Under the pieces are notes generated by a model. It did no database searches and had not been told where the DNA came from. It saw only the letters and a list, made by a program, of their open reading frames with translations. A program made the translations under genes and the position numbers. This document shows positions 1 to 64,000 of a stretch of DNA of 64,000 bases, one piece after another (the first letter of the stretch is position 1; each line of letters opens with the position of its first letter). This stretch comes from Bacteroides luhongzhouii (GTDB lineage: Bacteria; Bacteroidota; Bacteroidia; Bacteroidales; Bacteroidaceae), in NCBI RefSeq assembly GCF_009193295.2, contig NZ_CP059973.1, forward strand, positions 1,860,001-1,924,000, read 5' to 3'.

Positions 1-582
1 ATCTGGATGAGTAGGTTCCACTTTATGTGGGGAATAACAGTCTGCTCCTAAGATTTTACCTAATTCATCATTCCTCAATTTTTGATTTTGAGGGGTAAAA
101 CGCAGGGCAGAGGATGAAAAGATTGGTATGTTATATTTTTCTGCCATCTCATAGATAGCGATAGCCTCTCCTAATGTAGCTCCGATAGGTTTGTCTATGT
201 AACAAATCTTGCCAGCCTTGAAGACTTCTATAGCCTGTTCAAGATGAAGCCGTCCGTCATTTGTTTCCAGAAGCACGCAATCTACTTTATCCAATAAGTC
301 TGCTATAGAAGAGACGATTTCTACTCCATGAGCCTTAACTTTTTCAATATATTCGGGAATACGTTTATAGCTGGATTGAATTGTTTTAGAACCATACGGG
401 TAAGCGGCTACTACCCGGAACCCTTTAGAAAAAGTCTCGTCTGAGCCGCTATTGATCAATTCTGTAAAAGCGGTAGAATGGGAAGTGTCCAAACCGATAA
501 TCCCTATTTTCATGTTTTTTTGTGCGTATATACTGGTACTGATTATCAGTAATACAAAGAAAAAAGTAATTTTGTTTTTCAT
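1..582 (-). CDS. Exported Gfo/Idh/MocA-family oxidoreductase (partial, C-terminus beyond window)
   Basis: The first 194 codons are present and the 3' end runs off the window. The protein opens with a signal peptide (MKNKITFFFVLLIISTSIYA, cleavage expected before Gln), then a Rossmann start (MKIGIIGLDTSH) and a DKP motif in the position of the family's EKP motif. Gfo/Idh/MocA enzymes bind NAD(P) and oxidise, reduce or epimerise sugars; a few exported ones (GH109) cleave glycosides using bound NAD. An exported location is visible here, but the substrate is not. It lies 6 bp downstream of the nagB-like gene and is probably the distal gene of the same operon. I chose the upstream ATG because it creates a full signal peptide; an internal ATG at codon 24 would give a cytoplasmic form. 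Confidence 0.8.
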   Translation of the reverse strand, partial: MKNKITFFFVLLIISTSIYAQKNMKIGIIGLDTSHSTAFTELINSGSDETFSKGFRVVAAYPYGSKTIQSSYKRIPEYIEKVKAHGVEIVSSIADLLDKVDCVLLETNDGRLHLEQAIEVFKAGKICYIDKPIGATLGEAIAIYEMAEKYNIPIFSSSALRFTPQNQKLRNDELGKILGADCYSPHKVEPTHPD

Positions 583-588
583 GATTGG

Positions 589-1380
589 TTATAGATTTAT
601 TTGTTCTGCACTTTCGGCGTCCAAATATAATGAAGATTTTTCTTTTCTTCGTAATATACTTGCCGGACATTTTTTTGAAATTTCACCATAAATAGCTTGA
701 TATACTGCATGGGCCTTATTTTTAAAAGGTACAATACAAAACATCCATTCAGCTTCTAGCAAGGCAGGGATTGTTAGTGTCAATGCTTCTTTGGGTACTA
801 AATCCAGTCTTTCGAAGCATTTCTCGTTGACTTGCTGTTGACGGCATATTGGATCGAGTTTCACGATTTTTACCAGTTTGGGATCATTGAAATCTGCTAC
901 ATCCGGATCATTGAAGGCAATGTGTCCATTTTCTCCGATACCCAGACAGACAATGTCTACCGGATATTTGGTAAGTAGATTAGCATATCGTTTACATTCT
1001 TCTTCAAGACTTTTTGCACGCCCATTCAGGTAGTTTACTTTCTTGAAAGGAACTTTGTCAAAGATACGGTCACGGAGGAAATGACCGAAACTTTGTGGTG
1101 CGTCCGGATGAATACCGATGTATTCATCCATGTGGAAGGCATTAATTTTTGTCCAGTCGATTCGTTTATCCTGAACTAGATGATTTAAGAATTCATTTTG
1201 TGAGGGAGCGGCAGCAAAAACCATATTGATTTCAGCCTTTTCTTCCAAGAGTTTACAGATTCTATCAGCTACTTCTTTTGCCGCTTCGCTACCCATCTGT
1301 TGAAGAGTGGGATAAATCTTAACGGTCAGCAGTTCTTGTTGAAATACTTTGGTTGCTGATTCATTTACTATAGATAACAT
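589..1380 (-). CDS. NagB-like glucosamine-6-phosphate deaminase/isomerase family protein
   Basis: A 263-residue NagB-family protein, which in the canonical case converts glucosamine-6-phosphate to fructose-6-phosphate and ammonia in the cytoplasm. HMDEY (Asp85) matches the E. coli catalytic Asp72, and GENGHIAFNDP (His153) matches His143. However, the E. coli Asp141 position is Asn151, Glu148 is Asp158, and the glycine-rich phosphate loop (TGGTP in E. coli) is replaced by PSQNE. This is therefore a divergent subfamily whose substrate may not be glucosamine-6-phosphate. The open frame extends upstream to 1440, but the ATG at 1380 gives the natural length and overlaps the nagA-like gene by only 20 bp, indicating translational coupling. 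Its neighbours are a deacetylase and a sugar transporter, as expected for amino-sugar use. Confidence 0.85.
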   Translation of the reverse strand: MLSIVNESATKVFQQELLTVKIYPTLQQMGSEAAKEVADRICKLLEEKAEINMVFAAAPSQNEFLNHLVQDKRIDWTKINAFHMDEYIGIHPDAPQSFGHFLRDRIFDKVPFKKVNYLNGRAKSLEEECKRYANLLTKYPVDIVCLGIGENGHIAFNDPDVADFNDPKLVKIVKLDPICRQQQVNEKCFERLDLVPKEALTLTIPALLEAEWMFCIVPFKNKAHAVYQAIYGEISKKCPASILRRKEKSSLYLDAESAEQINL

Positions 1381-2548
1381 GACCTTCTGATATTGTGTTA
1401 ATAATATGAATTTGATTGTCGAAAATGACGATATCGGCATCTTTGCCTACTTCTAGGGAACCTTTTGATGAATCTATGCGTAAGATACGGGCGGGGGTAA
1501 GTGTTATCATGCGAATAGCGTCGGTGAGGGGGACGTCAGCTAATTGTATCATAGTTCTGACCAAACGGTCGGTAGTGGCTACACTACCTGCAAAAGCTGA
1601 ACGGTCCGGCATTTTTGCAACTCCGTCTTCAATTATCACTTTCTGACCATTAGTCAGACTTCCTAGAATGGATTCTCCATCCGGCATTCCTGCCCCTCGC
1701 ATCGCGTCGGTGCAAAGTGCAGTTTTATCGGGTCCTTTGAATTTATAAACAAACTGAAGAAGCGGTTTGGGGAGATGTATACCGTCAGCGATGATTTCGA
1801 CTGTTATATCATCAATCAAATAGGCAGCTTCCACTACTCCTGCATATCGAAAAGCATTTCTGCGTGTTACAGATGACATGGCCGAATATAAGTGAGTAAC
1901 ATGGGTATATCCGGCTTTGTATGCTTTTTCCACTTCTTCATAGATTGCGTTGGTGTGTGCGATGGAAGGGAGAATATGCTGCTTTTGCAACTCTTCCCCC
2001 ATTTCAATAGACCCTTCTAGTTCTGGAGCAACGCTCCAACGTACAATATCCTGTGAAGTATTTATAATTTGCTTATATTCCTTCGGACATGGTTTTTTGA
2101 GATAATTAGGATCTTGTGCTCCACATTGGGAGGGTGAAAAATAGGGACCTTCAAGATGTAGCCCTATGAATTTAGCACCTTTATTGTTGAGGCTTTTTGC
2201 TTTTTGGTAAGTGATAAAAGTGTTCATTAACTCTTCATCACTACAAGTCAACGTTGTAGGTACCATAGCTGTTGTTCCGTACTTCGCATGAGCTTCTGCG
2301 ATTTTTAGAAATGCTTCCACTGTTCCGTCCATAAAGTCATGTCCACCTCCCCCGTGAATATGCATATCAATAAAACCGGGAGATACATATTGCTGTTTCG
2401 CATCTATTATTTGATCGTCCGGGTTTATCTCGAGCATTTTATTGGTAACGATTTGTTCAATCTTTCCATTTATGCAGATCAATGCTTTACCGGTTTCTAT
2501 ACGGTCAGGAAAGATGAGTTGTCCATTTATAATGATTAATCTCTTCAT
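1361..2548 (-). CDS. nagA: N-acetylglucosamine-6-phosphate deacetylase family protein (NagA-like)
   Basis: A 395-residue amidohydrolase of the NagA family, which removes acetate from N-acetylhexosamine-6-phosphates in the cytoplasm. Visible motifs are the N-terminal metal site DMHIHGGGGHDFMDG, the metal-binding glutamate in LHLEGPYF, the histidines in SIAHTNA and THLYSAMS, and the catalytic aspartate in CTDAM. The usual THLYNAM is THLYSAM here, a small change near the sugar-phosphate site. Length is normal for NagA (about 380-400). It overlaps the downstream nagB-like gene and follows the MFS gene by 32 bp. N-acetylglucosamine-6-phosphate is the default substrate; another N-acetylhexosamine phosphate is possible given the divergent NagB partner. 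No kinase is encoded nearby, so phosphorylation must be supplied elsewhere. Confidence 0.88.
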   Translation of the reverse strand: MKRLIIINGQLIFPDRIETGKALICINGKIEQIVTNKMLEINPDDQIIDAKQQYVSPGFIDMHIHGGGGHDFMDGTVEAFLKIAEAHAKYGTTAMVPTTLTCSDEELMNTFITYQKAKSLNNKGAKFIGLHLEGPYFSPSQCGAQDPNYLKKPCPKEYKQIINTSQDIVRWSVAPELEGSIEMGEELQKQHILPSIAHTNAIYEEVEKAYKAGYTHVTHLYSAMSSVTRRNAFRYAGVVEAAYLIDDITVEIIADGIHLPKPLLQFVYKFKGPDKTALCTDAMRGAGMPDGESILGSLTNGQKVIIEDGVAKMPDRSAFAGSVATTDRLVRTMIQLADVPLTDAIRMITLTPARILRIDSSKGSLEVGKDADIVIFDNQIHIINTISEGHVIYSK

Positions 2549-2580
2549 TTTATGTTGTTTGAGGTTTATTCATTTGTTTT

Positions 2581-3894
2581 TTATTTCCATGAAGTAATCT
2601 TGTGTCCTTTAACTGCGAAGAATACAAGATAAAGGAAGCAGGGGATTAATACCCAGTAACCGATACGTAAATCGTATATTTCAGCAAAATGGCCGTAAAC
2701 TAACGGTAGGATCGCATTTCCACAAAGTCCCATGATTAGTAGTGAAGAACCTGTTTTGGTAAATTTTCCTAATCCATGAATGGATAATGGCCAGATACCT
2801 GCATAAATTAGTGCATTGGGAAAGCCTAGTGCATTGAGAAAAAAAATGGAGGCATTGGCTTGGTGTCCGAAAAGAGTTACATTAAAGTCGGCCAATACAA
2901 CTCCGAGTGAAAGGAATAATCCTGATATTGTACATATAATCAGTGCATTCTTCTGTGAGATATATTTCGGGATTACAATGATTCCCAATATATAACCAAT
3001 CATTGTACATGCCAAAGTATATGAGGGAAATGCTTTTGCTTCCAGTAAATCCATACCCATAGAATTGGCATAATTGATAATCGTGTCAATGGCTATAACT
3101 TGTGTTCCTACGTGAAAGAAGATAGCTAGTGCCCCTAAGATGAGGTATGGAAAACCAAAAATGTTTTTCTGACTACTATGTCCGCTGTCTTTGTCGGCTG
3201 TTGCATTCTGTTTATCCGTATTAATTTCCGGTAAGACAGAATAACGGATACCGATTCCGGCTAATAAAAGTAGTACTCCTAGTATGGCGTACGGAACGAT
3301 GACACGCTGTATCAGTTCGTCAAGCATGGCATTTTGGGTAGTTGCATCCAATGTGCCAGATTCTATCAGAGCAAAAAAATCACTGTCATCTGCTTTTAGA
3401 ATCAGTGCTGCGAAAATGAGAGGAGAGATGATTCCGGCAAATTTATTACATATACCCATGATGCTGATACGTCGGGCAGCACTGTCAATCGGACCGATAA
3501 TTGTCACGTACGGATTAGCTGCTGTTTGCAGGATTGCCAGACCTGTTCCTATGGAGAACAAACCGATCAGAAAGATTTCGAATTGTCGGGCTAAAGCAGC
3601 CGGAACGAATATGAAAGCTCCCAATGCGGTTAACATAAAGCCGTACATAATTCCTCGTTTGAAGCCTACTTTCTTTAACAATATTCCTGAAGGAACTGCC
3701 ATTACAAAATAGGCAATGTAGAAAGCAAATGCTACAAAGTAGGATTCGAAATGTGTAAGTTCACAAGATATACGGAAATAAGGAATGAGTATGGAGTTGA
3801 CCCAAGATATAAATCCAAAAATAAAGAACATTCCGGCAAGAATGCCTATTGAGATGTAGTAGGTCTTTTTATTTGAGGTATTATTGTTTTCCAT
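2581..3894 (-). CDS. Sugar MFS transporter, FucP/NagP/GGP family
   Basis: A 437-residue inner-membrane permease with the hydrophobic pattern of 12 transmembrane segments. It carries the family motif LQTAANPYVTIIGP and a C-terminal TGSSLLIMGLCGNAILP segment. Compared with E. coli FucP (recalled), the proton-coupling Asp46 position is Ser (WVNSILIPYF) and Glu135 is Gln (LQTAANP). It is therefore unlikely to be a fucose permease; related proteins move glucose, galactose or N-acetylglucosamine. As the first gene after its own promoter and just before nagA/nagB-like genes, it is best read as the importer of the N-acetylhexosamine freed in the periplasm by this PUL. The substrate is inferred from context only. 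Confidence 0.88.
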   Translation of the reverse strand: MENNNTSNKKTYYISIGILAGMFFIFGFISWVNSILIPYFRISCELTHFESYFVAFAFYIAYFVMAVPSGILLKKVGFKRGIMYGFMLTALGAFIFVPAALARQFEIFLIGLFSIGTGLAILQTAANPYVTIIGPIDSAARRISIMGICNKFAGIISPLIFAALILKADDSDFFALIESGTLDATTQNAMLDELIQRVIVPYAILGVLLLLAGIGIRYSVLPEINTDKQNATADKDSGHSSQKNIFGFPYLILGALAIFFHVGTQVIAIDTIINYANSMGMDLLEAKAFPSYTLACTMIGYILGIIVIPKYISQKNALIICTISGLFLSLGVVLADFNVTLFGHQANASIFFLNALGFPNALIYAGIWPLSIHGLGKFTKTGSSLLIMGLCGNAILPLVYGHFAEIYDLRIGYWVLIPCFLYLVFFAVKGHKITSWK

Positions 3895-3939
3895 TATTAT
3901 AGATAAATTAGTTTACAGGTTTTTCTTATTTTCTATTTG

Positions 3940-4002
3940 CAAAGTTAGGAATGTAGAAGTGATGTTTTTAGAAGAAAAGCGAAAAGCTATATTCAAAAAA
4001 CG
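3940..4002 (-). promoter_or_regulatory. Promoter and operator of the MFS-nagA-nagB-Gfo/Idh unit
   Basis: On the minus strand the -7 box TAACTTTG (3947-3940) fits the Bacteroides consensus TAnnTTTG. Exactly 27 bp further upstream is a bipartite element, read on the plus strand as AAAAGCGAAAA (3975-3985), six bases, TTCAAAAA (3992-3999), ACG. The same element at the same distance lies before the susC gene of this PUL. Two direct A-rich half-sites fit an AraC-type activator, most simply the XylR-like protein encoded at 15448-16593. The promoter separates intracellular catabolism from the upstream hydrolase genes. Confidence 0.65.
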
Positions 4003-4023
4003 TATTCTTATTGAAACAATTTC

Positions 4024-4914
4024 TCATTTTTTTAATTGACTATTTAAAAAATATATGATGTCATTGATATAATTAGTGGCAATATAATTATATTGTGCAT
4101 GTCCTTTGCCTTCCAATATTTGGAGTTTGGAAATTGTGTCACCTATATTTTTCATCCGTTGTTGGATGGCATGTCCGTATTCAACACTGATAACATCATC
4201 ACAGTCTCCATGAAATGTGAGAATAGGAGGTGTGTGGGGGGAGATCATATTTGGATTTTCCATAGCTCCCCAAAGATTAATAACTCCTTTTATCTTAATG
4301 AATGTAGGACATTCTACATAGGTTGTATGAAGAGCGGTTATTGCCCCAGCAGAGCCACCGCAAAGAAACACAGAATGAATATTCAGGTTGTATTTCGTGG
4401 CATTTGTTTTCAGCCATTCCAATGCACTTATTGCATCCAAAGAAGCGTTCTTTATAGATTGTCTGATAAGTGGATGAAATTTGTAATTGACAGGTATTCC
4501 GTTTTTCATTTGCGATTCACATGATATCCCTTTACGATGATGATATTTCATTGTGAGATAATAGTTTATTGAGATAACGGCAAATCCTCTTTGAACAATA
4601 GCTTTGCAAATAGGATTAAGCCCGTTAACTTCCACTTTATCTCCTCCAGTAAATCCTCCTCCATGTATGAATACAAAAACGGGGAATCCTTTTTCTGGTT
4701 TTTTTTTATCGGGTAGGTAAAGATCTAACAGTCTGTCGGAAGAATGGTCGTTGGGAGAAAACTTTTTTCTTTGCAGGCCGTAGCGGACATCTTTGATGAC
4801 TGTATAAGTTTGAGGTGTTCCCTGCTGTTTTTCCGGTACTTCAGCTTTTGCCATAGACAAAAATGCCAATAAAAAACTGAATATACATAATATTGCTTTT
4901 AAATAGCGATTCAT
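4024..4914 (-). CDS. Secreted alpha/beta-hydrolase (probable carbohydrate esterase/lipase-like)
   Basis: A 296-residue alpha/beta-hydrolase with a signal peptide ending in SMAKA. It shows the oxyanion-hole motif FIHGGGFTGGDK, the nucleophile elbow CGGSAGA (serine in GxSxG form), an acid in FHGDCDDVI and the histidine in KGHAQYNY. This arrangement is typical of the lipase/esterase and acetylesterase group (COG0657-like). In a PUL between GH3 and a transporter gene, the simplest role is removal of acetyl or other ester groups from oligosaccharides in the periplasm. The exact ester cannot be seen. It lies 26 bp downstream of the GH3 gene in the same direction. Confidence 0.8.
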   Translation of the reverse strand: MNRYLKAILCIFSFLLAFLSMAKAEVPEKQQGTPQTYTVIKDVRYGLQRKKFSPNDHSSDRLLDLYLPDKKKPEKGFPVFVFIHGGGFTGGDKVEVNGLNPICKAIVQRGFAVISINYYLTMKYHHRKGISCESQMKNGIPVNYKFHPLIRQSIKNASLDAISALEWLKTNATKYNLNIHSVFLCGGSAGAITALHTTYVECPTFIKIKGVINLWGAMENPNMISPHTPPILTFHGDCDDVISVEYGHAIQQRMKNIGDTISKLQILEGKGHAQYNYIATNYINDIIYFLNSQLKK

Positions 4915-4940
4915 AATGGATTTGTTAATATAATCTTGAT

Positions 4941-7148
4941 TTACTGTTTTTCTAGCGTGAAATTTTTCTGTAATCTAATATCGCGGGAAGATGCTCCAAT
5001 CTGTATTGTAAAAGTGCCGGGATCTGCTTTCCAGCCTTTATTCTTAATATCATAATATTGTAGTGCGCGCTTAGTTAGTTTTATCGTTACTCTTTGAGAT
5101 TCTCCGGGTTGTAACGCCACTTTTTCAAATCCTTTTAATTCTTTGACCGGACGTTGAACACTACATTCCGGTTGATGTACATATAGCTGTGCAATTTCCT
5201 GACCATATCGCTTACCGGCGTTGCTGACAGTGAAAGAAACTTTGAATGTCTCATCTGCTTCATTCCATATCGGGCTCATTTCCAGATTTGAATATTCGAA
5301 TGAAGTGTAAGATAGACCGAAACCGAATTCAAATTGGGGTTGTATTTGGTATGTATCAAAGTAACGGTATCCTACCATGATTCCTTCTTTGAACCGGACG
5401 GTGTCTTTTTTTCCAGGATATTCTCCAAAAATATGATCTGGCATATCTTCTAGTTTTTTACACCAAGTTGTGGTCAGTTTGCCGGAAGGATTAACTTCTC
5501 CTAATAAATTGCGTGCTAGTGCATTTCCACCTTCCATTCCTGTAAAGCTGCTGTAAAGTAATGCTGGAACTCGTTTTTGCCATTCCCCAAGCTCTATTGG
5601 ACTTCCACTCGTTAATATCACTATTGTATTAGGATTCACTTCAGTAATTCCATTTATCAGTTTATCCTGTTGGTATGGTAATTTAAGATTGGGTTTGTCG
5701 TAGCCTTCACAGTCTGAACCATTCTCGTGATTAAGTCCTCCTACATAAATGACTAGATCTGCATTAGAAGCAACAGAAATAGCTTCTTTGTATAGAATCG
5801 GGTCGAATTCATCAAATTCGTTGGTAAACCAGTGACCTATAGGATATACTTTATGGTTGAGTTTATAGCCGGGAGCGTATTCAAGCTCGACTTTTCCATT
5901 GAAATGTTTGCGTATTCCTTCTAAAGGAGTAATCTCATATTTCGGCTTTAATTTGGTACTTCCACCACCACCAGCGAATTTTTCTGTGGCATTGGCTCCT
6001 ATGACTGCAACCTTCTTGTAAAGTGAAAGATTCAGAGGTAATATATTATTGGAATTTTGCAATAGAATATATGATTCATCTGCTATTTTTAAAGCTGCTT
6101 TCCGGTGGGCAGGAGTAGCAAGTTTGGCCGCCATACCAGTAGTGTCATGGGAGGCTTTTCCTATGATATTTAACCGAAGCATTAATTTTAATATATTACG
6201 AACCTTTTGATTAATAGCTTCTTCTGGAACTTCTCTGTTTTTTACTTTCTCCAATAAAGGGTTGGCTAGATAATATTCTTCAAAAGCATATTTTTTATTT
6301 CGCTTGATTTCTGTTCCCATTTCAACATCCATTCCGCACATTGCTGTATGAACTGTGCTATGCACGGCGTTCCAGTCGGATACTACCATTCCGTCAAAAC
6401 CAAGTTCCTTCCGTAGTATAGTATCGAGTAGGTAGGGATTTTCCGTACACCATAGTCCACGTACTTTATTGTAAGCTGCCATTACAGATAGAGCACCTCC
6501 TTTTTGAATGGCTGCTTCAAAAGCTGGTAGATAAATTTCGTGTAGAGCTCGTTCGCCTACTTCGGCACTGACTTTATACTGGTTGAACGCCTGACTGTTG
6601 AGCGCAAAATGTTTAACGCAAGAAGCTACCCCTTGCGATTGTACTCCTTGTATATATGGAATAGCAAGTTCACCGCTTAAAAAAGGATCTTCACTGAAAT
6701 ATTCCCAGTTCCTTCCATTTTGCAAAGAGCGGTGGATGTTTACTCCGGGAGCCAGGCTTACATGTTTGCCGCGTGCTTTACACTCTGCTCCAAGAACTTC
6801 TCCGTATAGTTTTGCCAGGTCCCGATTCCACGTGGAGGCTAATGCTGTAAGAGCTGGTAGGTAAGTACATGAATCATTATTCCATTCTGCAGAAGTCCAT
6901 CCGTTGGGAATAACTTCGTGACGTACTCCATGCGGACCGTCGGAATATTGAAGGTCAGGAATTCCTAGTCGGGGCACTCCACCGCTTGAGAACATTGTAT
7001 TGCCATGTAACATTCCTATTTTTTCTTCTAAGGTCATAGTTGATAAAAGATTCTCGACTTGTTTATTCTCACAGGAAGATTTACTTCCTGTGAGACATGA
7101 TGACAAAAAAACGAGAATACATAAACTATATGGAATTGATTTTTTCAT
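4941..7148 (-). CDS. GH3 beta-glycosidase, lipoprotein (probable beta-glucosidase)
   Basis: A 735-residue GH3 enzyme with a lipoprotein signal (VFLSSC, Cys18). The N-terminal barrel carries VKHFALNSQ and the nucleophile Asp258 in VVSDWNAVHS. A C-terminal alpha/beta domain follows (GGLNHENGSDCEGYDKP), then a fibronectin-III-like domain (about residues 610-735), as in BglX-type beta-glucosidases. The NagZ-type KH(F/I)PGHG motif is absent, which argues against a beta-N-acetylglucosaminidase. It probably trims oligosaccharides released by the neighbouring GH26 enzyme, at the outer membrane or in the periplasm. Glucose, mannose or xylose specificity cannot be told from sequence alone. Confidence 0.9.
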   Translation of the reverse strand: MKKSIPYSLCILVFLSSCLTGSKSSCENKQVENLLSTMTLEEKIGMLHGNTMFSSGGVPRLGIPDLQYSDGPHGVRHEVIPNGWTSAEWNNDSCTYLPALTALASTWNRDLAKLYGEVLGAECKARGKHVSLAPGVNIHRSLQNGRNWEYFSEDPFLSGELAIPYIQGVQSQGVASCVKHFALNSQAFNQYKVSAEVGERALHEIYLPAFEAAIQKGGALSVMAAYNKVRGLWCTENPYLLDTILRKELGFDGMVVSDWNAVHSTVHTAMCGMDVEMGTEIKRNKKYAFEEYYLANPLLEKVKNREVPEEAINQKVRNILKLMLRLNIIGKASHDTTGMAAKLATPAHRKAALKIADESYILLQNSNNILPLNLSLYKKVAVIGANATEKFAGGGGSTKLKPKYEITPLEGIRKHFNGKVELEYAPGYKLNHKVYPIGHWFTNEFDEFDPILYKEAISVASNADLVIYVGGLNHENGSDCEGYDKPNLKLPYQQDKLINGITEVNPNTIVILTSGSPIELGEWQKRVPALLYSSFTGMEGGNALARNLLGEVNPSGKLTTTWCKKLEDMPDHIFGEYPGKKDTVRFKEGIMVGYRYFDTYQIQPQFEFGFGLSYTSFEYSNLEMSPIWNEADETFKVSFTVSNAGKRYGQEIAQLYVHQPECSVQRPVKELKGFEKVALQPGESQRVTIKLTKRALQYYDIKNKGWKADPGTFTIQIGASSRDIRLQKNFTLEKQ

Positions 7149-7180
7149 TTTGCCAGATTTATGTTTCAGTGACTTCTATC

Positions 7181-8743
7181 TTATTTTCTGCTTTCGAATT
7201 CTTGATATACTTCTGTTGGGATAGCATCTAGCCAATATGGGTCCTGTACTAATTGCTTATATAATTCTAGTGCTTCGGGATCACTTTGGAGTCGTCGGTC
7301 TGAATTTTCAGTACCTGTGTTTTCATGATTTTCCCAGATAACAGCCTTTACTCTCGGATATGCGGTTTTTATCTCGAACCATTCCCTTATCCATCGCTTG
7401 CGGTCACAACTGCCGGAATAGCCTCCTTCACTAATCATGATTGGCTTATCCGGAGAAATGGTATGGATATCCTTCATTAAAGTTAATGGATAACGTTTTT
7501 CTTCAGGGAAGGTTTCGCTTAATGAAGGAGGGTAGCAGCTGACCCCCAACCAATCTACATAAATGTCGCCCGGATAGTAATCTTTCATTTGGTTATCTGC
7601 GGTATTAGGCATGCTGACACTGTTGGGAGACCAGACAAATACATTATATGCAGTTAACCCGAGTTGTTCGGCAATGTTGTACATACGTCTCCAAGCACGT
7701 ACATAGTTTTTGGTATCTCTGAAATAAGATATCCATCCACCGTTCATTTCATTCATAGGACGAAACCATATAGGGCCCATGTCCTTCACAGACTGTGCTG
7801 TGACTTCAGTGAAGTAAGCTTTGAAAAAATCGTCCAGACTACCTTGGGCAATAGGAGCTGATTTGGTAGGGGGAGTCCATCCATAAAGGAAGATACGTGA
7901 TTTTCCATTGAAGTTTTTACTCCAGTATTTTTCTCTTGCATCTTGCATTTCTGCAAAATTTCGTCCTTGCTCCATATTCTGATACCATAACATAATGGAT
8001 AGCTGTTTCCCGACCATTTTTTCGAATAAGGTTACCGCACATGCATCAGTAATTCCTTCTCTGTCTTCTGGATCATAAGCATATAATGGGCAGAAAGCAC
8101 CATGGTAACAACCGTTTTTGGGAACGTATTTAGGATCTGTTTTATATTCTCCCATAACTTTGATTTCATCAATAGCTATTATAACTCTTTCTCCAGAAGG
8201 AGGGACTAGAACTACTTTTACATATCTGCATTCTGCTTTATTTACAGGGATAGAACTCCAAACATGTTCTGTAGGTTCAGTAGAAGTAAAGGTCGTACTG
8301 TTAGGGGCTTTTGTCCATGATTGATTATCTTTGCTGTAAGCTAAGGTGGCTTGTGAGGGTAGTTTCATACTGTAAAGTTGGTCTGCGACGGCATGTATGG
8401 CAACTTCTTCGATTGTTCTTAAAGAGCCAAGATCTATCACTACCTCTACTGTTTGATTTTCCCAACTAACAATGCAATCTTTAGGACTAGTTCCGCCAAT
8501 CTCTTCATCTGTCAGTTTACTTCCGGTGCTCCAAGGAGTAATCGGGTATTGATCTTGAAAGTTTTTGTGTGCCGTAGCATTCACTTTATAAAATTTACCG
8601 GCAGCGAAGTTGACTTTAGTTTGTACAATGGGCTCATCCGGTTGATCAGGATTAAAGGTTACTTCTCCTGATTGGTAATCTTCAGCGTTGCAGGAAGCTA
8701 ACGAGAGAATAAAAGCTGTAAAAATTATATTTTTGAGTCTCAT
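7181..8743 (-). CDS. GH26 glycoside hydrolase with N-terminal discoidin-like domain, surface lipoprotein
   Basis: A 520-residue lipoprotein (LSLASC). Residues about 45-205 look like an F5/8-type-C or discoidin carbohydrate-binding domain. The remainder is GH26: the acid/base is Glu332 in IWFRPMNEMNGGW and the nucleophile is Glu439 in KPIMISEGGYSG, with the conserved DWLGVSCYP strand between them. GH26 enzymes are mostly endo-beta-1,4-mannanases, with some acting on mixed-linkage glucan or beta-1,3-xylan. The residues after the acid/base (ISYF, where mannanases usually have FWW) differ, so mannanase activity is not assured. It is probably the endo-acting surface enzyme that feeds the SusC/SusD pair upstream. 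Confidence 0.88.
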   Translation of the reverse strand: MRLKNIIFTAFILSLASCNAEDYQSGEVTFNPDQPDEPIVQTKVNFAAGKFYKVNATAHKNFQDQYPITPWSTGSKLTDEEIGGTSPKDCIVSWENQTVEVVIDLGSLRTIEEVAIHAVADQLYSMKLPSQATLAYSKDNQSWTKAPNSTTFTSTEPTEHVWSSIPVNKAECRYVKVVLVPPSGERVIIAIDEIKVMGEYKTDPKYVPKNGCYHGAFCPLYAYDPEDREGITDACAVTLFEKMVGKQLSIMLWYQNMEQGRNFAEMQDAREKYWSKNFNGKSRIFLYGWTPPTKSAPIAQGSLDDFFKAYFTEVTAQSVKDMGPIWFRPMNEMNGGWISYFRDTKNYVRAWRRMYNIAEQLGLTAYNVFVWSPNSVSMPNTADNQMKDYYPGDIYVDWLGVSCYPPSLSETFPEEKRYPLTLMKDIHTISPDKPIMISEGGYSGSCDRKRWIREWFEIKTAYPRVKAVIWENHENTGTENSDRRLQSDPEALELYKQLVQDPYWLDAIPTEVYQEFESRK

Positions 8744-8767
8744 ATTTCTTGTTTTTCTGATTAATAA

Positions 8768-10477
8768 TTACTGGTCAATGCAATCATATTGTTTGCAAGC
8801 GACATATCCGTTAGCAAACATAAAGTAGGCATATAGGTAATAACCGTCTTTGGAGGCTCTGAGAACTACATCACTGGCTCCTTCTATATTCTGACCGTCA
8901 TTTGCTATTCCACCGTATATTTTTGTTTCACAGATTTCGATAGGGGTGGCTAGAGACTGCGTACTTAAATCATACATATAGGCGATGTCACTTCCTGTTA
9001 CAGCCCATGTGAAACCATTGACTATTGTATGGGCAACGTATGGAATATTGTTAAATTCAATGTAATCTACAGCAGTGACAGGCCCGTTAATTGAAGACGG
9101 TATTTCTTTTTTGGCTTTTATTGTATTGTCAGCGCCATTAAACCAGAGAAAATAACGTTTTTGATCTACATCATATTTGGCATAGCTAGCCAAAAAGTAA
9201 TCGCTTTCTGTATTGCTTGGATTGGTGTAGATAACATCTGCTTGTTTGAACCAGGTACTGTTAACAAGAGATTTCATTTCAATAAATGTCGGAATTTGAG
9301 ATTGCAGTACGCCGTTTACTACCTGCCAACGTGCGAATTGAACTTTGCTATCTTTGTAAAATACGGGGGTTGTAATGAGTGCGTCTTTATCCAGGTTACC
9401 TTGGATTGAGATGGACCATCCGAATCTTTCAGATCCTGCCGTGACAGCTTTATAATCGATATATTTTTGAAATTGTCCGTTGATACCATTGGCTTTCCAT
9501 ACAGTAAACATCGTTGTACCATTAGGGGTATAATTACAAATAAGTATATTATTTGCATTGTCTGATGTCATGTAATAATTTCCAAAATCTCCTGTAACGG
9601 TGGTACTTATATCCATTTTACCAACAACTTCTCCTGATTGATTATTTAGGCAGATGGCTTCCCCATTGCCTCTTTCATTGATAATGACATAATCGTCAAG
9701 AATACCTAAACTAGTTACTTTATTTTTACTTGTAATTCCAATTTCAGATAATTTCTTTGCCCATAATAACTTACCACTGTTGGCACGAATGCCGGCTGCA
9801 ATCTTATCAGGAACATTTTTTTTAATTGTATAGGTCAGGAAATCTTTTCCGTTTTGGGCTACTACTTTTACAGTTTGTTCTTGATCGTAATTTAAAGCCA
9901 TATTTTGAAGATCGGGAGTACAAGTTGCTCCATGTGCTAATGTTATCTCAGCCACCTGTTCTCCAATGTCTGCTATAGAAATAATAGAAATAATATGGTT
10001 CTTTTCATCAATTACCCCAGTAAGTCCTTTTGACGGAATGCTAAAGCGGTCTATAGTACATGCGTCGTTTTTCCGGATTTCAGCTATGATTTTATATTTT
10101 TGGCTGGTATTTGTTGTTTGATTTTTTACTGTAATATAGCAATCTTTTGTCAGGTCGAAATATCCCATTGCTGGAGATATAATGACATTATTATCTACTT
10201 TAGCACTTAACTTTACTTTTTGTAGACATTCATATGGTAATATATTATCTGATAACTTTGGATAATTATACGGAAAGACAATAGTTATAATTTGATTGGC
10301 ATAGTCAATCTCACCGGGAAAATTATTTTCCGTACTATACTCATAAGGGAACGAAGCTGTGACACTATTGATTCCGTAACGTTTTTCTGTATTGCTCGTT
10401 TCTTCGGGGCTATGGCAGGCACTGATTCCTGCGAAGAAAAGGATCAGAACGATAAATGATATTATATTGTTTCTCAT
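8768..10477 (-). CDS. DUF5018-like surface glycan-binding lipoprotein (SusE position)
   Basis: A 569-residue lipoprotein (FAGISAC) directly after SusD, where SusE-type surface glycan-binding proteins usually sit. Residues about 20-130 and 130-220 look like two similar beta-sandwich repeats of the DUF5018 type: each has a span such as IDYANQIITIVFP or IDEKNHIISIIS followed by a polypeptide ending in a YKI/YTI strand. The remainder is repetitive beta-sheet (GKLLWAKKL, GEAICLNNQSGEVVGKM) suggesting a beta-propeller. No catalytic motif is visible. The reading frame opens at 10510, but the ATG at 10477 places the signal peptide at the N-terminus, so I prefer it. The ligand is unknown. Confidence 0.7.
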   Translation of the reverse strand: MRNNIISFIVLILFFAGISACHSPEETSNTEKRYGINSVTASFPYEYSTENNFPGEIDYANQIITIVFPYNYPKLSDNILPYECLQKVKLSAKVDNNVIISPAMGYFDLTKDCYITVKNQTTNTSQKYKIIAEIRKNDACTIDRFSIPSKGLTGVIDEKNHIISIISIADIGEQVAEITLAHGATCTPDLQNMALNYDQEQTVKVVAQNGKDFLTYTIKKNVPDKIAAGIRANSGKLLWAKKLSEIGITSKNKVTSLGILDDYVIINERGNGEAICLNNQSGEVVGKMDISTTVTGDFGNYYMTSDNANNILICNYTPNGTTMFTVWKANGINGQFQKYIDYKAVTAGSERFGWSISIQGNLDKDALITTPVFYKDSKVQFARWQVVNGVLQSQIPTFIEMKSLVNSTWFKQADVIYTNPSNTESDYFLASYAKYDVDQKRYFLWFNGADNTIKAKKEIPSSINGPVTAVDYIEFNNIPYVAHTIVNGFTWAVTGSDIAYMYDLSTQSLATPIEICETKIYGGIANDGQNIEGASDVVLRASKDGYYLYAYFMFANGYVACKQYDCIDQ

Positions 10478-10493
10478 AATTATACTATTTGGG

Positions 10494-12137
10494 TTATTTC
10501 CATTCGTCATATTGTTGAATCAGAGGATTGTCTTTTAATTCTGCTGCCGGAACTGGCAATACGTATTGTTTTTTTATAAATTTTCGGTCTTCTCCATCGC
10601 AATCTACGTATTCGTAGGTATTGGAACTTCCGGTAATTTTCAATCCATGTACACGATAATTATTATACTCTATATGAGCAAGTTCCCAACGGCGCATATC
10701 CCAAAATAGGTGTCCTTCGTAGGCTAGTTCTATTTTGCGCTCATTTCTATAATCTTTAAACCATTCTTCTCCTGTTGATAATTTCTTTGGCAGATTGACA
10801 CTTTTACGTTTTCGTACTTCATTCATAGCAGATTGTGCCTCTCCAATTTTATTTAGTCGATAGGCTGCTTCCGCTTTGTTTAATAAAATTTCGGCATATC
10901 GGATTTCCACCCAGGGTTGAGAACTTTTGGTGTTTTCAATATCTGTTAATTTTTCATCCATAAGTTTTCTTAAGAAATATCCGGTTGTTGTTTTTCCATA
11001 AGTGTACACTTGCTCCCTATACGGAATGAAAACCCCGTTAGTTCCGTCAATGCTGCAATCCATAGTTTTACCTTTCCATACAGAACCGCGATAAATAATA
11101 GTTGCATGAAAGCGTGGTTCCAGTTTATCATAGGGTGGCGTTTCTGTTGTAGAACCGTGCCATGTCGACCAGTCTACTTTTTTCCCATCTTTGGTTTCAT
11201 ACGCTTCCACCATTTCCTGAGTTGGAGTTCCCGGTGAGGCCTTTTCATAGCCATCACATGCCGGTACATAAAATTGGTCAAAGGTGTGATTAGGACCGTT
11301 TTGCTTGTTATAATCAAACTCTAGGATTGCTTCCTTATTGTTTCCTTTCCAAGCATCTTTGTAGTCATCCATTAAATCGTATATATTTAACTTGATAACT
11401 TCATTCGCTGCATCGTAAGCATCTTGCCAGCGTTTGGCATACAACATTGCTCTTGATTTAAAAGCATAAGCAGCTCCTTTGGTTATGCGGCCTTGATTAT
11501 TGCTGTTCCATTCTTCGGGAAGATATTTAGCAGCGAAATCTAAGTCATCAGCTATAAATTGCCAAGTCTCTTCGGCACTGCTGCGGGCTTTGCCGCCAAC
11601 CGTCGGTAATGCATCGTATAGTATTACTCCTCCGTGACGTTTAGCTAACTGAAAATATATAAATGCTCGGAAAAAACGAGCTTGTGCTTCCCAAATGTTA
11701 TTTTGGTCATTAGAGAAAGTAGAATATTCTTTTTGCATTGTTAGAAATTGATTTACAAGGCGTATATGTTCGTAAGCAGATCCGGAAACACCTGCCCATA
11801 TGCTGTATGAACAGCTTTCTGGAGAGATCATATTGGGATCCAATACATAATTATTCGGAATTCCGGCTCTGGCACCTATGGCATAGGAACCGTATTTTAG
11901 TGTTTCAGTCAGACTTTCAGTCAAACTTCCGGCGAACTGAACGTCACCAAATTGTCCATATTGGTGTAGGTATGGATAGAAGCTATTGATGTATTTGTCA
12001 ACTGAAGCTTCGTCTTGCCAAACGATTTCGTCACTGACTGTTGATGTCTGTTTTACTCCGTCAAGCCAATCATTGCAGGAACATAGAGTAAAAGCTGACA
12101 TTAGCATTAAGTATGTATATGTTGATAATCTTTTCAT
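10494..12137 (-). CDS. SusD/RagB-family glycan-binding outer-membrane lipoprotein
   Basis: A 547-residue SusD-family protein with a lipobox (FTLCSC). It shows the SusD-like N-terminal region (WLDGVKQTSTVSDEIVWQDEASVDKYINSFYPYL), the TPR-like core (WEAQARFFRAFIYFQLAKRHGGVILYD) and the C-terminal motif ERKIELAYEGHLFWDMRRW. It is expected to bind the polysaccharide at the cell surface and act as the lid of the SusC transporter encoded 10 bp upstream. Length is normal. Ligand specificity cannot be predicted from the sequence. Confidence 0.95.
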   Translation of the reverse strand: MKRLSTYTYLMLMSAFTLCSCNDWLDGVKQTSTVSDEIVWQDEASVDKYINSFYPYLHQYGQFGDVQFAGSLTESLTETLKYGSYAIGARAGIPNNYVLDPNMISPESCSYSIWAGVSGSAYEHIRLVNQFLTMQKEYSTFSNDQNNIWEAQARFFRAFIYFQLAKRHGGVILYDALPTVGGKARSSAEETWQFIADDLDFAAKYLPEEWNSNNQGRITKGAAYAFKSRAMLYAKRWQDAYDAANEVIKLNIYDLMDDYKDAWKGNNKEAILEFDYNKQNGPNHTFDQFYVPACDGYEKASPGTPTQEMVEAYETKDGKKVDWSTWHGSTTETPPYDKLEPRFHATIIYRGSVWKGKTMDCSIDGTNGVFIPYREQVYTYGKTTTGYFLRKLMDEKLTDIENTKSSQPWVEIRYAEILLNKAEAAYRLNKIGEAQSAMNEVRKRKSVNLPKKLSTGEEWFKDYRNERKIELAYEGHLFWDMRRWELAHIEYNNYRVHGLKITGSSNTYEYVDCDGEDRKFIKKQYVLPVPAAELKDNPLIQQYDEWK

Positions 12138-12147
12138 ATGAGTGTTT

Positions 12148-15100
12148 TTAGAAAGTTACTTTTAATCCCAATGTGTAAGTTCTTTGTTGTGGATAATAAC
12201 CATTGTTGACAGCAGGAGATTCTGGATCAATATTGTACTTGGATACCGCACTCCAAGTGAATAAGTTATATCCTTCTATATAAATTCGGAGTGCCTCTAT
12301 TCCAGCTGGAATTAACCATTTTTTAGGGAAGTTATAACCTATTTGTGCTGTTTTTAGCCTTGCGTAATTACCGTTGCGATACCAAAAAGTGGAAGATATA
12401 CTATTATTGGTACTGCTAGGAGTAACTTCAAGACGTGGGAAGTCGGCATTCGGGTTTTCCGGTGTCCAAGCATTAGCTACCAGAAAAAGAGGTGAATTTC
12501 CTCCTTGATAGAATGGACGGCTGAAAGAAGTGGCACCTTGTACCCATTTGGAGCCTTCGGCCGTATACACTCCTGTCAAAGCGACACTACTTCCAAGTCC
12601 CCACGAAAACAATAAGTCAAAATCAAATCCTTTCCAATTGCCGAATAAATTAAATGAACCGGTATGTGTTGGTCTGGAACTTTTCCCAAAATATCCTTGG
12701 TCTTGTTCAAGAGTAATGATACCATCTCCATTTAAGTCTTTGTATTTGATATAACCGGGAATCGCTTTGCGATCTGGAAAAGTAGGAGAATCTTCGATTT
12801 CTCTTTCACTTTGAAAGAGGCCTTCAGATATACACCCGAGTTTAGTCCCGATTTGTTTTCCGGTTAATCTTTTATATTCTGGGGCATTTTCTGCATCACC
12901 TGCATATTTAAGCCATCTGCCATACGCATAAGACCAGATAAGTTTTGCTCCATAATTAAATGAACCTATTTTGTTGTAGTGCGTCAATGTCAAGTCAAAT
13001 CCTTTATAATCTGCTTTGTCCACATTCCCTGTAGAAAAATAGTATTTACCCATAGAGAGAGGATAAGAACCAGTGGTTTTTGATAATTTGTCATATTCAT
13101 ATTTGTAGAATACATCTACTTCCACACCTAACAGTCCATTCCATAAAGTAGCATCTAGTCCAATGTTATAATTTAAACATTGTGCCCAAGTCAAATTGGG
13201 ATTACCCAATACAGATGGATAGATGGATGATTGACTGGCTCCACCAATGACGACTGAGTTTGCGTTTACAGCCATTGTGTTTCTCCATTGAAATGCACTG
13301 ATACCGCTAGTTGCTGTTTTGCCGATACCAGCTCTTAATTTTAAATTGGTAATCCAAGGGATGTGGAACCAGTTTTCATTACTCATTCTCCAAGCCAATG
13401 AGACACCTGGCAGGGTTACCCAACGTTTATTCATTCCTCCAAACAAATAACTGCCGTCATATCGTAATGAAGTTTCCAAATAATACTTGTCAGCGTAATT
13501 ATAATTAATGCGCCCGACAAAACCGGCAACGCGGGACTGACCGCTTGCTCCATCTATTGTTGGAGCTTTATTTTCACCGTCACCTGTCAAATTGGTGATT
13601 TTTCCCAATTCATCCAACTGTAAATAATCTAATCCGTATCCGGTGGCATTAATTGAATTCGTCTTTCGTTCCCGGGTCTCGGCAAGTAACATGATACCTA
13701 CTGTGTGTTTTCCGAACTGGTTGTTATAATTAACACTTGTTTGAGTTGTGATATCATATCTTTTGGATGCAGCTTCTGCCAAACTTGCCGTATTTTTTAG
13801 TACTCCATAACTTTTCTTGTAGGTAAGGTTGGTGGTGGTTGCATCAGGCATATTCATAAGCATCACTTCATAAGGTTTACTAAGCATTTTACTCATCATG
13901 TGCACCATATCATATGCGCCTTGGAATTTGATACTTAATCCTTTTAACCAAGGAGCGTCGTATGTTAAACTGAAATTGGATTGTATGTACGAATAATTTT
14001 TCTTATTATATCCGGAATCATAGATGGAACCTAGTGGAGATACTGCAGAACCTGCCGCCAAACTAGCTACATTATATTCTTTCCCTTCAAAAGTGTATGT
14101 TTCTGGCATATAGGGTACTGCCCAGATTAGTTGAAGCGGTACATTCATATAAGCGTCCGGATCTGCAGAGAAACGAGGCTCGTCTTTATCTTCTATGCGA
14201 CCGGATATTCCCAAGGATAGGCTTAACCCTTTTGCAATTTTTGCATGAATGTTAGACCGAAGGTTATATCTTCTATAATTATATTTGTCGATATTACCTT
14301 TCTCTTCTAAATATCCGATTGAAGTAAAAAAGTGTATTTTATCATTACCTCCGGAAGCTGATAGATTGTGATGTTGCCGAGTACCTGTACCACACACTTT
14401 GTCATACCAATTTGTGTTTCCCCATCCATCGACACCCTCTCTCATCTTGCGAACCATTTCGGTAGTGAATATCTCACTATCTCCTTGCATAACGCGTGCT
14501 TTGTTATACCAATAAGCATACTCGGGACCATCCAGCCACCTCTGTTGTTCTGCATTTTGACTGAAACCAATAGTTCCGGTATAGGTAATAGAAACTTTTT
14601 CTGATTTTCCTTTTTTGGTTGTGACAATAAAAGCACCATTGGCATCTAAACCGTAGACTGCAACAGAAGAAGCATCTTTTAAAACAGAGATGGATTCTAT
14701 TTCATTCGGGTCAATTCCATTGAAATCTTCTGCGGTTCTTCTAATGCCGTCAATTACATATACAATTCCGCTTTGGCCGCGTACGGTAAGTGCTGCTTGG
14801 TCTGAACCTGGTTGCCCGCTTGCTTGTACTGCTGCAATACCAGACACACGGGAGCCTACCATATTGCTGACACTCATCGTCGGTGCTTTAAGTATTTCTT
14901 TGCTTGAAACACTGGAGACCGCACTAGTGAGATCGGCTCGTCGTTGTGTGCCATAACCTACCACCACCACTTCTTCAAGAGAGGCAACATCATCTTTCAT
15001 GGTGATATTGATTTCTCGTTTATTACTAATTTTAATTTCTTGTGTTAGCATTCCGATATAAGAAAAAATGAGTGTCTGATTATGATTGGCATTGATTGTG

Positions 15101-15297
15101 TATTTACCATCAATATCGGTAATTGTACCAACGTTAGTTATCCCTTTAATAGATACAGACACACCAGGTAAGGGCTCGTCGTTACCATCTTTCACAAAAC
15201 CTTTTATTACATTTTGCGCATAACTGTTAGTAATACACAAGAAGTATGTAATAATTAATAAGGCTAGTAACCTTGGGTTCCATCTGATTTTCTTCAT
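12148..15297 (-). CDS. SusC/RagA-family TonB-dependent outer-membrane transporter
   Basis: A 1049-residue TonB-dependent transporter. A signal peptide (ending SYAQ) is followed by a carboxypeptidase-regulatory-like domain (about residues 30-110, IKGFVKDGNDEPLPGVSVSI), a TonB box (LEEVVVVGYGTQ), a plug (VYVIDGIRRT, SISVLKDASSVAVYG) and the beta-barrel ending YTLGLKVTF. It imports oligosaccharides across the outer membrane with SusD. It is first in the main transcript of this PUL, behind a promoter carrying the shared operator at 15416-15443. Transported glycan unknown. Confidence 0.95.
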   Translation of the reverse strand: MKKIRWNPRLLALLIITYFLCITNSYAQNVIKGFVKDGNDEPLPGVSVSIKGITNVGTITDIDGKYTINANHNQTLIFSYIGMLTQEIKISNKREINITMKDDVASLEEVVVVGYGTQRRADLTSAVSSVSSKEILKAPTMSVSNMVGSRVSGIAAVQASGQPGSDQAALTVRGQSGIVYVIDGIRRTAEDFNGIDPNEIESISVLKDASSVAVYGLDANGAFIVTTKKGKSEKVSITYTGTIGFSQNAEQQRWLDGPEYAYWYNKARVMQGDSEIFTTEMVRKMREGVDGWGNTNWYDKVCGTGTRQHHNLSASGGNDKIHFFTSIGYLEEKGNIDKYNYRRYNLRSNIHAKIAKGLSLSLGISGRIEDKDEPRFSADPDAYMNVPLQLIWAVPYMPETYTFEGKEYNVASLAAGSAVSPLGSIYDSGYNKKNYSYIQSNFSLTYDAPWLKGLSIKFQGAYDMVHMMSKMLSKPYEVMLMNMPDATTTNLTYKKSYGVLKNTASLAEAASKRYDITTQTSVNYNNQFGKHTVGIMLLAETRERKTNSINATGYGLDYLQLDELGKITNLTGDGENKAPTIDGASGQSRVAGFVGRINYNYADKYYLETSLRYDGSYLFGGMNKRWVTLPGVSLAWRMSNENWFHIPWITNLKLRAGIGKTATSGISAFQWRNTMAVNANSVVIGGASQSSIYPSVLGNPNLTWAQCLNYNIGLDATLWNGLLGVEVDVFYKYEYDKLSKTTGSYPLSMGKYYFSTGNVDKADYKGFDLTLTHYNKIGSFNYGAKLIWSYAYGRWLKYAGDAENAPEYKRLTGKQIGTKLGCISEGLFQSEREIEDSPTFPDRKAIPGYIKYKDLNGDGIITLEQDQGYFGKSSRPTHTGSFNLFGNWKGFDFDLLFSWGLGSSVALTGVYTAEGSKWVQGATSFSRPFYQGGNSPLFLVANAWTPENPNADFPRLEVTPSSTNNSISSTFWYRNGNYARLKTAQIGYNFPKKWLIPAGIEALRIYIEGYNLFTWSAVSKYNIDPESPAVNNGYYPQQRTYTLGLKVTF

Positions 15298-15380
15298 TGC
15301 ATGATAAGTTTTTAGATATTAGATTTTTAATTTAAAAGATTTTTCCTCACAGTGATTCTTCTTTCGCTAATTAACGAAAA

Positions 15381-15443
15381 CAAAGGTATGTCCTTTTAAT
15401 AAGAGACTTAAGAGGAAAAACGAAAATTAATCTTCAAAAAGCG
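15381..15443 (-). promoter_or_regulatory. Promoter and operator of the susC operon of the first PUL
   Basis: The minus-strand -7 box TACCTTTG (15388-15381) fits TAnnTTTG. Exactly 27 bp upstream is a bipartite element, read on the plus strand as AAAAACGAAAA (15416-15426), TTAATC, TTCAAAAA (15433-15440), GCG. It matches the element before the MFS gene (3975-4002) in both half-sites and in its distance to the -7 box. The element ends 5 bp from the stop codon of the XylR-like regulator gene, the obvious candidate to bind it. A second partial repeat, GCGAAAGCTATA (15441-15452), continues into that gene's end and resembles GCGAAAAGCTATA at 3979-3991. Confidence 0.65.
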
Positions 15444-15447
15444 AAAG

Positions 15448-16593
15448 CTATAGCGAATTGGTCTTCTTTTGGCGATATTCCAGAGGTGAACAACCTTTAT
15501 ATTTTTTAAAGACACGCGAGATATTATTATAATCTTTGAACCCCACCTCTATTGCTAAATCGGCCAATGGACGATCTGTCGTGAGTAATAAATCTGCCAG
15601 ATGGTTACAACGACAATTCAGGATATACTGATATATAGAGGTGTTCAGTGCATTCTTGAATTTCACCTCAAAGTTTCTGCGGGATAACGGAATGTTGGCA
15701 AGCAAAGATTCTATCGTCAGGTCGGAACTGTAATGTGAATCTATATATTTCACCACTTCGAGAATATAAGGGTCTTTAATATTGTGTTTCTCTGTTGATT
15801 GGCGTAGTTCGATGCGGATGGGGTTGATAACAATATTGAAAGTACCTTCATGTTCCTTCTTTATTTGCTGGTGGATGAGCCTGCCGATAGAATAGCCTCC
15901 TCTTTCTACTTCAAGCTCTATGGATGAGATAGGCGGGTCGGAAATATTACACATTAGTTCGTCGTTATCTACACCCAATAGAGCGATTTCTTCCGGGATA
16001 TGAATGTTGTTCATCCGGCAAGTTTCAGAAATGAACAGGGCGTGCGCATCGTCACAACAAAACAGAGCGACAGGCTTGGGAAGTTCCTGTAACCACTGGC
16101 TTACTTCCATTCTTATCTCGTCTTCCTGCTTATCCGATTCGAAACTGAAAAATTCGCCTCCGATACGTTTTACCTCCTGCCGATAACCTTCGCAGCGTTC
16201 GTCAGACCATACGACTCCTTTAACACCGAAATAAGCAAAATTGCGAAACATTCTTTTGGCAAAAAACTGGGCTGCCATTCTTCCTGTACCTTTATAATCA
16301 CCTGTCAGGTTGGAGTAAGTAACACTTCGGTGATGATAGTTTTGTAGCACTACCGGAATATTCAACTCTTTCTGCAAATCGATCGTGTCGTTATTCCATT
16401 GACCAATAATGGCATCCGCTTTCCATTCTTTCGCCCATTTCAGAATACCTTGTTCCCCATACATCGCGCTATAATAGGAAGGTAGCCGATAAAAGAGCCA
16501 GGGGCCGTTTTCTTTGGAGTATTGGACAAGTCCCCGTAGCAGTTTCCTGTCAAATTCGCTTGAATAGTCTATCAATAGAAGAATCTTAATCAT
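15448..16593 (-). CDS. XylR-like AraC-family transcriptional regulator with periplasmic-binding-type sensor domain
   Basis: A 381-residue cytoplasmic regulator. Residues 1 to about 265 form a type-1 periplasmic-binding-like sensor (MIKILLLIDYSSEFDRKLLRGL, ALLGVDNDELMCN), as in E. coli XylR. Residues about 275-381 form two AraC helix-turn-helix motifs (LSRRNFEVKFKNALNTSIYQY; LADLAIEVGFKDYNNISRVFKKYKG). It should sense an intracellular sugar and activate transcription. The frame is open to 16692, but the ATG at 16593 starts the sensor domain directly and lies downstream of a -7 box (16638-16631), so the longer start is unlikely. It is transcribed towards susC and probably controls this PUL through the paired operators. 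Confidence 0.88.
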   Translation of the reverse strand: MIKILLLIDYSSEFDRKLLRGLVQYSKENGPWLFYRLPSYYSAMYGEQGILKWAKEWKADAIIGQWNNDTIDLQKELNIPVVLQNYHHRSVTYSNLTGDYKGTGRMAAQFFAKRMFRNFAYFGVKGVVWSDERCEGYRQEVKRIGGEFFSFESDKQEDEIRMEVSQWLQELPKPVALFCCDDAHALFISETCRMNNIHIPEEIALLGVDNDELMCNISDPPISSIELEVERGGYSIGRLIHQQIKKEHEGTFNIVINPIRIELRQSTEKHNIKDPYILEVVKYIDSHYSSDLTIESLLANIPLSRRNFEVKFKNALNTSIYQYILNCRCNHLADLLLTTDRPLADLAIEVGFKDYNNISRVFKKYKGCSPLEYRQKKTNSL

Positions 16594-16630
16594 AGTTCTA
16601 TGTTTTTCTTTAGTATAATGTAGGGATGCA

Positions 16631-16638
16631 CAAATATA
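16631..16638 (-). promoter_or_regulatory. -7 box of the XylR-like regulator gene
   Basis: The minus-strand sequence TATATTTG matches the Bacteroides -7 consensus TAnnTTTG, 37 bp before the chosen ATG. No convincing -33 element is visible and the bipartite operator seen at the PUL promoters is absent. Confidence 0.5.
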
Positions 16639-16697
16639 GAAGAATTCTTTTGTTCTCTCGCAATAAAGACTTAATTTTGTTGCAGCCAACACTTATC

Positions 16698-16789
16698 TGA
16701 CACCCGGGTCTCATGAGCACTGACACCCGGGTGTTGGTATGTTTGACACCCGGGTCTCAATGGTGTTGACACCCGGGTGTCAGATAGAA
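16698..16789 (+). repeat. Four exact 23-bp tandem repeats with TGACACCCGGGT cores, upstream of the HU-like gene
   Basis: The 12-base core TGACACCCGGGT begins at 16698, 16721, 16744 and 16767, exactly 23 bp apart. Units 1 and 3 continue as CTCA and units 2 and 4 as GT, so two variants alternate. The last unit contains the perfect 16-bp palindrome TGACACCCGGGTGTCA (16767-16782), and every core contains the palindrome ACCCGGGT. A sequence matching the -7 consensus, TATGTTTG (16738-16745), sits across the boundary of units 2 and 3, so the array may overlap the promoter of the downstream gene. The most likely function is an operator or nucleoprotein-binding site. Confidence 0.85.
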
Positions 16790-16825
16790 CACGAGTATAA
16801 ACGAAAAAAGAAAGGAGTATAGACG

Positions 16826-17332
16826 ATGGCAGTGCCTTATGTAGTGAGAAAAAAAGCCGATTTAACATCGGGAGAAAGAAAAGAATTATGGTATGGTGTA
16901 CCCAAAAAACTGATAGATCCGATTCGGAATAGAGAATTTGCTGAGTACATGGAAAAACGGAGTGGATTTCATCGCGGGCAGATAGATGGTATATTGACGG
17001 AAATGGTTGATGCTATCCGTAGTCTGTTGTCTATCGGACAGCCGGTTACTATCGAAGGACTTGGCACATTCCATACGTCACTGACCAGTCCGGGATTTGA
17101 ACGCCCCGAACAGGTAACTCCGGGAAAGGTGTCCGTTTCACGTGTCTATTTCGTGGCTTGTCCTGAATTTAGCCGGGAAGTGAAAAAGATGAAATGCATG
17201 CGTATTCCTTTTAATCTATATATGCCCGAAGAGATGCTGACCAAAGAAATGAAGAAAGCGGACCGGGAGCAGGAGCGGGAAGAATATGACCGTATGGTGG
17301 CACCGGAAATCGATGAAGAAGTTCAGGAATAA
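16826..17332 (+). CDS. HU-family DNA-binding protein (long Bacteroidetes form)
   Basis: A 168-residue protein of the HU/IHF fold family, longer than classical HU (about 90 residues). Recognisable parts are an N-terminal extension (AVPYVVRKKADLTSGERKE), a helix (GFHRGQIDGILTEMVDAIRSLL) and the HU-like strand GQPVTIEGLGTFHTSL. The C-terminal tail is charged (KKADREQEREEYDRM). Members bind DNA non-specifically or at bent sites, and many Bacteroides genomes have several of unknown role. The ATG at 16826 follows a purine-rich stretch (AAAGGAG). It lies 36 bp downstream of the 23-bp tandem array, which is a natural candidate for its own binding site. Confidence 0.85.
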   Translation: MAVPYVVRKKADLTSGERKELWYGVPKKLIDPIRNREFAEYMEKRSGFHRGQIDGILTEMVDAIRSLLSIGQPVTIEGLGTFHTSLTSPGFERPEQVTPGKVSVSRVYFVACPEFSREVKKMKCMRIPFNLYMPEEMLTKEMKKADREQEREEYDRMVAPEIDEEVQE

Positions 17333-17375
17333 GATAAATTAATACCCTCCCTGTCTTATTTATGAGATAAATCCC

Positions 17376-17383
17376 TATCTTTG
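17376..17383 (+). promoter_or_regulatory. -7 promoter box of the glycyl-tRNA synthetase gene
   Basis: TATCTTTG matches TAnnTTTG and lies 52 bp before the start codon, about 40 bp after the HU-like stop codon. A T-rich stretch (TCTTATTTATG, 17354-17364) is in the right area for a -33 element. No T-box or other leader structure was seen. Confidence 0.6.
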
Positions 17384-17435
17384 TGGCACTTTTTACGAAA
17401 AAAGCAAATTCAAATTAATAGATATAGAAAAGAAA

Positions 17436-18977
17436 ATGGCACAAGAAGACGTTTTTAAGAAGCTTGTATCGCATTGCAAAGAGTATGGTTTCGTATTCCC
17501 TTCGAGCGATATCTACGACGGACTAGGCGCTGTGTATGACTACGGTCAGATGGGCGTTGAATTGAAAAATAACATCAAGAAATACTGGTGGGACAGCATG
17601 GTGCTGTTGCACGAGAACATTGTCGGTATCGACTCTGCCATCTTTATGCATCCTACTATCTGGAAGGCTTCCGGACACGTAGACGCATTCAATGACCCTT
17701 TGATTGACAATAGAGACTCTAAGAAACGTTATCGTGCTGACGTGTTGATCGAAGATCAGCTGGCAAAGTATGACGATAAAATCAATAAAGAAGTAGCGAA
17801 AGCTGCCAAGAGATTCGGCGAATCTTTTGATGAGGCTCAATTCCGTTCTACCAACGGACGTGTATTGGAGCATCAGGCAAAACGTGACGCACTTCATACT
17901 CGCTTTGCTAAAGCTCTGAACGACGGTAATCTGGAAGAATTGCGTCAGATCATTATTGATGAAGAAATCGTATGCCCGATCTCCGGTACAAAGAACTGGA
18001 CAGAAGTTCGTCAGTTCAATCTGATGTTCTCTACTGAAATGGGTTCTACTTCCGACGGAGCCATGAAAATTTATCTTCGTCCGGAAACTGCACAGGGTAT
18101 TTTTGTAAACTACCTCAATGTACAGAAAACGGGTCGTATGAAAGTTCCTTTCGGTATCGCACAGATTGGTAAGGCTTTCCGTAACGAGATCGTTGCCCGT
18201 CAGTTCATCTTCCGTATGCGTGAGTTCGAACAGATGGAAATGCAGTTCTTTGTAAAACCGGGAACTGAACTTGACTGGTTCAAGAAATGGAAAGAAATCC
18301 GTCTGAAATGGCATAAAGCTCTTGGATTCGGCGATGCAAGCTATCGTTATCACGACCACGATAAACTGGCTCACTACGCAAATGCAGCTACTGATATTGA
18401 GTTCCTGATGCCGTTCGGATTCAAAGAAGTGGAAGGTATCCACTCTCGTACTAACTTCGACTTGTCTCAACATGAGAAGTTCTCCGGCAAGAGCATCAAA
18501 TACTTCGATCCGGAACTGAACGAATCTTATACTCCGTACGTAATCGAAACTTCTATCGGTGTTGACCGTATGTTCCTTAGCATCATGAGCGCGTCTTATT
18601 GCGAAGAACAGCTGGAAAATGGTGAAAGCCGTGTGGTTTTGAAATTGCCTGCTGCTTTGGCTCCGGTGAAACTGGCAGTTATGCCGTTGGTAAAGAAAGA
18701 CGGTCTGCCTGAAAAAGCCCGTGAAGTTATTGACAGCCTGAAGTTCCACTTCCATTGCCAATATGACGAAAAGGATAGTATCGGTAAGCGTTATCGCCGT
18801 CAGGATGCTATTGGTACTCCGTACTGTGTGACAGTCGATCATCAAACATTAGAAGATAACTGCGTGACATTGCGTAACCGTGATACCATGCAACAAGAGC
18901 GTGTAGCTATCTCTGAACTGAATAATATCATCGCAGACAGAGTAAGCATCACTTCTCTATTGAAAACTTTACAATAA
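17436..18977 (+). CDS. glyS: Glycyl-tRNA synthetase (alpha2 type)
   Basis: A 513-residue class II aminoacyl-tRNA synthetase that charges tRNA-Gly in the cytoplasm. The N-terminus (FKKLVSHCKEYGFVFPSSDIYDGLGAVYDYG) is the hallmark of the eukaryote/archaea-like dimeric GlyRS used by Bacteroidetes. Motif 2 is visible in IGKAFRNEI with FRMREFEQMEMQFF, motif 3 in SIGVDRMFLSI, and the C-terminal anticodon-binding domain starts near residue 405 (LAPVKLAVMPLV). Length and order are normal. It has its own promoter and is followed 11 bp later by the FKBP gene. Its biased codon use fits a highly expressed housekeeping gene, unlike the flanking PULs. Confidence 0.97.
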   Translation: MAQEDVFKKLVSHCKEYGFVFPSSDIYDGLGAVYDYGQMGVELKNNIKKYWWDSMVLLHENIVGIDSAIFMHPTIWKASGHVDAFNDPLIDNRDSKKRYRADVLIEDQLAKYDDKINKEVAKAAKRFGESFDEAQFRSTNGRVLEHQAKRDALHTRFAKALNDGNLEELRQIIIDEEIVCPISGTKNWTEVRQFNLMFSTEMGSTSDGAMKIYLRPETAQGIFVNYLNVQKTGRMKVPFGIAQIGKAFRNEIVARQFIFRMREFEQMEMQFFVKPGTELDWFKKWKEIRLKWHKALGFGDASYRYHDHDKLAHYANAATDIEFLMPFGFKEVEGIHSRTNFDLSQHEKFSGKSIKYFDPELNESYTPYVIETSIGVDRMFLSIMSASYCEEQLENGESRVVLKLPAALAPVKLAVMPLVKKDGLPEKAREVIDSLKFHFHCQYDEKDSIGKRYRRQDAIGTPYCVTVDHQTLEDNCVTLRNRDTMQQERVAISELNNIIADRVSITSLLKTLQ

Positions 18978-18988
18978 ACCTTTGACGA

Positions 18989-19549
18989 ATGAGTAAAAAG
19001 ATCTATTTATTCTCCTTAGTATTGCTGGCTCTTGCGTTCACTGCTTGCAGTGAAACGGAAGAGACTAGCCGTTATGATAATTGGCAGGCACGTAGTGTGG
19101 CTTTTATAGACTCGATCGCCAGTGTGTATGATAGTCCTGAAAATCAAACTTTAGCTAATGATGATCCGGAAAAACTTCATCGTTATAAAGATGAAGTAAC
19201 AGGTCAATGGATATATGTTAAGAAGGTAAAAAATGGGACAGGCAAAGAGTTGCCTCAATATACTTCTACAGTAAGTGCACATTATCGTATGTCTTATTTC
19301 AATGGAGATGTAGTTCAACAGACTTATACAGGAACAGAGCCTACAGAGTTTGATTCTCCGGCAAATTTTACATTGAATGGTGTTATTTCCGGTTGGTCTT
19401 ATACGTTGATTCATATGGTAGCTGGTGATTTTTGGACTTTGTATATTCCTTATCAAAGTGGATATGGTTCAAGCACTAATGATGGTAACCTGCAAGCTTA
19501 TTCTGCATTAGTATATAATGTTAGGTTAGAGAAGATTGTAGAGAGATAA
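18989..19549 (+). CDS. FKBP-type peptidyl-prolyl isomerase lipoprotein
   Basis: A 186-residue lipoprotein (lipobox LAFTAC, Cys20). The second half resembles an FKBP domain: VSAHYRMSYFNGDVVQQT, FTLNGVISGWSYTLIHMVAGDFWTLYIP and a final strand ALVYNVRLEKIV. FKBP enzymes catalyse cis-trans isomerisation at proline and help fold exported proteins. The usual GWEEGL motif is GWSYTL, so catalytic strength is uncertain. It lies 11 bp after glyS and ends just before a strong terminator, so the two genes are probably co-transcribed. Confidence 0.85.
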   Translation: MSKKIYLFSLVLLALAFTACSETEETSRYDNWQARSVAFIDSIASVYDSPENQTLANDDPEKLHRYKDEVTGQWIYVKKVKNGTGKELPQYTSTVSAHYRMSYFNGDVVQQTYTGTEPTEFDSPANFTLNGVISGWSYTLIHMVAGDFWTLYIPYQSGYGSSTNDGNLQAYSALVYNVRLEKIVER

Positions 19550-19573
19550 TCTTATAACAATATAATAAATATG

Positions 19574-19616
19574 AATATAGGTGTTGGGTCTAAATGATAC
19601 AACACCTATATTTTTT
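19574..19616 (+). terminator. Rho-independent terminator after the FKBP gene
   Basis: A perfect 13-bp stem, AATATAGGTGTTG (19574-19586) with CAACACCTATATT (19600-19612), a 13-base loop and a run of six T (19611-19616). It lies 24 bp after the stop codon and separates the glyS operon from the convergent LacI gene. Confidence 0.9.
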
Positions 19617-19726
19617 CATAATAATAACGGAATTGCCTTCTTAGAGATTATGCAATATCGTTTTTCTAAAAGTATATAAGGAATTATTCCTTTTGTTTTG
19701 TTCCTTCTTGCTTATATTACAGAAGA

Positions 19727-20752
19727 TTACATTTTTGATTTTTTTATACTACTCTCCCTAATCTGCAAATGTGTCGGAATGGTCACCTGCTTGATTGTCT
19801 TATCTCCTTTTATCTGATCTATTAATAGTTGGCAGGCAGTTTCTCCCATTTTATAAGTCTGATGTGACACTGCAGATAATTTCGGCTCTACATAATTAGC
19901 GTGCTGCTCGTCCGTATACCCGATGATTGCCACATCATCCGGAATCCGGAGGCCATGTTTTTTGATAACTTCCATTGCTGCGAAAGCCAATGTGTCATTC
20001 ATGGCAAGAATAGCATCCGGAGGCTGTGGAAGTGACAGTAAAGTTTCTGTGGCAATCTTGCCTTCCTCATAATCGATCTTCCGGCAGACTACCACCTCTT
20101 TTTCGATGGGAATACGATTCTCACGCAAGGCTTCCAGATAGCCATGTTTTCTTCTCTTTACAATATCCAGATGATTGGCTCCTCCGATAAAAGCTACCCG
20201 TTTACTTCCATTATCCAGAAGATGCTGTGTAGCCATCTGTGCGGATTGGGCCCCATCTGCTATCACCGATGAAAATTGGTCAGTCAGGCAAACACGGTCG
20301 AACAGGATCAGTGGCATATTGATGTCTTTCAAGGCGGAGATGTGGGAGAAATCGGTTGTTTCTTGAGACAGACAGGCGATGATACCTTCTACGCGCATAT
20401 TGACCAGATTCTCAATATTTCTTTTTTCGTGCTCGTAAGACTCATGCGAGGTCGTGATAATCACGAAATATCCGTTGGCAATAGCCATATTCTCTATTCC
20501 ATTCAGAATCGATGCAAAGAAATGAGTGACAATATCCGGGACGATCACTCCGATGATACGTGGCGCATTTTTCCGCAGGCTCATGGCAAAAGGGTTGGGG
20601 CGGTAGTTCATTTCTTTGGCCAGTGCCTTTGCTCTGGCGCAAAGTTCACGGCTGATTTCCGGACTATCTTTTAGTGCCCTGGATACAGTAGGAATCGACA
20701 CCCCCAATGCTTGGGCGAGATCTTTGAGTGAAGTATGTTTCCGGTTTTCCAT
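19727..20752 (-). CDS. LacI-family transcriptional regulator of the adjacent sugar-oxidation operon
   Basis: A 341-residue LacI-family regulator. Residues 7-55 form the helix-turn-helix and hinge (SLKDLAQALGVSIPTVSRALKDSP ending MNYRPNPFA). Residues about 60-330 form the sugar-sensing domain (IIGVIVPDIVTHFFASILNGIE, GIIACLSQ, PDAILAMNDTLAFAAME, AIIGYTDE). It is divergently transcribed from the aldo/keto reductase operon, with a LacI-like palindrome between them (20833-20848), so it most likely represses that operon until its sugar or an intermediate binds. L-galactose or L-fucose metabolites are candidate inducers by inference only. Confidence 0.9.
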   Translation of the reverse strand: MENRKHTSLKDLAQALGVSIPTVSRALKDSPEISRELCARAKALAKEMNYRPNPFAMSLRKNAPRIIGVIVPDIVTHFFASILNGIENMAIANGYFVIITTSHESYEHEKRNIENLVNMRVEGIIACLSQETTDFSHISALKDINMPLILFDRVCLTDQFSSVIADGAQSAQMATQHLLDNGSKRVAFIGGANHLDIVKRRKHGYLEALRENRIPIEKEVVVCRKIDYEEGKIATETLLSLPQPPDAILAMNDTLAFAAMEVIKKHGLRIPDDVAIIGYTDEQHANYVEPKLSAVSHQTYKMGETACQLLIDQIKGDKTIKQVTIPTHLQIRESSIKKSKM

Positions 20753-20832
20753 TTGAAAGTCTGCAACTTAGATTCTTTTTACAAAGAAAGCACATTCCCG
20801 GAAAATTAAAAGCATCTGAAGCAATATTTTTT

Positions 20833-20848
20833 ACGTAAACCGTTACGT
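20833..20848. promoter_or_regulatory. Probable LacI-family operator
   Basis: ACGTAAACCGTTACGT has perfect 6-base arms (ACGTAA/TTACGT) around a 4-base centre and resembles LacI-family operators of the GTAAACGNTTAC type. It lies in the 179-bp region between the divergent LacI gene and the aldo/keto reductase operon. Against a simple roadblock model, it sits about 45 bp upstream of the operon's -7 box. Confidence 0.55.
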
Positions 20849-20892
20849 TGGTTTTTCGACCGCTCTCTGCTGCACTGAAACTATTACTGACC

Positions 20893-20900
20893 TATTTTTG
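20893..20900 (+). promoter_or_regulatory. -7 box of the aldo/keto reductase operon
   Basis: TATTTTTG matches TAnnTTTG and lies 31 bp before the chosen ATG (20932). Because the transcript would begin near 20907, the in-frame upstream start at 20848 is excluded. Confidence 0.55.
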
Positions 20901-20931
20901 CCGCATACAAAATGATTTAAAACCTAAAAGT

Positions 20932-21864
20932 ATGCAATACCATGAAATCGGAAAGACAGGGATGAAAGTATCATCTCTTAGTTTTGGAGCTTCTTCTTTA
21001 GGAGGAGTTTTCCATGATTTGAAAGAAAAAGAAGGCATCCAGGCTGTGTTTACTGCTGTTGAGGCAGGAATGAACTTTATCGATGTGTCTCCTTATTACG
21101 GACATTATAAAGCGGAAACTGTTTTAGGAAAGGCACTCAAAGATCTTCCTCGCGACCGTTATTATCTTTCTACCAAAGTGGGACGTTATGGGAAAGATGG
21201 AGTGAACCTGTGGGATTACTCTGCAAAACGTGCGACAGAAAGTGTGTATGAGAGCATGGAACGTCTGAATATAGATTTTATCGACCTGATTAATGTGCAC
21301 GATGTGGAGTTTGCCGATTTGAATCAGGTTGTAAGTGAAACTCTGCCGGCTTTAGTCGAGCTGCGTGAAAAAGGAGTGGTAGGACACGTTGGAATTACCG
21401 ACTTGCAACTCGAAAACCTGAAATGGGTAATCGACCATTCACCAAGCGGTACGGTTGAATCTGTGCTTAGCTTCTGCCATTATTGCCTGTGTGATGATAA
21501 ATTAGCAGACTTCCTGGACTACTTCGAATCCAAAGAAATCGGCGTGATTAATGCTTCTCCCCTTTCAATGGGGCTGTTGAGTGAACGTGGTGTTCCTGCT
21601 TGGCATCCGGCTCCCAAACCTTTGGTAGAGGCTTGCCGTAAAGCAATGGAACATTGCAAAGCTAAGAATTATCCGATTGAGAAACTGGCTATGCAGTTCT
21701 CCGTCAGCAATCCCCGTATAGCAACGACTTTATTTAGTACGACTAATCCGGAGAATGTGAAAAAGAACATCTCTTTCATCGAAGAACCTATTGACTGGGA
21801 ACTCGTTCGGGAAGTGCAGGAGATCATCGGAGAGCAGAAACGTGTAAGTTGGGCAAACTCATAA
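20932..21864 (+). CDS. Aldo/keto reductase, L-galactose/L-fucose 1-dehydrogenase-like
   Basis: A 310-residue cytoplasmic aldo/keto reductase. It shows the family pattern: NFIDVSPYYG with the catalytic Asp and Tyr, the Lys in STKVGRYG and the His in LINVHDVEF. Several stretches match plant L-galactose dehydrogenase as I recall it: LSFCHY (plant LSYCHY), ASPLSMGLLSERG (plant ASPLAMGLLTEQG), WHPA, and VSETLPAL (plant VSETIPAL). The expected reaction is NAD(P)-dependent oxidation of L-galactose or its 6-deoxy form L-fucose to the lactone. It opens an operon with a lactonase-like amidohydrolase, a FucP-like permease and a zinc dehydrogenase. The frame is open to 20848 but the start at 20932 fits the family and the promoter. 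Confidence 0.88.
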   Translation: MQYHEIGKTGMKVSSLSFGASSLGGVFHDLKEKEGIQAVFTAVEAGMNFIDVSPYYGHYKAETVLGKALKDLPRDRYYLSTKVGRYGKDGVNLWDYSAKRATESVYESMERLNIDFIDLINVHDVEFADLNQVVSETLPALVELREKGVVGHVGITDLQLENLKWVIDHSPSGTVESVLSFCHYCLCDDKLADFLDYFESKEIGVINASPLSMGLLSERGVPAWHPAPKPLVEACRKAMEHCKAKNYPIEKLAMQFSVSNPRIATTLFSTTNPENVKKNISFIEEPIDWELVREVQEIIGEQKRVSWANS

Positions 21865-21879
21865 AACAGAGTCATTCGT

Positions 21880-22803
21880 ATGGACTATACAATTATTGAT
21901 GCACACGCCCATCTGTGGTTACGGCAGGATACTGTTGTGGACGGATTGCCTATCCGGACTTTGGAAAATGGCCGTTCGGAATTTATGGGAGAAATCCGGC
22001 AAATGGTTCCGCCCTTTATGGTAGACGGTGTGAATAGCGCGGAAGTTTTTCTTTCGAATATGGACTATGCGCAAGTGGCTGCGGCTGTTATTACCCAAGA
22101 GTTTATTGACGGTATTCAGAATGATTATCTGTCGGAAGTCGTTTCCCATTATCCCAACCGTTTTTTTGTTTGCGGAATGTGTGAGTTTCGCAAACCTGGA
22201 TTTTTGGAGCAGGCGAAAGAGCTTATTGCCAAAGGTTTTAAGGCTATAAAAATACCTGCCCAACGCTTGTTGTTAAAAGAGGGACGGGTAATGCTGAATA
22301 GTGAAGAAATGATGCAGATGTTTCATCATATGGAAGAACGGAATGTCATGCTCTCCATCGATTTGGCTGACGGAGCAACACAGGTTTCCGAGATGGAAGA
22401 GGTTATTCAGGAATGTCCGAATTTGCGGATAGCGATCGGACACTTCGGAATGGTCACACGTCCGGACTGGAAAAAACAAATCAGCCTGGCACGTCATTCC
22501 AATGTGATGATTGAATCCGGCGGAATCACCTGGCTTTTCAATGATGAGTTTTATCCTTTCAAAGGAGCAGTGAAAGCCATTCGGGAAGCGGCGGATTTAG
22601 TTGGCATGGAGAAACTGATGTGGGGATCGGACTATCCGCGCACCATTACAGCAATCACCTACAAGATGTCATACGATTTTGTGGTGAAGTCTTCCGAGTT
22701 GACGGAAGAGGACAAAAGACTCTTTTTGGGAGAAAATGCCCGGAACTTCTATGGATTTACAGATCTCCCCGTACTTCCTTACATCAAGAACATGTCCGAA
22801 TGA
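21880..22803 (+). CDS. Amidohydrolase family protein, probable sugar-acid lactonase
   Basis: A 307-residue TIM-barrel amidohydrolase of the amidohydrolase-2 group. The metal-site motif DAHAHLW is at the N-terminus, IGHFG is near residue 187, and the conserved WGSDYPR aspartate is near residue 250. This group includes L-fuconolactonase and L-rhamnonolactonase. It starts 15 bp after the aldo/keto reductase, whose product should be a lactone, so hydrolysis of L-galactono- or L-fuconolactone is the best-supported role. That role is inferred from context; decarboxylases of the same superfamily share the motifs. Confidence 0.82.
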   Translation: MDYTIIDAHAHLWLRQDTVVDGLPIRTLENGRSEFMGEIRQMVPPFMVDGVNSAEVFLSNMDYAQVAAAVITQEFIDGIQNDYLSEVVSHYPNRFFVCGMCEFRKPGFLEQAKELIAKGFKAIKIPAQRLLLKEGRVMLNSEEMMQMFHHMEERNVMLSIDLADGATQVSEMEEVIQECPNLRIAIGHFGMVTRPDWKKQISLARHSNVMIESGGITWLFNDEFYPFKGAVKAIREAADLVGMEKLMWGSDYPRTITAITYKMSYDFVVKSSELTEEDKRLFLGENARNFYGFTDLPVLPYIKNMSE

Positions 22804-22841
22804 TGGAGAAAACAACCTTATCGTAAAACTGGATTTATACC

Positions 22842-24134
22842 ATGAAAAAGAATACATATACAATACCTTTAGCGTTAGTTTTCTGCCTTTTCTTTCTGTG
22901 GGCGATAAGCAGCAATCTGCTTCCCACGATGATCCGGCAATTGATGAAGACATGTGAACTGAATACCTTTGAAGCCTCCTTTACCGAGACTGCCTACTGG
23001 TTGGCTTATTTTATTTTCCCAATCCCCATAGCTATGTTTATGAAACGTTACAGCTATAAGGCAGGAATTATTTTCGGATTGGTATTAGCTGCAATCGGAG
23101 GCCTGCTTTTCTTTCCCGCCGCCATTTTAAAAGAATATTGGGCTTACCTCTGTATCTTCTTTATTATTGCTACGGGAATGTGCTTCCTGGAGACAGCTGC
23201 CAATCCGTATGTGACGGTTTTAGGAGCACCCGAAACCGCTCCCCGCCGATTGAACCTGGCGCAGTCTTTCAATGGACTCGGAGCTTTTATCGCTGCCATG
23301 TTTTTGAGTAAGCTCATTCTTAGCGGAACTCATTACACGCGAGATACCCTTCCTGTAGATTATCCGGGAGGCTGGCAGGCCTATATCCAACTGGAAACGG
23401 ATGCAATGAAACTTCCTTATCTGATATTGGCTATACTGTTGATTGGCATAGCTGTCATCTTCGTCTTTTCAAAATTGCCGAAGATTGGGGACGAAGGAGA
23501 AGCGGCTTCTTCCGGTAAAACGATTTCTTCGGGTAAAACGAAAGACGGCAGCCGGAAAGAGAAACTGATAGACTTCAGTGTATTGAGGCACTCACACTTG
23601 CGGTGGGGAGTGATCGCGCAATTCTTCTATAACGGCGGACAGACGGCGATAAACAGTCTGTTCCTGGTTTACTGTTGTGCTTATGCCGGATTGCCGGAAG
23701 ATACAGCGACTACCTTCTTCGGATTGTATATGCTCGCATTTCTTCTGGGGCGTTGGATCGGTACCGGATTGATGGTGAAATTCCGTCCACAGGATATGCT
23801 GCTGGTTTACGCCTTGATGAATATTCTTTTGTGCGGGGTAGTGATGATATGGGGAGGTATGATCGGGCTATACGCGATGTTGGCCATCTCTTTCTTTATG
23901 TCTATTATGTATCCTACGCAGTTCTCATTGGCGTTAAAAGGACTGGGGAATCAGACAAAGAGCGGTTCGGCATTTCTGGTAATGGCTATTGTCGGCAATG
24001 CCTGCCTGCCACAGTTGACGGCTTATTTCATGCATGCCAATGAGCATATCTATTATATGGCCTATTGTGTACCGATGATTTGCTTTGTCTTCTGTGCATA
24101 TTATGGCTGGAAAGGTTATAAAGTAATCGATTAA
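22842..24134 (+). CDS. FucP-like sugar:proton symporter (L-fucose/L-galactose-type MFS)
   Basis: A 430-residue permease with about 12 transmembrane segments. It aligns well with E. coli FucP as recalled: FFLWAI, PIPIAMFMKRYSYKAGII, FLETAANPYVTVLG, RLNLAQSFNGLGA. Glu117 in LETAANP corresponds to E. coli Glu135, which is needed for fucose transport. The other key acid, E. coli Asp46 (NLNDILLP), is replaced by Pro28 (SNLLPTM). Proton coupling or substrate choice may therefore differ from FucP. Because L-fucose is 6-deoxy-L-galactose, L-galactose is a reasonable substrate in this operon. It is the third gene, 38 bp after the amidohydrolase. Confidence 0.88.
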   Translation: MKKNTYTIPLALVFCLFFLWAISSNLLPTMIRQLMKTCELNTFEASFTETAYWLAYFIFPIPIAMFMKRYSYKAGIIFGLVLAAIGGLLFFPAAILKEYWAYLCIFFIIATGMCFLETAANPYVTVLGAPETAPRRLNLAQSFNGLGAFIAAMFLSKLILSGTHYTRDTLPVDYPGGWQAYIQLETDAMKLPYLILAILLIGIAVIFVFSKLPKIGDEGEAASSGKTISSGKTKDGSRKEKLIDFSVLRHSHLRWGVIAQFFYNGGQTAINSLFLVYCCAYAGLPEDTATTFFGLYMLAFLLGRWIGTGLMVKFRPQDMLLVYALMNILLCGVVMIWGGMIGLYAMLAISFFMSIMYPTQFSLALKGLGNQTKSGSAFLVMAIVGNACLPQLTAYFMHANEHIYYMAYCVPMICFVFCAYYGWKGYKVID

Positions 24135-24159
24135 TAAACTTATTTATCAAACATATCCA

Positions 24160-25176
24160 ATGAAAGCAGTTCAAATTGTCAATCCCTCCGAAATGAAGGT
24201 GGTTGAACTGGAAAAACCGACCGTTGGTGCCGGTGAAGTATTAGTAAGAATCAAGTATGTTGGTTTCTGTGGCTCTGACCTGAATACCTTTTTGGGACGT
24301 AACCCGATGGTGAAGTTACCGGTAATCCCCGGGCATGAGGTAGGAGCAGTGATTGAGGAAATTGGTCCGGATGTTCCGGCTGGCTTCGAAAAAGGGATGA
24401 ACGTGACATTGAATCCATATACCAATTGTGGTAAATGTGCTTCCTGTCGTAATGGTCGTGTCAATGCCTGTGAGCATAATGAAACGTTAGGGGTACAGCG
24501 CAATGGAGTGATGTGCGAATATGCAGTTTTACCTTGGACGAAGATTATTCCGGCTGGTAATATCTCTCCTCGCGATTGTGCGTTGATTGAACCGATGAGT
24601 GTCGGATTCCATGCGGTATCTCGTGCGCAGGTAATCGACAATGAGTTTGTGATGGTTATTGGCTGCGGCATGATTGGTATCGGTGCCATTGTGCGTGCTG
24701 CTTTGAGAGGTGCAACGGTCATTGCTGTCGACTTGGATGACGAGAAACTGGAACTGGCGAGAAAGGTCGGTGCTTCTCATGTGATTAACTCCAAGACAGA
24801 AAATGTACACGAACGGATGCAACAGATAACGGAGGGATTCGGTGCCGATGTGGTGATTGAAGCTGTCGGCAGCCCTGTCACTTACGTGATGGCAGTGGAT
24901 GAAGTCGGTTTTACAGGACGTGTGGTTTGCATTGGTTATGCCAAGAGCGAAGTAGCTTTCCAAACGAAATATTTCGTTCAGAAAGAACTGGATATCCGTG
25001 GTTCCAGAAATGCGTTACCTGCCGATTTCCGTGCAGTTATCAATTATATGAAAGAAGGGAACTGTCCGGTAGAAGAACTGATTTCGAAGATTGCCAAACC
25101 GGAAGGAGCTTTGGAAGCTATGCAGGAATGGACGGCTAATCCGGGAAAGGTGTTCCGCATACTGGTTGAGTTCTGA
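24160..25176 (+). CDS. Zinc-dependent alcohol dehydrogenase, L-galactonate 5-dehydrogenase-like
   Basis: A 338-residue medium-chain dehydrogenase. It shows catalytic zinc ligands in GFCGSD and GHE, the structural-zinc cysteine cluster NCGKCASCRNGRVNAC, and a nucleotide-binding GCGMIGIGAI with an acidic residue after it (VDLDD), indicating NAD+ preference. The segment IRGSRNALPADFRAVINYM parallels GSRNATPEDF in E. coli L-galactonate dehydrogenase (LgoD/YjjN, recalled). Expected reaction: L-galactonate to D-tagaturonate, or the equivalent oxidation of L-fuconate. It ends the operon, 57 bp before a terminator. General polyol or threonine dehydrogenase activity is the main alternative. Confidence 0.85.
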   Translation: MKAVQIVNPSEMKVVELEKPTVGAGEVLVRIKYVGFCGSDLNTFLGRNPMVKLPVIPGHEVGAVIEEIGPDVPAGFEKGMNVTLNPYTNCGKCASCRNGRVNACEHNETLGVQRNGVMCEYAVLPWTKIIPAGNISPRDCALIEPMSVGFHAVSRAQVIDNEFVMVIGCGMIGIGAIVRAALRGATVIAVDLDDEKLELARKVGASHVINSKTENVHERMQQITEGFGADVVIEAVGSPVTYVMAVDEVGFTGRVVCIGYAKSEVAFQTKYFVQKELDIRGSRNALPADFRAVINYMKEGNCPVEELISKIAKPEGALEAMQEWTANPGKVFRILVEF

Positions 25177-25233
25177 TAAGTTCTTGTAATAAGAATAGTT
25201 GTTGATACCTGTTGTTTCGGGTATGTAATAAGT

Positions 25234-25264
25234 GAGAGGAGGCTGAATACAGTCTCCTCTCTTT
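25234..25264 (+). terminator. Rho-independent terminator of the sugar-oxidation operon
   Basis: GAGAGGAG (25234-25241) pairs with CTCCTCTC (25254-25261). An inner G-T pair and CTG/CAG extend the stem to 12 bp around an AATA loop, followed by TTT. It separates this operon from the xylan-PUL operator array that starts 14 bp later. Confidence 0.8.
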
Positions 25265-25277
25265 GGGAGATAGGGTG

Positions 25278-25387
25278 ATGTAACATGAGTAAATATAGAT
25301 GTAACATTCTTCATTCGATATGTAGCATCACAAAGAAATCATGTAGCATACTTTGGGCAATATATCTGTTTGCATTTTCTATTTTTG
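25278..25387 (+). promoter_or_regulatory. HTCS-type operator array and promoter of the first xylan-PUL gene
   Basis: Four nine-base sites lie exactly 21 bp apart: ATGTAACAT (25278-25286), ATGTAACAT (25299-25307), ATGTAGCAT (25320-25328) and ATGTAGCAT (25341-25349). After 30 bp comes the -7 box TATTTTTG (25380-25387). Sites on one face of the helix just upstream of a promoter are typical of an activator. The same arrangement precedes three other genes of this PUL, so the HTCS encoded at 57765-61784 is the likely ligand. Confidence 0.8.
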
Positions 25388-25465
25388 TGATGTGGAAGAT
25401 AACAAGGAACATTTTAAATAATTAGCTTTCAAATAATAGATAATGTAGCCAGTTAATAAAAAACG

Positions 25466-27070
25466 ATGATTATGCTGAAAACAAAAATCAACACTATTTT
25501 ACTGTGTACTCTTTTTACATTGTTCTTCCCGCTATCAGCCGGAGCACAATACCGTAATCCTATTCTTTATGCTGACGTACCCGATATGTCGGTGTGTCGC
25601 GCAGGTGATTACTTTTACATGGTTTCCACTACTATGCACCTGATGCCGGGAGCGCCTATCATGCGTTCGCCGGACATGAAACATTGGGAAACTATCAGCT
25701 ACGTATTTCCTCGCATTGACGATGGCCCCCGTTATGATCTGCTCGAAGGCACTGCTTACGGGCAAGGACAATGGGCATCATCTATCCGCTATCATGACGG
25801 TAAATTCTATGTATGGTTTACAGCCAATGGCGCGCCCGGACGTGGGTTTGTCTATACTGCGACAGATCCGGCCGGTCCCTGGAAACTTCTTTCGCGTCCC
25901 CCGCATTTTCATGACGGTTCGCTTCTGTTTGATGATGACGGGCGGGTGTATCTCTTTCACAGTACAGGACAGCTTACGGAGTTGAAACCCGATTTGACCG
26001 ATGTACTTCCCGGTGGCATCAATCAGCAAATATTTGAACGGGATGCTGACGAACAAGGTCTGTTGGAAGGTAGTTCCGTCATCAAGCATAATGGGAAATA
26101 TTATTTGCTGATGATTTCTATGGATTGGAGTATTCCCGGCCGTCTGCGTCGTGAAGTGTGCTATCGTGCCGATAAGATAACCGGACCTTACGAAAAGCGT
26201 GTCATTCTTGAAACGGAGTTTGACGGGCATGGCGGTGTTGGTCAGGGATGCATCGTAGACGGGAAAAACGGAGAATGGTACGGACTCATTTTCCAAGATC
26301 GTGGTGGCGTAGGGCGTGTGCCGTGTCTCATGCCTTGTACATGGACGGAAGATGGTTGGCCTATGCTGGGAGACAAGGACGGGCACATTCCGAATGATAC
26401 CACTTTATCGTATATGTCAATGGATGGTATCTGCGGTTCGGATGATTTTTCCGCTTCCGGGCTTTCCCTCTATTGGCAGTGGAATCATAACCCCGTCGAT
26501 CAGGCATGGAGTCTTACCGACCGTCCCGGATTTCTGCGTTTGAAAACCTCTCGTGTGGTAGATAACCTGTTTGTTGCTCCCAATACGTTGACTCAACGTA
26601 TGGTAGGACCGAAATGCATGGGCACTGTCAGTCTCTCTCTGGGGGGGATGAAAGATGGTGACCGTGCAGGATTATCGGCTTTTAATGGTGACAGCGGTGT
26701 GCTTACGATTGAAAAGAACGGAAATAAACTGTCTCTTGTGATGAGTGAACAGAAAAGTGTGTTTGAGAAAACGAAGCGTGCCATTAGCCGTGTGGATATG
26801 ACCGAACAAGCCCGTATACCTCTTAACAAAGAGCTTGTCTACTTGCGTGTGGAAGGTGACTTTACCAATGGACGGGATGAGGCTCGTTTTTCTTATAGTC
26901 TTGATGGGAAAACATGGCTACCTGTCGGTCTGCCTATTAAGATGAAATTTGACTACACCCGTATGTTCATGGGCAGTAAGTTTGCCATATTTAACTATGC
27001 TACACGTTCCGTGGGCGGTTATGTGGATGTGGACTCTTTTGATTATTCGTTCTGTGATGCGTCAATGTAA
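25466..27070 (+). CDS. GH43 glycoside hydrolase (subfamily 12-like, probable alpha-L-arabinofuranosidase)
   Basis: A 534-residue exported enzyme (signal peptide ending SAGA). The five-bladed propeller carries the three GH43 acids: Asp40 in ILYADVPDMSV, Asp150 in FHDGSLLFDDDG and Glu201 in LLEGSSVIKHNG. Residues about 340-534 form a beta-sandwich C-terminal domain (FSYSLDGKTWLPVG). Sequence style fits GH43 subfamily 12, which in xylan PULs removes arabinose side chains; beta-xylosidase activity is the alternative. It has its own four-site promoter and a 72-nt leader, and the next gene also has a promoter, so it may be expressed alone. The ATG at 25472 is a possible alternative start. Confidence 0.88.
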   Translation: MIMLKTKINTILLCTLFTLFFPLSAGAQYRNPILYADVPDMSVCRAGDYFYMVSTTMHLMPGAPIMRSPDMKHWETISYVFPRIDDGPRYDLLEGTAYGQGQWASSIRYHDGKFYVWFTANGAPGRGFVYTATDPAGPWKLLSRPPHFHDGSLLFDDDGRVYLFHSTGQLTELKPDLTDVLPGGINQQIFERDADEQGLLEGSSVIKHNGKYYLLMISMDWSIPGRLRREVCYRADKITGPYEKRVILETEFDGHGGVGQGCIVDGKNGEWYGLIFQDRGGVGRVPCLMPCTWTEDGWPMLGDKDGHIPNDTTLSYMSMDGICGSDDFSASGLSLYWQWNHNPVDQAWSLTDRPGFLRLKTSRVVDNLFVAPNTLTQRMVGPKCMGTVSLSLGGMKDGDRAGLSAFNGDSGVLTIEKNGNKLSLVMSEQKSVFEKTKRAISRVDMTEQARIPLNKELVYLRVEGDFTNGRDEARFSYSLDGKTWLPVGLPIKMKFDYTRMFMGSKFAIFNYATRSVGGYVDVDSFDYSFCDASM

Positions 27071-27131
27071 CACACAAATATGTATTTGTAACCAATGAAA
27101 CATTGTTTTATTAGGAAATAGGCTATTTTTG
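27065..27131 (+). promoter_or_regulatory. HTCS-type operator pair and promoter of the GH3 gene
   Basis: ATGTAACAC (27065-27073) and TTGTAACCA (27086-27094) are 21 bp apart, and the -7 box TATTTTTG (27124-27131) follows after 29 bp. The first site overlaps the stop codon of the preceding GH43 gene (27068-27070). The sites are weaker than those at 25278. Confidence 0.6.
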
Positions 27132-27166
27132 TTTCCAAATTAATCATAACTAATAAGTATAATATT

Positions 27167-29752
27167 ATGAAAAGAGGTTGGATACCGATTATGGGTGTTT
27201 GTTTGGTGTTATCGTTTTCGGCATGTAAGCAATTGCTGCCTTACCAGGACACTTCTTTAACGGCGGAACAACGGGCGGAGGATTTGTTGCCCCGGTTGAC
27301 TTTGGAAGAAAAAGTATCAATCATGCAAAATGCGTCACCTGCTATCCCCCGACTGGGAATTAAAGAATATGAGTGGTGGAATGAGGCGTTGCACGGTGTG
27401 GGACGTGCCGGATTGGCTACTGTTTTTCCCCAGTCTATCGGTATGGGAGCTTCTTTTAATGATTCATTATTATATGAAGTGTTCAATGCCACTTCCGATG
27501 AGGCTCGCGTAAAATCGCGTATTTTCGGTGAAAGCGGCGTGCTGAAACGCTATCAGGGATTAACATTCTGGACACCGAATGTCAATATATTCCGTGACCC
27601 TCGTTGGGGACGTGGTCAAGAAACATATGGGGAAGACCCTTATTTGACAGGACAAATGGGAATGGCTGTAGTCCGTGGCTTGCAAGGACCGGAAGATGCC
27701 GGATATGATAAGCTGCACGCATGTGCCAAGCACTTTGCCGTTCATTCAGGACCGGAGTGGAACCGGCATAGTTTTGATGCGGAGAATATAAATCCCCGGG
27801 ATTTATGGGAAACCTATCTGCCTGCTTTTAAAGATTTGGTACAGAAAGCGCATGTAAAGGAAGTGATGTGTGCCTACAATCGTTTTGAGGGAGAGCCTTG
27901 TTGTGGCAGTAATCGCCTGTTGATGCAAATATTGCGGGATGAATGGGGATACAAAGGCATTGTAGTCTCTGACTGTGGAGCGATTTCCGATTTCTATAGA
28001 CCGGGAACGCATGGGACTCACCCGGACAAGGAACACGCTTCGGCCGCTGCTGTGCGGGCAGGCACAGACCTTGAATGTGGAAGTGAATATGCTTCACTGG
28101 CGGATGCTGTAAAAGCCGGTTTGATTGACGAAAAAGAAATAGATATTTCATTGAAACGTTTGTTGACAGCACGTTTTGAACTGGGAGAAATGGACGACCA
28201 ACCGGCTTGGTCGGAAATTCCAGCCTCTGTGTTGAATAGTAAGGAACATCAGGCATTGGCTTTGCGTATGGCCCGTGAATCATTGGTGCTCTTGCAGAAT
28301 AAAAACAACATCCTGCCTCTGAATACCCATCTGAAAGTAGCCGTTATGGGACCTAATGCCAATGACTCCGTGATGCAGTGGGGAAATTATAACGGAATTC
28401 CGGCACATACGGTTACCTTATTGGAAGCTGTCCGTGCCAAACTACCGGAAGGACAAATCATATACGAACCGGGTTGTGACCGTGTGGACGGAAAGACACT
28501 CCAAAGCCTGTTTGATGAATGTAGCATAAATGGTAAACCCGGTTTCTTGGCAGAATATTGGAATAATCGTGATCGTGAAGGGGAAGTGGCTGCTACTGAC
28601 CAGATTTCCACTCCGTTCCATTTTGCAACAACAGGGGCTACTACATTTGCGCCCGGTGTGGAAATTACTAATTTCTCGGCTCGTTATGAATCTGTCTTTC
28701 GTCCTTCGCAGTCCGGTGATGTTGCTTTCCGTTTCCAACTGGATGGTGAAGTGACTCTTATTATAAATGGTGAGCAAGTGGCCCAGAAAATATATGTTAA
28801 GAATCCGACGAACCTCTATACGTTACAGGCGAAAGCTGGAAAAGAGTATCATATCGAGATTTTATTCAAACAACGGAATGAAAGGGCTACACTTGATTTT
28901 GATCTGGGCAAAGAGGTCGGGATCGACTTGAACCTTGCAGTGAAGAAAGTAATGGATGCTGATGTGATTCTTTTTGCAGGTGGAATTTCTCCAAGTCTGG
29001 AAGGTGAGGAAATGCCGGTAGAAGTTCCCGGATTTAAGGGTGGTGACCGTACGGATATTGAACTTCCGGACGTTCAACGTGATTTGTTGAAAGCTTTGAA
29101 GAAGGCTGGTAAAAAGGTTGTCTTTATCAATTATTCCGGTTCAGCTATCGGACTAGTGCCCGAAACGACTACTTGTGAAGCGATTCTGCAGGCATGGTAT
29201 CCGGGACAGGCGGGTGGTACAGCTATCGTTGATGCTCTTTGGGGAGAGTATAATCCCGGTGGACGCCTGCCGGTCACTTTCTATAAGGATGTGAATCAAT
29301 TGCCGGACTTTGAAGACTATTCCATGAAGGGGCGTACCTATCGATATATGCAACAGCAACCACTTTTCCCATTCGGTCATGGGTTGAGTTATACTACGTT
29401 TACTTATGGTGAGGCTGATCTAAGTAAGAATACGATTGGAAATGGAGAAACTGTTATGTTGACTGTTCCGGTGAGTAATGTAGGGCAGCGAGACGGGGAT
29501 GAAGTGGTTCAGGTTTATCTGCGATCTCCGGCAGATAAAGACGGTCCCCGTTATACCTTGCGTGCTTTCAAGCGTGTCCACATTCCTGCCGGGCAAACTA
29601 AATCAGTAACCATTCCTCTTACACATGAGAGTTTCGAATGGTTTGATGAGGCGACTAATACCATGCATCCGGTGACAGGTACTTATGAATTACTGTATGG
29701 AGGAACTTCTGATAGAAATAAGTTGAAAACGATTGTAATGAACGTACAGTAA
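27167..29752 (+). CDS. GH3 glycoside hydrolase with PA14 domain, lipoprotein (probable xylan beta-xylosidase)
   Basis: An 861-residue lipoprotein (LSFSAC). The N-terminal barrel has EWWNEALHGVGRAG, common in GH3 beta-xylosidases, and the nucleophile Asp269 in VVSDCGAISD. The second domain (about residues 365-700) is interrupted by a PA14-type beta-barrel at about 450-590 (FLAEYWNNRDREG to LDFDLGKEV), often linked to glycan binding or chain-length selection. A fibronectin-III-like domain ends the protein. It probably releases xylose from the non-reducing end of xylo-oligosaccharides in the periplasm or at the cell surface. It has a promoter at 27124-27131 and is followed by hairpins from 29824, suggesting a single-gene transcript. 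Confidence 0.92.
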   Translation: MKRGWIPIMGVCLVLSFSACKQLLPYQDTSLTAEQRAEDLLPRLTLEEKVSIMQNASPAIPRLGIKEYEWWNEALHGVGRAGLATVFPQSIGMGASFNDSLLYEVFNATSDEARVKSRIFGESGVLKRYQGLTFWTPNVNIFRDPRWGRGQETYGEDPYLTGQMGMAVVRGLQGPEDAGYDKLHACAKHFAVHSGPEWNRHSFDAENINPRDLWETYLPAFKDLVQKAHVKEVMCAYNRFEGEPCCGSNRLLMQILRDEWGYKGIVVSDCGAISDFYRPGTHGTHPDKEHASAAAVRAGTDLECGSEYASLADAVKAGLIDEKEIDISLKRLLTARFELGEMDDQPAWSEIPASVLNSKEHQALALRMARESLVLLQNKNNILPLNTHLKVAVMGPNANDSVMQWGNYNGIPAHTVTLLEAVRAKLPEGQIIYEPGCDRVDGKTLQSLFDECSINGKPGFLAEYWNNRDREGEVAATDQISTPFHFATTGATTFAPGVEITNFSARYESVFRPSQSGDVAFRFQLDGEVTLIINGEQVAQKIYVKNPTNLYTLQAKAGKEYHIEILFKQRNERATLDFDLGKEVGIDLNLAVKKVMDADVILFAGGISPSLEGEEMPVEVPGFKGGDRTDIELPDVQRDLLKALKKAGKKVVFINYSGSAIGLVPETTTCEAILQAWYPGQAGGTAIVDALWGEYNPGGRLPVTFYKDVNQLPDFEDYSMKGRTYRYMQQQPLFPFGHGLSYTTFTYGEADLSKNTIGNGETVMLTVPVSNVGQRDGDEVVQVYLRSPADKDGPRYTLRAFKRVHIPAGQTKSVTIPLTHESFEWFDEATNTMHPVTGTYELLYGGTSDRNKLKTIVMNVQ

Positions 29753-29823
29753 TACCGCTTTGGAATTTTGTTTATTTTTACAGATAGACAATCCGGATTT
29801 ATTTATTGAATGAATAAAGAAAG

Positions 29824-29857
29824 AACGACCTTGTTCCTTTAAAAGGAACGGGTCGTT
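29824..29857 (+). terminator. Hairpin downstream of GH3 (first of a tandem pair)
   Basis: AACGACC (29824-29830) pairs with GGTCGTT (29851-29857) around a nested stem GTTCC/GGAAC, followed by TCTTTT. It lies 71 bp after the GH3 stop codon. The inner part, GTTCCTTTAAAAGGAAC, is itself nearly palindromic. Confidence 0.65.
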
Positions 29858-29910
29858 TCTTTTAAACCAAGCCCCCGTTTCTTTTAAACCAACGGGGGCT
29901 TTCTTTTAAA
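29854..29910 (+). repeat. 22-bp-period repeat containing a second G+C-rich hairpin
   Basis: TTTCTTTTAAA begins at 29856, 29878 and 29900, exactly 22 bp apart, and CGTTTCTTTTAAACCAA is repeated exactly at 29854 and 29876. The spacers are arranged so that AGCCCCCGTT (29870-29879) pairs with AACGGGGGCT (29891-29900), a 10-bp stem followed by TTCTTTT. It would work as a second terminator, but the repeat structure looks more like a mobile or expandable intergenic element. From 29911 to 30026 I see only A+T-rich sequence and no gene. Confidence 0.7.
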
Positions 29911-30026
29911 GGAAAATGAATATTTGCTAATGCTTGATATTCAGTCTTTTACATGATGGAGATAAAAGTGCTGAAATAATAGGTAATGTAGTCATTTATC
30001 TTACCATTTTTCTGTTTTGGGGCTTT

Positions 30027-30135
30027 TTGTTACATCAGAAAAGAATCATGTTACATGTCTGTGATAAATGTAACCTGTATATAGATGCCTGTATCATGAT
30101 TGTACATATATGATAAAACCGAATCGATACATTTG
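30027..30135 (+). promoter_or_regulatory. HTCS-type operator array and promoter of the GH43-GH31-GH97-GH43 operon
   Basis: Four sites are visible: TTGTTACAT (30027-30035) and ATGTTACAT (30048-30056) in reverse orientation, then ATGTAACCT (30068-30076) and CTGTATCAT (30089-30097). Spacings are 21, 20 and 21 bp. The -7 box TACATTTG (30128-30135) follows after exactly 30 bp, as at the 25278 array. Because ATGTWACAT is nearly palindromic, orientation may matter little. Confidence 0.72.
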
Positions 30136-30183
30136 CAAACACTACTATGGAACAGAAAATTATAGAAAATAAAAAGTGATAAT

Positions 30184-31911
30184 ATGAGAACATTAAGATT
30201 GATTTTGTCGGGCTGGCAATCCGTGGGGCTTGTCGTATTTATTATGTTGTTTTTTAATATGGAGGTGAGTGGTAAGGGTAAAATAACGAAAAATGCTCCT
30301 GTCTTTACGCAATTTATTTATCAGGGGGAGGATGCTATTTATCAAAACAATCCTTTAAAGCCGGGTGAGTTCTATAATCCTATTTTGCAGGGTTGCTATC
30401 CCGATCCGAGTATAACACGGAAAGGGAATGATTATTATTTGGTGTGCTCATCTTTTGCCATGTTTCCCGGGGTACCTATTTTCCATTCTAATGATCTGGT
30501 CAACTGGAAACAAATCGGTCATGTGCTGGACAGAACGTCACAATTAAAGGTTGAAGATTGTGGTATTAGTGCAGGTGTATATGCTCCTGCTATAAGATAT
30601 AATCCCAATAATGATACGTTTTATATGATAACCACTCAATTTTCAGGTGGCTTTGGAAATATGGTGGTAAAGACAAAGAATCCGGAGAATGGCTGGAGTG
30701 ATCCGATCAAACTACAATTTGAAGGCATTGATCCTTCTCTTTTCTTTGATGATAATGGCAAGGCATACGTGGTACATAATGATGCTCCTGCTAAAGCAAA
30801 CGAGCGTTACTCGGGACACCGTGTCATAAAAATATGGGATTATGATGTGGAGAATGATAAAGTGGTTCCGGGAACGGACCGGATCATAGTAAACGGTGGC
30901 GTCAATATAGAAGAAAAGCCGATATGGATTGAAGCTCCTCATATCTATAAGAAAGATGGACGTTATTATTTAATGTGTGCCGAAGGAGGAACCGGAGGCT
31001 GGCATAGCGAAGTCATTTTTGTAAGTGATCATCCGAAAGGACCTTATCTCCCGGCAAATAATAATCCTATTTTAACTCAACGTTATTTTCCTGCAAACCG
31101 GGCGGATAAAGTAGACTGGGCCGGTCATGCAGACTTAGTGGAGGGACCCGATGGAAAATATTATGGTGTATTTTTAGGAATACGCCCCAATGAGAAGAAC
31201 AGAGTGAATACCGGACGCGAAACTTTTATTCTTCCGGTGGACTGGAGCGGAACATTTCCCGTTTTCGAGAATGGGCTTATCCCTATGAAACCTACATTGA
31301 AGATGCCTTCGGGAGTTGAGAACCAAACAGGGAAAAACGGTTATTTGCCTAGTGGCAACTTTGTCTTTAAGGATGATTTCTCCGATAAGACATTAGACTT
31401 TAGATGGATCGGTCTTAGAGGTCCTCGTGAAGATTTCGTTGATATGACCGATAAAGGGTTGCGGATCATCCCTTTTACCTCAAATATCAATGAAGTGAAA
31501 CCTACTTCTACTTTGTTCTACCGTCAGCAGCATAATCAATTTACAGCGGCAGCGACCATGGAGTACAAACCGAAAAACGAGAAAGATTTTGCCGGTATAA
31601 CATGTTATCAAAATGAAAGATATCACTATGTTTTCGGTATCACTAAAAAGGGAAAAGACTATTATCTGATACTGCAAAGAACTGAAAAAGGTCAAACAAG
31701 TGTTCTAGGAGAGGTAAAGATAGAGGTAGAGAGACCTGTGACACTGCAAGTAACAGCCAATGGAGATCATTATCGTTTTAATTATTCGACTGATGGAAAG
31801 AGTTTTATAAATTTAGGAGGAACCGTTTCCGGTGATATTCTTTCTACAAACGTAGCAGAGGGATTTACAGGAGCAATGATTGGCTTGTATGCAACATCAG
31901 CTGGTAATTAA
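30184..31911 (+). CDS. GH43 glycoside hydrolase with C-terminal beta-sandwich (probable beta-xylosidase/arabinofuranosidase)
   Basis: A 575-residue exported enzyme with a hydrophobic N-terminus (about residues 13-25). Catalytic acids are Asp74 in CYPDPSI, Asp183 in GIDPSLFF and Glu250 in WIEAPHIY. From about residue 375 a concanavalin-like domain of the GH43 C-terminal type follows (FKDDFSDKTLDFRWIGLRGP). It is a paralogue of the GH43 gene at 37946, sharing phrases such as PGVPIFHS(N/K)DLVNWKQIGHVL. Sequence style suggests GH43 subfamily 1; xylosidase or arabinofuranosidase activity on xylo-oligosaccharides is likely. It is the first gene of a four-gene operon. Confidence 0.88.
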   Translation: MRTLRLILSGWQSVGLVVFIMLFFNMEVSGKGKITKNAPVFTQFIYQGEDAIYQNNPLKPGEFYNPILQGCYPDPSITRKGNDYYLVCSSFAMFPGVPIFHSNDLVNWKQIGHVLDRTSQLKVEDCGISAGVYAPAIRYNPNNDTFYMITTQFSGGFGNMVVKTKNPENGWSDPIKLQFEGIDPSLFFDDNGKAYVVHNDAPAKANERYSGHRVIKIWDYDVENDKVVPGTDRIIVNGGVNIEEKPIWIEAPHIYKKDGRYYLMCAEGGTGGWHSEVIFVSDHPKGPYLPANNNPILTQRYFPANRADKVDWAGHADLVEGPDGKYYGVFLGIRPNEKNRVNTGRETFILPVDWSGTFPVFENGLIPMKPTLKMPSGVENQTGKNGYLPSGNFVFKDDFSDKTLDFRWIGLRGPREDFVDMTDKGLRIIPFTSNINEVKPTSTLFYRQQHNQFTAAATMEYKPKNEKDFAGITCYQNERYHYVFGITKKGKDYYLILQRTEKGQTSVLGEVKIEVERPVTLQVTANGDHYRFNYSTDGKSFINLGGTVSGDILSTNVAEGFTGAMIGLYATSAGN

Positions 31912-31936
31912 TTAGAAACCTTGTCATTCTATAATT

Positions 31937-34381
31937 ATGAAAATACATCATCTATTTTGGGGCATATGTTTATGCTTCAACACAAATATTTTATTCGCAC
32001 AAAACTATCAGAAAACATCGTCCGGTATCAAGACTACTGTGAATGCAGTGGATATAGAAGTACAATTCTTTGCGCCTGCTGTGGCGAGAGTAATAAAGTC
32101 TCCGGAAGGTGTTGCCTATGAAAAACAGAGTCTTTCTGTAATTGCCAAACCTGAAAAGGTGAGTTTCAAAGCTGACATACAAGATAATAAGATTGTATTG
32201 AACACCAGCGAACTAAGTGTCAGTGTGGACGCCGGGACGGGAATTGTTTCTTATTTCTCAAAGGATGGCAAGTCGTTATTGGTAGAGAAATCCGGTATGC
32301 AGTTTATCGATTTCGATGATGCAGGGACAAAAACTTATCAGGTTTATCAACCTTTTGTATTAGATAAGGAGGAAGCCATCTATGGTTTGGGGCAATTGCA
32401 AAATGGAAAGATGATTCAGCGGAACATGACTAAAAATCTGATACAGGGAAATGTTGAAGATGTGTCACCTTTCTTCCAGTCTACTAAAGGATATGGTGTG
32501 TTTTGGGATAACTATTCGCCGACTCTTTTTACAGATAACGAAACTGAAACATCTTTCCGCTCTGAAGTAGGTGACTGTGTGGACTATTATTTCATGTATG
32601 GGAAGAATGCCGATGGTGTAATAGCACAGGTACGCAGCTTGACCGGACAAGCACCGATGTTTCCTTTATGGACTTATGGTTACTGGCAAAGTAAAGAAAG
32701 ATATAAGAGCCAGGAGGAAGTGGTAGACGTTGTTCGTAAATATCGTGAATTGGGTATTCCCTTGGATGGCATTATTCAGGACTGGCAATATTGGGGGCAT
32801 AACTATTTGTGGAATGCGATGGATTTTCAGAATCCGGCTTTCAATAATCCTCAAAAGATGATTGAGGATGTCCATGCGATGAACGCACACATGGCTATAT
32901 CTATCTGGTCGTCATTCGGACCGATGACCAAACCTTATAGAGAATTGGACAAAAAAGGGATGTTGTTTAGCTTCACTACCTGGCCGCAATCGGGATTGGA
33001 GTCATGGCCCCCCAACATGGAATATCCTTCCGGTGTAAGGGTGTATGATGCTTACAATCCCGAAGCGCGTGATATTTATTGGAAATATCTGAATGATGGA
33101 ATTTTCAAGTTGGGAATGGATGCCTGGTGGATGGACTCTACCGAACCCGATCATTTGGACTGGAAGCCGGAGGATATGGATACCAAAACCTATTTGGGCT
33201 CGTTCCGTAAGGTGCGCAATGCTTATCCGTTGATGACTGTCGGAGGGGTTTACGACCATCAGCGTGCAGTGACTTCGGACAAACGTGTGTTTATTTTAAC
33301 CCGTTCCGGATTCTTGGGGCAGCAACGTTATGGTGCAAATGTATGGAGTGGTGATGTCGCTTCCACCTGGGAGAGTTTTAGAAATCAGATTCCTGCCGGA
33401 TTAAACTTTTCTTTGTGTGGTATGCCTCACTGGAATAGTGATATTGGTGGCTTTTTTGCAGGACATTATAATAAAAGCTGGAATGATGATAGTGCTTCGA
33501 AAAATCCATTGTATCAGGAGCTTTATGTGCGTTGGTTGCAGTTTGGAACGTTCAATCCGATGATGCGTTCGCACGGGACGGATGTTTATAGGGAAATCTA
33601 TAAGTTCGGAAAGAAGGGTGAGCCTGTATATGATGCTATCGAGAAGATGATAGGTTTACGTTACTCTCTGTTGCCTTATATTTATTCTACTTCTAGGGAG
33701 GTGAGCAATCGCCAATCGAGTTTTATGCGCGCTTTGATGATGGATTTTGTAGATGACAGAAAGGTGTGGGATATCAATGACGAATATATGTTTGGAAAAT
33801 CGCTCCTTGTGGCTCCGATTGCTCATGCACAATATACACCGGAAGCTGTGGTAAAAGTCTCCGAAGAAGAAGGATGGAACAGAGATGGGGCGAAAAAAAC
33901 AAAAACTGACGCTGTTGTGGATTTCATGGAAACGAAATCTACCAAAATATACTTACCGGCAGGAACGCTATGGTATGACTTCTGGACGAACGAGAAACAC
34001 GAAGGCGGAAAGGAAATTACCAAAGAGACTACACTGGATGTTATTCCATTGTATGTAAAAGCGGGTAGTATTATTCCTGTCGGTCCACAAGTTCAGTATG
34101 CAACTGAAAAACCGTGGGATCATCTTGAATTGAAGGTGTATGCGGGTGCGAATGGAAACTTCATTTTATATGAAGATGAATTTGATAATTACAATTACGA
34201 AAAAGGAGCTTATACGGAAATTCCAATCTCTTGGAATAATGCATCTCGTAAATTGACGATAGGGGCAAGAAAAGGTGCGTATGAGGGAATGTTGAAGAAC
34301 CGTAAGTTTACTGTAACTCTTCAGGACGGGACTCAAAAAAACGTCGATTATAATGGGAAGGCAATTTCTGTAAAGTTTTGA
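31937..34381 (+). CDS. GH31 alpha-glycosidase (probable alpha-xylosidase/alpha-glucosidase)
   Basis: An 814-residue exported enzyme (signal peptide ending NILFAQ). Residues about 20-215 form the N-terminal beta-sandwich and the barrel follows (IIQDWQYWGHNYLWN). The nucleophile is Asp400 in WWMDSTEPDH and the probable acid/base is Asp473 in WSGDVASTW. The last 180 residues are beta-sheet domains (YLPAGTLWYDFWT). GH31 enzymes release alpha-linked glucose, xylose or galactose; one sits at the same relative position in the large B. ovatus xylan PUL, from memory. It starts 25 bp after the GH43 gene. Confidence 0.9.
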   Translation: MKIHHLFWGICLCFNTNILFAQNYQKTSSGIKTTVNAVDIEVQFFAPAVARVIKSPEGVAYEKQSLSVIAKPEKVSFKADIQDNKIVLNTSELSVSVDAGTGIVSYFSKDGKSLLVEKSGMQFIDFDDAGTKTYQVYQPFVLDKEEAIYGLGQLQNGKMIQRNMTKNLIQGNVEDVSPFFQSTKGYGVFWDNYSPTLFTDNETETSFRSEVGDCVDYYFMYGKNADGVIAQVRSLTGQAPMFPLWTYGYWQSKERYKSQEEVVDVVRKYRELGIPLDGIIQDWQYWGHNYLWNAMDFQNPAFNNPQKMIEDVHAMNAHMAISIWSSFGPMTKPYRELDKKGMLFSFTTWPQSGLESWPPNMEYPSGVRVYDAYNPEARDIYWKYLNDGIFKLGMDAWWMDSTEPDHLDWKPEDMDTKTYLGSFRKVRNAYPLMTVGGVYDHQRAVTSDKRVFILTRSGFLGQQRYGANVWSGDVASTWESFRNQIPAGLNFSLCGMPHWNSDIGGFFAGHYNKSWNDDSASKNPLYQELYVRWLQFGTFNPMMRSHGTDVYREIYKFGKKGEPVYDAIEKMIGLRYSLLPYIYSTSREVSNRQSSFMRALMMDFVDDRKVWDINDEYMFGKSLLVAPIAHAQYTPEAVVKVSEEEGWNRDGAKKTKTDAVVDFMETKSTKIYLPAGTLWYDFWTNEKHEGGKEITKETTLDVIPLYVKAGSIIPVGPQVQYATEKPWDHLELKVYAGANGNFILYEDEFDNYNYEKGAYTEIPISWNNASRKLTIGARKGAYEGMLKNRKFTVTLQDGTQKNVDYNGKAISVKF

Positions 34382-34434
34382 TTGTAATAGAATGTGTGAT
34401 TATGTCAGTAGAAAAGAATCTAAAAAGTAGAAAT

Positions 34435-36378
34435 ATGATGAAGTTTTTTATAGTAATGGCTATGCTATTGGGTAGTAGCGTTGCAAGTGCAGAAAATAAA
34501 CAGATAACAAGTCCTGATGGAAAGTTGGTAGTAACAGTCGCAGATATGGATGGAAGACCCTCTTATTCTGTTAGTTATGACAATGTTCTCTTTTTGAAGC
34601 CATCTCCATTAGGGATTATAGCAAATATAGGAGATTTTTCATCGGGGATGTCGCTGGAGAAAAATGTTTCAACAAATAAAATAGATGAAACATACAAGTT
34701 GGCTTCTATTAAGCAGAGCAAGGTTCGTTATGTGGCAAATGAAGCTGTATTTTCGTTTACACAACAAGGGAAAACAATTTATGATGTTATATTCCGCATA
34801 AGTAATAACGATGTTGCTTTTAAATATAAGATGTATCCGCAAGGTGAGACACTAAGTTGCGTGGTTAAGCAAGAAGTCACAGGATTTGCATTTCCTGACG
34901 GAATCACCACTTTCCTTTGTCCGCAAAGTAAACCGATGGGAGGATTTGCCCGTACTTCTCCAAGTTATGAGACGTCTTATACGGCAGATGATGTCGCAGG
35001 GAAAAATGGCTGGGGAGAAGGATATACATTTCCCTGTTTGTTCCGTAATGGAGATAACGGTTGGGCGCTTGTTTCCGAAACGGGAGTAAATGGCGGATAT
35101 TGTGCGAGCCGTCTGTTGGGACAAGAAGTAGGGACATATACCATTGGATTTCCGCAAGAAGGTGAAGCAAATGGGAATGGTACGGTTTCTCCGGGGATAG
35201 CATTACCGGGCGAGACGCCTTGGCGTACTATTACTGTGGGCAAGACTTTGGCTCCAATAGTGGAGACAACGGTTCCTTTTGATGTTGTAAAACCGCTTTA
35301 TCCTGCAAAAGGAGAGTATACGTATGGCAGGGGTTCATGGAGCTGGATTATCGGTATGGATGGAAGTACTAATTACAAAGAGCAACTCCGGTATATTGAT
35401 TTCTCGGCAGCAATGGGGTATCAGTCTGTGTTGGTGGATGCCTTGTGGGATAAACAAATAGGACGTGATAAAATTGAAGAATTGGCTAAATATGGGAAGG
35501 ACAAAGGGGTAGCTCTTTATTTGTGGTATAATTCGAATGGGTATTGGAATGATGCTCCGCAAACTCCGAGAGGTATTATGGATAATGCGATAGCCAGACG
35601 TAAGGAGATGAAATGGATGCAAAGCATTGGTATCCGTGGAATAAAAGTTGACTTTTTCGGAGGTGACAAGCAAATGACCATGCAGTTGTATGAGGATATC
35701 TTGTCGGATGCAAACGAGTACGGTCTTTTAGTTATTTTCCATGGATGTACTTTGCCTCGTGGCTGGGAACGTATGTATCCTAACTTCGCATCGAGTGAGG
35801 CTGTATTGGCTAGTGAAAATCTTCATTTCTCTCAAGGCAGCTGTGATCATGAGGCTTTTAATGCCACCCTGCATCCGTTTATCCGTAACACTGTAGGTAG
35901 CATGGATTTTGGCGGTAGTGCATTGAACAAATATTATAATGCGGATAATGCTCCACGGGGAAGCCGGCGGGTGACATCAGATGTCTACGCACTGGCTACG
36001 GCGGTTCTATTTCAGAGTCCGGTACAGCATTTTGCTCTGGCACCGAATAACCTGACCGATGCTCCGTCGTGGGCTATTGATTTTATGAAAGAGGCTCCAA
36101 CGACTTGGGACGAGGTACGTTTCATTGACGGTTATCCTGGTAAATACGTTATTCTTGCCCGTCGTCATGGCGACAAATGGTATATTGCCGGAGTAAATGC
36201 GCAGAAGGAAACACTGAAACTTAAAGTTAATTTGCCGATGTTCTCCAATGGAGAAAAGGTGAGACTATTTAGTGATGATAAGGCATTGCAGGGTAGCGTA
36301 AAACAAATAGGAATAGGAAAGAAACAAGAATTGCAACTATCTATTCCTTGCAATGGTGGAGTATTAATAACCAAATAA
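34435..36378 (+). CDS. GH97 alpha-glycosidase (probable retaining alpha-galactosidase)
   Basis: A 647-residue exported enzyme (signal peptide MMKFFIVMAMLLGSSVASA). Residues about 20-290 form the GH97 N-terminal beta-supersandwich (KQITSPDGKLVVTV) and the barrel begins near 300 (YTYGRGSWSWI). Asp406 in GIKVDFFGGD sits where retaining GH97 alpha-galactosidases have their nucleophile, and Glu in SSEAVL is a candidate acid/base. Retaining chemistry is inferred from these residues. Alpha-galactosyl groups occur on complex cereal xylans, which would fit the PUL. The frame opens at 34378, overlapping GH31, but the ATG at 34435 makes a clean signal peptide. Confidence 0.88.
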   Translation: MMKFFIVMAMLLGSSVASAENKQITSPDGKLVVTVADMDGRPSYSVSYDNVLFLKPSPLGIIANIGDFSSGMSLEKNVSTNKIDETYKLASIKQSKVRYVANEAVFSFTQQGKTIYDVIFRISNNDVAFKYKMYPQGETLSCVVKQEVTGFAFPDGITTFLCPQSKPMGGFARTSPSYETSYTADDVAGKNGWGEGYTFPCLFRNGDNGWALVSETGVNGGYCASRLLGQEVGTYTIGFPQEGEANGNGTVSPGIALPGETPWRTITVGKTLAPIVETTVPFDVVKPLYPAKGEYTYGRGSWSWIIGMDGSTNYKEQLRYIDFSAAMGYQSVLVDALWDKQIGRDKIEELAKYGKDKGVALYLWYNSNGYWNDAPQTPRGIMDNAIARRKEMKWMQSIGIRGIKVDFFGGDKQMTMQLYEDILSDANEYGLLVIFHGCTLPRGWERMYPNFASSEAVLASENLHFSQGSCDHEAFNATLHPFIRNTVGSMDFGGSALNKYYNADNAPRGSRRVTSDVYALATAVLFQSPVQHFALAPNNLTDAPSWAIDFMKEAPTTWDEVRFIDGYPGKYVILARRHGDKWYIAGVNAQKETLKLKVNLPMFSNGEKVRLFSDDKALQGSVKQIGIGKKQELQLSIPCNGGVLITK

Positions 36379-36397
36379 CTGTTTAAACTGATAGAAT

Positions 36398-37729
36398 ATG
36401 AAAAACTTGAATTTTTGGGGTGTATTACTCCTGTTGGCAATGACTACCGCTACTTTAGGAGTGGCACAAAATCCTATTATCCAGACAAAATATACCGCTG
36501 ATCCGGCTCCGATGGTATATAATGATACCGTTTTCCTTTATACAACTCATGATGAGGATGATGCCGAAGGATTCAAAATGTTGGACTGGTTACTTTATAC
36601 TTCCACCGATATGGTCAATTGGACCGATCATGGAGCGGTCGCTTCTCTGAAGAGTTTTGATTGGGTGAAACGTGATAACGGTGCCTGGGCAGAACAAGTC
36701 ATCGAACGTAATGGCAAATTTTATATGTATTGTCCGATTCACGGTAATGGTATTGGCGTATTGGTTTCCGACTCTCCTTACGGTCCTTTTAAAGACCCAT
36801 TGAACAAACCGTTGGTTTGGCAGAAGGAGCATTGGTACGACATTGACCCGACCGTATTTATTGATGATGACGGACAAGCGTATATGTATTGGGGCAATCC
36901 GAATGTTTATTATGTGAAACTGAATGAGGATATGATTTCATATTCGGGGGAAATTGTACAAGTAGAAAATAAACCGGAACATTATCAGGAAGGTCCGTGG
37001 GTGTATAAACGGAACGGGCATTATTACATGGCTTTCGCTTCAACTTGTTGCCCGGAAGGGATTGGCTATGCCATGAGCGACAAAGCTACCGGACCATGGA
37101 GTACAAAAGGATATATTATGCGTCCAACAGAGCGGAGTAGAGGAAATCATCCTGGAATTATCGATTATAAAGGTAGCTCTTATGTATTTGGCCTAAATTA
37201 TGATTTGCTTCATTTGGAAACATTGGATCATAAGGAACGTCGTTCCACGTCTGTTGCAAAAATGCATTATAATCCGGATGGAACTATTCAGGAAGTTCCT
37301 TATTGGCAGGAGACGAAACTGGAACAGATTGAAAACTTTAATCCTTACCGTAGAGTGGAAGCTGAAACGATGGCTTGGGGATATGGTCTTAAAGCTGAAA
37401 ATCATAAGAATGGTGGTTTGTATATAACCGATATCGATGATAATGAATATCTGTGTGTGCGTGGTGTCGACTTTGGCAAGAAGGGAGCAAAAAAATTCAG
37501 TGTAAGCGCAGCTTGTGTTGAAAAAGGCGGAATGATAGAAATTCGTCTGGACAGCACAGAAGGTCCGGTAATAGGCAGTGTCAGTATATCACCGACAGGA
37601 GGACTGGATATATATAAACAGATGTCATGCCGGATAAAGAATGCAAAGGGTGTACATGATCTTTATTTCTGCTTTAAAGGAGAGAAAGGAAACAAACTTT
37701 TCAATCTGGATTATTGGGGATTTGAATAG
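36398..37729 (+). CDS. GH43 with C-terminal CBM6 (subfamily 29-like arabinofuranosidase)
   Basis: A 443-residue exported enzyme (signal peptide ending GVAQ). GH43 acids are Asp35 in YTADPAPMV, Asp150 in YDIDPTVFIDDDG and Glu198 in YQEGPWVYKRNG. Residues about 313-443 form a CBM6-like module (RRVEAETMAWGYG to DYWGFE). This two-domain layout is typical of GH43 subfamily 29 arabinofuranosidases acting on arabinoxylan. It closely resembles the gene at 56358, so the PUL carries two versions, one in each operon. It ends the GH43-GH31-GH97-GH43 transcript. Confidence 0.88.
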   Translation: MKNLNFWGVLLLLAMTTATLGVAQNPIIQTKYTADPAPMVYNDTVFLYTTHDEDDAEGFKMLDWLLYTSTDMVNWTDHGAVASLKSFDWVKRDNGAWAEQVIERNGKFYMYCPIHGNGIGVLVSDSPYGPFKDPLNKPLVWQKEHWYDIDPTVFIDDDGQAYMYWGNPNVYYVKLNEDMISYSGEIVQVENKPEHYQEGPWVYKRNGHYYMAFASTCCPEGIGYAMSDKATGPWSTKGYIMRPTERSRGNHPGIIDYKGSSYVFGLNYDLLHLETLDHKERRSTSVAKMHYNPDGTIQEVPYWQETKLEQIENFNPYRRVEAETMAWGYGLKAENHKNGGLYITDIDDNEYLCVRGVDFGKKGAKKFSVSAACVEKGGMIEIRLDSTEGPVIGSVSISPTGGLDIYKQMSCRIKNAKGVHDLYFCFKGEKGNKLFNLDYWGFE

Positions 37730-37808
37730 CTTTTTATAAAAAAAAGTAAGATTGTAATATATTGATAATCAGTGTGATTGTTTGGGCGCGCTACAAGAGG
37801 AAAGATAG

Positions 37809-37895
37809 ATGTAACATTGAAAATGAAGATGTTATTTGGGAAAAGAAGCCCGTAACATAATTATGTCTGTAGTTTTATGAGCTGGCATATCTTTG
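37809..37895 (+). promoter_or_regulatory. HTCS-type operator sites and promoter of the main SusCD operon
   Basis: Three sites are visible: ATGTAACAT (37809-37817), ATGTTATTT (37829-37837) and CCGTAACAT (37850-37858), with 20- and 21-bp spacing. The -7 box TATCTTTG (37888-37895) follows after 29 bp. This promoter should drive the long transcript from the GH43 gene through both SusC/SusD pairs. Transcription from about 37902 also decides the start codon of the next gene. Confidence 0.65.
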
Positions 37896-37945
37896 CAGGA
37901 AAGAACAGTAATTCATATTTGATTATAAAGAAAATAAGAAGTATT

Positions 37946-39679
37946 ATGAAGAATACACGGGTTATACAATCAATGTCAATCGTTTGGCTCTCCATATTTA
38001 TGTTGGGGATAGCAATGATGTCATGTAACTCAAAGAAAGAACAACAATTACCGACTATTGGAAAATCTGTGGCTCTCTTTGATTATTTTTCTTATAAAGG
38101 AAATGATGATTTTTATATTTCCAATCCTCTATCAGGTGAAGATTATTTTTATAATCCTATTTTGCCGGGATGGTATTCCGATCCTAGTGTTTGCACAAAT
38201 GGAGAAGGTGATTATTTCCTGGTAACATCTACATTCACTTATTTCCCCGGTGTTCCTATTTTTCACAGCAAGGACTTGGTGAATTGGAAACAGATAGGGC
38301 ATGTGTTGAACCGTGCTTCGCAATTAGTGAATATGGAAGGACAGAAAGTGAGTGGCGGTATTTTTGCTCCGGCTATTTCCTATAATCCGCATAATAAGAC
38401 CTACTATATGGTGACTACCAATGTGGGAGCCGGGAATTTCTTTGTTAAGACACAAGATCCGTTTGGTGAATGGTCAGAGCCTGTCATGTTGCCGGAAGTC
38501 GGAGGAATTGATCCTTCTTTCTTTTTTGATGAAGATGGTAAGGCATATATTGTTAATAATGATGAGGCTCCGGATAATAAGCCTGAATATAGTGGGCATC
38601 GTACCATACGTATACAAGAGTTTGATGTGAAGACGGATAAGACGATCGGTCCCCGTAAAATCCTAGTAAACAAAGGAGCTCAACCGGCAGACAAACCAAT
38701 TTGGATAGAAGGCCCTCATTTATATAAGATAAATGGAAAGTATTTCTTGATGTCCGCCGAAGGTGGAACAGGGAACTGGCATTCGGAAGTGATTTTCTGT
38801 GGTGATTCTCCGATGGGTAAATTTCTTCCATGGGAAAATAATCCGATCCTGACGCAAAGACATTTAAATTCTGATCGTCCGAATTCGGTAACTTGTGCTG
38901 GTCATGCAGACTTGATTCAAACAAAAGAGGGAGATTGGTGGGCTGTTTTTCTGGCTTGTCGCCCTATCAATAATCAGTTTGAGAATTTGGGACGTGAAAC
39001 ATTTATGATGCCGGTGAAATGGAGTGAAGACGGGTTCCCGTACATGACACAAGGCGATGATTTAGTACCTATGATTATAAGACGTGAAGGGGTGAAACGA
39101 GATACGACAGTTACTTATGGTAATTTCGAGTTAATAGAGAACTTTGATTCTCCTATACTCGACATGACTTGGATGACTTTAAGAGCTTCTGCTTCCGATT
39201 TATATTCATTGACGGAAACGCCCGGATATCTGACCTTGAAGTGTGCAAATATTAGCGCTACGGAAAAGAAGACTCCGGCATTTGTCTGCCATCGGTTACA
39301 ACATCATAAATTTGAATGTGCTACCCGTATGTTGTTCAATCCTTCTAACGATAAGGAAACAGCCGGAATGCTGTTGTTTAAAGATGAGACGCATCAATAT
39401 TTCTTCTGCTTGAATAAAGTGGGTGAGAATAAAAATATTTCTCTGAAACAAATTGGTGAAAAGGAACAGACATTGGCTTCAGATGAAATAGACGCAGATA
39501 CAAATGAAGTATATTTGAAATTAGTATCTCAAGGAATTGGTTACGATTTCTATTATTCTATTGATGGTGAGAAAAGCTGGAAACTGCTTTGTAAAGATGT
39601 AGATCCTAGTTATCTCTCTACTACAACGGCTGGTGGATTTACCGGTACTACAATTGGATTATACGCTACTTGCAAATAA
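37946..39679 (+). CDS. GH43 lipoprotein with C-terminal beta-sandwich (probable beta-xylosidase/arabinofuranosidase)
   Basis: A 577-residue lipoprotein (lipobox AMMSC, Cys27). Catalytic acids are Asp79 in WYSDPSV, Asp189 in GGIDPSFFF and Glu255 in WIEGPHLY. A concanavalin-like C-terminal domain begins near residue 390 (ENFDSPILDMTWMTLRAS). It is a paralogue of the GH43 at 30184, but its lipoprotein signal may place it at a different site in the cell. The reading frame is open from 37877, but the predicted transcription start lies after that position, so the ATG at 37946 is preferred. It is first in the transcript that includes both transporters. Confidence 0.9.
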   Translation: MKNTRVIQSMSIVWLSIFMLGIAMMSCNSKKEQQLPTIGKSVALFDYFSYKGNDDFYISNPLSGEDYFYNPILPGWYSDPSVCTNGEGDYFLVTSTFTYFPGVPIFHSKDLVNWKQIGHVLNRASQLVNMEGQKVSGGIFAPAISYNPHNKTYYMVTTNVGAGNFFVKTQDPFGEWSEPVMLPEVGGIDPSFFFDEDGKAYIVNNDEAPDNKPEYSGHRTIRIQEFDVKTDKTIGPRKILVNKGAQPADKPIWIEGPHLYKINGKYFLMSAEGGTGNWHSEVIFCGDSPMGKFLPWENNPILTQRHLNSDRPNSVTCAGHADLIQTKEGDWWAVFLACRPINNQFENLGRETFMMPVKWSEDGFPYMTQGDDLVPMIIRREGVKRDTTVTYGNFELIENFDSPILDMTWMTLRASASDLYSLTETPGYLTLKCANISATEKKTPAFVCHRLQHHKFECATRMLFNPSNDKETAGMLLFKDETHQYFFCLNKVGENKNISLKQIGEKEQTLASDEIDADTNEVYLKLVSQGIGYDFYYSIDGEKSWKLLCKDVDPSYLSTTTAGGFTGTTIGLYATCK

Positions 39680-39799
39680 TTATTTTTTTTATATAAATAT
39701 AATGCTAGTAATTATGAGTGATATTTATAATGATGGCTAACGCACTTAAAAAAAGAATGATGATTAGAAAACAATGTAGTTAATTAACATCTTAAACTA

Positions 39800-42700
39800 A
39801 TGGTAATGAAAAATGTAACGAAGAAAATTCAAAAGATTCCTTACTTGTTTCTCCTTATGTTGTTTAGTTTTGTAACAGCATCAGCACAGAAAGGGATAAC
39901 GGTGAGGGGAACGGTTCTTGACAGTAATGGTGAGACAATCATTGGAGCCTCAGTAGTTTTAAAGGGTAATAATTCAATAGGTACGATTTCAGATATAGAT
40001 GGAAATTTTGTATTGACCGTACCCAATGAGAAGTCTACCCTTATTGTTTCGTATGTAGGAATGAAACCACAGGAGGTAAAAGTGGTTTCCAAAGGTCTTT
40101 TTAAAGTGGTGTTGGAAGATGATACTAAACAACTGGAAGAAGTAGTAGTTGTAGGTTACGGACAACAGAAGAAAGCGAGTGTGGTAGGTGCTATCACGCA
40201 GACCACTGGAAAAGTATTGGAACGGGCGGCTGGTATTTCTGATATTGGTGCGGCGTTAACCGGTAACCTGCCGGGGGTTATAACGACTCAAAGTTCCGGT
40301 ATGCCAGGTGAAGAAGAACCGAAAATCACAATACGTGGGACTAGTTCATGGAATAATAGTGACCCGTTGGTACTGGTGGATGGCATAGAACGTCCGATGA
40401 GCAGTGTGGATATTGCTTCTGTACAATCTATTTCTGTCTTGAAGGATGCTTCTGCAACTGCTGTTTATGGTGTGAAAGGTGCAAATGGTGTCATTTTGGT
40501 AACGACTAAACGCGGAACTGAGGGAGCTGCCCAAATAAACATAGCAGCCAATGCCACGATGAAGATACCTTCCAAGCTTCCTAACAAGTTGGATTCTTAT
40601 GATGCTTTGATGGCACGCAATATGGCTATTGAGCATGAGTTGAGCTTGTATCCAGATTCATGGTCGTACATAAAGCCGCAGTCAATAATTAATAAGTATC
40701 GTAATCCGGCAAATTTGGAAGAAGCGGAACGCTATCCGAATGTGGACTGGCAGGATGTATTGTTCAAAGACTATGCGATGTCCTACAATGCAAATGTGAA
40801 TGTCAGCGGTGGAACTCGGTTTGTAAAATATTTCGCTTCTGTCGATTATGTGCATGAGGGGGACTTGTTCGATGTATTTGATAATGGGCGTGATTATAAT
40901 TCCGGTTATGGATATGACAGAATTAATGTACGTAGTAATTTGGATTTTCAGATAACCAAGAGTACTGTTTTTAAGGTTAATGTAGCGGGCTCTAATGGAT
41001 ACAAGAAAACTCCTTATAATAATTCCAATTATGATAGCTCGGCCGACTGGTCGATTGCCCAGCAGTGGGCGGGGGCGTATAATATTGCTCCGGATGTATT
41101 TCTTCCAAAATATTCGGATGGTTCATGGGGATATTATCCGAATATTTCGAATGTTACCAATTCTGCAGAAAATGTTTCATTGGGAGGTACGATGACTACC
41201 ACTACTACACAGATAACAACTGACTTTGCATTGGAACAGGATTTGAGCTTTATAACGAAAGGATTGAGTGCAAGGGCTATGGTTTCTTGGGATAATACTT
41301 TTGTAGAATGGAAACGCGGTATCAATGACCTATATAACGACGCACAACATAAATGGATTAATCCGGATACAGGGGAGGTCAGTTATAAAAAGTCGTATGA
41401 CAACAATACAGGTTTTGATTTTATGCAGGGTGTAATGTGGAATACGGAAGGTGGTGAAGTCAAGAATTGGGCGACACAGCGTAACCTTAATTATCAGGCA
41501 CAGTTAAATTGGGCCCGTAGTTTTGGAAAGCATAATGTTACCCTTATGGGATTGTTCAGTCGTCAAGAAACGGCTACAGGAAGTGAAATTCCTCACTATC
41601 GTGAAGACTGGGCATTCCGTACTACTTATAATTGGGCGGATCGGTATTTTATTGAATATAATGGTGCTTATAATGGTTCCGAGAAGTTCAGCAAAGAAAA
41701 TCGTTTTGCATTCTTTAATTCCGGTGCTATCGGATGGATGGTTAGTGAAGAACCGTTTATGAAATTCTTGAAAGAACGCAGAATTTTGGATATGTTGAAA
41801 ATTCGTGCTTCTTATGGTGAAATCGGTGATGATAATGTAAAAACACGTTGGTTGTATATGAATCAATGGGCTTACGGCGGAACCTCGTCTTTGGATGTAG
41901 ATCGTGGTGAAAGTCCATATACTTGGTATCGTGAATCAGCAGTAGGTAATTCTGATGTGCATTGGGAGAAAGTAAAGAAATTGAATTTTGGTATTGATTA
42001 CTCTTTTTGGGATGGTTTGTTTGCAGGTAGCGTGGAAGTCTTTCGTGATAAACGTACTGATATTCTGGTGGGTGGAAGCGATCGGGCTATTCCTTCTTAT
42101 TTTGGTACTACAGCAGTTACTGCTAACTTAGGTAAGGTTAGAACCAAAGGTTATGAGTTGGAACTTCGTATCAACAAGACATTTTCCAATAAGATGCGCG
42201 TTTGGGCTAATATGAGCATGACCCATGCGGAAAATAAGATACTTGAAAAAGACGATGCTCCATTGTTGGCTGGGTATCAAAAGGTGGCTGGTTATGCCAT
42301 TGGTCAGAATAAGGCATATATTGATAATGGATATTTGAATTCTTATGACGATGTGATTGGTAGCCCGCAGCATGATACAAACAATTCACAACGTCTTCCC
42401 GGAGACTATTATATTGTCGATTTCAATGGGGATGGTGTCGTCGACAGCAAGGACCAAGCTCCTTACGGTTACTCTGATACTCCACAGAACACATATAATG
42501 CTACTCTTGGCTTTGAGTGGAAGGGATTTAGTGCTTTTGTTCAGTTCTATGGTGTAAACAATGTGACTCGTGTCGTTCAGTTGACCAGTTTTGGCAGTCA
42601 GATGAATACGGTGTATGATCAGGGTAGCTGGTGGTCTGAGGCTGGCGATGCGGCCGATGTTGTAACTCCGCGCTGGTTGTCAAAGGTGAGCGGTTACAGT

Positions 42701-42949
42701 AATGGTACGCAATACTATTATGACGGTTCTTATATTCGTCTGAAAAATGCAGAGATAGCCTATACCTTTACAGATGGATGGGTGCGAAAACTCGGGGTGA
42801 AAAATTTGAAGATTTACTTAAATGGAAACAACTTATGGGTATGGTCTAAGATGCCGGACGACCGTGAATCAAATTTTGCAGGTTCGGGTAATCAAGGGGC
42901 GTATCCTACGGTGAAACGTTTCAACTTAGGTGTTAAATTTACATTATAA
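39800..42949 (+). CDS. SusC-family TonB-dependent transporter (first of two in the xylan PUL)
   Basis: A 1049-residue transporter. A signal peptide (ending ASAQ) precedes a carboxypeptidase-regulatory-like domain (about residues 32-112, ITVRGTVLDSNGETIIGASVVL), the TonB box QLEEVVVVGYGQQ, a plug with LVLVDGIERP and ISVLKDASATAVYG, and a barrel ending FNLGVKFTL. It should import xylo-oligosaccharides with the SusD protein encoded immediately after it. The 120-bp gap before it has no clear -7 box, so it probably depends on the promoter at 37888. Starts at 39800 and 39806 are equally plausible. Confidence 0.95.
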   Translation: MVMKNVTKKIQKIPYLFLLMLFSFVTASAQKGITVRGTVLDSNGETIIGASVVLKGNNSIGTISDIDGNFVLTVPNEKSTLIVSYVGMKPQEVKVVSKGLFKVVLEDDTKQLEEVVVVGYGQQKKASVVGAITQTTGKVLERAAGISDIGAALTGNLPGVITTQSSGMPGEEEPKITIRGTSSWNNSDPLVLVDGIERPMSSVDIASVQSISVLKDASATAVYGVKGANGVILVTTKRGTEGAAQINIAANATMKIPSKLPNKLDSYDALMARNMAIEHELSLYPDSWSYIKPQSIINKYRNPANLEEAERYPNVDWQDVLFKDYAMSYNANVNVSGGTRFVKYFASVDYVHEGDLFDVFDNGRDYNSGYGYDRINVRSNLDFQITKSTVFKVNVAGSNGYKKTPYNNSNYDSSADWSIAQQWAGAYNIAPDVFLPKYSDGSWGYYPNISNVTNSAENVSLGGTMTTTTTQITTDFALEQDLSFITKGLSARAMVSWDNTFVEWKRGINDLYNDAQHKWINPDTGEVSYKKSYDNNTGFDFMQGVMWNTEGGEVKNWATQRNLNYQAQLNWARSFGKHNVTLMGLFSRQETATGSEIPHYREDWAFRTTYNWADRYFIEYNGAYNGSEKFSKENRFAFFNSGAIGWMVSEEPFMKFLKERRILDMLKIRASYGEIGDDNVKTRWLYMNQWAYGGTSSLDVDRGESPYTWYRESAVGNSDVHWEKVKKLNFGIDYSFWDGLFAGSVEVFRDKRTDILVGGSDRAIPSYFGTTAVTANLGKVRTKGYELELRINKTFSNKMRVWANMSMTHAENKILEKDDAPLLAGYQKVAGYAIGQNKAYIDNGYLNSYDDVIGSPQHDTNNSQRLPGDYYIVDFNGDGVVDSKDQAPYGYSDTPQNTYNATLGFEWKGFSAFVQFYGVNNVTRVVQLTSFGSQMNTVYDQGSWWSEAGDAADVVTPRWLSKVSGYSNGTQYYYDGSYIRLKNAEIAYTFTDGWVRKLGVKNLKIYLNGNNLWVWSKMPDDRESNFAGSGNQGAYPTVKRFNLGVKFTL

Positions 42950-42959
42950 TCAAAGTACT

Positions 42960-44960
42960 ATGAGAAAAATATATAGAACTCTTTTATGCGGTAGCTTATT
43001 GCTCTTCTCGTTGGGATTTTCATCTTGTGAGGACTATCTAGACAAGGAAGCTGACTCTACTGTATCTGAAGAAGAAGCATTTAAGAACTTTAGGAATTTT
43101 CAGGGGTTTATCGAGGAAATATACAACTGTATTCCTGATAAGGAGAAGAACAATTATACTACTTCCTGGAATTGGGGAGATGATGAAATATTCAACCCGG
43201 AAGGTGACAGCCACATGACGCATCAGGTCGATTTGGGTAACTTCCGTGCATGGTCTACCAATAATCAATGCTGGCTCTATCGTACCGGCAGTGATCCTAC
43301 GGCTACTTATCATCCGAACAGTGACGGCAATGCTAAGTTTAAACATTCACTGTGGCCACATGCATGGTATTGTATACGTAAGGCTAACATCGGTATCGCT
43401 AATCTAGAAAGGTTAACGGAAGCTACGGATGAGGAGAAAAAATTGATTGCCGGTCAGCTTTATTTTTTCCGCGCATGGTGGCACTTTGAAATGATGCAAT
43501 ATTTTGGTGGCTTGCCTTATATTGATACAGTCTTATCTGCTACAGAGAAAATGTCTTTGCCACGTCTGAGTTATCAGGAATGTGCAGATAAAGCAGCAGT
43601 CGATTTCCGTATGGCAGCGGATTTGCTTCCTATTAATTGGGATAACACAACTGTTGGCAAACAAACCGCGGGTAAGAATGATTTGCGTATCAACAAGATT
43701 ATGGCATTAGGCTATCTGGGCAAGAATTATCTTTGGGCTGCCAGTCCTCTGATGGAACATGGTGCACAGCTAGGTGGAAGCAATACTTACAATTACAATA
43801 CAGAATATGCAAAAAAAGCAGCAGAGGCATTCGGAGAGTTACTGACACTTGTCGAAAGCGGGCAGACGCAATATGCATTGGCGCAGTTTGATTATAGTGA
43901 TATTTATAATCATACCAAATCGGCATCTGCTTCTAATAGTTATTCTGAAATATTCTATACTACTGGTCAGAACTGGAAAATGCCGGGTACTACAGAAGCT
44001 ATTTTCCGTGGTCCGTCCGAAGACTTCAACGGTAGTAACTGGAATATGACCAAGTTGTGGGGACCTAAAATTTATGGTTTGGTTGAACATGATAATATCA
44101 TCCACCAACCTACTGCCAACTATGTGAATTTATATGGTATGGAGAACGGTTTGCCATTGAGTGAAGATGAAACAAAATCCGGTTTTAGAAAGAATTTTCC
44201 ATTTAGAAATCGTGATGCCCGTTTTTATCATGACATAGTTTTTGACGGATTCCATTATGTCAATGCAGCTATTCCTGAAGCAGACAAGGAATTCTTGCGC
44301 TATTGCACTCTGTATACGGGCGGAGCTATGAGAGCCGTGGCCAATGCTAGCCGTACCGGCTATTTCATCCAGAAATTAGTACCGCATCAGGCTAATAAAT
44401 ATGACGGACTCTATAATTGGTCGGGTAACCTGCATACATATTTACCTTACATGCGTTTGGCGGATATTTATTTGATGTATGCTGAGGCTTGTGCGGCAGT
44501 AGACGGTGCTGCAGGTAAATCTACAAATTTTGGTAAAACGGCTGAAGATGCGATCAATACTTTGCGTAAACGTGCAGGAGTAGGCCCTGTTGGTGGAGGG
44601 GAACCGGGTGATGAAAAAGGTACTCTTTGTCCGGAATATATTTCCAATTCCCAGAAATTTATGGATGAAGTTCGTCGTGAACGTGCTGTCGAGTTGTCTT
44701 TTGAAGGTTTCCGCTTTAACGATTTGCAGCGTTGGTTGCTGCTGACCGAAGAGCCCTATACTATTAAGACTTCACAAGAATTCGAACGTGTAGAGAATGA
44801 AGACTTTTATAAGAATAATGATCCGGCAGAGGCAGAAGTGAGAAACTTCCGTGAGGAGACTATTTTGAAACGGGTATTTGGAACGAAGCATTACTGGTTC
44901 CCCTTATTGGATAATGACGTGTATCTGTATGCTGAATTCCCGCAGAATCCGGGATGGTAA
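42960..44960 (+). CDS. SusD-family glycan-binding lipoprotein (first of two in the xylan PUL)
   Basis: A 666-residue SusD-family lipoprotein (lipobox GFSSC). The N-terminal region (EDYLDKEADSTVSEEEAFKNF), the TPR-like segment (AGQLYFFRAWWHFEMMQYFGGLPYIDTV) and the C-terminal signature RRERAVELSFEGFRFNDLQRW are all present. It is somewhat long for a SusD protein, giving room for extra binding loops. It should bind xylan at the surface and cap the SusC encoded 10 bp upstream. The frame is open to 42930, but the ATG at 42960 starts the signal peptide and avoids overlap with susC. Confidence 0.95.
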   Translation: MRKIYRTLLCGSLLLFSLGFSSCEDYLDKEADSTVSEEEAFKNFRNFQGFIEEIYNCIPDKEKNNYTTSWNWGDDEIFNPEGDSHMTHQVDLGNFRAWSTNNQCWLYRTGSDPTATYHPNSDGNAKFKHSLWPHAWYCIRKANIGIANLERLTEATDEEKKLIAGQLYFFRAWWHFEMMQYFGGLPYIDTVLSATEKMSLPRLSYQECADKAAVDFRMAADLLPINWDNTTVGKQTAGKNDLRINKIMALGYLGKNYLWAASPLMEHGAQLGGSNTYNYNTEYAKKAAEAFGELLTLVESGQTQYALAQFDYSDIYNHTKSASASNSYSEIFYTTGQNWKMPGTTEAIFRGPSEDFNGSNWNMTKLWGPKIYGLVEHDNIIHQPTANYVNLYGMENGLPLSEDETKSGFRKNFPFRNRDARFYHDIVFDGFHYVNAAIPEADKEFLRYCTLYTGGAMRAVANASRTGYFIQKLVPHQANKYDGLYNWSGNLHTYLPYMRLADIYLMYAEACAAVDGAAGKSTNFGKTAEDAINTLRKRAGVGPVGGGEPGDEKGTLCPEYISNSQKFMDEVRRERAVELSFEGFRFNDLQRWLLLTEEPYTIKTSQEFERVENEDFYKNNDPAEAEVRNFREETILKRVFGTKHYWFPLLDNDVYLYAEFPQNPGW

Positions 44961-45002
44961 TCCCTTATGGTTACTGAATGTATAATTATAAATGAATAAA
45001 CA

Positions 45003-47837
45003 ATGAAACATATATATAGAAGATTCATTCTCAGTGCAGTGCTTGTTTTTCCGGTTGTTATTTCTGCCGGTGCACAAGAGTTGGCAGGGGAGAATGCAAG
45101 TTCGCTGCAAAACGATTCGTTGGTGCAGGTGGCTTTCCGAAAGGTTTCTCAGAACAATTTATTAGGAGGTGCCTCAGTAGTAAATGTAGAGGAATTGACG
45201 AAGAAAAATTACAATACATGGAGCTTGACCGATATGCAGGGATATGTCGGTGGTTATAATGGTAACTCATTGTGGGGAATGGATGAAAAGCTGATATTGG
45301 TGGACGGGGTACCTCGCAATATTGATTATATTTCTCCTACGGAAATCAGCCAAATAACCTTTTTGAAAGGTGCGCAAGCTGTGGTGCTCTATGGAAGTCG
45401 TGCGGCTAAAGGAGTAATTATGATTACAACCAAAAGAGGTAAGAGTACGGATCTTCAAGTAGATGTACGCGCCAATACAGGGTTTTATGTCGCAAAGAGT
45501 TACCCCGAATATTTAGGTTCGGCCGAATACATGACTCTTTATAATGAAGCACGTGCCAATGACGGGCTCGGTGCTCTCTATAGCGCGGAGGATATTTACC
45601 ATTATGGATCCGGTGAGAATCCTTATCGTTATGCTAATGTGAATATGTATTCGTCGGACTATATCAAGAAGGCATATAATCGTTCGGATGTTACAGCTGA
45701 AATTTCGGGTGGCAATCATCGTGCCCATTTTTATACGAATATAAATTATCTTCGTTCCAATGACGTTTTCAAAATCGGTGAAGCGAAGCATAATGGGACC
45801 AATGGTTTAAATATTCGTGGTAACGTAGATTTGACATTAAATGACTTTATTACAGCTTATGTGAATGCTAAAGTATCTTTCTATTCACGTCGTAGTGCCA
45901 ATGGGTCTTATTATTGGAGTGCGGCATCTACATTGCGTCCCAATCGTATTTCTCCGTTGATTCCGTTGAGCTATATTGATGCAAATGCAGTTAGTGCATG
46001 GGATTTGGTGGCGAATAGCAATAATATAGTTGATGGAAAATACTTTTTGGCAGGAACACAATCTGATATGACAAATGTATTTGGCGATTATTATGCTTCA
46101 GGTTATAGCAAAGCAACAGATCGTTCGTTCCAGTTTGATGCGGGAGTGAACATTGGTTTGGACAAGGTGTTGAAAGGACTCTCTTTTCATACTCGGTTTT
46201 CTGTAGATTACTCTACTGCTTATATTACTTCTTATAATAACAGCTATGCCACATATGCGCCTACCTGGTCTAATAATGGCGGGAAAGATATTATTGTCGG
46301 TTTGACAAAATACAATGAGGACAAGAAGTCCGGTGTGCAGAATATCAGCGGCAGTTCGGATAACCAGACTGTTTTATTCTCCGGCCAGTTCGATTACGAA
46401 AACACTTTTAATGATGATCATCATTTGGCTGCCATGTTAATAGCCTCTGGTTATCAACAAAGTTATTCAGGAGAATATCATAAGACAAGCAATGTAAATT
46501 TGGGCATGCAGTTGGGATATAACTTCCGCAATAAATATTATGCCGATTTTGGTGGGGCTGTTATACATTCCGCAAAGTTGGCTCCGGGACATCGTAATGC
46601 TTTCTCACCTTCTTTGACATTGGGCTGGAAATTATCAAACGAGAGCTTTCTGGAAAATTCTCCGGTAGTGGACGAACTGATGTTGAGTGTGTCCGGTAGT
46701 ATCTTGAATACGGATTTGGGAATTGACAACTATTATATGTATGATGGTTATTACAATCAGTCGGACGGTGCATGGTGGGGATGGCGCGAGAGTGTATCCC
46801 TACACTCTACTAACTCCAAACAAGGGGCGAATGAAGACTTGAGCTTTATCAAGCGTAAAGAGCTTTCAGTTAATCTGAAAACTTCTTTATGGAACCGGAT
46901 GATAACAGCGGATGCATCTTTCTTTGTTAATTCAATCGAAGGTAAAGTCGTGACTTCTACTACTCAGTATCCGGAGTATTTCTTCACTTATTATCCGACT
47001 GCTTCGTTTCGTCCGTACATCAACTACGATAATGACCGTCGCATGGGATTTGATTTCAACGTAAACTACAACAAACGTTTCGGCAAGGTTGATTTTACAG
47101 CGGGCGTTACCGGAACTTACTATACAACGAAAGCTACCAAGCGGGATGAATTGTATCAGGACAAATACCAATATCGTAAAGGATATGCTGTTGACGGTAT
47201 TTGGGGATTACAGTGCATCGGATTCTTCAAGGATGAGCAGGACATCATCGATTCTCCAGAACAGCGTCTTGGCGGTACAATAAGACCGGGTGATTTGAAG
47301 TATGTAGATCAGAATAATGACGGTATAATTGATGATAAAGATCAGGTTTATCTGGCTCGTGGAGGTTGGTATGGAGCTCCCTTGGCGTTGGGTATAAACT
47401 TGACTGCTAAATGGAAAGGATTAACTTTCTTTGTATTGGGTACAGGTGAGTTTGGCGGACATGCCATGAAAAACAACGAGTCTTATTATTGGATATCCGG
47501 TGAAGATAAATACTCGGCAGTAGTCCGGGGGCGTTGGACTCCGGAAACGGCAGCAACAGCTACTTATCCGCGTCTGACTACAGAAAGTGGAACTAATAAC
47601 TTTTATTCTTCCGACTTCTGGATGTATAAGACGGATGCTTTCCGTTTGGCAAAAGTACAGGTCACGTATGACCTGCCTTCCAAGTGGTTTAAGAATAGTT
47701 TTGTTCATGGAGTATCCGCATATATCAGCGGTTCTGATTTGCTCACAATATCCAAGGAACGCAAGGCGCTGGAATTGAATGTTGGCTCCAGCCCGCAATG
47801 CCGCTTCTATAATTTAGGTGTGACTGCAACTTTCTAA
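45003..47837 (+). CDS. Short SusC-like TonB-dependent transporter lacking the N-terminal regulatory domain
   Basis: A 944-residue transporter, about 100 residues shorter than its neighbour. After the signal peptide (ISAGAQ) it moves almost directly into the plug (LILVDGVPRNIDYI, ITFLKGAQAVVLYGSRAAKGVIMITTKRG) and then the barrel, ending FYNLGVTATF. The carboxypeptidase-like domain is missing, and instead of a standard EEVVVVGYG TonB box there is DSLVQVAFRKVSQNNLLGG. The stop and start context shows no frameshift, so this appears to be its natural form. It is paired with the second SusD and probably handles a different oligosaccharide size or pattern. Confidence 0.92.
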   Translation: MKHIYRRFILSAVLVFPVVISAGAQELAGENASSLQNDSLVQVAFRKVSQNNLLGGASVVNVEELTKKNYNTWSLTDMQGYVGGYNGNSLWGMDEKLILVDGVPRNIDYISPTEISQITFLKGAQAVVLYGSRAAKGVIMITTKRGKSTDLQVDVRANTGFYVAKSYPEYLGSAEYMTLYNEARANDGLGALYSAEDIYHYGSGENPYRYANVNMYSSDYIKKAYNRSDVTAEISGGNHRAHFYTNINYLRSNDVFKIGEAKHNGTNGLNIRGNVDLTLNDFITAYVNAKVSFYSRRSANGSYYWSAASTLRPNRISPLIPLSYIDANAVSAWDLVANSNNIVDGKYFLAGTQSDMTNVFGDYYASGYSKATDRSFQFDAGVNIGLDKVLKGLSFHTRFSVDYSTAYITSYNNSYATYAPTWSNNGGKDIIVGLTKYNEDKKSGVQNISGSSDNQTVLFSGQFDYENTFNDDHHLAAMLIASGYQQSYSGEYHKTSNVNLGMQLGYNFRNKYYADFGGAVIHSAKLAPGHRNAFSPSLTLGWKLSNESFLENSPVVDELMLSVSGSILNTDLGIDNYYMYDGYYNQSDGAWWGWRESVSLHSTNSKQGANEDLSFIKRKELSVNLKTSLWNRMITADASFFVNSIEGKVVTSTTQYPEYFFTYYPTASFRPYINYDNDRRMGFDFNVNYNKRFGKVDFTAGVTGTYYTTKATKRDELYQDKYQYRKGYAVDGIWGLQCIGFFKDEQDIIDSPEQRLGGTIRPGDLKYVDQNNDGIIDDKDQVYLARGGWYGAPLALGINLTAKWKGLTFFVLGTGEFGGHAMKNNESYYWISGEDKYSAVVRGRWTPETAATATYPRLTTESGTNNFYSSDFWMYKTDAFRLAKVQVTYDLPSKWFKNSFVHGVSAYISGSDLLTISKERKALELNVGSSPQCRFYNLGVTATF

Positions 47838-47870
47838 TACAGATTATTTCAATAATTAAAGAACGAAATT

Positions 47871-49658
47871 ATGAAAAATATATTCAAATTATTGGCTTTC
47901 TTACCTCTGCTGACTGCTTGTGACGATTTGTTTGAACCGGCACTGGAGAACAACAGAGATCTTGAGGCTATGTATAAAGAACCGAGCTATGCGCAGGGTA
48001 TACTTGCGAACGCTTATATTATACTTCCTTACGAAACTTCACCTACAAGTGACTTGGCTACGGATGATGCTGTGACTAATGAGATTTCCAGTAACTATCT
48101 GCGAATGGCTACAGGTTCCTGGACTGCCAATAATAATCCGGTTTCCCAGTGGCAGAATCGTTTCAATGCTATCCAGTATATCAATCTTTTTTTGGAGAAT
48201 GTAGATAAGGTAGAATGGGCAAAAGATGAACGTATCTCTACCATGTTTCTTGATCGTTTGAAAGGAGAGGCTTATGGGTTGCGTGCACTGCATATGTATT
48301 ATTTGTTACGTGCACATGGTGGTAAGATTGCGGACGGCACATTGATGGGAGTACCTATTATTTTGAAATCGGAAGGACCGGATGCGGATTTTAATCATGC
48401 TCGTGCCACTTATTCCGATTGCGTGAAGCAAATAATGGAAGATGCTGATAAGGCTATCGAATTATTGCCGCTCGATTATAAGAAATTTGCAGATAGTGAG
48501 ATACCGGAAAAATATAAAAACATCGGTGTGACGAATGCGAGTGATTATCGGCGTGTTTGTGGTGAAGAATATAGAGGGTTGATGAGCGGACGGATTGCAT
48601 TGGCAGTCCGTGCACAAACGGCTCTGTTAGCTGCCAGTCCGGCATTTCAAAGCGGGTCGGGAATGACTTGGGAACAAGCTGCCGATTATGCTGCTGAAAT
48701 TATAGAGAAAGCTAACGGTGGCGGCGGCTGCGGGCTGGATGCAGATGGATTGGAGTGGTATACACTTGCGGATAAAGATTATGGAACGGGCGGCAGTCCC
48801 GCCGAGGTTATTTGGCGTAGTAGTACAGATGATAATAATACATTGGAAACAGCTAACTTCCCTCCATCACTTTACGGAAACGGTCGTGTCAATCCTACCC
48901 AGAATCTGGTGGATGCCTTTCCTATGGCGAACGGTTACCCTATTTCTGAAACATCAGGCAATTACGATGCAGAAACCCCGTATGATAACCGTGATCCGCG
49001 TTTGGCAAAATACATCGTTTACAATGGTAGCAAGCAAGGTCCTAGTGATACGGAAATTATTACAGGGACTTACGGAACGAATACAGACGTTGTGAATAAG
49101 GAAAGCGGAAGGTCTACTCGTACAGGTTATTACTTGCGGAAACTATTGCGTAAAGAGTGTAACCCTAATTCACAGTATAATACAAAGAAGAAGCATTATA
49201 CCGCACGTATCCGTTATACAGAGATGTTTCTGATTTATGCGGAGGCGGCTAATGAGGCTTGGGGACCACAGAATAAGCATGGACATCTTTTTAGTGCTTA
49301 TGATGTAATCAAAGCCATTCGTACGCGTGCCGGTTTAGGTATCGATAATGGAGATGCTTATTTGGAGAGCATAAAGGATAATAAAGACAAGATGCGTGAA
49401 CTAATCCGTAATGAACGCCGTATCGAACTTTGTTTTGAGAATTTCCGTTTTTGGGATTTACGTCGCTGGAATGTTGATTTGACCAAACTGAATGAAACTG
49501 CTCTTGGGGTGGAAATAAGCAAGAATGGTTCTGTAATGAACTACTCTCCGCTTACGGTAGAGAAAAGGAAGTATGAGGAGTATATGATTTACGGGCCAAT
49601 ACCTTTTGCTGAAGTAATGAAGTGGAGCAATCTGGAACAGAATGTCGGTTGGAAATAA
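47871..49658 (+). CDS. SusD-family glycan-binding lipoprotein (second of two in the xylan PUL)
   Basis: A 595-residue SusD-family lipoprotein (lipobox PLLTAC). The N-terminal part (YAQGILANAYIILPYETSPTSD) matches the family but differs from the first SusD. The TPR-like segment (LKGEAYGLRALHMYYLLRAHGG) and the C-terminal signature RNERRIELCFENFRFWDLRRW are clear. It lies 33 bp after the short SusC and should form its lid. Two different SusC/SusD pairs in one xylan PUL suggest capture of two classes of xylan fragments. Confidence 0.95.
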   Translation: MKNIFKLLAFLPLLTACDDLFEPALENNRDLEAMYKEPSYAQGILANAYIILPYETSPTSDLATDDAVTNEISSNYLRMATGSWTANNNPVSQWQNRFNAIQYINLFLENVDKVEWAKDERISTMFLDRLKGEAYGLRALHMYYLLRAHGGKIADGTLMGVPIILKSEGPDADFNHARATYSDCVKQIMEDADKAIELLPLDYKKFADSEIPEKYKNIGVTNASDYRRVCGEEYRGLMSGRIALAVRAQTALLAASPAFQSGSGMTWEQAADYAAEIIEKANGGGGCGLDADGLEWYTLADKDYGTGGSPAEVIWRSSTDDNNTLETANFPPSLYGNGRVNPTQNLVDAFPMANGYPISETSGNYDAETPYDNRDPRLAKYIVYNGSKQGPSDTEIITGTYGTNTDVVNKESGRSTRTGYYLRKLLRKECNPNSQYNTKKKHYTARIRYTEMFLIYAEAANEAWGPQNKHGHLFSAYDVIKAIRTRAGLGIDNGDAYLESIKDNKDKMRELIRNERRIELCFENFRFWDLRRWNVDLTKLNETALGVEISKNGSVMNYSPLTVEKRKYEEYMIYGPIPFAEVMKWSNLEQNVGWK

Positions 49659-49675
49659 TTGTAAAATAATAAATA

Positions 49676-50743
49676 ATGAAGCATATGAAATTAATTAAAT
49701 TAATATTTGCCATGTCAGTTGGAGTCTTTGTTTCATGGACGATGACATCCTGTGAAAATCAAGATAATGAATTTCCTGATTATGAGGGCGGCACTTCAGT
49801 CTATTTTGCAACCCAGTATCCGGTGAGAACGTTGGTTATGGGTGAAGATGAGTATGATACGACGCTGGACAATGCTCATAAATGTAAGATTAATGCTACT
49901 ATGGGCGGTGTTTATGCTAATAAGAAGGATATCACGATAGATATTGAAGTAGATAATACATTGTGTGATAACCTTTATTATTCGTATACTTCTGCATCTG
50001 AAAATGTGCCGGTAAAAGCTATGCCTTCCAACTACTATACATTATCTGATGATAAGATCACTCTGAAGAATGTATTGATGGATGGTGTGGAAGTCTCATT
50101 TACTGATGCTTTTTTTGCTGATCCCGAAGCATTGACCGCTACCTATGTTATACCTTTGGTAATGACAGGTGTGACTAATGCTGACCGTATTTTGAATGGT
50201 ACTTTGTCCGAAGGGGCAGAAGCCGTCAGATGTAATTCGTCAGTGTGGTTGGTGCAACCACAGGATTATGTACTTTATTGTGTGAAATACATCAATAAAT
50301 GGACTGGTAAGTATCTGCGTCATGGCGTGGACAAAGTGACAGAAAACGGGACAACTACCGAGAATGATCGCCATAACGAGTATGTAGAAGATGATGAAAT
50401 ATGTCAGGCTGTAACAAAATCTTTGACTGAAACCATTCTTACAGTTACTACCAATTTAGGGACAACAGACAATCCGCGTAATATCAGTTATAAGTTGCTG
50501 CTGGTTTTTAATGGCGATGAATGTGTGGTTTCCGGGTTGGACGGCGTTACGGCTACTGGTACTGGTAAGTTTGTTCAAGACGGTGAGAAGAATAGTTGGG
50601 GTAATAAAGACCGTGATGCCATTTATTTGAAGTATACTGTGGATTTCAGTAATGGATTAAAGCTTGAAACAGAAGATACACTGGTTGCGCATAGTCGTGG
50701 CGTGGCAAGAGAAGATTTTACGCCGATCTATGTGAAGAATTAA
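49676..50743 (+). CDS. DUF1735-type surface lipoprotein (probable xylan-binding SGBP)
   Basis: A 355-residue lipoprotein (lipobox TMTSC). Residues about 35-170 resemble the DUF1735 beta-sandwich (TSVYFATQYPVRTLVMGEDEYD; AMPSNYYTLSDDKITL), and the second half (YVLYCVKYINKWTGKYLRHGVD) resembles a lipocalin-like or DUF5627-type domain. No catalytic site is visible. Placed directly after SusD and before the GH10 xylanase, it is probably a surface glycan-binding protein that holds xylan chains. Starts at 49676 and 49685 are both possible. Confidence 0.8.
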   Translation: MKHMKLIKLIFAMSVGVFVSWTMTSCENQDNEFPDYEGGTSVYFATQYPVRTLVMGEDEYDTTLDNAHKCKINATMGGVYANKKDITIDIEVDNTLCDNLYYSYTSASENVPVKAMPSNYYTLSDDKITLKNVLMDGVEVSFTDAFFADPEALTATYVIPLVMTGVTNADRILNGTLSEGAEAVRCNSSVWLVQPQDYVLYCVKYINKWTGKYLRHGVDKVTENGTTTENDRHNEYVEDDEICQAVTKSLTETILTVTTNLGTTDNPRNISYKLLLVFNGDECVVSGLDGVTATGTGKFVQDGEKNSWGNKDRDAIYLKYTVDFSNGLKLETEDTLVAHSRGVAREDFTPIYVKN

Positions 50744-50762
50744 TCGTTAAATCTAGAAGAAT

Positions 50763-52961
50763 ATGAAATACTATAATAGAATTTTACTGCTTGCTATGGT
50801 TGCCGGAATAACTGTATCTTGTGCGGATGCGCTTTTTGCGGACTACAAGACAGAGAAACCGGAGAGTCTGAAAAAGTATGAGTACTTGAACGAATATGGT
50901 GATTTGAAAACATATATTGACCGTATCTCCCATCCCGACTTCAAGTTGGGAACGGGGGTCACGGTGAGTGATTTCTTGAAGCAAGATTTGGTTTATACTT
51001 TGACTGTCAACAACTATGACGACGTGACGGCTGGTAATGCCATGAAATATAGCTCCTGTGTAGATGCCAAAGGAAATATGGATTTCGGCACAGTCAAGAA
51101 GTTTGTGAAAACTGCAAAAGAAACAGGAATTAGTATTTACGGGCATACGCTCTGTTGGCATTCACAGCAGCAAAATGCTTATTTGAATGGGCTGATTGCG
51201 GATAAAGAACCGGAACCGGTTCCTGGTAGTTCAGAAATCGCACTTCATATAAAAACCTCGAAGCCTCAAGTGAATGTATGGGATTGGGAATTGTATTATG
51301 ATTTGGATGAAGCATTAATAGCAAATCAAGAATATACTATAAGTGTGCGGATGAAGGCTTCTTCGGCTATAACCTTTCCGTTCTGGCCGGGGAAGAAAGA
51401 TGGGACTGACACTCAATATGGTGCAGGGACCTTTTCAGCGGGTGAGCAATGGTCAACTAACACATTCACGTTTACGCCTTCTGCTGATATCGATAGGTTA
51501 CGGTTCTGTTTCGGTTTGTTTGGCGGTGATTTGTATTTTGATGATTTAACATTGACTGCCTCGGGCTCTGATAGAAATTTGATTATGAACTCTACTTTCG
51601 AAGAAAGCAAAGATCTGTCCCGATGGAGTAAAGCGAGTTGGATTGATTTTGCTTATGGGATAGAGGAGGTCCAGGAAAGTGGATCCGTGTTAACTAATGT
51701 ATATATATTAGAGGATGACTTTTCAAGCGGAACAGCTATGATGGGTTGGGGAAATAACTCGACTCGGCAGGTGATTGACGGAGTACATCAAATGACAAAT
51801 CCGTCGGAAGTAAATTCTTGGGAAGCACAGGCAGGCTATGATTTTTCAGCTCCTTTGACAGAAGGGACTACCTATTTTTTAAAGATGAAGATTAAAGGCA
51901 GTGTAGCAGGTAGTATTGGGGCGGTCTTTCAAAAACCGGACGGATTTGCCGGGCGTGGTGACTTCCCTTCCATACCAATTACAACAGAATGGGAAGAGGT
52001 TACTGTATTTACCAACTGCACGGGAGATGCGGCTACTCGTATTCTTTTTAATTATGGGAAGTATGCCGGTACCATCTATATTGATGATTTGTCTATATAT
52101 TGGCAGAAGTCGGGTAATACGATTCCTCTGACTCCTGAAGAGAAAGAAGAAATCCTCACGAACGAATTGGAACGTTGGATTAAAGGTATGTTGGAATCTT
52201 GCGGTGGTTATGTTAAGGCATGGGATGTCGTGAATGAACCTATTTCCGGAAAAGATTCGGATGGGGATGGCTATTACGATCTTCAGTCAGCTTCTCAAAC
52301 AGATGATAATGGTGTTTCCGGTGAAAACTTCTATTGGCAGGATTATTTGGGTGATGATTACGCCCGTATTCCGATTAAGTTTGCGCGTAAGTATTTTGCG
52401 GAGTCCGGTGGTAACCCTGATGAGTTGAAACTTTTTATTAACGACTATAATCTGGAATCCGACTGGGATCAGAATAAGAAGTTAAAGAGCTTGATACATT
52501 GGATCGAACGTTGGGAATCTGACGGGGAAACAAAGGTGGACGGTATCGGTACTCAAATGCATGTGTCTTACTATATGAATCCTGCTACTCAGGCTAGTAA
52601 GGAAAACGCCATTATCAATATGTTTACCCTGTTAGCTTCTACCGGTAAGCTCATAAAGATCACAGAATTGGATATGGGTATTGTCGATGCAGCCGGTGAA
52701 ACGATACTGACGGAGAGTCTGACAGACGAAATGCAGCAGAATATGTCTGATTTCTATCAGTTCATTATTGAGAAATATTTTGAGATTATTCCGGTGGCAC
52801 AGCAATATGGCATCACTCATTGGAGCCCGACAGACAGCCCTTCTGAAAACTCCTTCTGGAGAAAAGGACAGCCAATTGGTCTGTGGGATTTGAATTACAA
52901 CCGCAAACCTGTTTATGTCGGTTTCCTTGAAGGTTTGAGAAATGGTACTGCCAGTAAATAA
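50763..52961 (+). CDS. GH10 endo-beta-1,4-xylanase with CBM insertion, surface lipoprotein
   Basis: A 732-residue GH10 xylanase (lipobox ITVSC). The catalytic barrel is split: its first part (residues about 40-140, with GHTLCWHSQQ) is followed by two beta-sandwich modules at about 155-300 and 300-455 that look like CBM4/CBM22-type xylan-binding modules, then the rest of the barrel. The acid/base is Glu492 in WDVVNEPISG and the nucleophile Glu635 in ITELDMG. Such insertions are known in Bacteroides surface xylanases. It is the endo-acting enzyme that cuts xylan for SusC/SusD uptake. Confidence 0.95.
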   Translation: MKYYNRILLLAMVAGITVSCADALFADYKTEKPESLKKYEYLNEYGDLKTYIDRISHPDFKLGTGVTVSDFLKQDLVYTLTVNNYDDVTAGNAMKYSSCVDAKGNMDFGTVKKFVKTAKETGISIYGHTLCWHSQQQNAYLNGLIADKEPEPVPGSSEIALHIKTSKPQVNVWDWELYYDLDEALIANQEYTISVRMKASSAITFPFWPGKKDGTDTQYGAGTFSAGEQWSTNTFTFTPSADIDRLRFCFGLFGGDLYFDDLTLTASGSDRNLIMNSTFEESKDLSRWSKASWIDFAYGIEEVQESGSVLTNVYILEDDFSSGTAMMGWGNNSTRQVIDGVHQMTNPSEVNSWEAQAGYDFSAPLTEGTTYFLKMKIKGSVAGSIGAVFQKPDGFAGRGDFPSIPITTEWEEVTVFTNCTGDAATRILFNYGKYAGTIYIDDLSIYWQKSGNTIPLTPEEKEEILTNELERWIKGMLESCGGYVKAWDVVNEPISGKDSDGDGYYDLQSASQTDDNGVSGENFYWQDYLGDDYARIPIKFARKYFAESGGNPDELKLFINDYNLESDWDQNKKLKSLIHWIERWESDGETKVDGIGTQMHVSYYMNPATQASKENAIINMFTLLASTGKLIKITELDMGIVDAAGETILTESLTDEMQQNMSDFYQFIIEKYFEIIPVAQQYGITHWSPTDSPSENSFWRKGQPIGLWDLNYNRKPVYVGFLEGLRNGTASK

Positions 52962-53019
52962 ATGAGATAGAAAACTATCATGTAGTTTATGCTGATTTAG
53001 ATTAGGCACGCTCGTCCGG

Positions 53020-53057
53020 ATAGCGGAGTCTCTCGATAGAGCTCCGCTATTATTTTA
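53020..53057 (+). terminator. Hairpin between GH10 and GH5 (possible partial terminator)
   Basis: ATAGCGGAG (53020-53028) pairs with CTCCGCTAT (53042-53050). Beyond a one-base bulge, CTCT/AGAG continues the stem around a CGAT loop, and TATTTTAAA follows. It is a good intrinsic terminator inside what otherwise looks like one transcript, so it may lower expression of the GH5-esterase-GH43 genes or protect the upstream mRNA. Confidence 0.75.
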
Positions 53058-53088
53058 AATAGATGTAATTAAATAGATTGATGAAATT

Positions 53089-54414
53089 ATGAAAAGAATA
53101 ATAGGTATATTAACTTTGTCTTGTCTGTTGTTTTCTGCTTGTGGCAAGGATGAAATTCCGCAAGAGGAAAACGAAAAGAAAACAGAAGAAACAACACCCG
53201 GTGGTGATACCGGCGGTGATGAATCGGATGATGATCCTGATTCTCCGAAGCTGGTTGTTCCTTTACATGTAGAGGGACGTTATCTGAAAAATGAACAAGG
53301 GAAAATTGTCAACTTGCATGGATTTACGCAGACTTATAGTCCTTATTTTAATAACAACGCATGGAGTAATTATGATGTAAGCAGTTGTCTTAGCTATAAC
53401 AAAAGTATGGTGGATAAAATACTGGCTGCCGGATGGAAATTTAACTTTGTACGTCTGCACATGGATCCTTATTGGAGTGATGATACTACGTTGCCTTATG
53501 TGCGTTATGAAGGACATGAACGTTTCTCGGAAACACGTTTCAAGAAGTACCTGAAAGAGTTATTTGTCCCAATGGCGGAATATTTTATTTCTAAAGGGAT
53601 GTATGTGGTGATGCGCCCGCCGGGAGTTTGTCCACATGCAGGTGATACTGAAGATAACAGGTATCTAGGTATAGAGTTGGGAGATTCTTATCAGGAGTTT
53701 CTGCTGAAAGTATGGGACATTGTATCGCAGAATGCTGTTGTGAAGAATAATCCCGGGATTATGTTCGAGTTGGCTAATGAACCCGTTCATATAAAAGGTA
53801 CAGACGGTAAATATGGTGGTGACGGTGATGCTTGCTTCATCAATATGCAAAAGTATTTTCAGGCGATTGTTGATAAAATACGTGGAAATGCTTGTAACAA
53901 TATCATTTGGGTACCCGGATTGGGCTGGCAATCTCAGTATAGTGGCTATAAAAACCATCGTATCGAAGGAGAAAATATTGGTTTTGCCGTACACTGTTAT
54001 CCGGGCTGGTATGGAAGTGATGCCGAACAGGACAGTGGTGAAGGAAATGGCTCCTCTACAGGAGGGGGATATGAACCTTTCCAACGTGGTTGGGACAAGC
54101 AAGTAGGTCCGGTAGCTAGTTTTGCTCCTGTCATGGTGACTGAGATAGACTGGGCACCGAAGAAATATGATGCAACATGGGGGAAAAGTATTACGGGAGT
54201 GGCGAAAGGCGAAGGTTTTGGAGCTAATTTCAAATACATAGCCGATCAATCTGGCAACGTTTCCTGGCTGTTCTTTACTACAAAGTCTCATGAACTGGCT
54301 GCTTTTAAGGATGTAGCGGGTGAACCGGGAAACTATACTTTTTTGAATGATCCGGAAGCGTGCCCGTGGGCTATTTATCACTGGTTTAAAGAGTATGCCG
54401 AAATGGATGAATAA
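53089..54414 (+). CDS. GH5 family endo-glycosidase (subfamily 21-like, probable xylanase), surface lipoprotein
   Basis: A 441-residue lipoprotein (lipobox LFSAC). A low-complexity acidic and threonine-rich linker (residues about 25-55, TTPGGDTGGDESDDDPDS) precedes the GH5 barrel. The acid/base is Glu231 in FELANEPVH and the nucleophile Glu352 in VMVTEIDW; NFVRLHMDP and HCYPGW are other conserved strands. From memory, subfamily 21 enzymes of gut Bacteroidetes act on arabinoxylan. Placed after GH10 in a xylan PUL, it is probably a second endo-xylanase with different decoration tolerance. The subfamily call is inference. Confidence 0.85.
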   Translation: MKRIIGILTLSCLLFSACGKDEIPQEENEKKTEETTPGGDTGGDESDDDPDSPKLVVPLHVEGRYLKNEQGKIVNLHGFTQTYSPYFNNNAWSNYDVSSCLSYNKSMVDKILAAGWKFNFVRLHMDPYWSDDTTLPYVRYEGHERFSETRFKKYLKELFVPMAEYFISKGMYVVMRPPGVCPHAGDTEDNRYLGIELGDSYQEFLLKVWDIVSQNAVVKNNPGIMFELANEPVHIKGTDGKYGGDGDACFINMQKYFQAIVDKIRGNACNNIIWVPGLGWQSQYSGYKNHRIEGENIGFAVHCYPGWYGSDAEQDSGEGNGSSTGGGYEPFQRGWDKQVGPVASFAPVMVTEIDWAPKKYDATWGKSITGVAKGEGFGANFKYIADQSGNVSWLFFTTKSHELAAFKDVAGEPGNYTFLNDPEACPWAIYHWFKEYAEMDE

Positions 54415-54417
54415 TAA

Positions 54418-56352
<1,935 letters not shown>

Positions 56353-56357
56353 ATAAT

Positions 56358-57743
56358 ATGAATATGAAACTTAAACAAGCTGCGGCAGTATTGCTGTTTT
56401 TAGGGATATTGCCATATCATTTATCTGCGCAAAATCCGATTGTACAAACTTGCTATACTTCAGATCCTGCCCCTATGGTGCATGATGGTACATTGTATGT
56501 CTATACAGGACATGATGAAGATAAGGCTGATTTTTTCTGGATGCAGGAATGGCGTGTGTACTCTACCAAGGATATGGTGAATTGGACAGACCATGGTTCT
56601 CCTCTTGCTATTGAATCATTTGCTTGGGCGGACGACCGTGCCTGGGCGGCACAGTGCATCGAACGTAATGGTAAGTTTTATTGGTATGTCTGTTTGCACT
56701 CTAAACTGACTAATACCATGGCGATCGGTGTGGCAGTCGGTGATACGCCTGTCGGTCCTTTTAAGGATGCCATCGGTAAACCCCTTCATGACGGGAGCTG
56801 GGATTATATAGATCCTACCGTATATATAGATGATGACGGTCGTGCTTATCTGTATTGGGGAAATCCGAATATCTATTATGCAGAATTGAATGAAGATATG
56901 ATTTCTTTGAAAGGTGAAGTGGGTAAACTGGAACAGACTGTTGAGAGCTTTGGTGCACCCAATCCGGAAAAGCGTGTCAAAGGTGTTAAGTATAAAGATA
57001 CTTATACAGAAGGTCCATGGCTTCATAAACGGGAAGGAAAATACTATCTTCTTTATGCTGCCGGAGGTGTACCCGAACATATTGCCTATTCCATGAGTGA
57101 CGGACCTCTTGGTCCGTGGAAGTATATGGGAGAAATCATGCCTTTACAAGATACAGGCTCGTTTACTAACCATTGTGGAGTGATAGACTATAAAGGCAAT
57201 TCTTATTTCTTCTATCATACGGGTAAGCTGCCGGGTGGTGGAGGTTTCGGGCGAAGTGCGGCGGTGGAGCAGTTCAAATATAACGCTGACGGCACTTTCC
57301 CGATTATTAATGCTACCCGGGAAGGGGTATCACCGATAGGCACGCTCAATCCTTACGAAAGGGTGGAAGCTGAAACTATCGCGTTTTCTGAAGGTGTGAA
57401 GTCCGAGCCAAATGTGAAAACCGGTGTATATATATCTGACATTCATAATGGAGACTATATAAAGGTACGTGAAGTGGATTTCGGCAATAAATCTCCCAAA
57501 CGGTTCACTGCTACCGTTGCCAGTGCCCTTCGTGGCGGGACACTTGAAGTACGTACAGACAGTATAAGCGGACCATTAATTGCGGAACTGACTATTCCTT
57601 CAACGGGAGGTTGGGAATGCTGGAAAACATTGCAGACTGATATTGTAAAACCGGTCACAGGAATACAAGATATTTATTTTGTATTCAAAGGACGTAAAGG
57701 CTGCAAACTGTTTAACTTTGATTGGTACAAGTTTAACAGATAA
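56358..57743 (+). CDS. GH43 with C-terminal CBM6 (second subfamily 29-like arabinofuranosidase)
   Basis: A 461-residue exported enzyme (signal peptide ending HLSAQ). GH43 acids are Asp36 in YTSDPAPMV, the Asp in WDYIDPTVYIDDDG and the Glu in YTEGPWLHKREG. The C-terminal CBM6-like module starts near residue 335 (YERVEAETIAFSEG). It is a paralogue of the gene at 36398, with an added stretch (SFGAPNPEKRVKGVKYKD) before the acid. It lies 5 bp after the esterase gene and is last in the operon, meeting the HTCS gene tail to tail. The ATG at 56364 is an alternative start. Confidence 0.88.
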   Translation: MNMKLKQAAAVLLFLGILPYHLSAQNPIVQTCYTSDPAPMVHDGTLYVYTGHDEDKADFFWMQEWRVYSTKDMVNWTDHGSPLAIESFAWADDRAWAAQCIERNGKFYWYVCLHSKLTNTMAIGVAVGDTPVGPFKDAIGKPLHDGSWDYIDPTVYIDDDGRAYLYWGNPNIYYAELNEDMISLKGEVGKLEQTVESFGAPNPEKRVKGVKYKDTYTEGPWLHKREGKYYLLYAAGGVPEHIAYSMSDGPLGPWKYMGEIMPLQDTGSFTNHCGVIDYKGNSYFFYHTGKLPGGGGFGRSAAVEQFKYNADGTFPIINATREGVSPIGTLNPYERVEAETIAFSEGVKSEPNVKTGVYISDIHNGDYIKVREVDFGNKSPKRFTATVASALRGGTLEVRTDSISGPLIAELTIPSTGGWECWKTLQTDIVKPVTGIQDIYFVFKGRKGCKLFNFDWYKFNR

Positions 57744-57752
57744 ACATGCTAG

Positions 57753-57792
57753 AGAGCAGTTGGGTTACTCTTCTTTTTTACTCAACTGCTCT
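57753..57792. terminator. Bidirectional terminator shared by GH43 and the HTCS gene
   Basis: AGAGCAGTTG (57753-57762) pairs perfectly with CAACTGCTCT (57783-57792), extended by a G-T and a G-C pair to 12 bp, with a long T/A-rich loop. The right arm lies within the last codons of the HTCS gene (stop at 57765-57767). Confidence 0.65.
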
Positions 57793-60700
57793 TTCATATA
57801 CATTGAAGGCGGCATTCCATACAATTCTTTGAATGTTGTTGAGAAATTGTTAGGATCAGTGAATCCTGTTAACATGGCTATCTCGGATATGGTATGCTGT
57901 TTTTCGGACAATAAACGTGCGGCTTCTTTTAAACGTATATTACGTATAAAGTCACGGGTTGTCTGGTTGGTGAGTGCCTTGAGTTTCCTGTGAAGATGTA
58001 CGCGGCTGATACCTACTTCGGTGGTGATTGTCTCTATTGTCAAGTTAGGATTACTGATATTTTCATTGATCACTTTCATAATACGTTCCATCAATTTTTC
58101 ATCGGGTGATTTCACTTCCAGTTTCTGAACCTTGTTCTCCTGGTTTTGCTGGCCTGTAAATACTTTGCGTAACTGCTGTCGTGTATTAATCAGATTTTCT
58201 ACCGTCTTTTGCAGAATTTCGATATTGAATGGCTTCATGATATAGGCGTCGGCTCCTGTATTCAGACCTTCAAGGTTGTCTTCTTCCCTCGTTTTCGCAG
58301 TAAGCAAAATGACTGGGATGTGGTTGAGGTTTACATTCTGCTTGATCTTCCGGCATAAGGTAAGTCCGTCCATTTCGGGCATCATGATGTCACTAATGAC
58401 TAAATCCGGAGTCTTTTTAAATATTTGCTCTAATGCTTCTTTACCATTACGGCTTTCCATGATATGAAATTTGTCCCCAAACTCCTTCGCTATATAATTT
58501 CGGATTTCTTCGTCGTCTTCTACAACTAATACGCGATATTTAGTTTTTACCCTGACTTTCTTTTCTTCCTCATTTTCTATAATGGGAGAGATGACAGGAA
58601 CAGTTGGTACGGTTACTGTTACCTTTTGCTCATTGTTGTCAACTTCTTCAGGGCGTAGATGCTTGTTACCCAACGGTAATCGGATAATAAAACGGCAACC
58701 CGGTTGTTCTTTATTATTTTCTACATAGATAATTCCATGATGTAATTCCACTAATGAACGAGTAAGATGTAATCCTATTCCTGTTCCGCCTTTCGGATTC
58801 TGTTGGCTGTTACGGATTTGATAGAAACGTTCGAAGATGTGTTCTTTTTCCTGTTCATCGATGCCTGTTCCGGTATCCGAGATAATTATTTCGGCATATT
58901 GTTTCAAGGGATCGGGCAGCGTATTATCTTCTCCCGTACGGATGGTAATATCTATGTTTCCTTTTTCAGGAGTAAACTTGAAGGCATTAGACAGAATATT
59001 CAGGATAATCTTATCAAAATTACCTGTGTCTACCCATACATTCAGTTCTCGGAGCGTACTGTGAAGTTGTAGCCGGATATTTTTTGTATTTGCCTGTTGA
59101 CCGAAAGTTGTACATAAATCCTCAATAAAAGGAATAATGTTGGTCTCCCGGAACATCAGGAACATTTGTCCTTTATCAATTTTCCGAATATCCATTAGTT
59201 GATTGACAAGATTCAGAATACGTTCCGCATTTCTGTAGATAATATGATATATTTTCAGGCGTTCATTGTTGTCCTCATTCTTAATCAGTTTCTGTAGAGG
59301 GCTGATGATTAGAGACATCGGAGTGCGTATCTCATGAGAGATGTTGATAAAGAACTGCAATTTTGCTTCATTGATTTGTTCGGCATGGATATGTTGCAGC
59401 ATTTCCTGATGCATTCTGTACCGATGTCTGATCTGAAGAATAATGATAAATATAATGGTCAGTAATAATAAATAGTAGATAACTTTGGCCCACCATGAAG
59501 CATACCATGCAGGAGATATAAAGATGGTAATTTCTTTTATATTTGAGTACACAGTGTTGTCTTTTGCTCTGATTTTAAAGTTATAGGTACCGGGTTTCAG
59601 ATTGCTGAATGAGATACGGTTTACACCTTTGGGCAAACTGATCCATTTTTCATCGTTGATAGAATAAAGGTAGTTGATGTGTTCGGGGGCATTTAATTCC
59701 AGAGTGGCAAACTCGATACTGAACACATTGTCTTTATGGGATAGATAAAACTCTTTTGCGTTGAATACAGGGCAGTTGATAATATTATGAATACCGGATT
59801 TCATTCCTTTTCTAACCGGATTGTTATGCAGGAAAAAGTCGGTAATCCGGATATTCCATGTTTTTGCCGGATTGATAATGTCTTGCGGATTGAAATAGGT
59901 GATGCCATTCATTCCGCCAAACCAGATAATACCTTGTTTATCTTTGAATGAGGCATTCTTGTAGAACTCATTTCCCTGTAATCCGTCGCTGACATAATAA
60001 TTGATAAATTTGTTGTTTTTCTTTTGGAATTGGGAAATTCCGGCATTGGTGCTTATCCAAAGAAAATCTTTTCCATCTCCTTGTATGGCATATATTGTAT
60101 TACTGGGCAATCCGTCTGCAGTAGTATAAGTGGTTAGTTCTTTCGTTTTTTTATTCCAACCGGATAATCCTTCGGAACTGCCCAACCAGACAATTCCGTC
60201 GGCATCTTCAAAGATTGAATAAATAACGTTTTGTGAGAGTATCTTATGACTTTGAAAATCAGGGCTGTCAAGATCTATACAGTTGACGCCGTCATAAGTT
60301 CCGACATACAGTTTATTATCATCGGAATAGTGCAAGCAACCTATCCATTCGTTGATTAGAGATGTCTGAGATTGTACGGATGTAAATTCCTTAGTTTTCA
60401 GGTCATAGTAGAACAAACCGAATCCCATTGTCGCAATCCAAAGACGCTTGTTTTTATCTTCTGCGAAGTCATATACACGTTGTATATAGTTGTTGTTCTT
60501 ATCTATCAGTTGGTACTGGTAATCGCATAATCCTGTCTGTTTGTTCAGCTTTCCCATACCGTTGATAAAGGAGCCGACCCAAATGTTGTACTCGGAATCT
60601 TCATATAGTTTTATAACTGTCGAAGGCACAGAATTAGGGTGATTAGTATGCGAGAAATGTTTAGCCGGTTCTAACTTTTTTGTCAGGGCATAAATTCCGT

Positions 60701-61784
60701 CATTGTCGGTTCCTACCCATAACATACCGTTGTTGTCTTTGCAGAATGAGGTTATACAACTGGAACCGATCATGTTTTTATCCATGGATTTATGTCCTAT
60801 ATACTTGAAACTGTTTGTTCGGGCAGGTATCTGCATGACTCCTTTCTGATAAACAGCCAACCATAAGTTACCGGAATTGTCTTTTAGGATAGAATGTATT
60901 TTTGAATTTTTTGAATCAAAATAGTTGTTGTCAAAATTGTATTCGGAGATTTCATGAGTTTGGTTATTGTAAACACTCATACCTTTACCGTCAGTTCCGA
61001 TATATAATTCATTTTGTGGTCCGGAATAGAGGAAACAGATAGGAAATTCTCTCTTTTCTTTAAAATCAACAGGTATAAAGGAGTCTTGTCTTTTGTTATA
61101 GACGAATAGTCCTTTTCTCATACTTCCTACGTAAATATTTCCACGTGAATCTTCACATATACTTTTGATATATCCATTGTCTTTAGATAAATATAAAGTA
61201 AGTTGGTTATTAGAATCAAGACGATATATTCCTTCTTCTCCTTTTGCTATCCAGACATTCTGTTTCTTGTCTTCAATCATAAATCCTGTTGATGTTATGG
61301 GAATATCAATTTTTTGAACGGTCAACTGGTAATCTTTGATATTCAACTTACACAACATATTTCCGGATACCCATATTTCTCCATTTCTCCTTTCGATAAA
61401 AGAAACAATATTGCTTTCAAATATTTCTCCATTGTCTTCTCTTATTGCAAGTGGGGTAAAATTGTCTGTAGCCGGATCATACATTTGAATTCCCATATAT
61501 GTACCGATAAACAAACGACCTTTGCTGTCTTCAAAAACAGTACGAACAAAACTGTGGGCTAACGAATGTTCATTATTGGGCTCATGTTTGTATATGGTAA
61601 ATTTAGCACCGTCATAACGGTTCAGACCATCTTCTGTTGCAATCCAAATGAAACCGTTTCGGTCTTGATATATTTGATTAATCAAACTACTGGATAGCTC
61701 TTTGTCAGTAGTGAATAACTTAGGAGATTGCCCGTTGCATAACAAAGAAAACAATAATAATAGAAAAGTCAATACATTTTTCAT
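57765..61784 (-). CDS. Hybrid two-component system regulator (HTCS) of the xylan PUL
   Basis: A 1339-residue single-chain sensor and response regulator in the inner membrane. After a signal peptide come many reg_prop propeller repeats (for example GFIWIATEDGLNRYDG) to about residue 680, then a Y_Y_Y domain (LKPGTYNFKIRAKDN) and a transmembrane helix near 770-795. The cytoplasmic part has HisKA with His817 in NISHEIRTPM, an ATPase (GTGIGLHLTRSL), a receiver with Asp1132 in VISDIMMPEMDG, and a C-terminal AraC DNA-binding domain (ISEIAMLTGFTDPNNFSTTF). It should sense a periplasmic xylo-oligosaccharide and activate the phased operator arrays of this PUL. Confidence 0.96.
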   Translation of the reverse strand: MKNVLTFLLLLFSLLCNGQSPKLFTTDKELSSSLINQIYQDRNGFIWIATEDGLNRYDGAKFTIYKHEPNNEHSLAHSFVRTVFEDSKGRLFIGTYMGIQMYDPATDNFTPLAIREDNGEIFESNIVSFIERRNGEIWVSGNMLCKLNIKDYQLTVQKIDIPITSTGFMIEDKKQNVWIAKGEEGIYRLDSNNQLTLYLSKDNGYIKSICEDSRGNIYVGSMRKGLFVYNKRQDSFIPVDFKEKREFPICFLYSGPQNELYIGTDGKGMSVYNNQTHEISEYNFDNNYFDSKNSKIHSILKDNSGNLWLAVYQKGVMQIPARTNSFKYIGHKSMDKNMIGSSCITSFCKDNNGMLWVGTDNDGIYALTKKLEPAKHFSHTNHPNSVPSTVIKLYEDSEYNIWVGSFINGMGKLNKQTGLCDYQYQLIDKNNNYIQRVYDFAEDKNKRLWIATMGFGLFYYDLKTKEFTSVQSQTSLINEWIGCLHYSDDNKLYVGTYDGVNCIDLDSPDFQSHKILSQNVIYSIFEDADGIVWLGSSEGLSGWNKKTKELTTYTTADGLPSNTIYAIQGDGKDFLWISTNAGISQFQKKNNKFINYYVSDGLQGNEFYKNASFKDKQGIIWFGGMNGITYFNPQDIINPAKTWNIRITDFFLHNNPVRKGMKSGIHNIINCPVFNAKEFYLSHKDNVFSIEFATLELNAPEHINYLYSINDEKWISLPKGVNRISFSNLKPGTYNFKIRAKDNTVYSNIKEITIFISPAWYASWWAKVIYYLLLLTIIFIIILQIRHRYRMHQEMLQHIHAEQINEAKLQFFINISHEIRTPMSLIISPLQKLIKNEDNNERLKIYHIIYRNAERILNLVNQLMDIRKIDKGQMFLMFRETNIIPFIEDLCTTFGQQANTKNIRLQLHSTLRELNVWVDTGNFDKIILNILSNAFKFTPEKGNIDITIRTGEDNTLPDPLKQYAEIIISDTGTGIDEQEKEHIFERFYQIRNSQQNPKGGTGIGLHLTRSLVELHHGIIYVENNKEQPGCRFIIRLPLGNKHLRPEEVDNNEQKVTVTVPTVPVISPIIENEEEKKVRVKTKYRVLVVEDDEEIRNYIAKEFGDKFHIMESRNGKEALEQIFKKTPDLVISDIMMPEMDGLTLCRKIKQNVNLNHIPVILLTAKTREEDNLEGLNTGADAYIMKPFNIEILQKTVENLINTRQQLRKVFTGQQNQENKVQKLEVKSPDEKLMERIMKVINENISNPNLTIETITTEVGISRVHLHRKLKALTNQTTRDFIRNIRLKEAARLLSEKQHTISEIAMLTGFTDPNNFSTTFKELYGMPPSMYMKEQLSKKEE

Positions 61785-61886
61785 AGTTTATAGATCGTTG
61801 TTTGTAGTACAAAGAAAACTAAAAACCTAAATATAACCTAATAAAAGATGAATATTTTCAATAGGCTCCGGGAGCGCAATCGGATG

Positions 61887-61916
61887 TTGTAACATCGTTC
61901 GTAAAAAATGTAACAC
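61887..61916 (-). promoter_or_regulatory. HTCS-type operator pair upstream of the HTCS gene
   Basis: Read on the plus strand, TTGTAACAT (61887-61895) and ATGTAACAC (61908-61916) are exactly 21 bp apart, matching the sites at the other PUL promoters. They lie about 100 bp upstream of the HTCS start codon, in the gap after the GH95 gene. No TAnnTTTG box is found at the usual 29-30 bp distance, so the promoter here may be weak or differently arranged. Confidence 0.55.
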
Positions 61917-61952
61917 GAGAAAAGATTCACCTCTCCTTATGTGTTATTGTTT

Positions 61953-64000
61953 TCATTCGATTGTATTTACAATATAGGTTTTACCGGCCTTTGTTTCGAT
62001 GTCATATTCATAAAACTTTTGCAGTTTGGGAGATTGCGCACTTACCCCTTTGGCTACAAGAGGTTGTTTGATAGGAGTGGTGGCGAATAAACTATTTGAG
62101 CACTCTTTCCCGTTTACTTGTTTTAAGCCTTTCCCTTTCAGGGGGGCATAAGACCGGATGCGGAGCGTACCGCCTATATTCGATCGGATGATCGCTTTAT
62201 TTAACACATTGTTTTTCCAGTCCATATCGACAGTAAAGTTTCCACGTGCCACCAACCCCTTCACACTTCCTTCTTCCCATGCATCAGGCAATGCTGGCAA
62301 TAAATGTACGGCACCGTCATGACTTTGAAGCAACATTTCCGCTACTCCGGCTGTATAACCGAAATTACCGTCAATCTGGAAAGGCGGATGGGCATCCAGC
62401 ATATTGGGATAGGTACGTCCGTTCGGATATTCTTTAGCCAAGTGATCGTTGGGCAATAGTTGAATCATATTTTTGATGATTTGGAAGGCATGGTTTCCAT
62501 CCAGCATACGTGCCCAGAAATTGACTTTCCAGCCGATACTCCAACCGGTAGCCTTATCACCGCGTTGCAGCAATGTGTTTCTTGCTGCCTGAAATAACTC
62601 GGGATTCGAGTATGGAGAAATTTGGTTACTCGGATATAGCCCGTACAAATGTGAAATATGACGGTGCTCGTCCTTGGGATTGTCAACATCTTCCAGCCAT
62701 TCTTGTAGTTGGTTATGTTTCCCTATTTGCATAGGTGGCAATTTCTCTAGCGTTTGTTTTAGGGAGTCTTGGAAAGAGGGGGCTTCACCTGCGATGTGTG
62801 AAGCCAATAAGGTATTATGCAGTGCATCAAAAGCAATCTGGTTATCCATGGTGCATCCGGCAGTGACCGGACCATGTTCCGGTGATACAGAAGGAGACAC
62901 TACCAACCATTTATACACTGGATGTTCTACCAGAAAATCCATGTAGAACTGCGCTGTTCCTTTCAGGATGGGATAGTACTCTTTCAGGAACTCTTTATTT
63001 CCTGTAAAGAGGTAATGTTGCCAGATATGTTGTGCTAACCAGGCTCCCCCACTAGGCCACATGCCGGCTGCAGCAAAGTCTACAACTCCGCAAATTCGCC
63101 ATAAATCAGTATTATGATGCGCCATCCATCCCCTACAATCATACATGGTTCGGGCTGTTTCTGCTCCTGTGGCAGATAAATCTTTCAACATAGAGAATAG
63201 CGGACTATGTGTTTCACTTAAATTAGTGACTTCTGCCGGCCAATAGTTCATTTCTGTATTAATGTTGATGGTGTATTTACTATCCCAAGGTGCATGAGTA
63301 CTGTTGTTCCATATACCTTGCAGATTAGCCGGTTGTCCACCCGGTTGCGAAGAAGAAATCAGTAAATAACGTCCATAATGGAAAAGTAGAGCTGCCATTG
63401 CCATGTCTTCCCCATTTCCGAAGTTTTCAATTCGTTTGGGAGTCTCCAGTTGGGAAGTTTTGCCTGTCGGTAATGTAAGGCGTACACGGTCAAATTGTTT
63501 TTTATAATAAGCGATATGGCTTTTGAGAGCTTTTTCGTAAGGTATTTGCATTGCTCTTTTCAGATATTCGCTGGTCCGGTGGGATTCATCGGCGCTGACA
63601 TCCTGGTAGTTTACGTAGTTGGTTGCTGCCGATATATAAAGGATGGCTTCTGTTCCTTCATTTATTTGGAGCGTATTTCCTGCCGGGCGGAGAGTGCCAT
63701 TCGTTTTTACTTGGATTTGACATTCTGCCCGTAGTGCGGCTTTCAAACCTTCCTGTTCTTTTCCTTGACAGGTGACGGTCAGCTTATCATTCTGAACATT
63801 CACCTTATGTACTAAAGGGCAGTTATATGCAACAGTAAAGTTCAGTGCGTTTGCTTTACTTGCTTTGATATGCATAATAATGACATTATCAGTAAATGAA
63901 GCAAAAGTGGTGCGTGTATAAGTGACGTTATCCACTTGATAACGGGTAGTTGTCGTTGCGTTCTCCAGATTCAGATCGCGGTAGAAGCCGGATGCATTTT
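61953..64000 (-). CDS. GH95 alpha-L-fucosidase/alpha-L-galactosidase (partial, N-terminus beyond window)
   Basis: At least 681 residues are in the window; the frame is open to its right edge, where the N-terminal beta-domain begins ([11 protein letters not shown]), so an annotated start at 63935 would be an artefact. The catalytic (alpha/alpha)6 barrel shows [18 protein letters not shown] (the paired Asn that activate water), SPEHGP (candidate acid Glu) and [17 protein letters not shown] (conserved Asp). GH95 enzymes invert and release terminal L-fucose or L-galactose. Xylan lacks fucose in general, and the equivalent protein in the large B. ovatus xylan PUL was reported as an alpha-L-galactosidase (recalled). 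L-galactose release is therefore the preferred function. Confidence 0.9.

Follow-up and report, generated by a model that had tools for sequence, protein, structure and literature searches.

A probable L-galactose gene set of a known kind beside corn-xylan-degrading genes in a gut Bacteroides

Introduction

What becomes of the rare sugar L-galactose that gut bacteria clip from complex xylan is the question raised by this locus. The GH95 enzyme of Bacteroides ovatus PUL-XylL releases exclusively L-Gal from corn xylan, and the accessible text of the 2015 work neither states the cellular fate of the freed sugar nor mentions an L-galactose catabolic operon beside PUL-XylL (PMC4491172). In the window analyzed here, the whole 64,000-nucleotide stretch of Bacteroides luhongzhouii DNA, a candidate operon of this type adjoins a xylan polysaccharide utilization locus (PUL). 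It is the obvious answer to the question, and one testable in a corn-xylan-growing strain. That a gut Bacteroides carries an already described kind of L-galactose gene set next to corn-xylan-degrading genes is well supported.

Gene content and kinship of the operon

Five genes, all open and intact, occupy positions 19727-25176, with a divergent lacI gene preceding a four-gene operon. The former (19727..20752, minus strand) encodes a 341-aa LacI-family protein with Pfam LacI and Peripla_BP_3 domains, the putative repressor of the operon. On the plus strand follow, in this order, an aldo/keto reductase (AKR) annotated as L-galactose dehydrogenase (20932..21864, 310 aa), an Amidohydro_2 family protein (PF04909) predicted to be an L-galactono-lactonase (21880..22803, 307 aa), a FucP-type MFS symporter as predicted L-galactose permease (22842..24134, 430 aa), and a zinc-dependent alcohol dehydrogenase (Zn-ADH) predicted to convert L-galactonate into D-tagaturonate (24160..25176, 338 aa). 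Thus, the four enzyme and transporter types claimed by the first-pass annotation are all present and intact in the place that it gave. In 80 related loci, a relative of the LacI protein is found 34 times and the permease 40 times.

The top PDB match of the AKR, at 551 bits, is 7lh6, a deposited L-galactose dehydrogenase. Residues 3-311 of the query also align with 7ezi, a plant L-galactose dehydrogenase, and the blocks that had been claimed as common to both are real and in register (SFCHY/SYCHY, ASPLSMGLL/ASPLAMGLL, and WHPAPK/WHPAPK). Alignment favors the ATG at 20932 as its start. The mechanical ORF start is a TTG at 20848, on the first base of which the putative operator described below ends. 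The amidohydrolase has a single, weak PDB match (4i6k), and the permease scores 328 bits against TIGR00885 (fucP, L-fucose symporter; cut-off 280). The last enzyme had been called an LgoD-like zinc dehydrogenase; its ADH_N and ADH_zinc_N domains confirm the zinc dehydrogenase, with RspB (4ilk) as the nearest solved chain, but the LgoD-like name finds no confirmation among the 25 NCBIfam matches listed, none of which reaches the cut-off of its model.

The four operon genes match, gene for gene and in the same order, an operon of another genome (G293), presumably that of Phocaeicola vulgatus ATCC 8482, at 79-82% identity (AKR 81-82%, amidohydrolase 79%, permease 81%, Zn-ADH 81%). No BVU locus tag stands among the best 120 matches of each protein database search. 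The pathway itself is not new, as it was already published in 2014 for Bacteroides (Phocaeicola) vulgatus, where Hobbs et al. reportedly assigned it to Bvu0219-0222. According to the available part of a later study, L-galactose dehydrogenase and L-galactonate dehydrogenase activities have been reported for BVU_0219 and BVU_0222, respectively, and their pathway runs through D-tagaturonate (PMC12632266). New evidence comes from the UxaB-UxaA continuation of some related operons, the co-occurrence of the dehydrogenase with GH95, its proximity to GH29, and the conserved LacI operator.

Proposed pathway and alternative substrates

It is highly probable that the operon imports and degrades L-galactose without phosphorylation, along a route that includes LacI control and GH95 as a source. 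The FucP-type symporter would import the sugar, and its specificity is presumed to be for L-galactose. The predicted substrates of the enzymes are L-galactose, its lactone, and L-galactonate: the AKR would oxidize C1 to give L-galactono-1,5-lactone, the amidohydrolase would open the lactone to L-galactonate, and the Zn-ADH would oxidize C5 to give D-tagaturonate. A tagaturonate reductase (UxaB) and an altronate dehydratase (UxaA) encoded elsewhere in the genome would then lead to 2-keto-3-deoxygluconate, the further breakdown of which would fall to a kinase and an aldolase. From its site at 20833-20848, the divergently encoded LacI protein would repress the operon as long as neither L-galactose nor an intermediate of the pathway is present, the inducer being one of these by conjecture. 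A likely source of the sugar lies in the adjacent complex-xylan PUL with its GH95 alpha-L-galactosidase, to which the operon may be metabolically coupled in this strain; other T-motif GH95s are also encoded.

The downstream enzymes have counterparts in the same genome: UxaB scores 655 bits against the tagaturonate reductase model (cut-off 359), and a kinase, an aldolase, and a UxaA homologue are also encoded. For the UxaA homologue, galactarate dehydratase is the sole NCBIfam model listed, and its cut-off is not reached. In five of the 80 related loci, UxaB-UxaA homologues continue the operon in collinear order, preceded in three of the five by a GDSL gene. The claimed series from L-galactose over lactone and L-galactonate to D-tagaturonate is supported by this continuation, by the orthology to G293, and by the 7lh6 match. 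In locus L020, a 541-aa protein encoded after the ADH gene has no Pfam or PDB match. A plasmid search returned one match (92.9%), to a record of 44.7 kb that bears the name Bacteroides finegoldii.

L-fucose differs from L-galactose solely at C6. In a fucose pathway, FucP would import the 6-deoxy sugar, and both dehydrogenases and the lactonase would convert it. The permease exceeds the L-fucose symporter cut-off, and GH95 and GH29 are known mostly as fucosidase families. Such a function is nevertheless very improbable. Fucose-type genes stand in a locus of their own in this genome: L-fucose isomerase (FucI, 1226 bits), a class II aldolase, a kinase with a sub-threshold match to the rhamnulokinase model, and a FucP that scores 702 bits versus 328 for the operon permease and is 31% identical to it. 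UxaB and UxaA act on tagaturonate and altronate and not on a 6-deoxy acid. Among the operon genes, the Pfam scan detects neither an epimerase family nor an L-fuconate dehydratase-type gene, and genes for downstream 2-keto-3-deoxyfuconate steps are likewise absent from them. L-fucose, the alternative named in the first-pass annotation, is therefore disfavored and rejected as main substrate, because of the separate fucose-type locus and the UxaB-UxaA homologues on related operons.

The same enzymes could also serve another L-sugar such as L-glucose, or be bifunctional as in Luteolibacter LG18. The LguA of that strain falls into one cluster with BVU_0219, and L-glucose and L-gluconate are used by the BVU enzymes, albeit with an activity termed very inefficient in the text available (PMC12632266). 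With the epimerase family absent from the operon genes and L-galactosidase-type hydrolases associated with the operon, this is hardly to be expected, and L-galactose remains the favored reading.

The neighboring xylan locus and the operator

The plus-strand block of the xylan PUL (25466..57743) encodes successively GH43, GH3, GH43, GH31, GH97, two GH43, and two SusC/D pairs, then a BT_3987-like protein, GH10, a GH5/30-type enzyme, an esterase, and GH43. These families, identified by Pfam scans, agree with PUL-XylL as far as it is described in the accessible text (PMC4491172), and the locus is the orthologue of B. ovatus PUL-XylL. On the minus strand follow a hybrid two-component regulator (57765..61784; Reg_prop, HisKA, HATPase_c, Response_reg, and HTH_18) and the C-terminal part of the GH95 gene (61953..64000), of which 379 bases lie beyond the window. 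The full gene (G000:C1:1921953-1924379, 808 aa) encodes a protein aligning end to end with 4ufc (1866 bits), the solved alpha-L-galactosidase BACOVA_03438, and containing the active-site residues Thr370, Asn372, Asn374, and Glu501, all named in the available text (PMC4491172). Judged by this alignment, the GH95 is the orthologue of the characterized enzyme, a point that the first-pass annotation, like the 2014 publication of the pathway, had missed.

A predicted LacI operator, ACGTAAACCGTTACGT, lies between lacI and the AKR gene (20833..20848). Of the 34 regions compared between lacI and the AKR gene (the window and 33 loci), 33 contain the pattern ACGYAANNNNTTRCGT, whereas shuffled regions give a mean of 0.0. 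With up to two mismatches, this is the single site in the window (2.25 expected by chance), and the xylan PUL part contains no operator-like site. A shared regulon is thus unlikely, and the operon and the xylan locus are probably regulated separately. One more exact match in the genome, at 3824015, is taken as chance, since it falls within the coding sequence of a protein matching Gly_transporter and a reversed-pattern control gave an equal number of sites.

It had been proposed that a complete L-galactose route explains why the two loci adjoin. The route and the release of L-Gal by GH95 stand, but the explanation is only partly supported, given the probably separate regulators and the operons of B. 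faecis and B. finegoldii, which occupy the same site next to glyS while the ~6.7 kb covered downstream of them are free of xylan genes. The operon might instead draw L-galactose from a natural source other than the PUL, two insertions near glyS having made them neighbors by chance. This is possible but rather doubtful. Two of the seven loci showing glyS (L012 and L014) lack xylan genes over the downstream stretch covered, the sole operator of the window lies at the operon while the PUL has its own hybrid regulator, and two further T-motif GH95 genes of the genome are possible other sources. On the other side, a same-strand run with gaps below 140 bases in G313, from another genus of the family, joins a Thr-motif GH95 and operon enzymes (Thr-motif GH95, GH31, a fasciclin protein, dehydrogenase, lactonase, second dehydrogenase, an unknown, GH43, and GH51). 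This gene set fits L-Gal-Xyl-Ara side chains. In addition, the PUL-XylL GH95 does free L-Gal, according to the text available (PMC4491172), and supply from the adjacent PUL stays the preferred reading.

Co-occurrence with GH95 and GH29 enzymes

Across related bacteria, the L-galactose gene set tends to co-occur with L-galactose-clipping enzyme types. The first-pass annotation had suggested comparing genomes for GH95, and the survey of 349 family genomes (158 with and 191 without the AKR) finds a Thr-motif GH95, a class pooling the sub-types YTIN, YTTN, YTCN, and YTHN, in 140/158 versus 45/191 (OR 25.2). The link persists within genera (CMH OR 12.8; 0/20,000 within-genus permutations as high) and in genera g1, g5, and g13 (n=80; CMH OR 16.8; 0/20,000 permutations as high), while it is not significant in g13 alone (p 0.22). 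At least eight genomes, a small number, have a GH95 within 60 kb of the AKR, as inspected by eye in the tables. The AKR shows no within-genus link to the His-motif GH95 (CMH OR 0.91) and FucI none to the Thr-motif GH95 (OR 0.95), both of which speak against L-fucose, as does the kinship of the adjacent GH95 with BACOVA_03438. FucI tracks the His-motif GH95, more weakly than the AKR tracks the Thr-motif one, and AKR and FucI are mildly associated within genera (CMH OR 2.33). A clean Thr/His specificity code would be too strong. Indeed, two Thr-bearing GH95 enzymes are fucosidases in the accessible part of one study (PMC10063614), so that Thr is not decisive and the co-occurrence may partly reflect plant-fiber versus mucin lifestyles.

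In a search of 80 genomes with and 80 without the AKR, chosen by hand and not randomly, a GH29 gene of the type whose nearest solved relative is an exo-alpha-L-galactosidase lies within 20 kb of the AKR in 23/52 genomes (~0.9 expected). The nearest solved relative of two GH29 proteins beside operons in other genomes is BpGH29, the exo-alpha-L-galactosidase of a porphyran PUL in the text available (PMC12316285). No such GH29 is found in the window genome at E <= 1e-100. Even the genome presumed to be the P. vulgatus reference has a GH29 with the Pfam name alpha-L-fucosidase next to its operon.

There is about an even chance that, in Bacteroidaceae, the operon is a fixed catabolic core paired interchangeably with Thr-motif GH95 in xylan loci or with a GH29 clade. 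Through such pairing with L-galactose-releasing hydrolases, the operon could then guide the re-annotation of many 'fucosidases' to alpha-L-galactosidases, the survey being a practical handle on which GH95 and GH29 members these are. If true, L-galactose would be a common, overlooked plant-fiber nutrient in the gut.

Comparison with known systems

The window PUL shares with PUL-XylL (bacova_03417-50) GH43, GH3, GH31, GH97, GH10, the GH30/5-type enzyme, and GH95, besides SusC/D pairs and a hybrid regulator, in the available description (PMC4491172). In the window, the GH5/30-type gene and the esterase are 22 bases apart, leaving no room for GH98. The GH29s compared from operon neighborhoods have clearly diverged from BpGH29 of the porphyran PUL. 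In Luteolibacter LG18, the route encoded by lguABCDEF, whose dehydrogenase clusters with BVU_0219, likewise joins D-tagaturonate, but, unlike the window operon, it is a dual L-glucose/L-galactose pathway with an extra epimerase, and most Lgu enzymes are termed distantly related to enzymes of the same activity in the part available (PMC12632266). In P. vulgatus, Bvu0219-0222 comprise the same four families in the same order as the window operon. The G293 operon also has an operator-like palindrome, ACGCAAAGGTTTACGT, upstream. Its neighbors are an AraC-type gene and a divergent GH29, and no LacI adjoins it, whereas the window operon has its own LacI and adjoins a GH95-bearing xylan PUL.

Operon content and predicted pathway

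The four-gene operon claimed by the first-pass annotation for 19727..25176 is present and intact, as is a divergent lacI gene. The gene order in the window runs from glyS and a small FKBP-like gene through lacI and the operon to a large carbohydrate locus. The LacI-family gene (19727-20752, - strand) is divergent from the gene of an aldo/keto reductase (AKR), which is followed at short spacing by those of an amidohydrolase, a FucP-type permease and a zinc dehydrogenase. The AKR most plausibly starts at ATG 20932, yielding 310 aa. Its top solved-structure match, 7lh6, is deposited as L-galactose dehydrogenase, a name also carried by the next four matches, and the AKR blocks quoted earlier lie in register with 7ezi in a pairwise alignment. 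The operon is real, its function in L-galactose use is well predicted, and its kind is already known.

Downstream enzymes and the L-fucose alternative

The genome also encodes a tagaturonate reductase (655 bits against a cut-off of 359), a UxaA homologue (Pfam GD_AH_C; the one NCBIfam model listed for it, galactarate dehydratase, scores below cut-off), a kinase that falls short of the cut-off for the keto-deoxy-sugar kinases it resembles, a KDPG-type aldolase that passes its cut-off and a glucuronate isomerase, none of them beside the operon. Among 80 named loci with the AKR, which are the best 80 of 592 relatives and include some contigs cut short, tblastn gave hits for the amidohydrolase in 77 and for the zinc dehydrogenase in 75; for the permease and LacI the counts were 40 and 34. 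In five of these 80 (L068, L070, L079, L086 and L087), UxaB and UxaA homologues, confirmed by Pfam in L068 and L086 and by phmmer to those two in the others, extend the operon on the same strand, with a GDSL gene interposed before them in L068, L079 and L087. These extended operons independently favour the tagaturonate route and argue against a 6-deoxy substrate. As for L-fucose, a fucose-type locus of this genome, apart from the operon, encodes FucI (1226 bits), a class II aldolase and a kinase that falls below the cut-off of the rhamnulokinase model; its FucP scores 702 bits, versus 328 bits for the operon permease. A second FucI-like locus is present as well.

Co-occurrence with GH95 motifs

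The proposed association with GH95 was examined over 349 family genomes by counting YTxNxNxxMNYW (T-motif) and YHxNxNxxMNYW (H-motif), for both of which a reversed-pattern control gave 0 among the matches listed. The AKR was found in 158 genomes, the T-motif in 185, the H-motif in 77 and FucI in 115. The association was borne out for one motif: the T-motif occurs in 140 of the 158 genomes with the AKR versus 45 of the 191 without it (odds ratio, OR, 25.2; within-genus odds ratio, CMH, 12.8; 0/20,000 within-genus permutations reaching the observed overlap), whereas the AKR does not track the H-motif within genera (CMH 0.91; OR 0.24 overall). FucI gave an OR of 3.05 (CMH 2.8) with the H-motif, 0.95 (1.47) with the T-motif and 1.11 (2.33) with the AKR. 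In a subset made up of genera g1, g5 and g13 (80 genomes with listed completeness of 97-100%), the AKR still accompanies the T-motif (CMH OR 16.8, 0/20,000), not significantly so in g13 alone (p 0.22), and the association of FucI with the H-motif is weak (1350/20,000). Exceptions are 18 genomes with the AKR and no T-motif and 45 with the reverse. Since XacAfc95 and Blon_2355 bear the Thr yet are fucosidases, according to the available part of PMC10063614, the T class may consist mainly of plant-glycan GH95s rather than being a pure L-galactosidase class. Two other T-motif GH95 genes lie elsewhere in the B. luhongzhouii genome, at G000:C1:2119536 (stretch L108, YTTN) and 4010079 (L109, YTCN).

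Physical linkage to glycoside hydrolases

Inspection by eye located a GH95 gene less than 60 kb from the AKR in at least eight genomes (G000, the B. luhongzhouii genome itself, G014, G127, G131, G197, G211, G257 and G313), at 4.3 to 55.4 kb. In G313, a single same-strand run (L093:3723-17347) comprises GH95 (YTININAQMNYW), GH31, a fasciclin protein, AKR, amidohydrolase, zinc dehydrogenase, an uncharacterised gene, GH43 and GH51, as if serving one complete side chain. Of the 80 best-matching loci described above, six have GH31 and seven have GH29 in line with the operon genes, and the fetched stretch includes GH29 in 17 and GH95 in one.

The GH29 adjoining the operon of G293, presumably P. vulgatus ATCC 8482, is closest among solved structures to BpGH29, an exo-alpha-L-galactosidase, at 268-271 bits, with the runner-up at 192. 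The GH29 genes by the operons at L104:4289-5932 (G293) and L025:7956-9593 both have an exo-alpha-L-galactosidase as closest solved structure and may be misread as fucosidases. GH29s of the G293 type (E <= 1e-100) occur in 56 of 80 genomes with the AKR versus 11 of 80 without it, in hand-picked lists. In 23 of the 52 genomes with both positions listed, such a GH29 and the AKR are no more than 20 kb apart, roughly 0.9 of 52 being expected under random placement in 3.3 Mb genomes. No such GH29 was found in the B. luhongzhouii genome at E <= 1e-100.

Proteins of about 540 aa without clear Pfam assignment are collinear with the operon in nine of the 80 loci (L020:12982-14604; similar in L018, L027, L028, L030, L032, L050, L078 and L080), a phmmer grouping from three seeds that may represent more than one family. 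A 92.9% identical dehydrogenase stands at NZ_OY725933.1:40165-41100, a 44.7-kb record labelled Bacteroides finegoldii in a plasmid collection; the record may be a true plasmid or a piece of an assembly.

Adjacency to the xylan locus and regulation

glyS precedes the operon in seven of the 80 best-matching loci, and GH43 or GH3 follows directly downstream in five of these (L008, B. xylanisolvens; L009; L010; L011, B. acidifaciens; L017, B. reticulotermitis). Neither was found within the fetched stretch in L012 (B. faecis) and L014 (B. finegoldii), so the operon can persist at the glyS site without an adjoining xylan locus. The earlier proposal that a complete L-galactose route explains the neighbourhood therefore stands only in part: the adjoining PUL, with a GH95 of a type that frees L-galactose, would release the sugar that the operon is predicted to consume, but the adjacency, not seen in the stretches fetched for L012 and L014, looks like a convenience and not a fixed unit.

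Of 34 intergenic regions between lacI and the AKR gene, one from the window and 33 from loci of the set, 33 contain the palindrome ACGYAANNNNTTRCGT, at 91-115 bases from the AKR end; base shuffling, repeated 200 times, left a mean of 0.0 regions with a site. The window contains a single site (20833-20848) and none other even at two mismatches; the genome has one other exact site, a number equalled by a control pattern. Given this distribution and the hybrid regulator in the PUL, the most likely regulator of the operon is the divergent LacI, and that of the xylan locus the hybrid protein.

Comparison with known systems

The locus from 25466 on matches B. ovatus PUL-XylL in gene families, as far as the accessible part of PMC4491172 describes it. 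Unlike PUL-XylL, which includes a GH98 (BACOVA_03433), it has none after the GH5/30-type enzyme (in 53089-56352), the next gene starting 22 bases on. The complete GH95, taken from the genome, and 4ufc (BACOVA_03438) align over their whole lengths (1866 bits), and the active-site residues Thr370, Asn372, Asn374 and Glu501 are all present. BACOVA_03438 is reported to release exclusively L-Gal from corn xylan (PMC4491172, in part), and BT1010, acting on RG-II, is a second GH95 releasing L-Gal according to the consulted part of a review (PMC10154630). Neither galactonate nor a permease is mentioned in the accessible part of PMC4491172, and no print record linking such an operon to a xylan PUL for L-galactose was found within an open-licence library.

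In G293, the AKR, at 338 kb of the chromosome, is followed by amidohydrolase, permease and dehydrogenase as in the window, with identities of 81-82%, 79%, 81% and 81%, respectively. With the same genes in the same order at 79-82% identity, the window operon belongs to the P. vulgatus L-galactose kind. Bvu0220 was reportedly shown to be a lactonase by Hobbs et al. in 2014. BVU_0219 and BVU_0222 are reported as L-galactose dehydrogenase and L-galactonate dehydrogenase, respectively, in a pathway passing through D-tagaturonate (available part of PMC12632266, citing Hobbs et al. 2014). The L-galactose pathway itself is already known and not new; what is worth following is the cross-genome coupling of the operon to L-galactose-releasing hydrolases.
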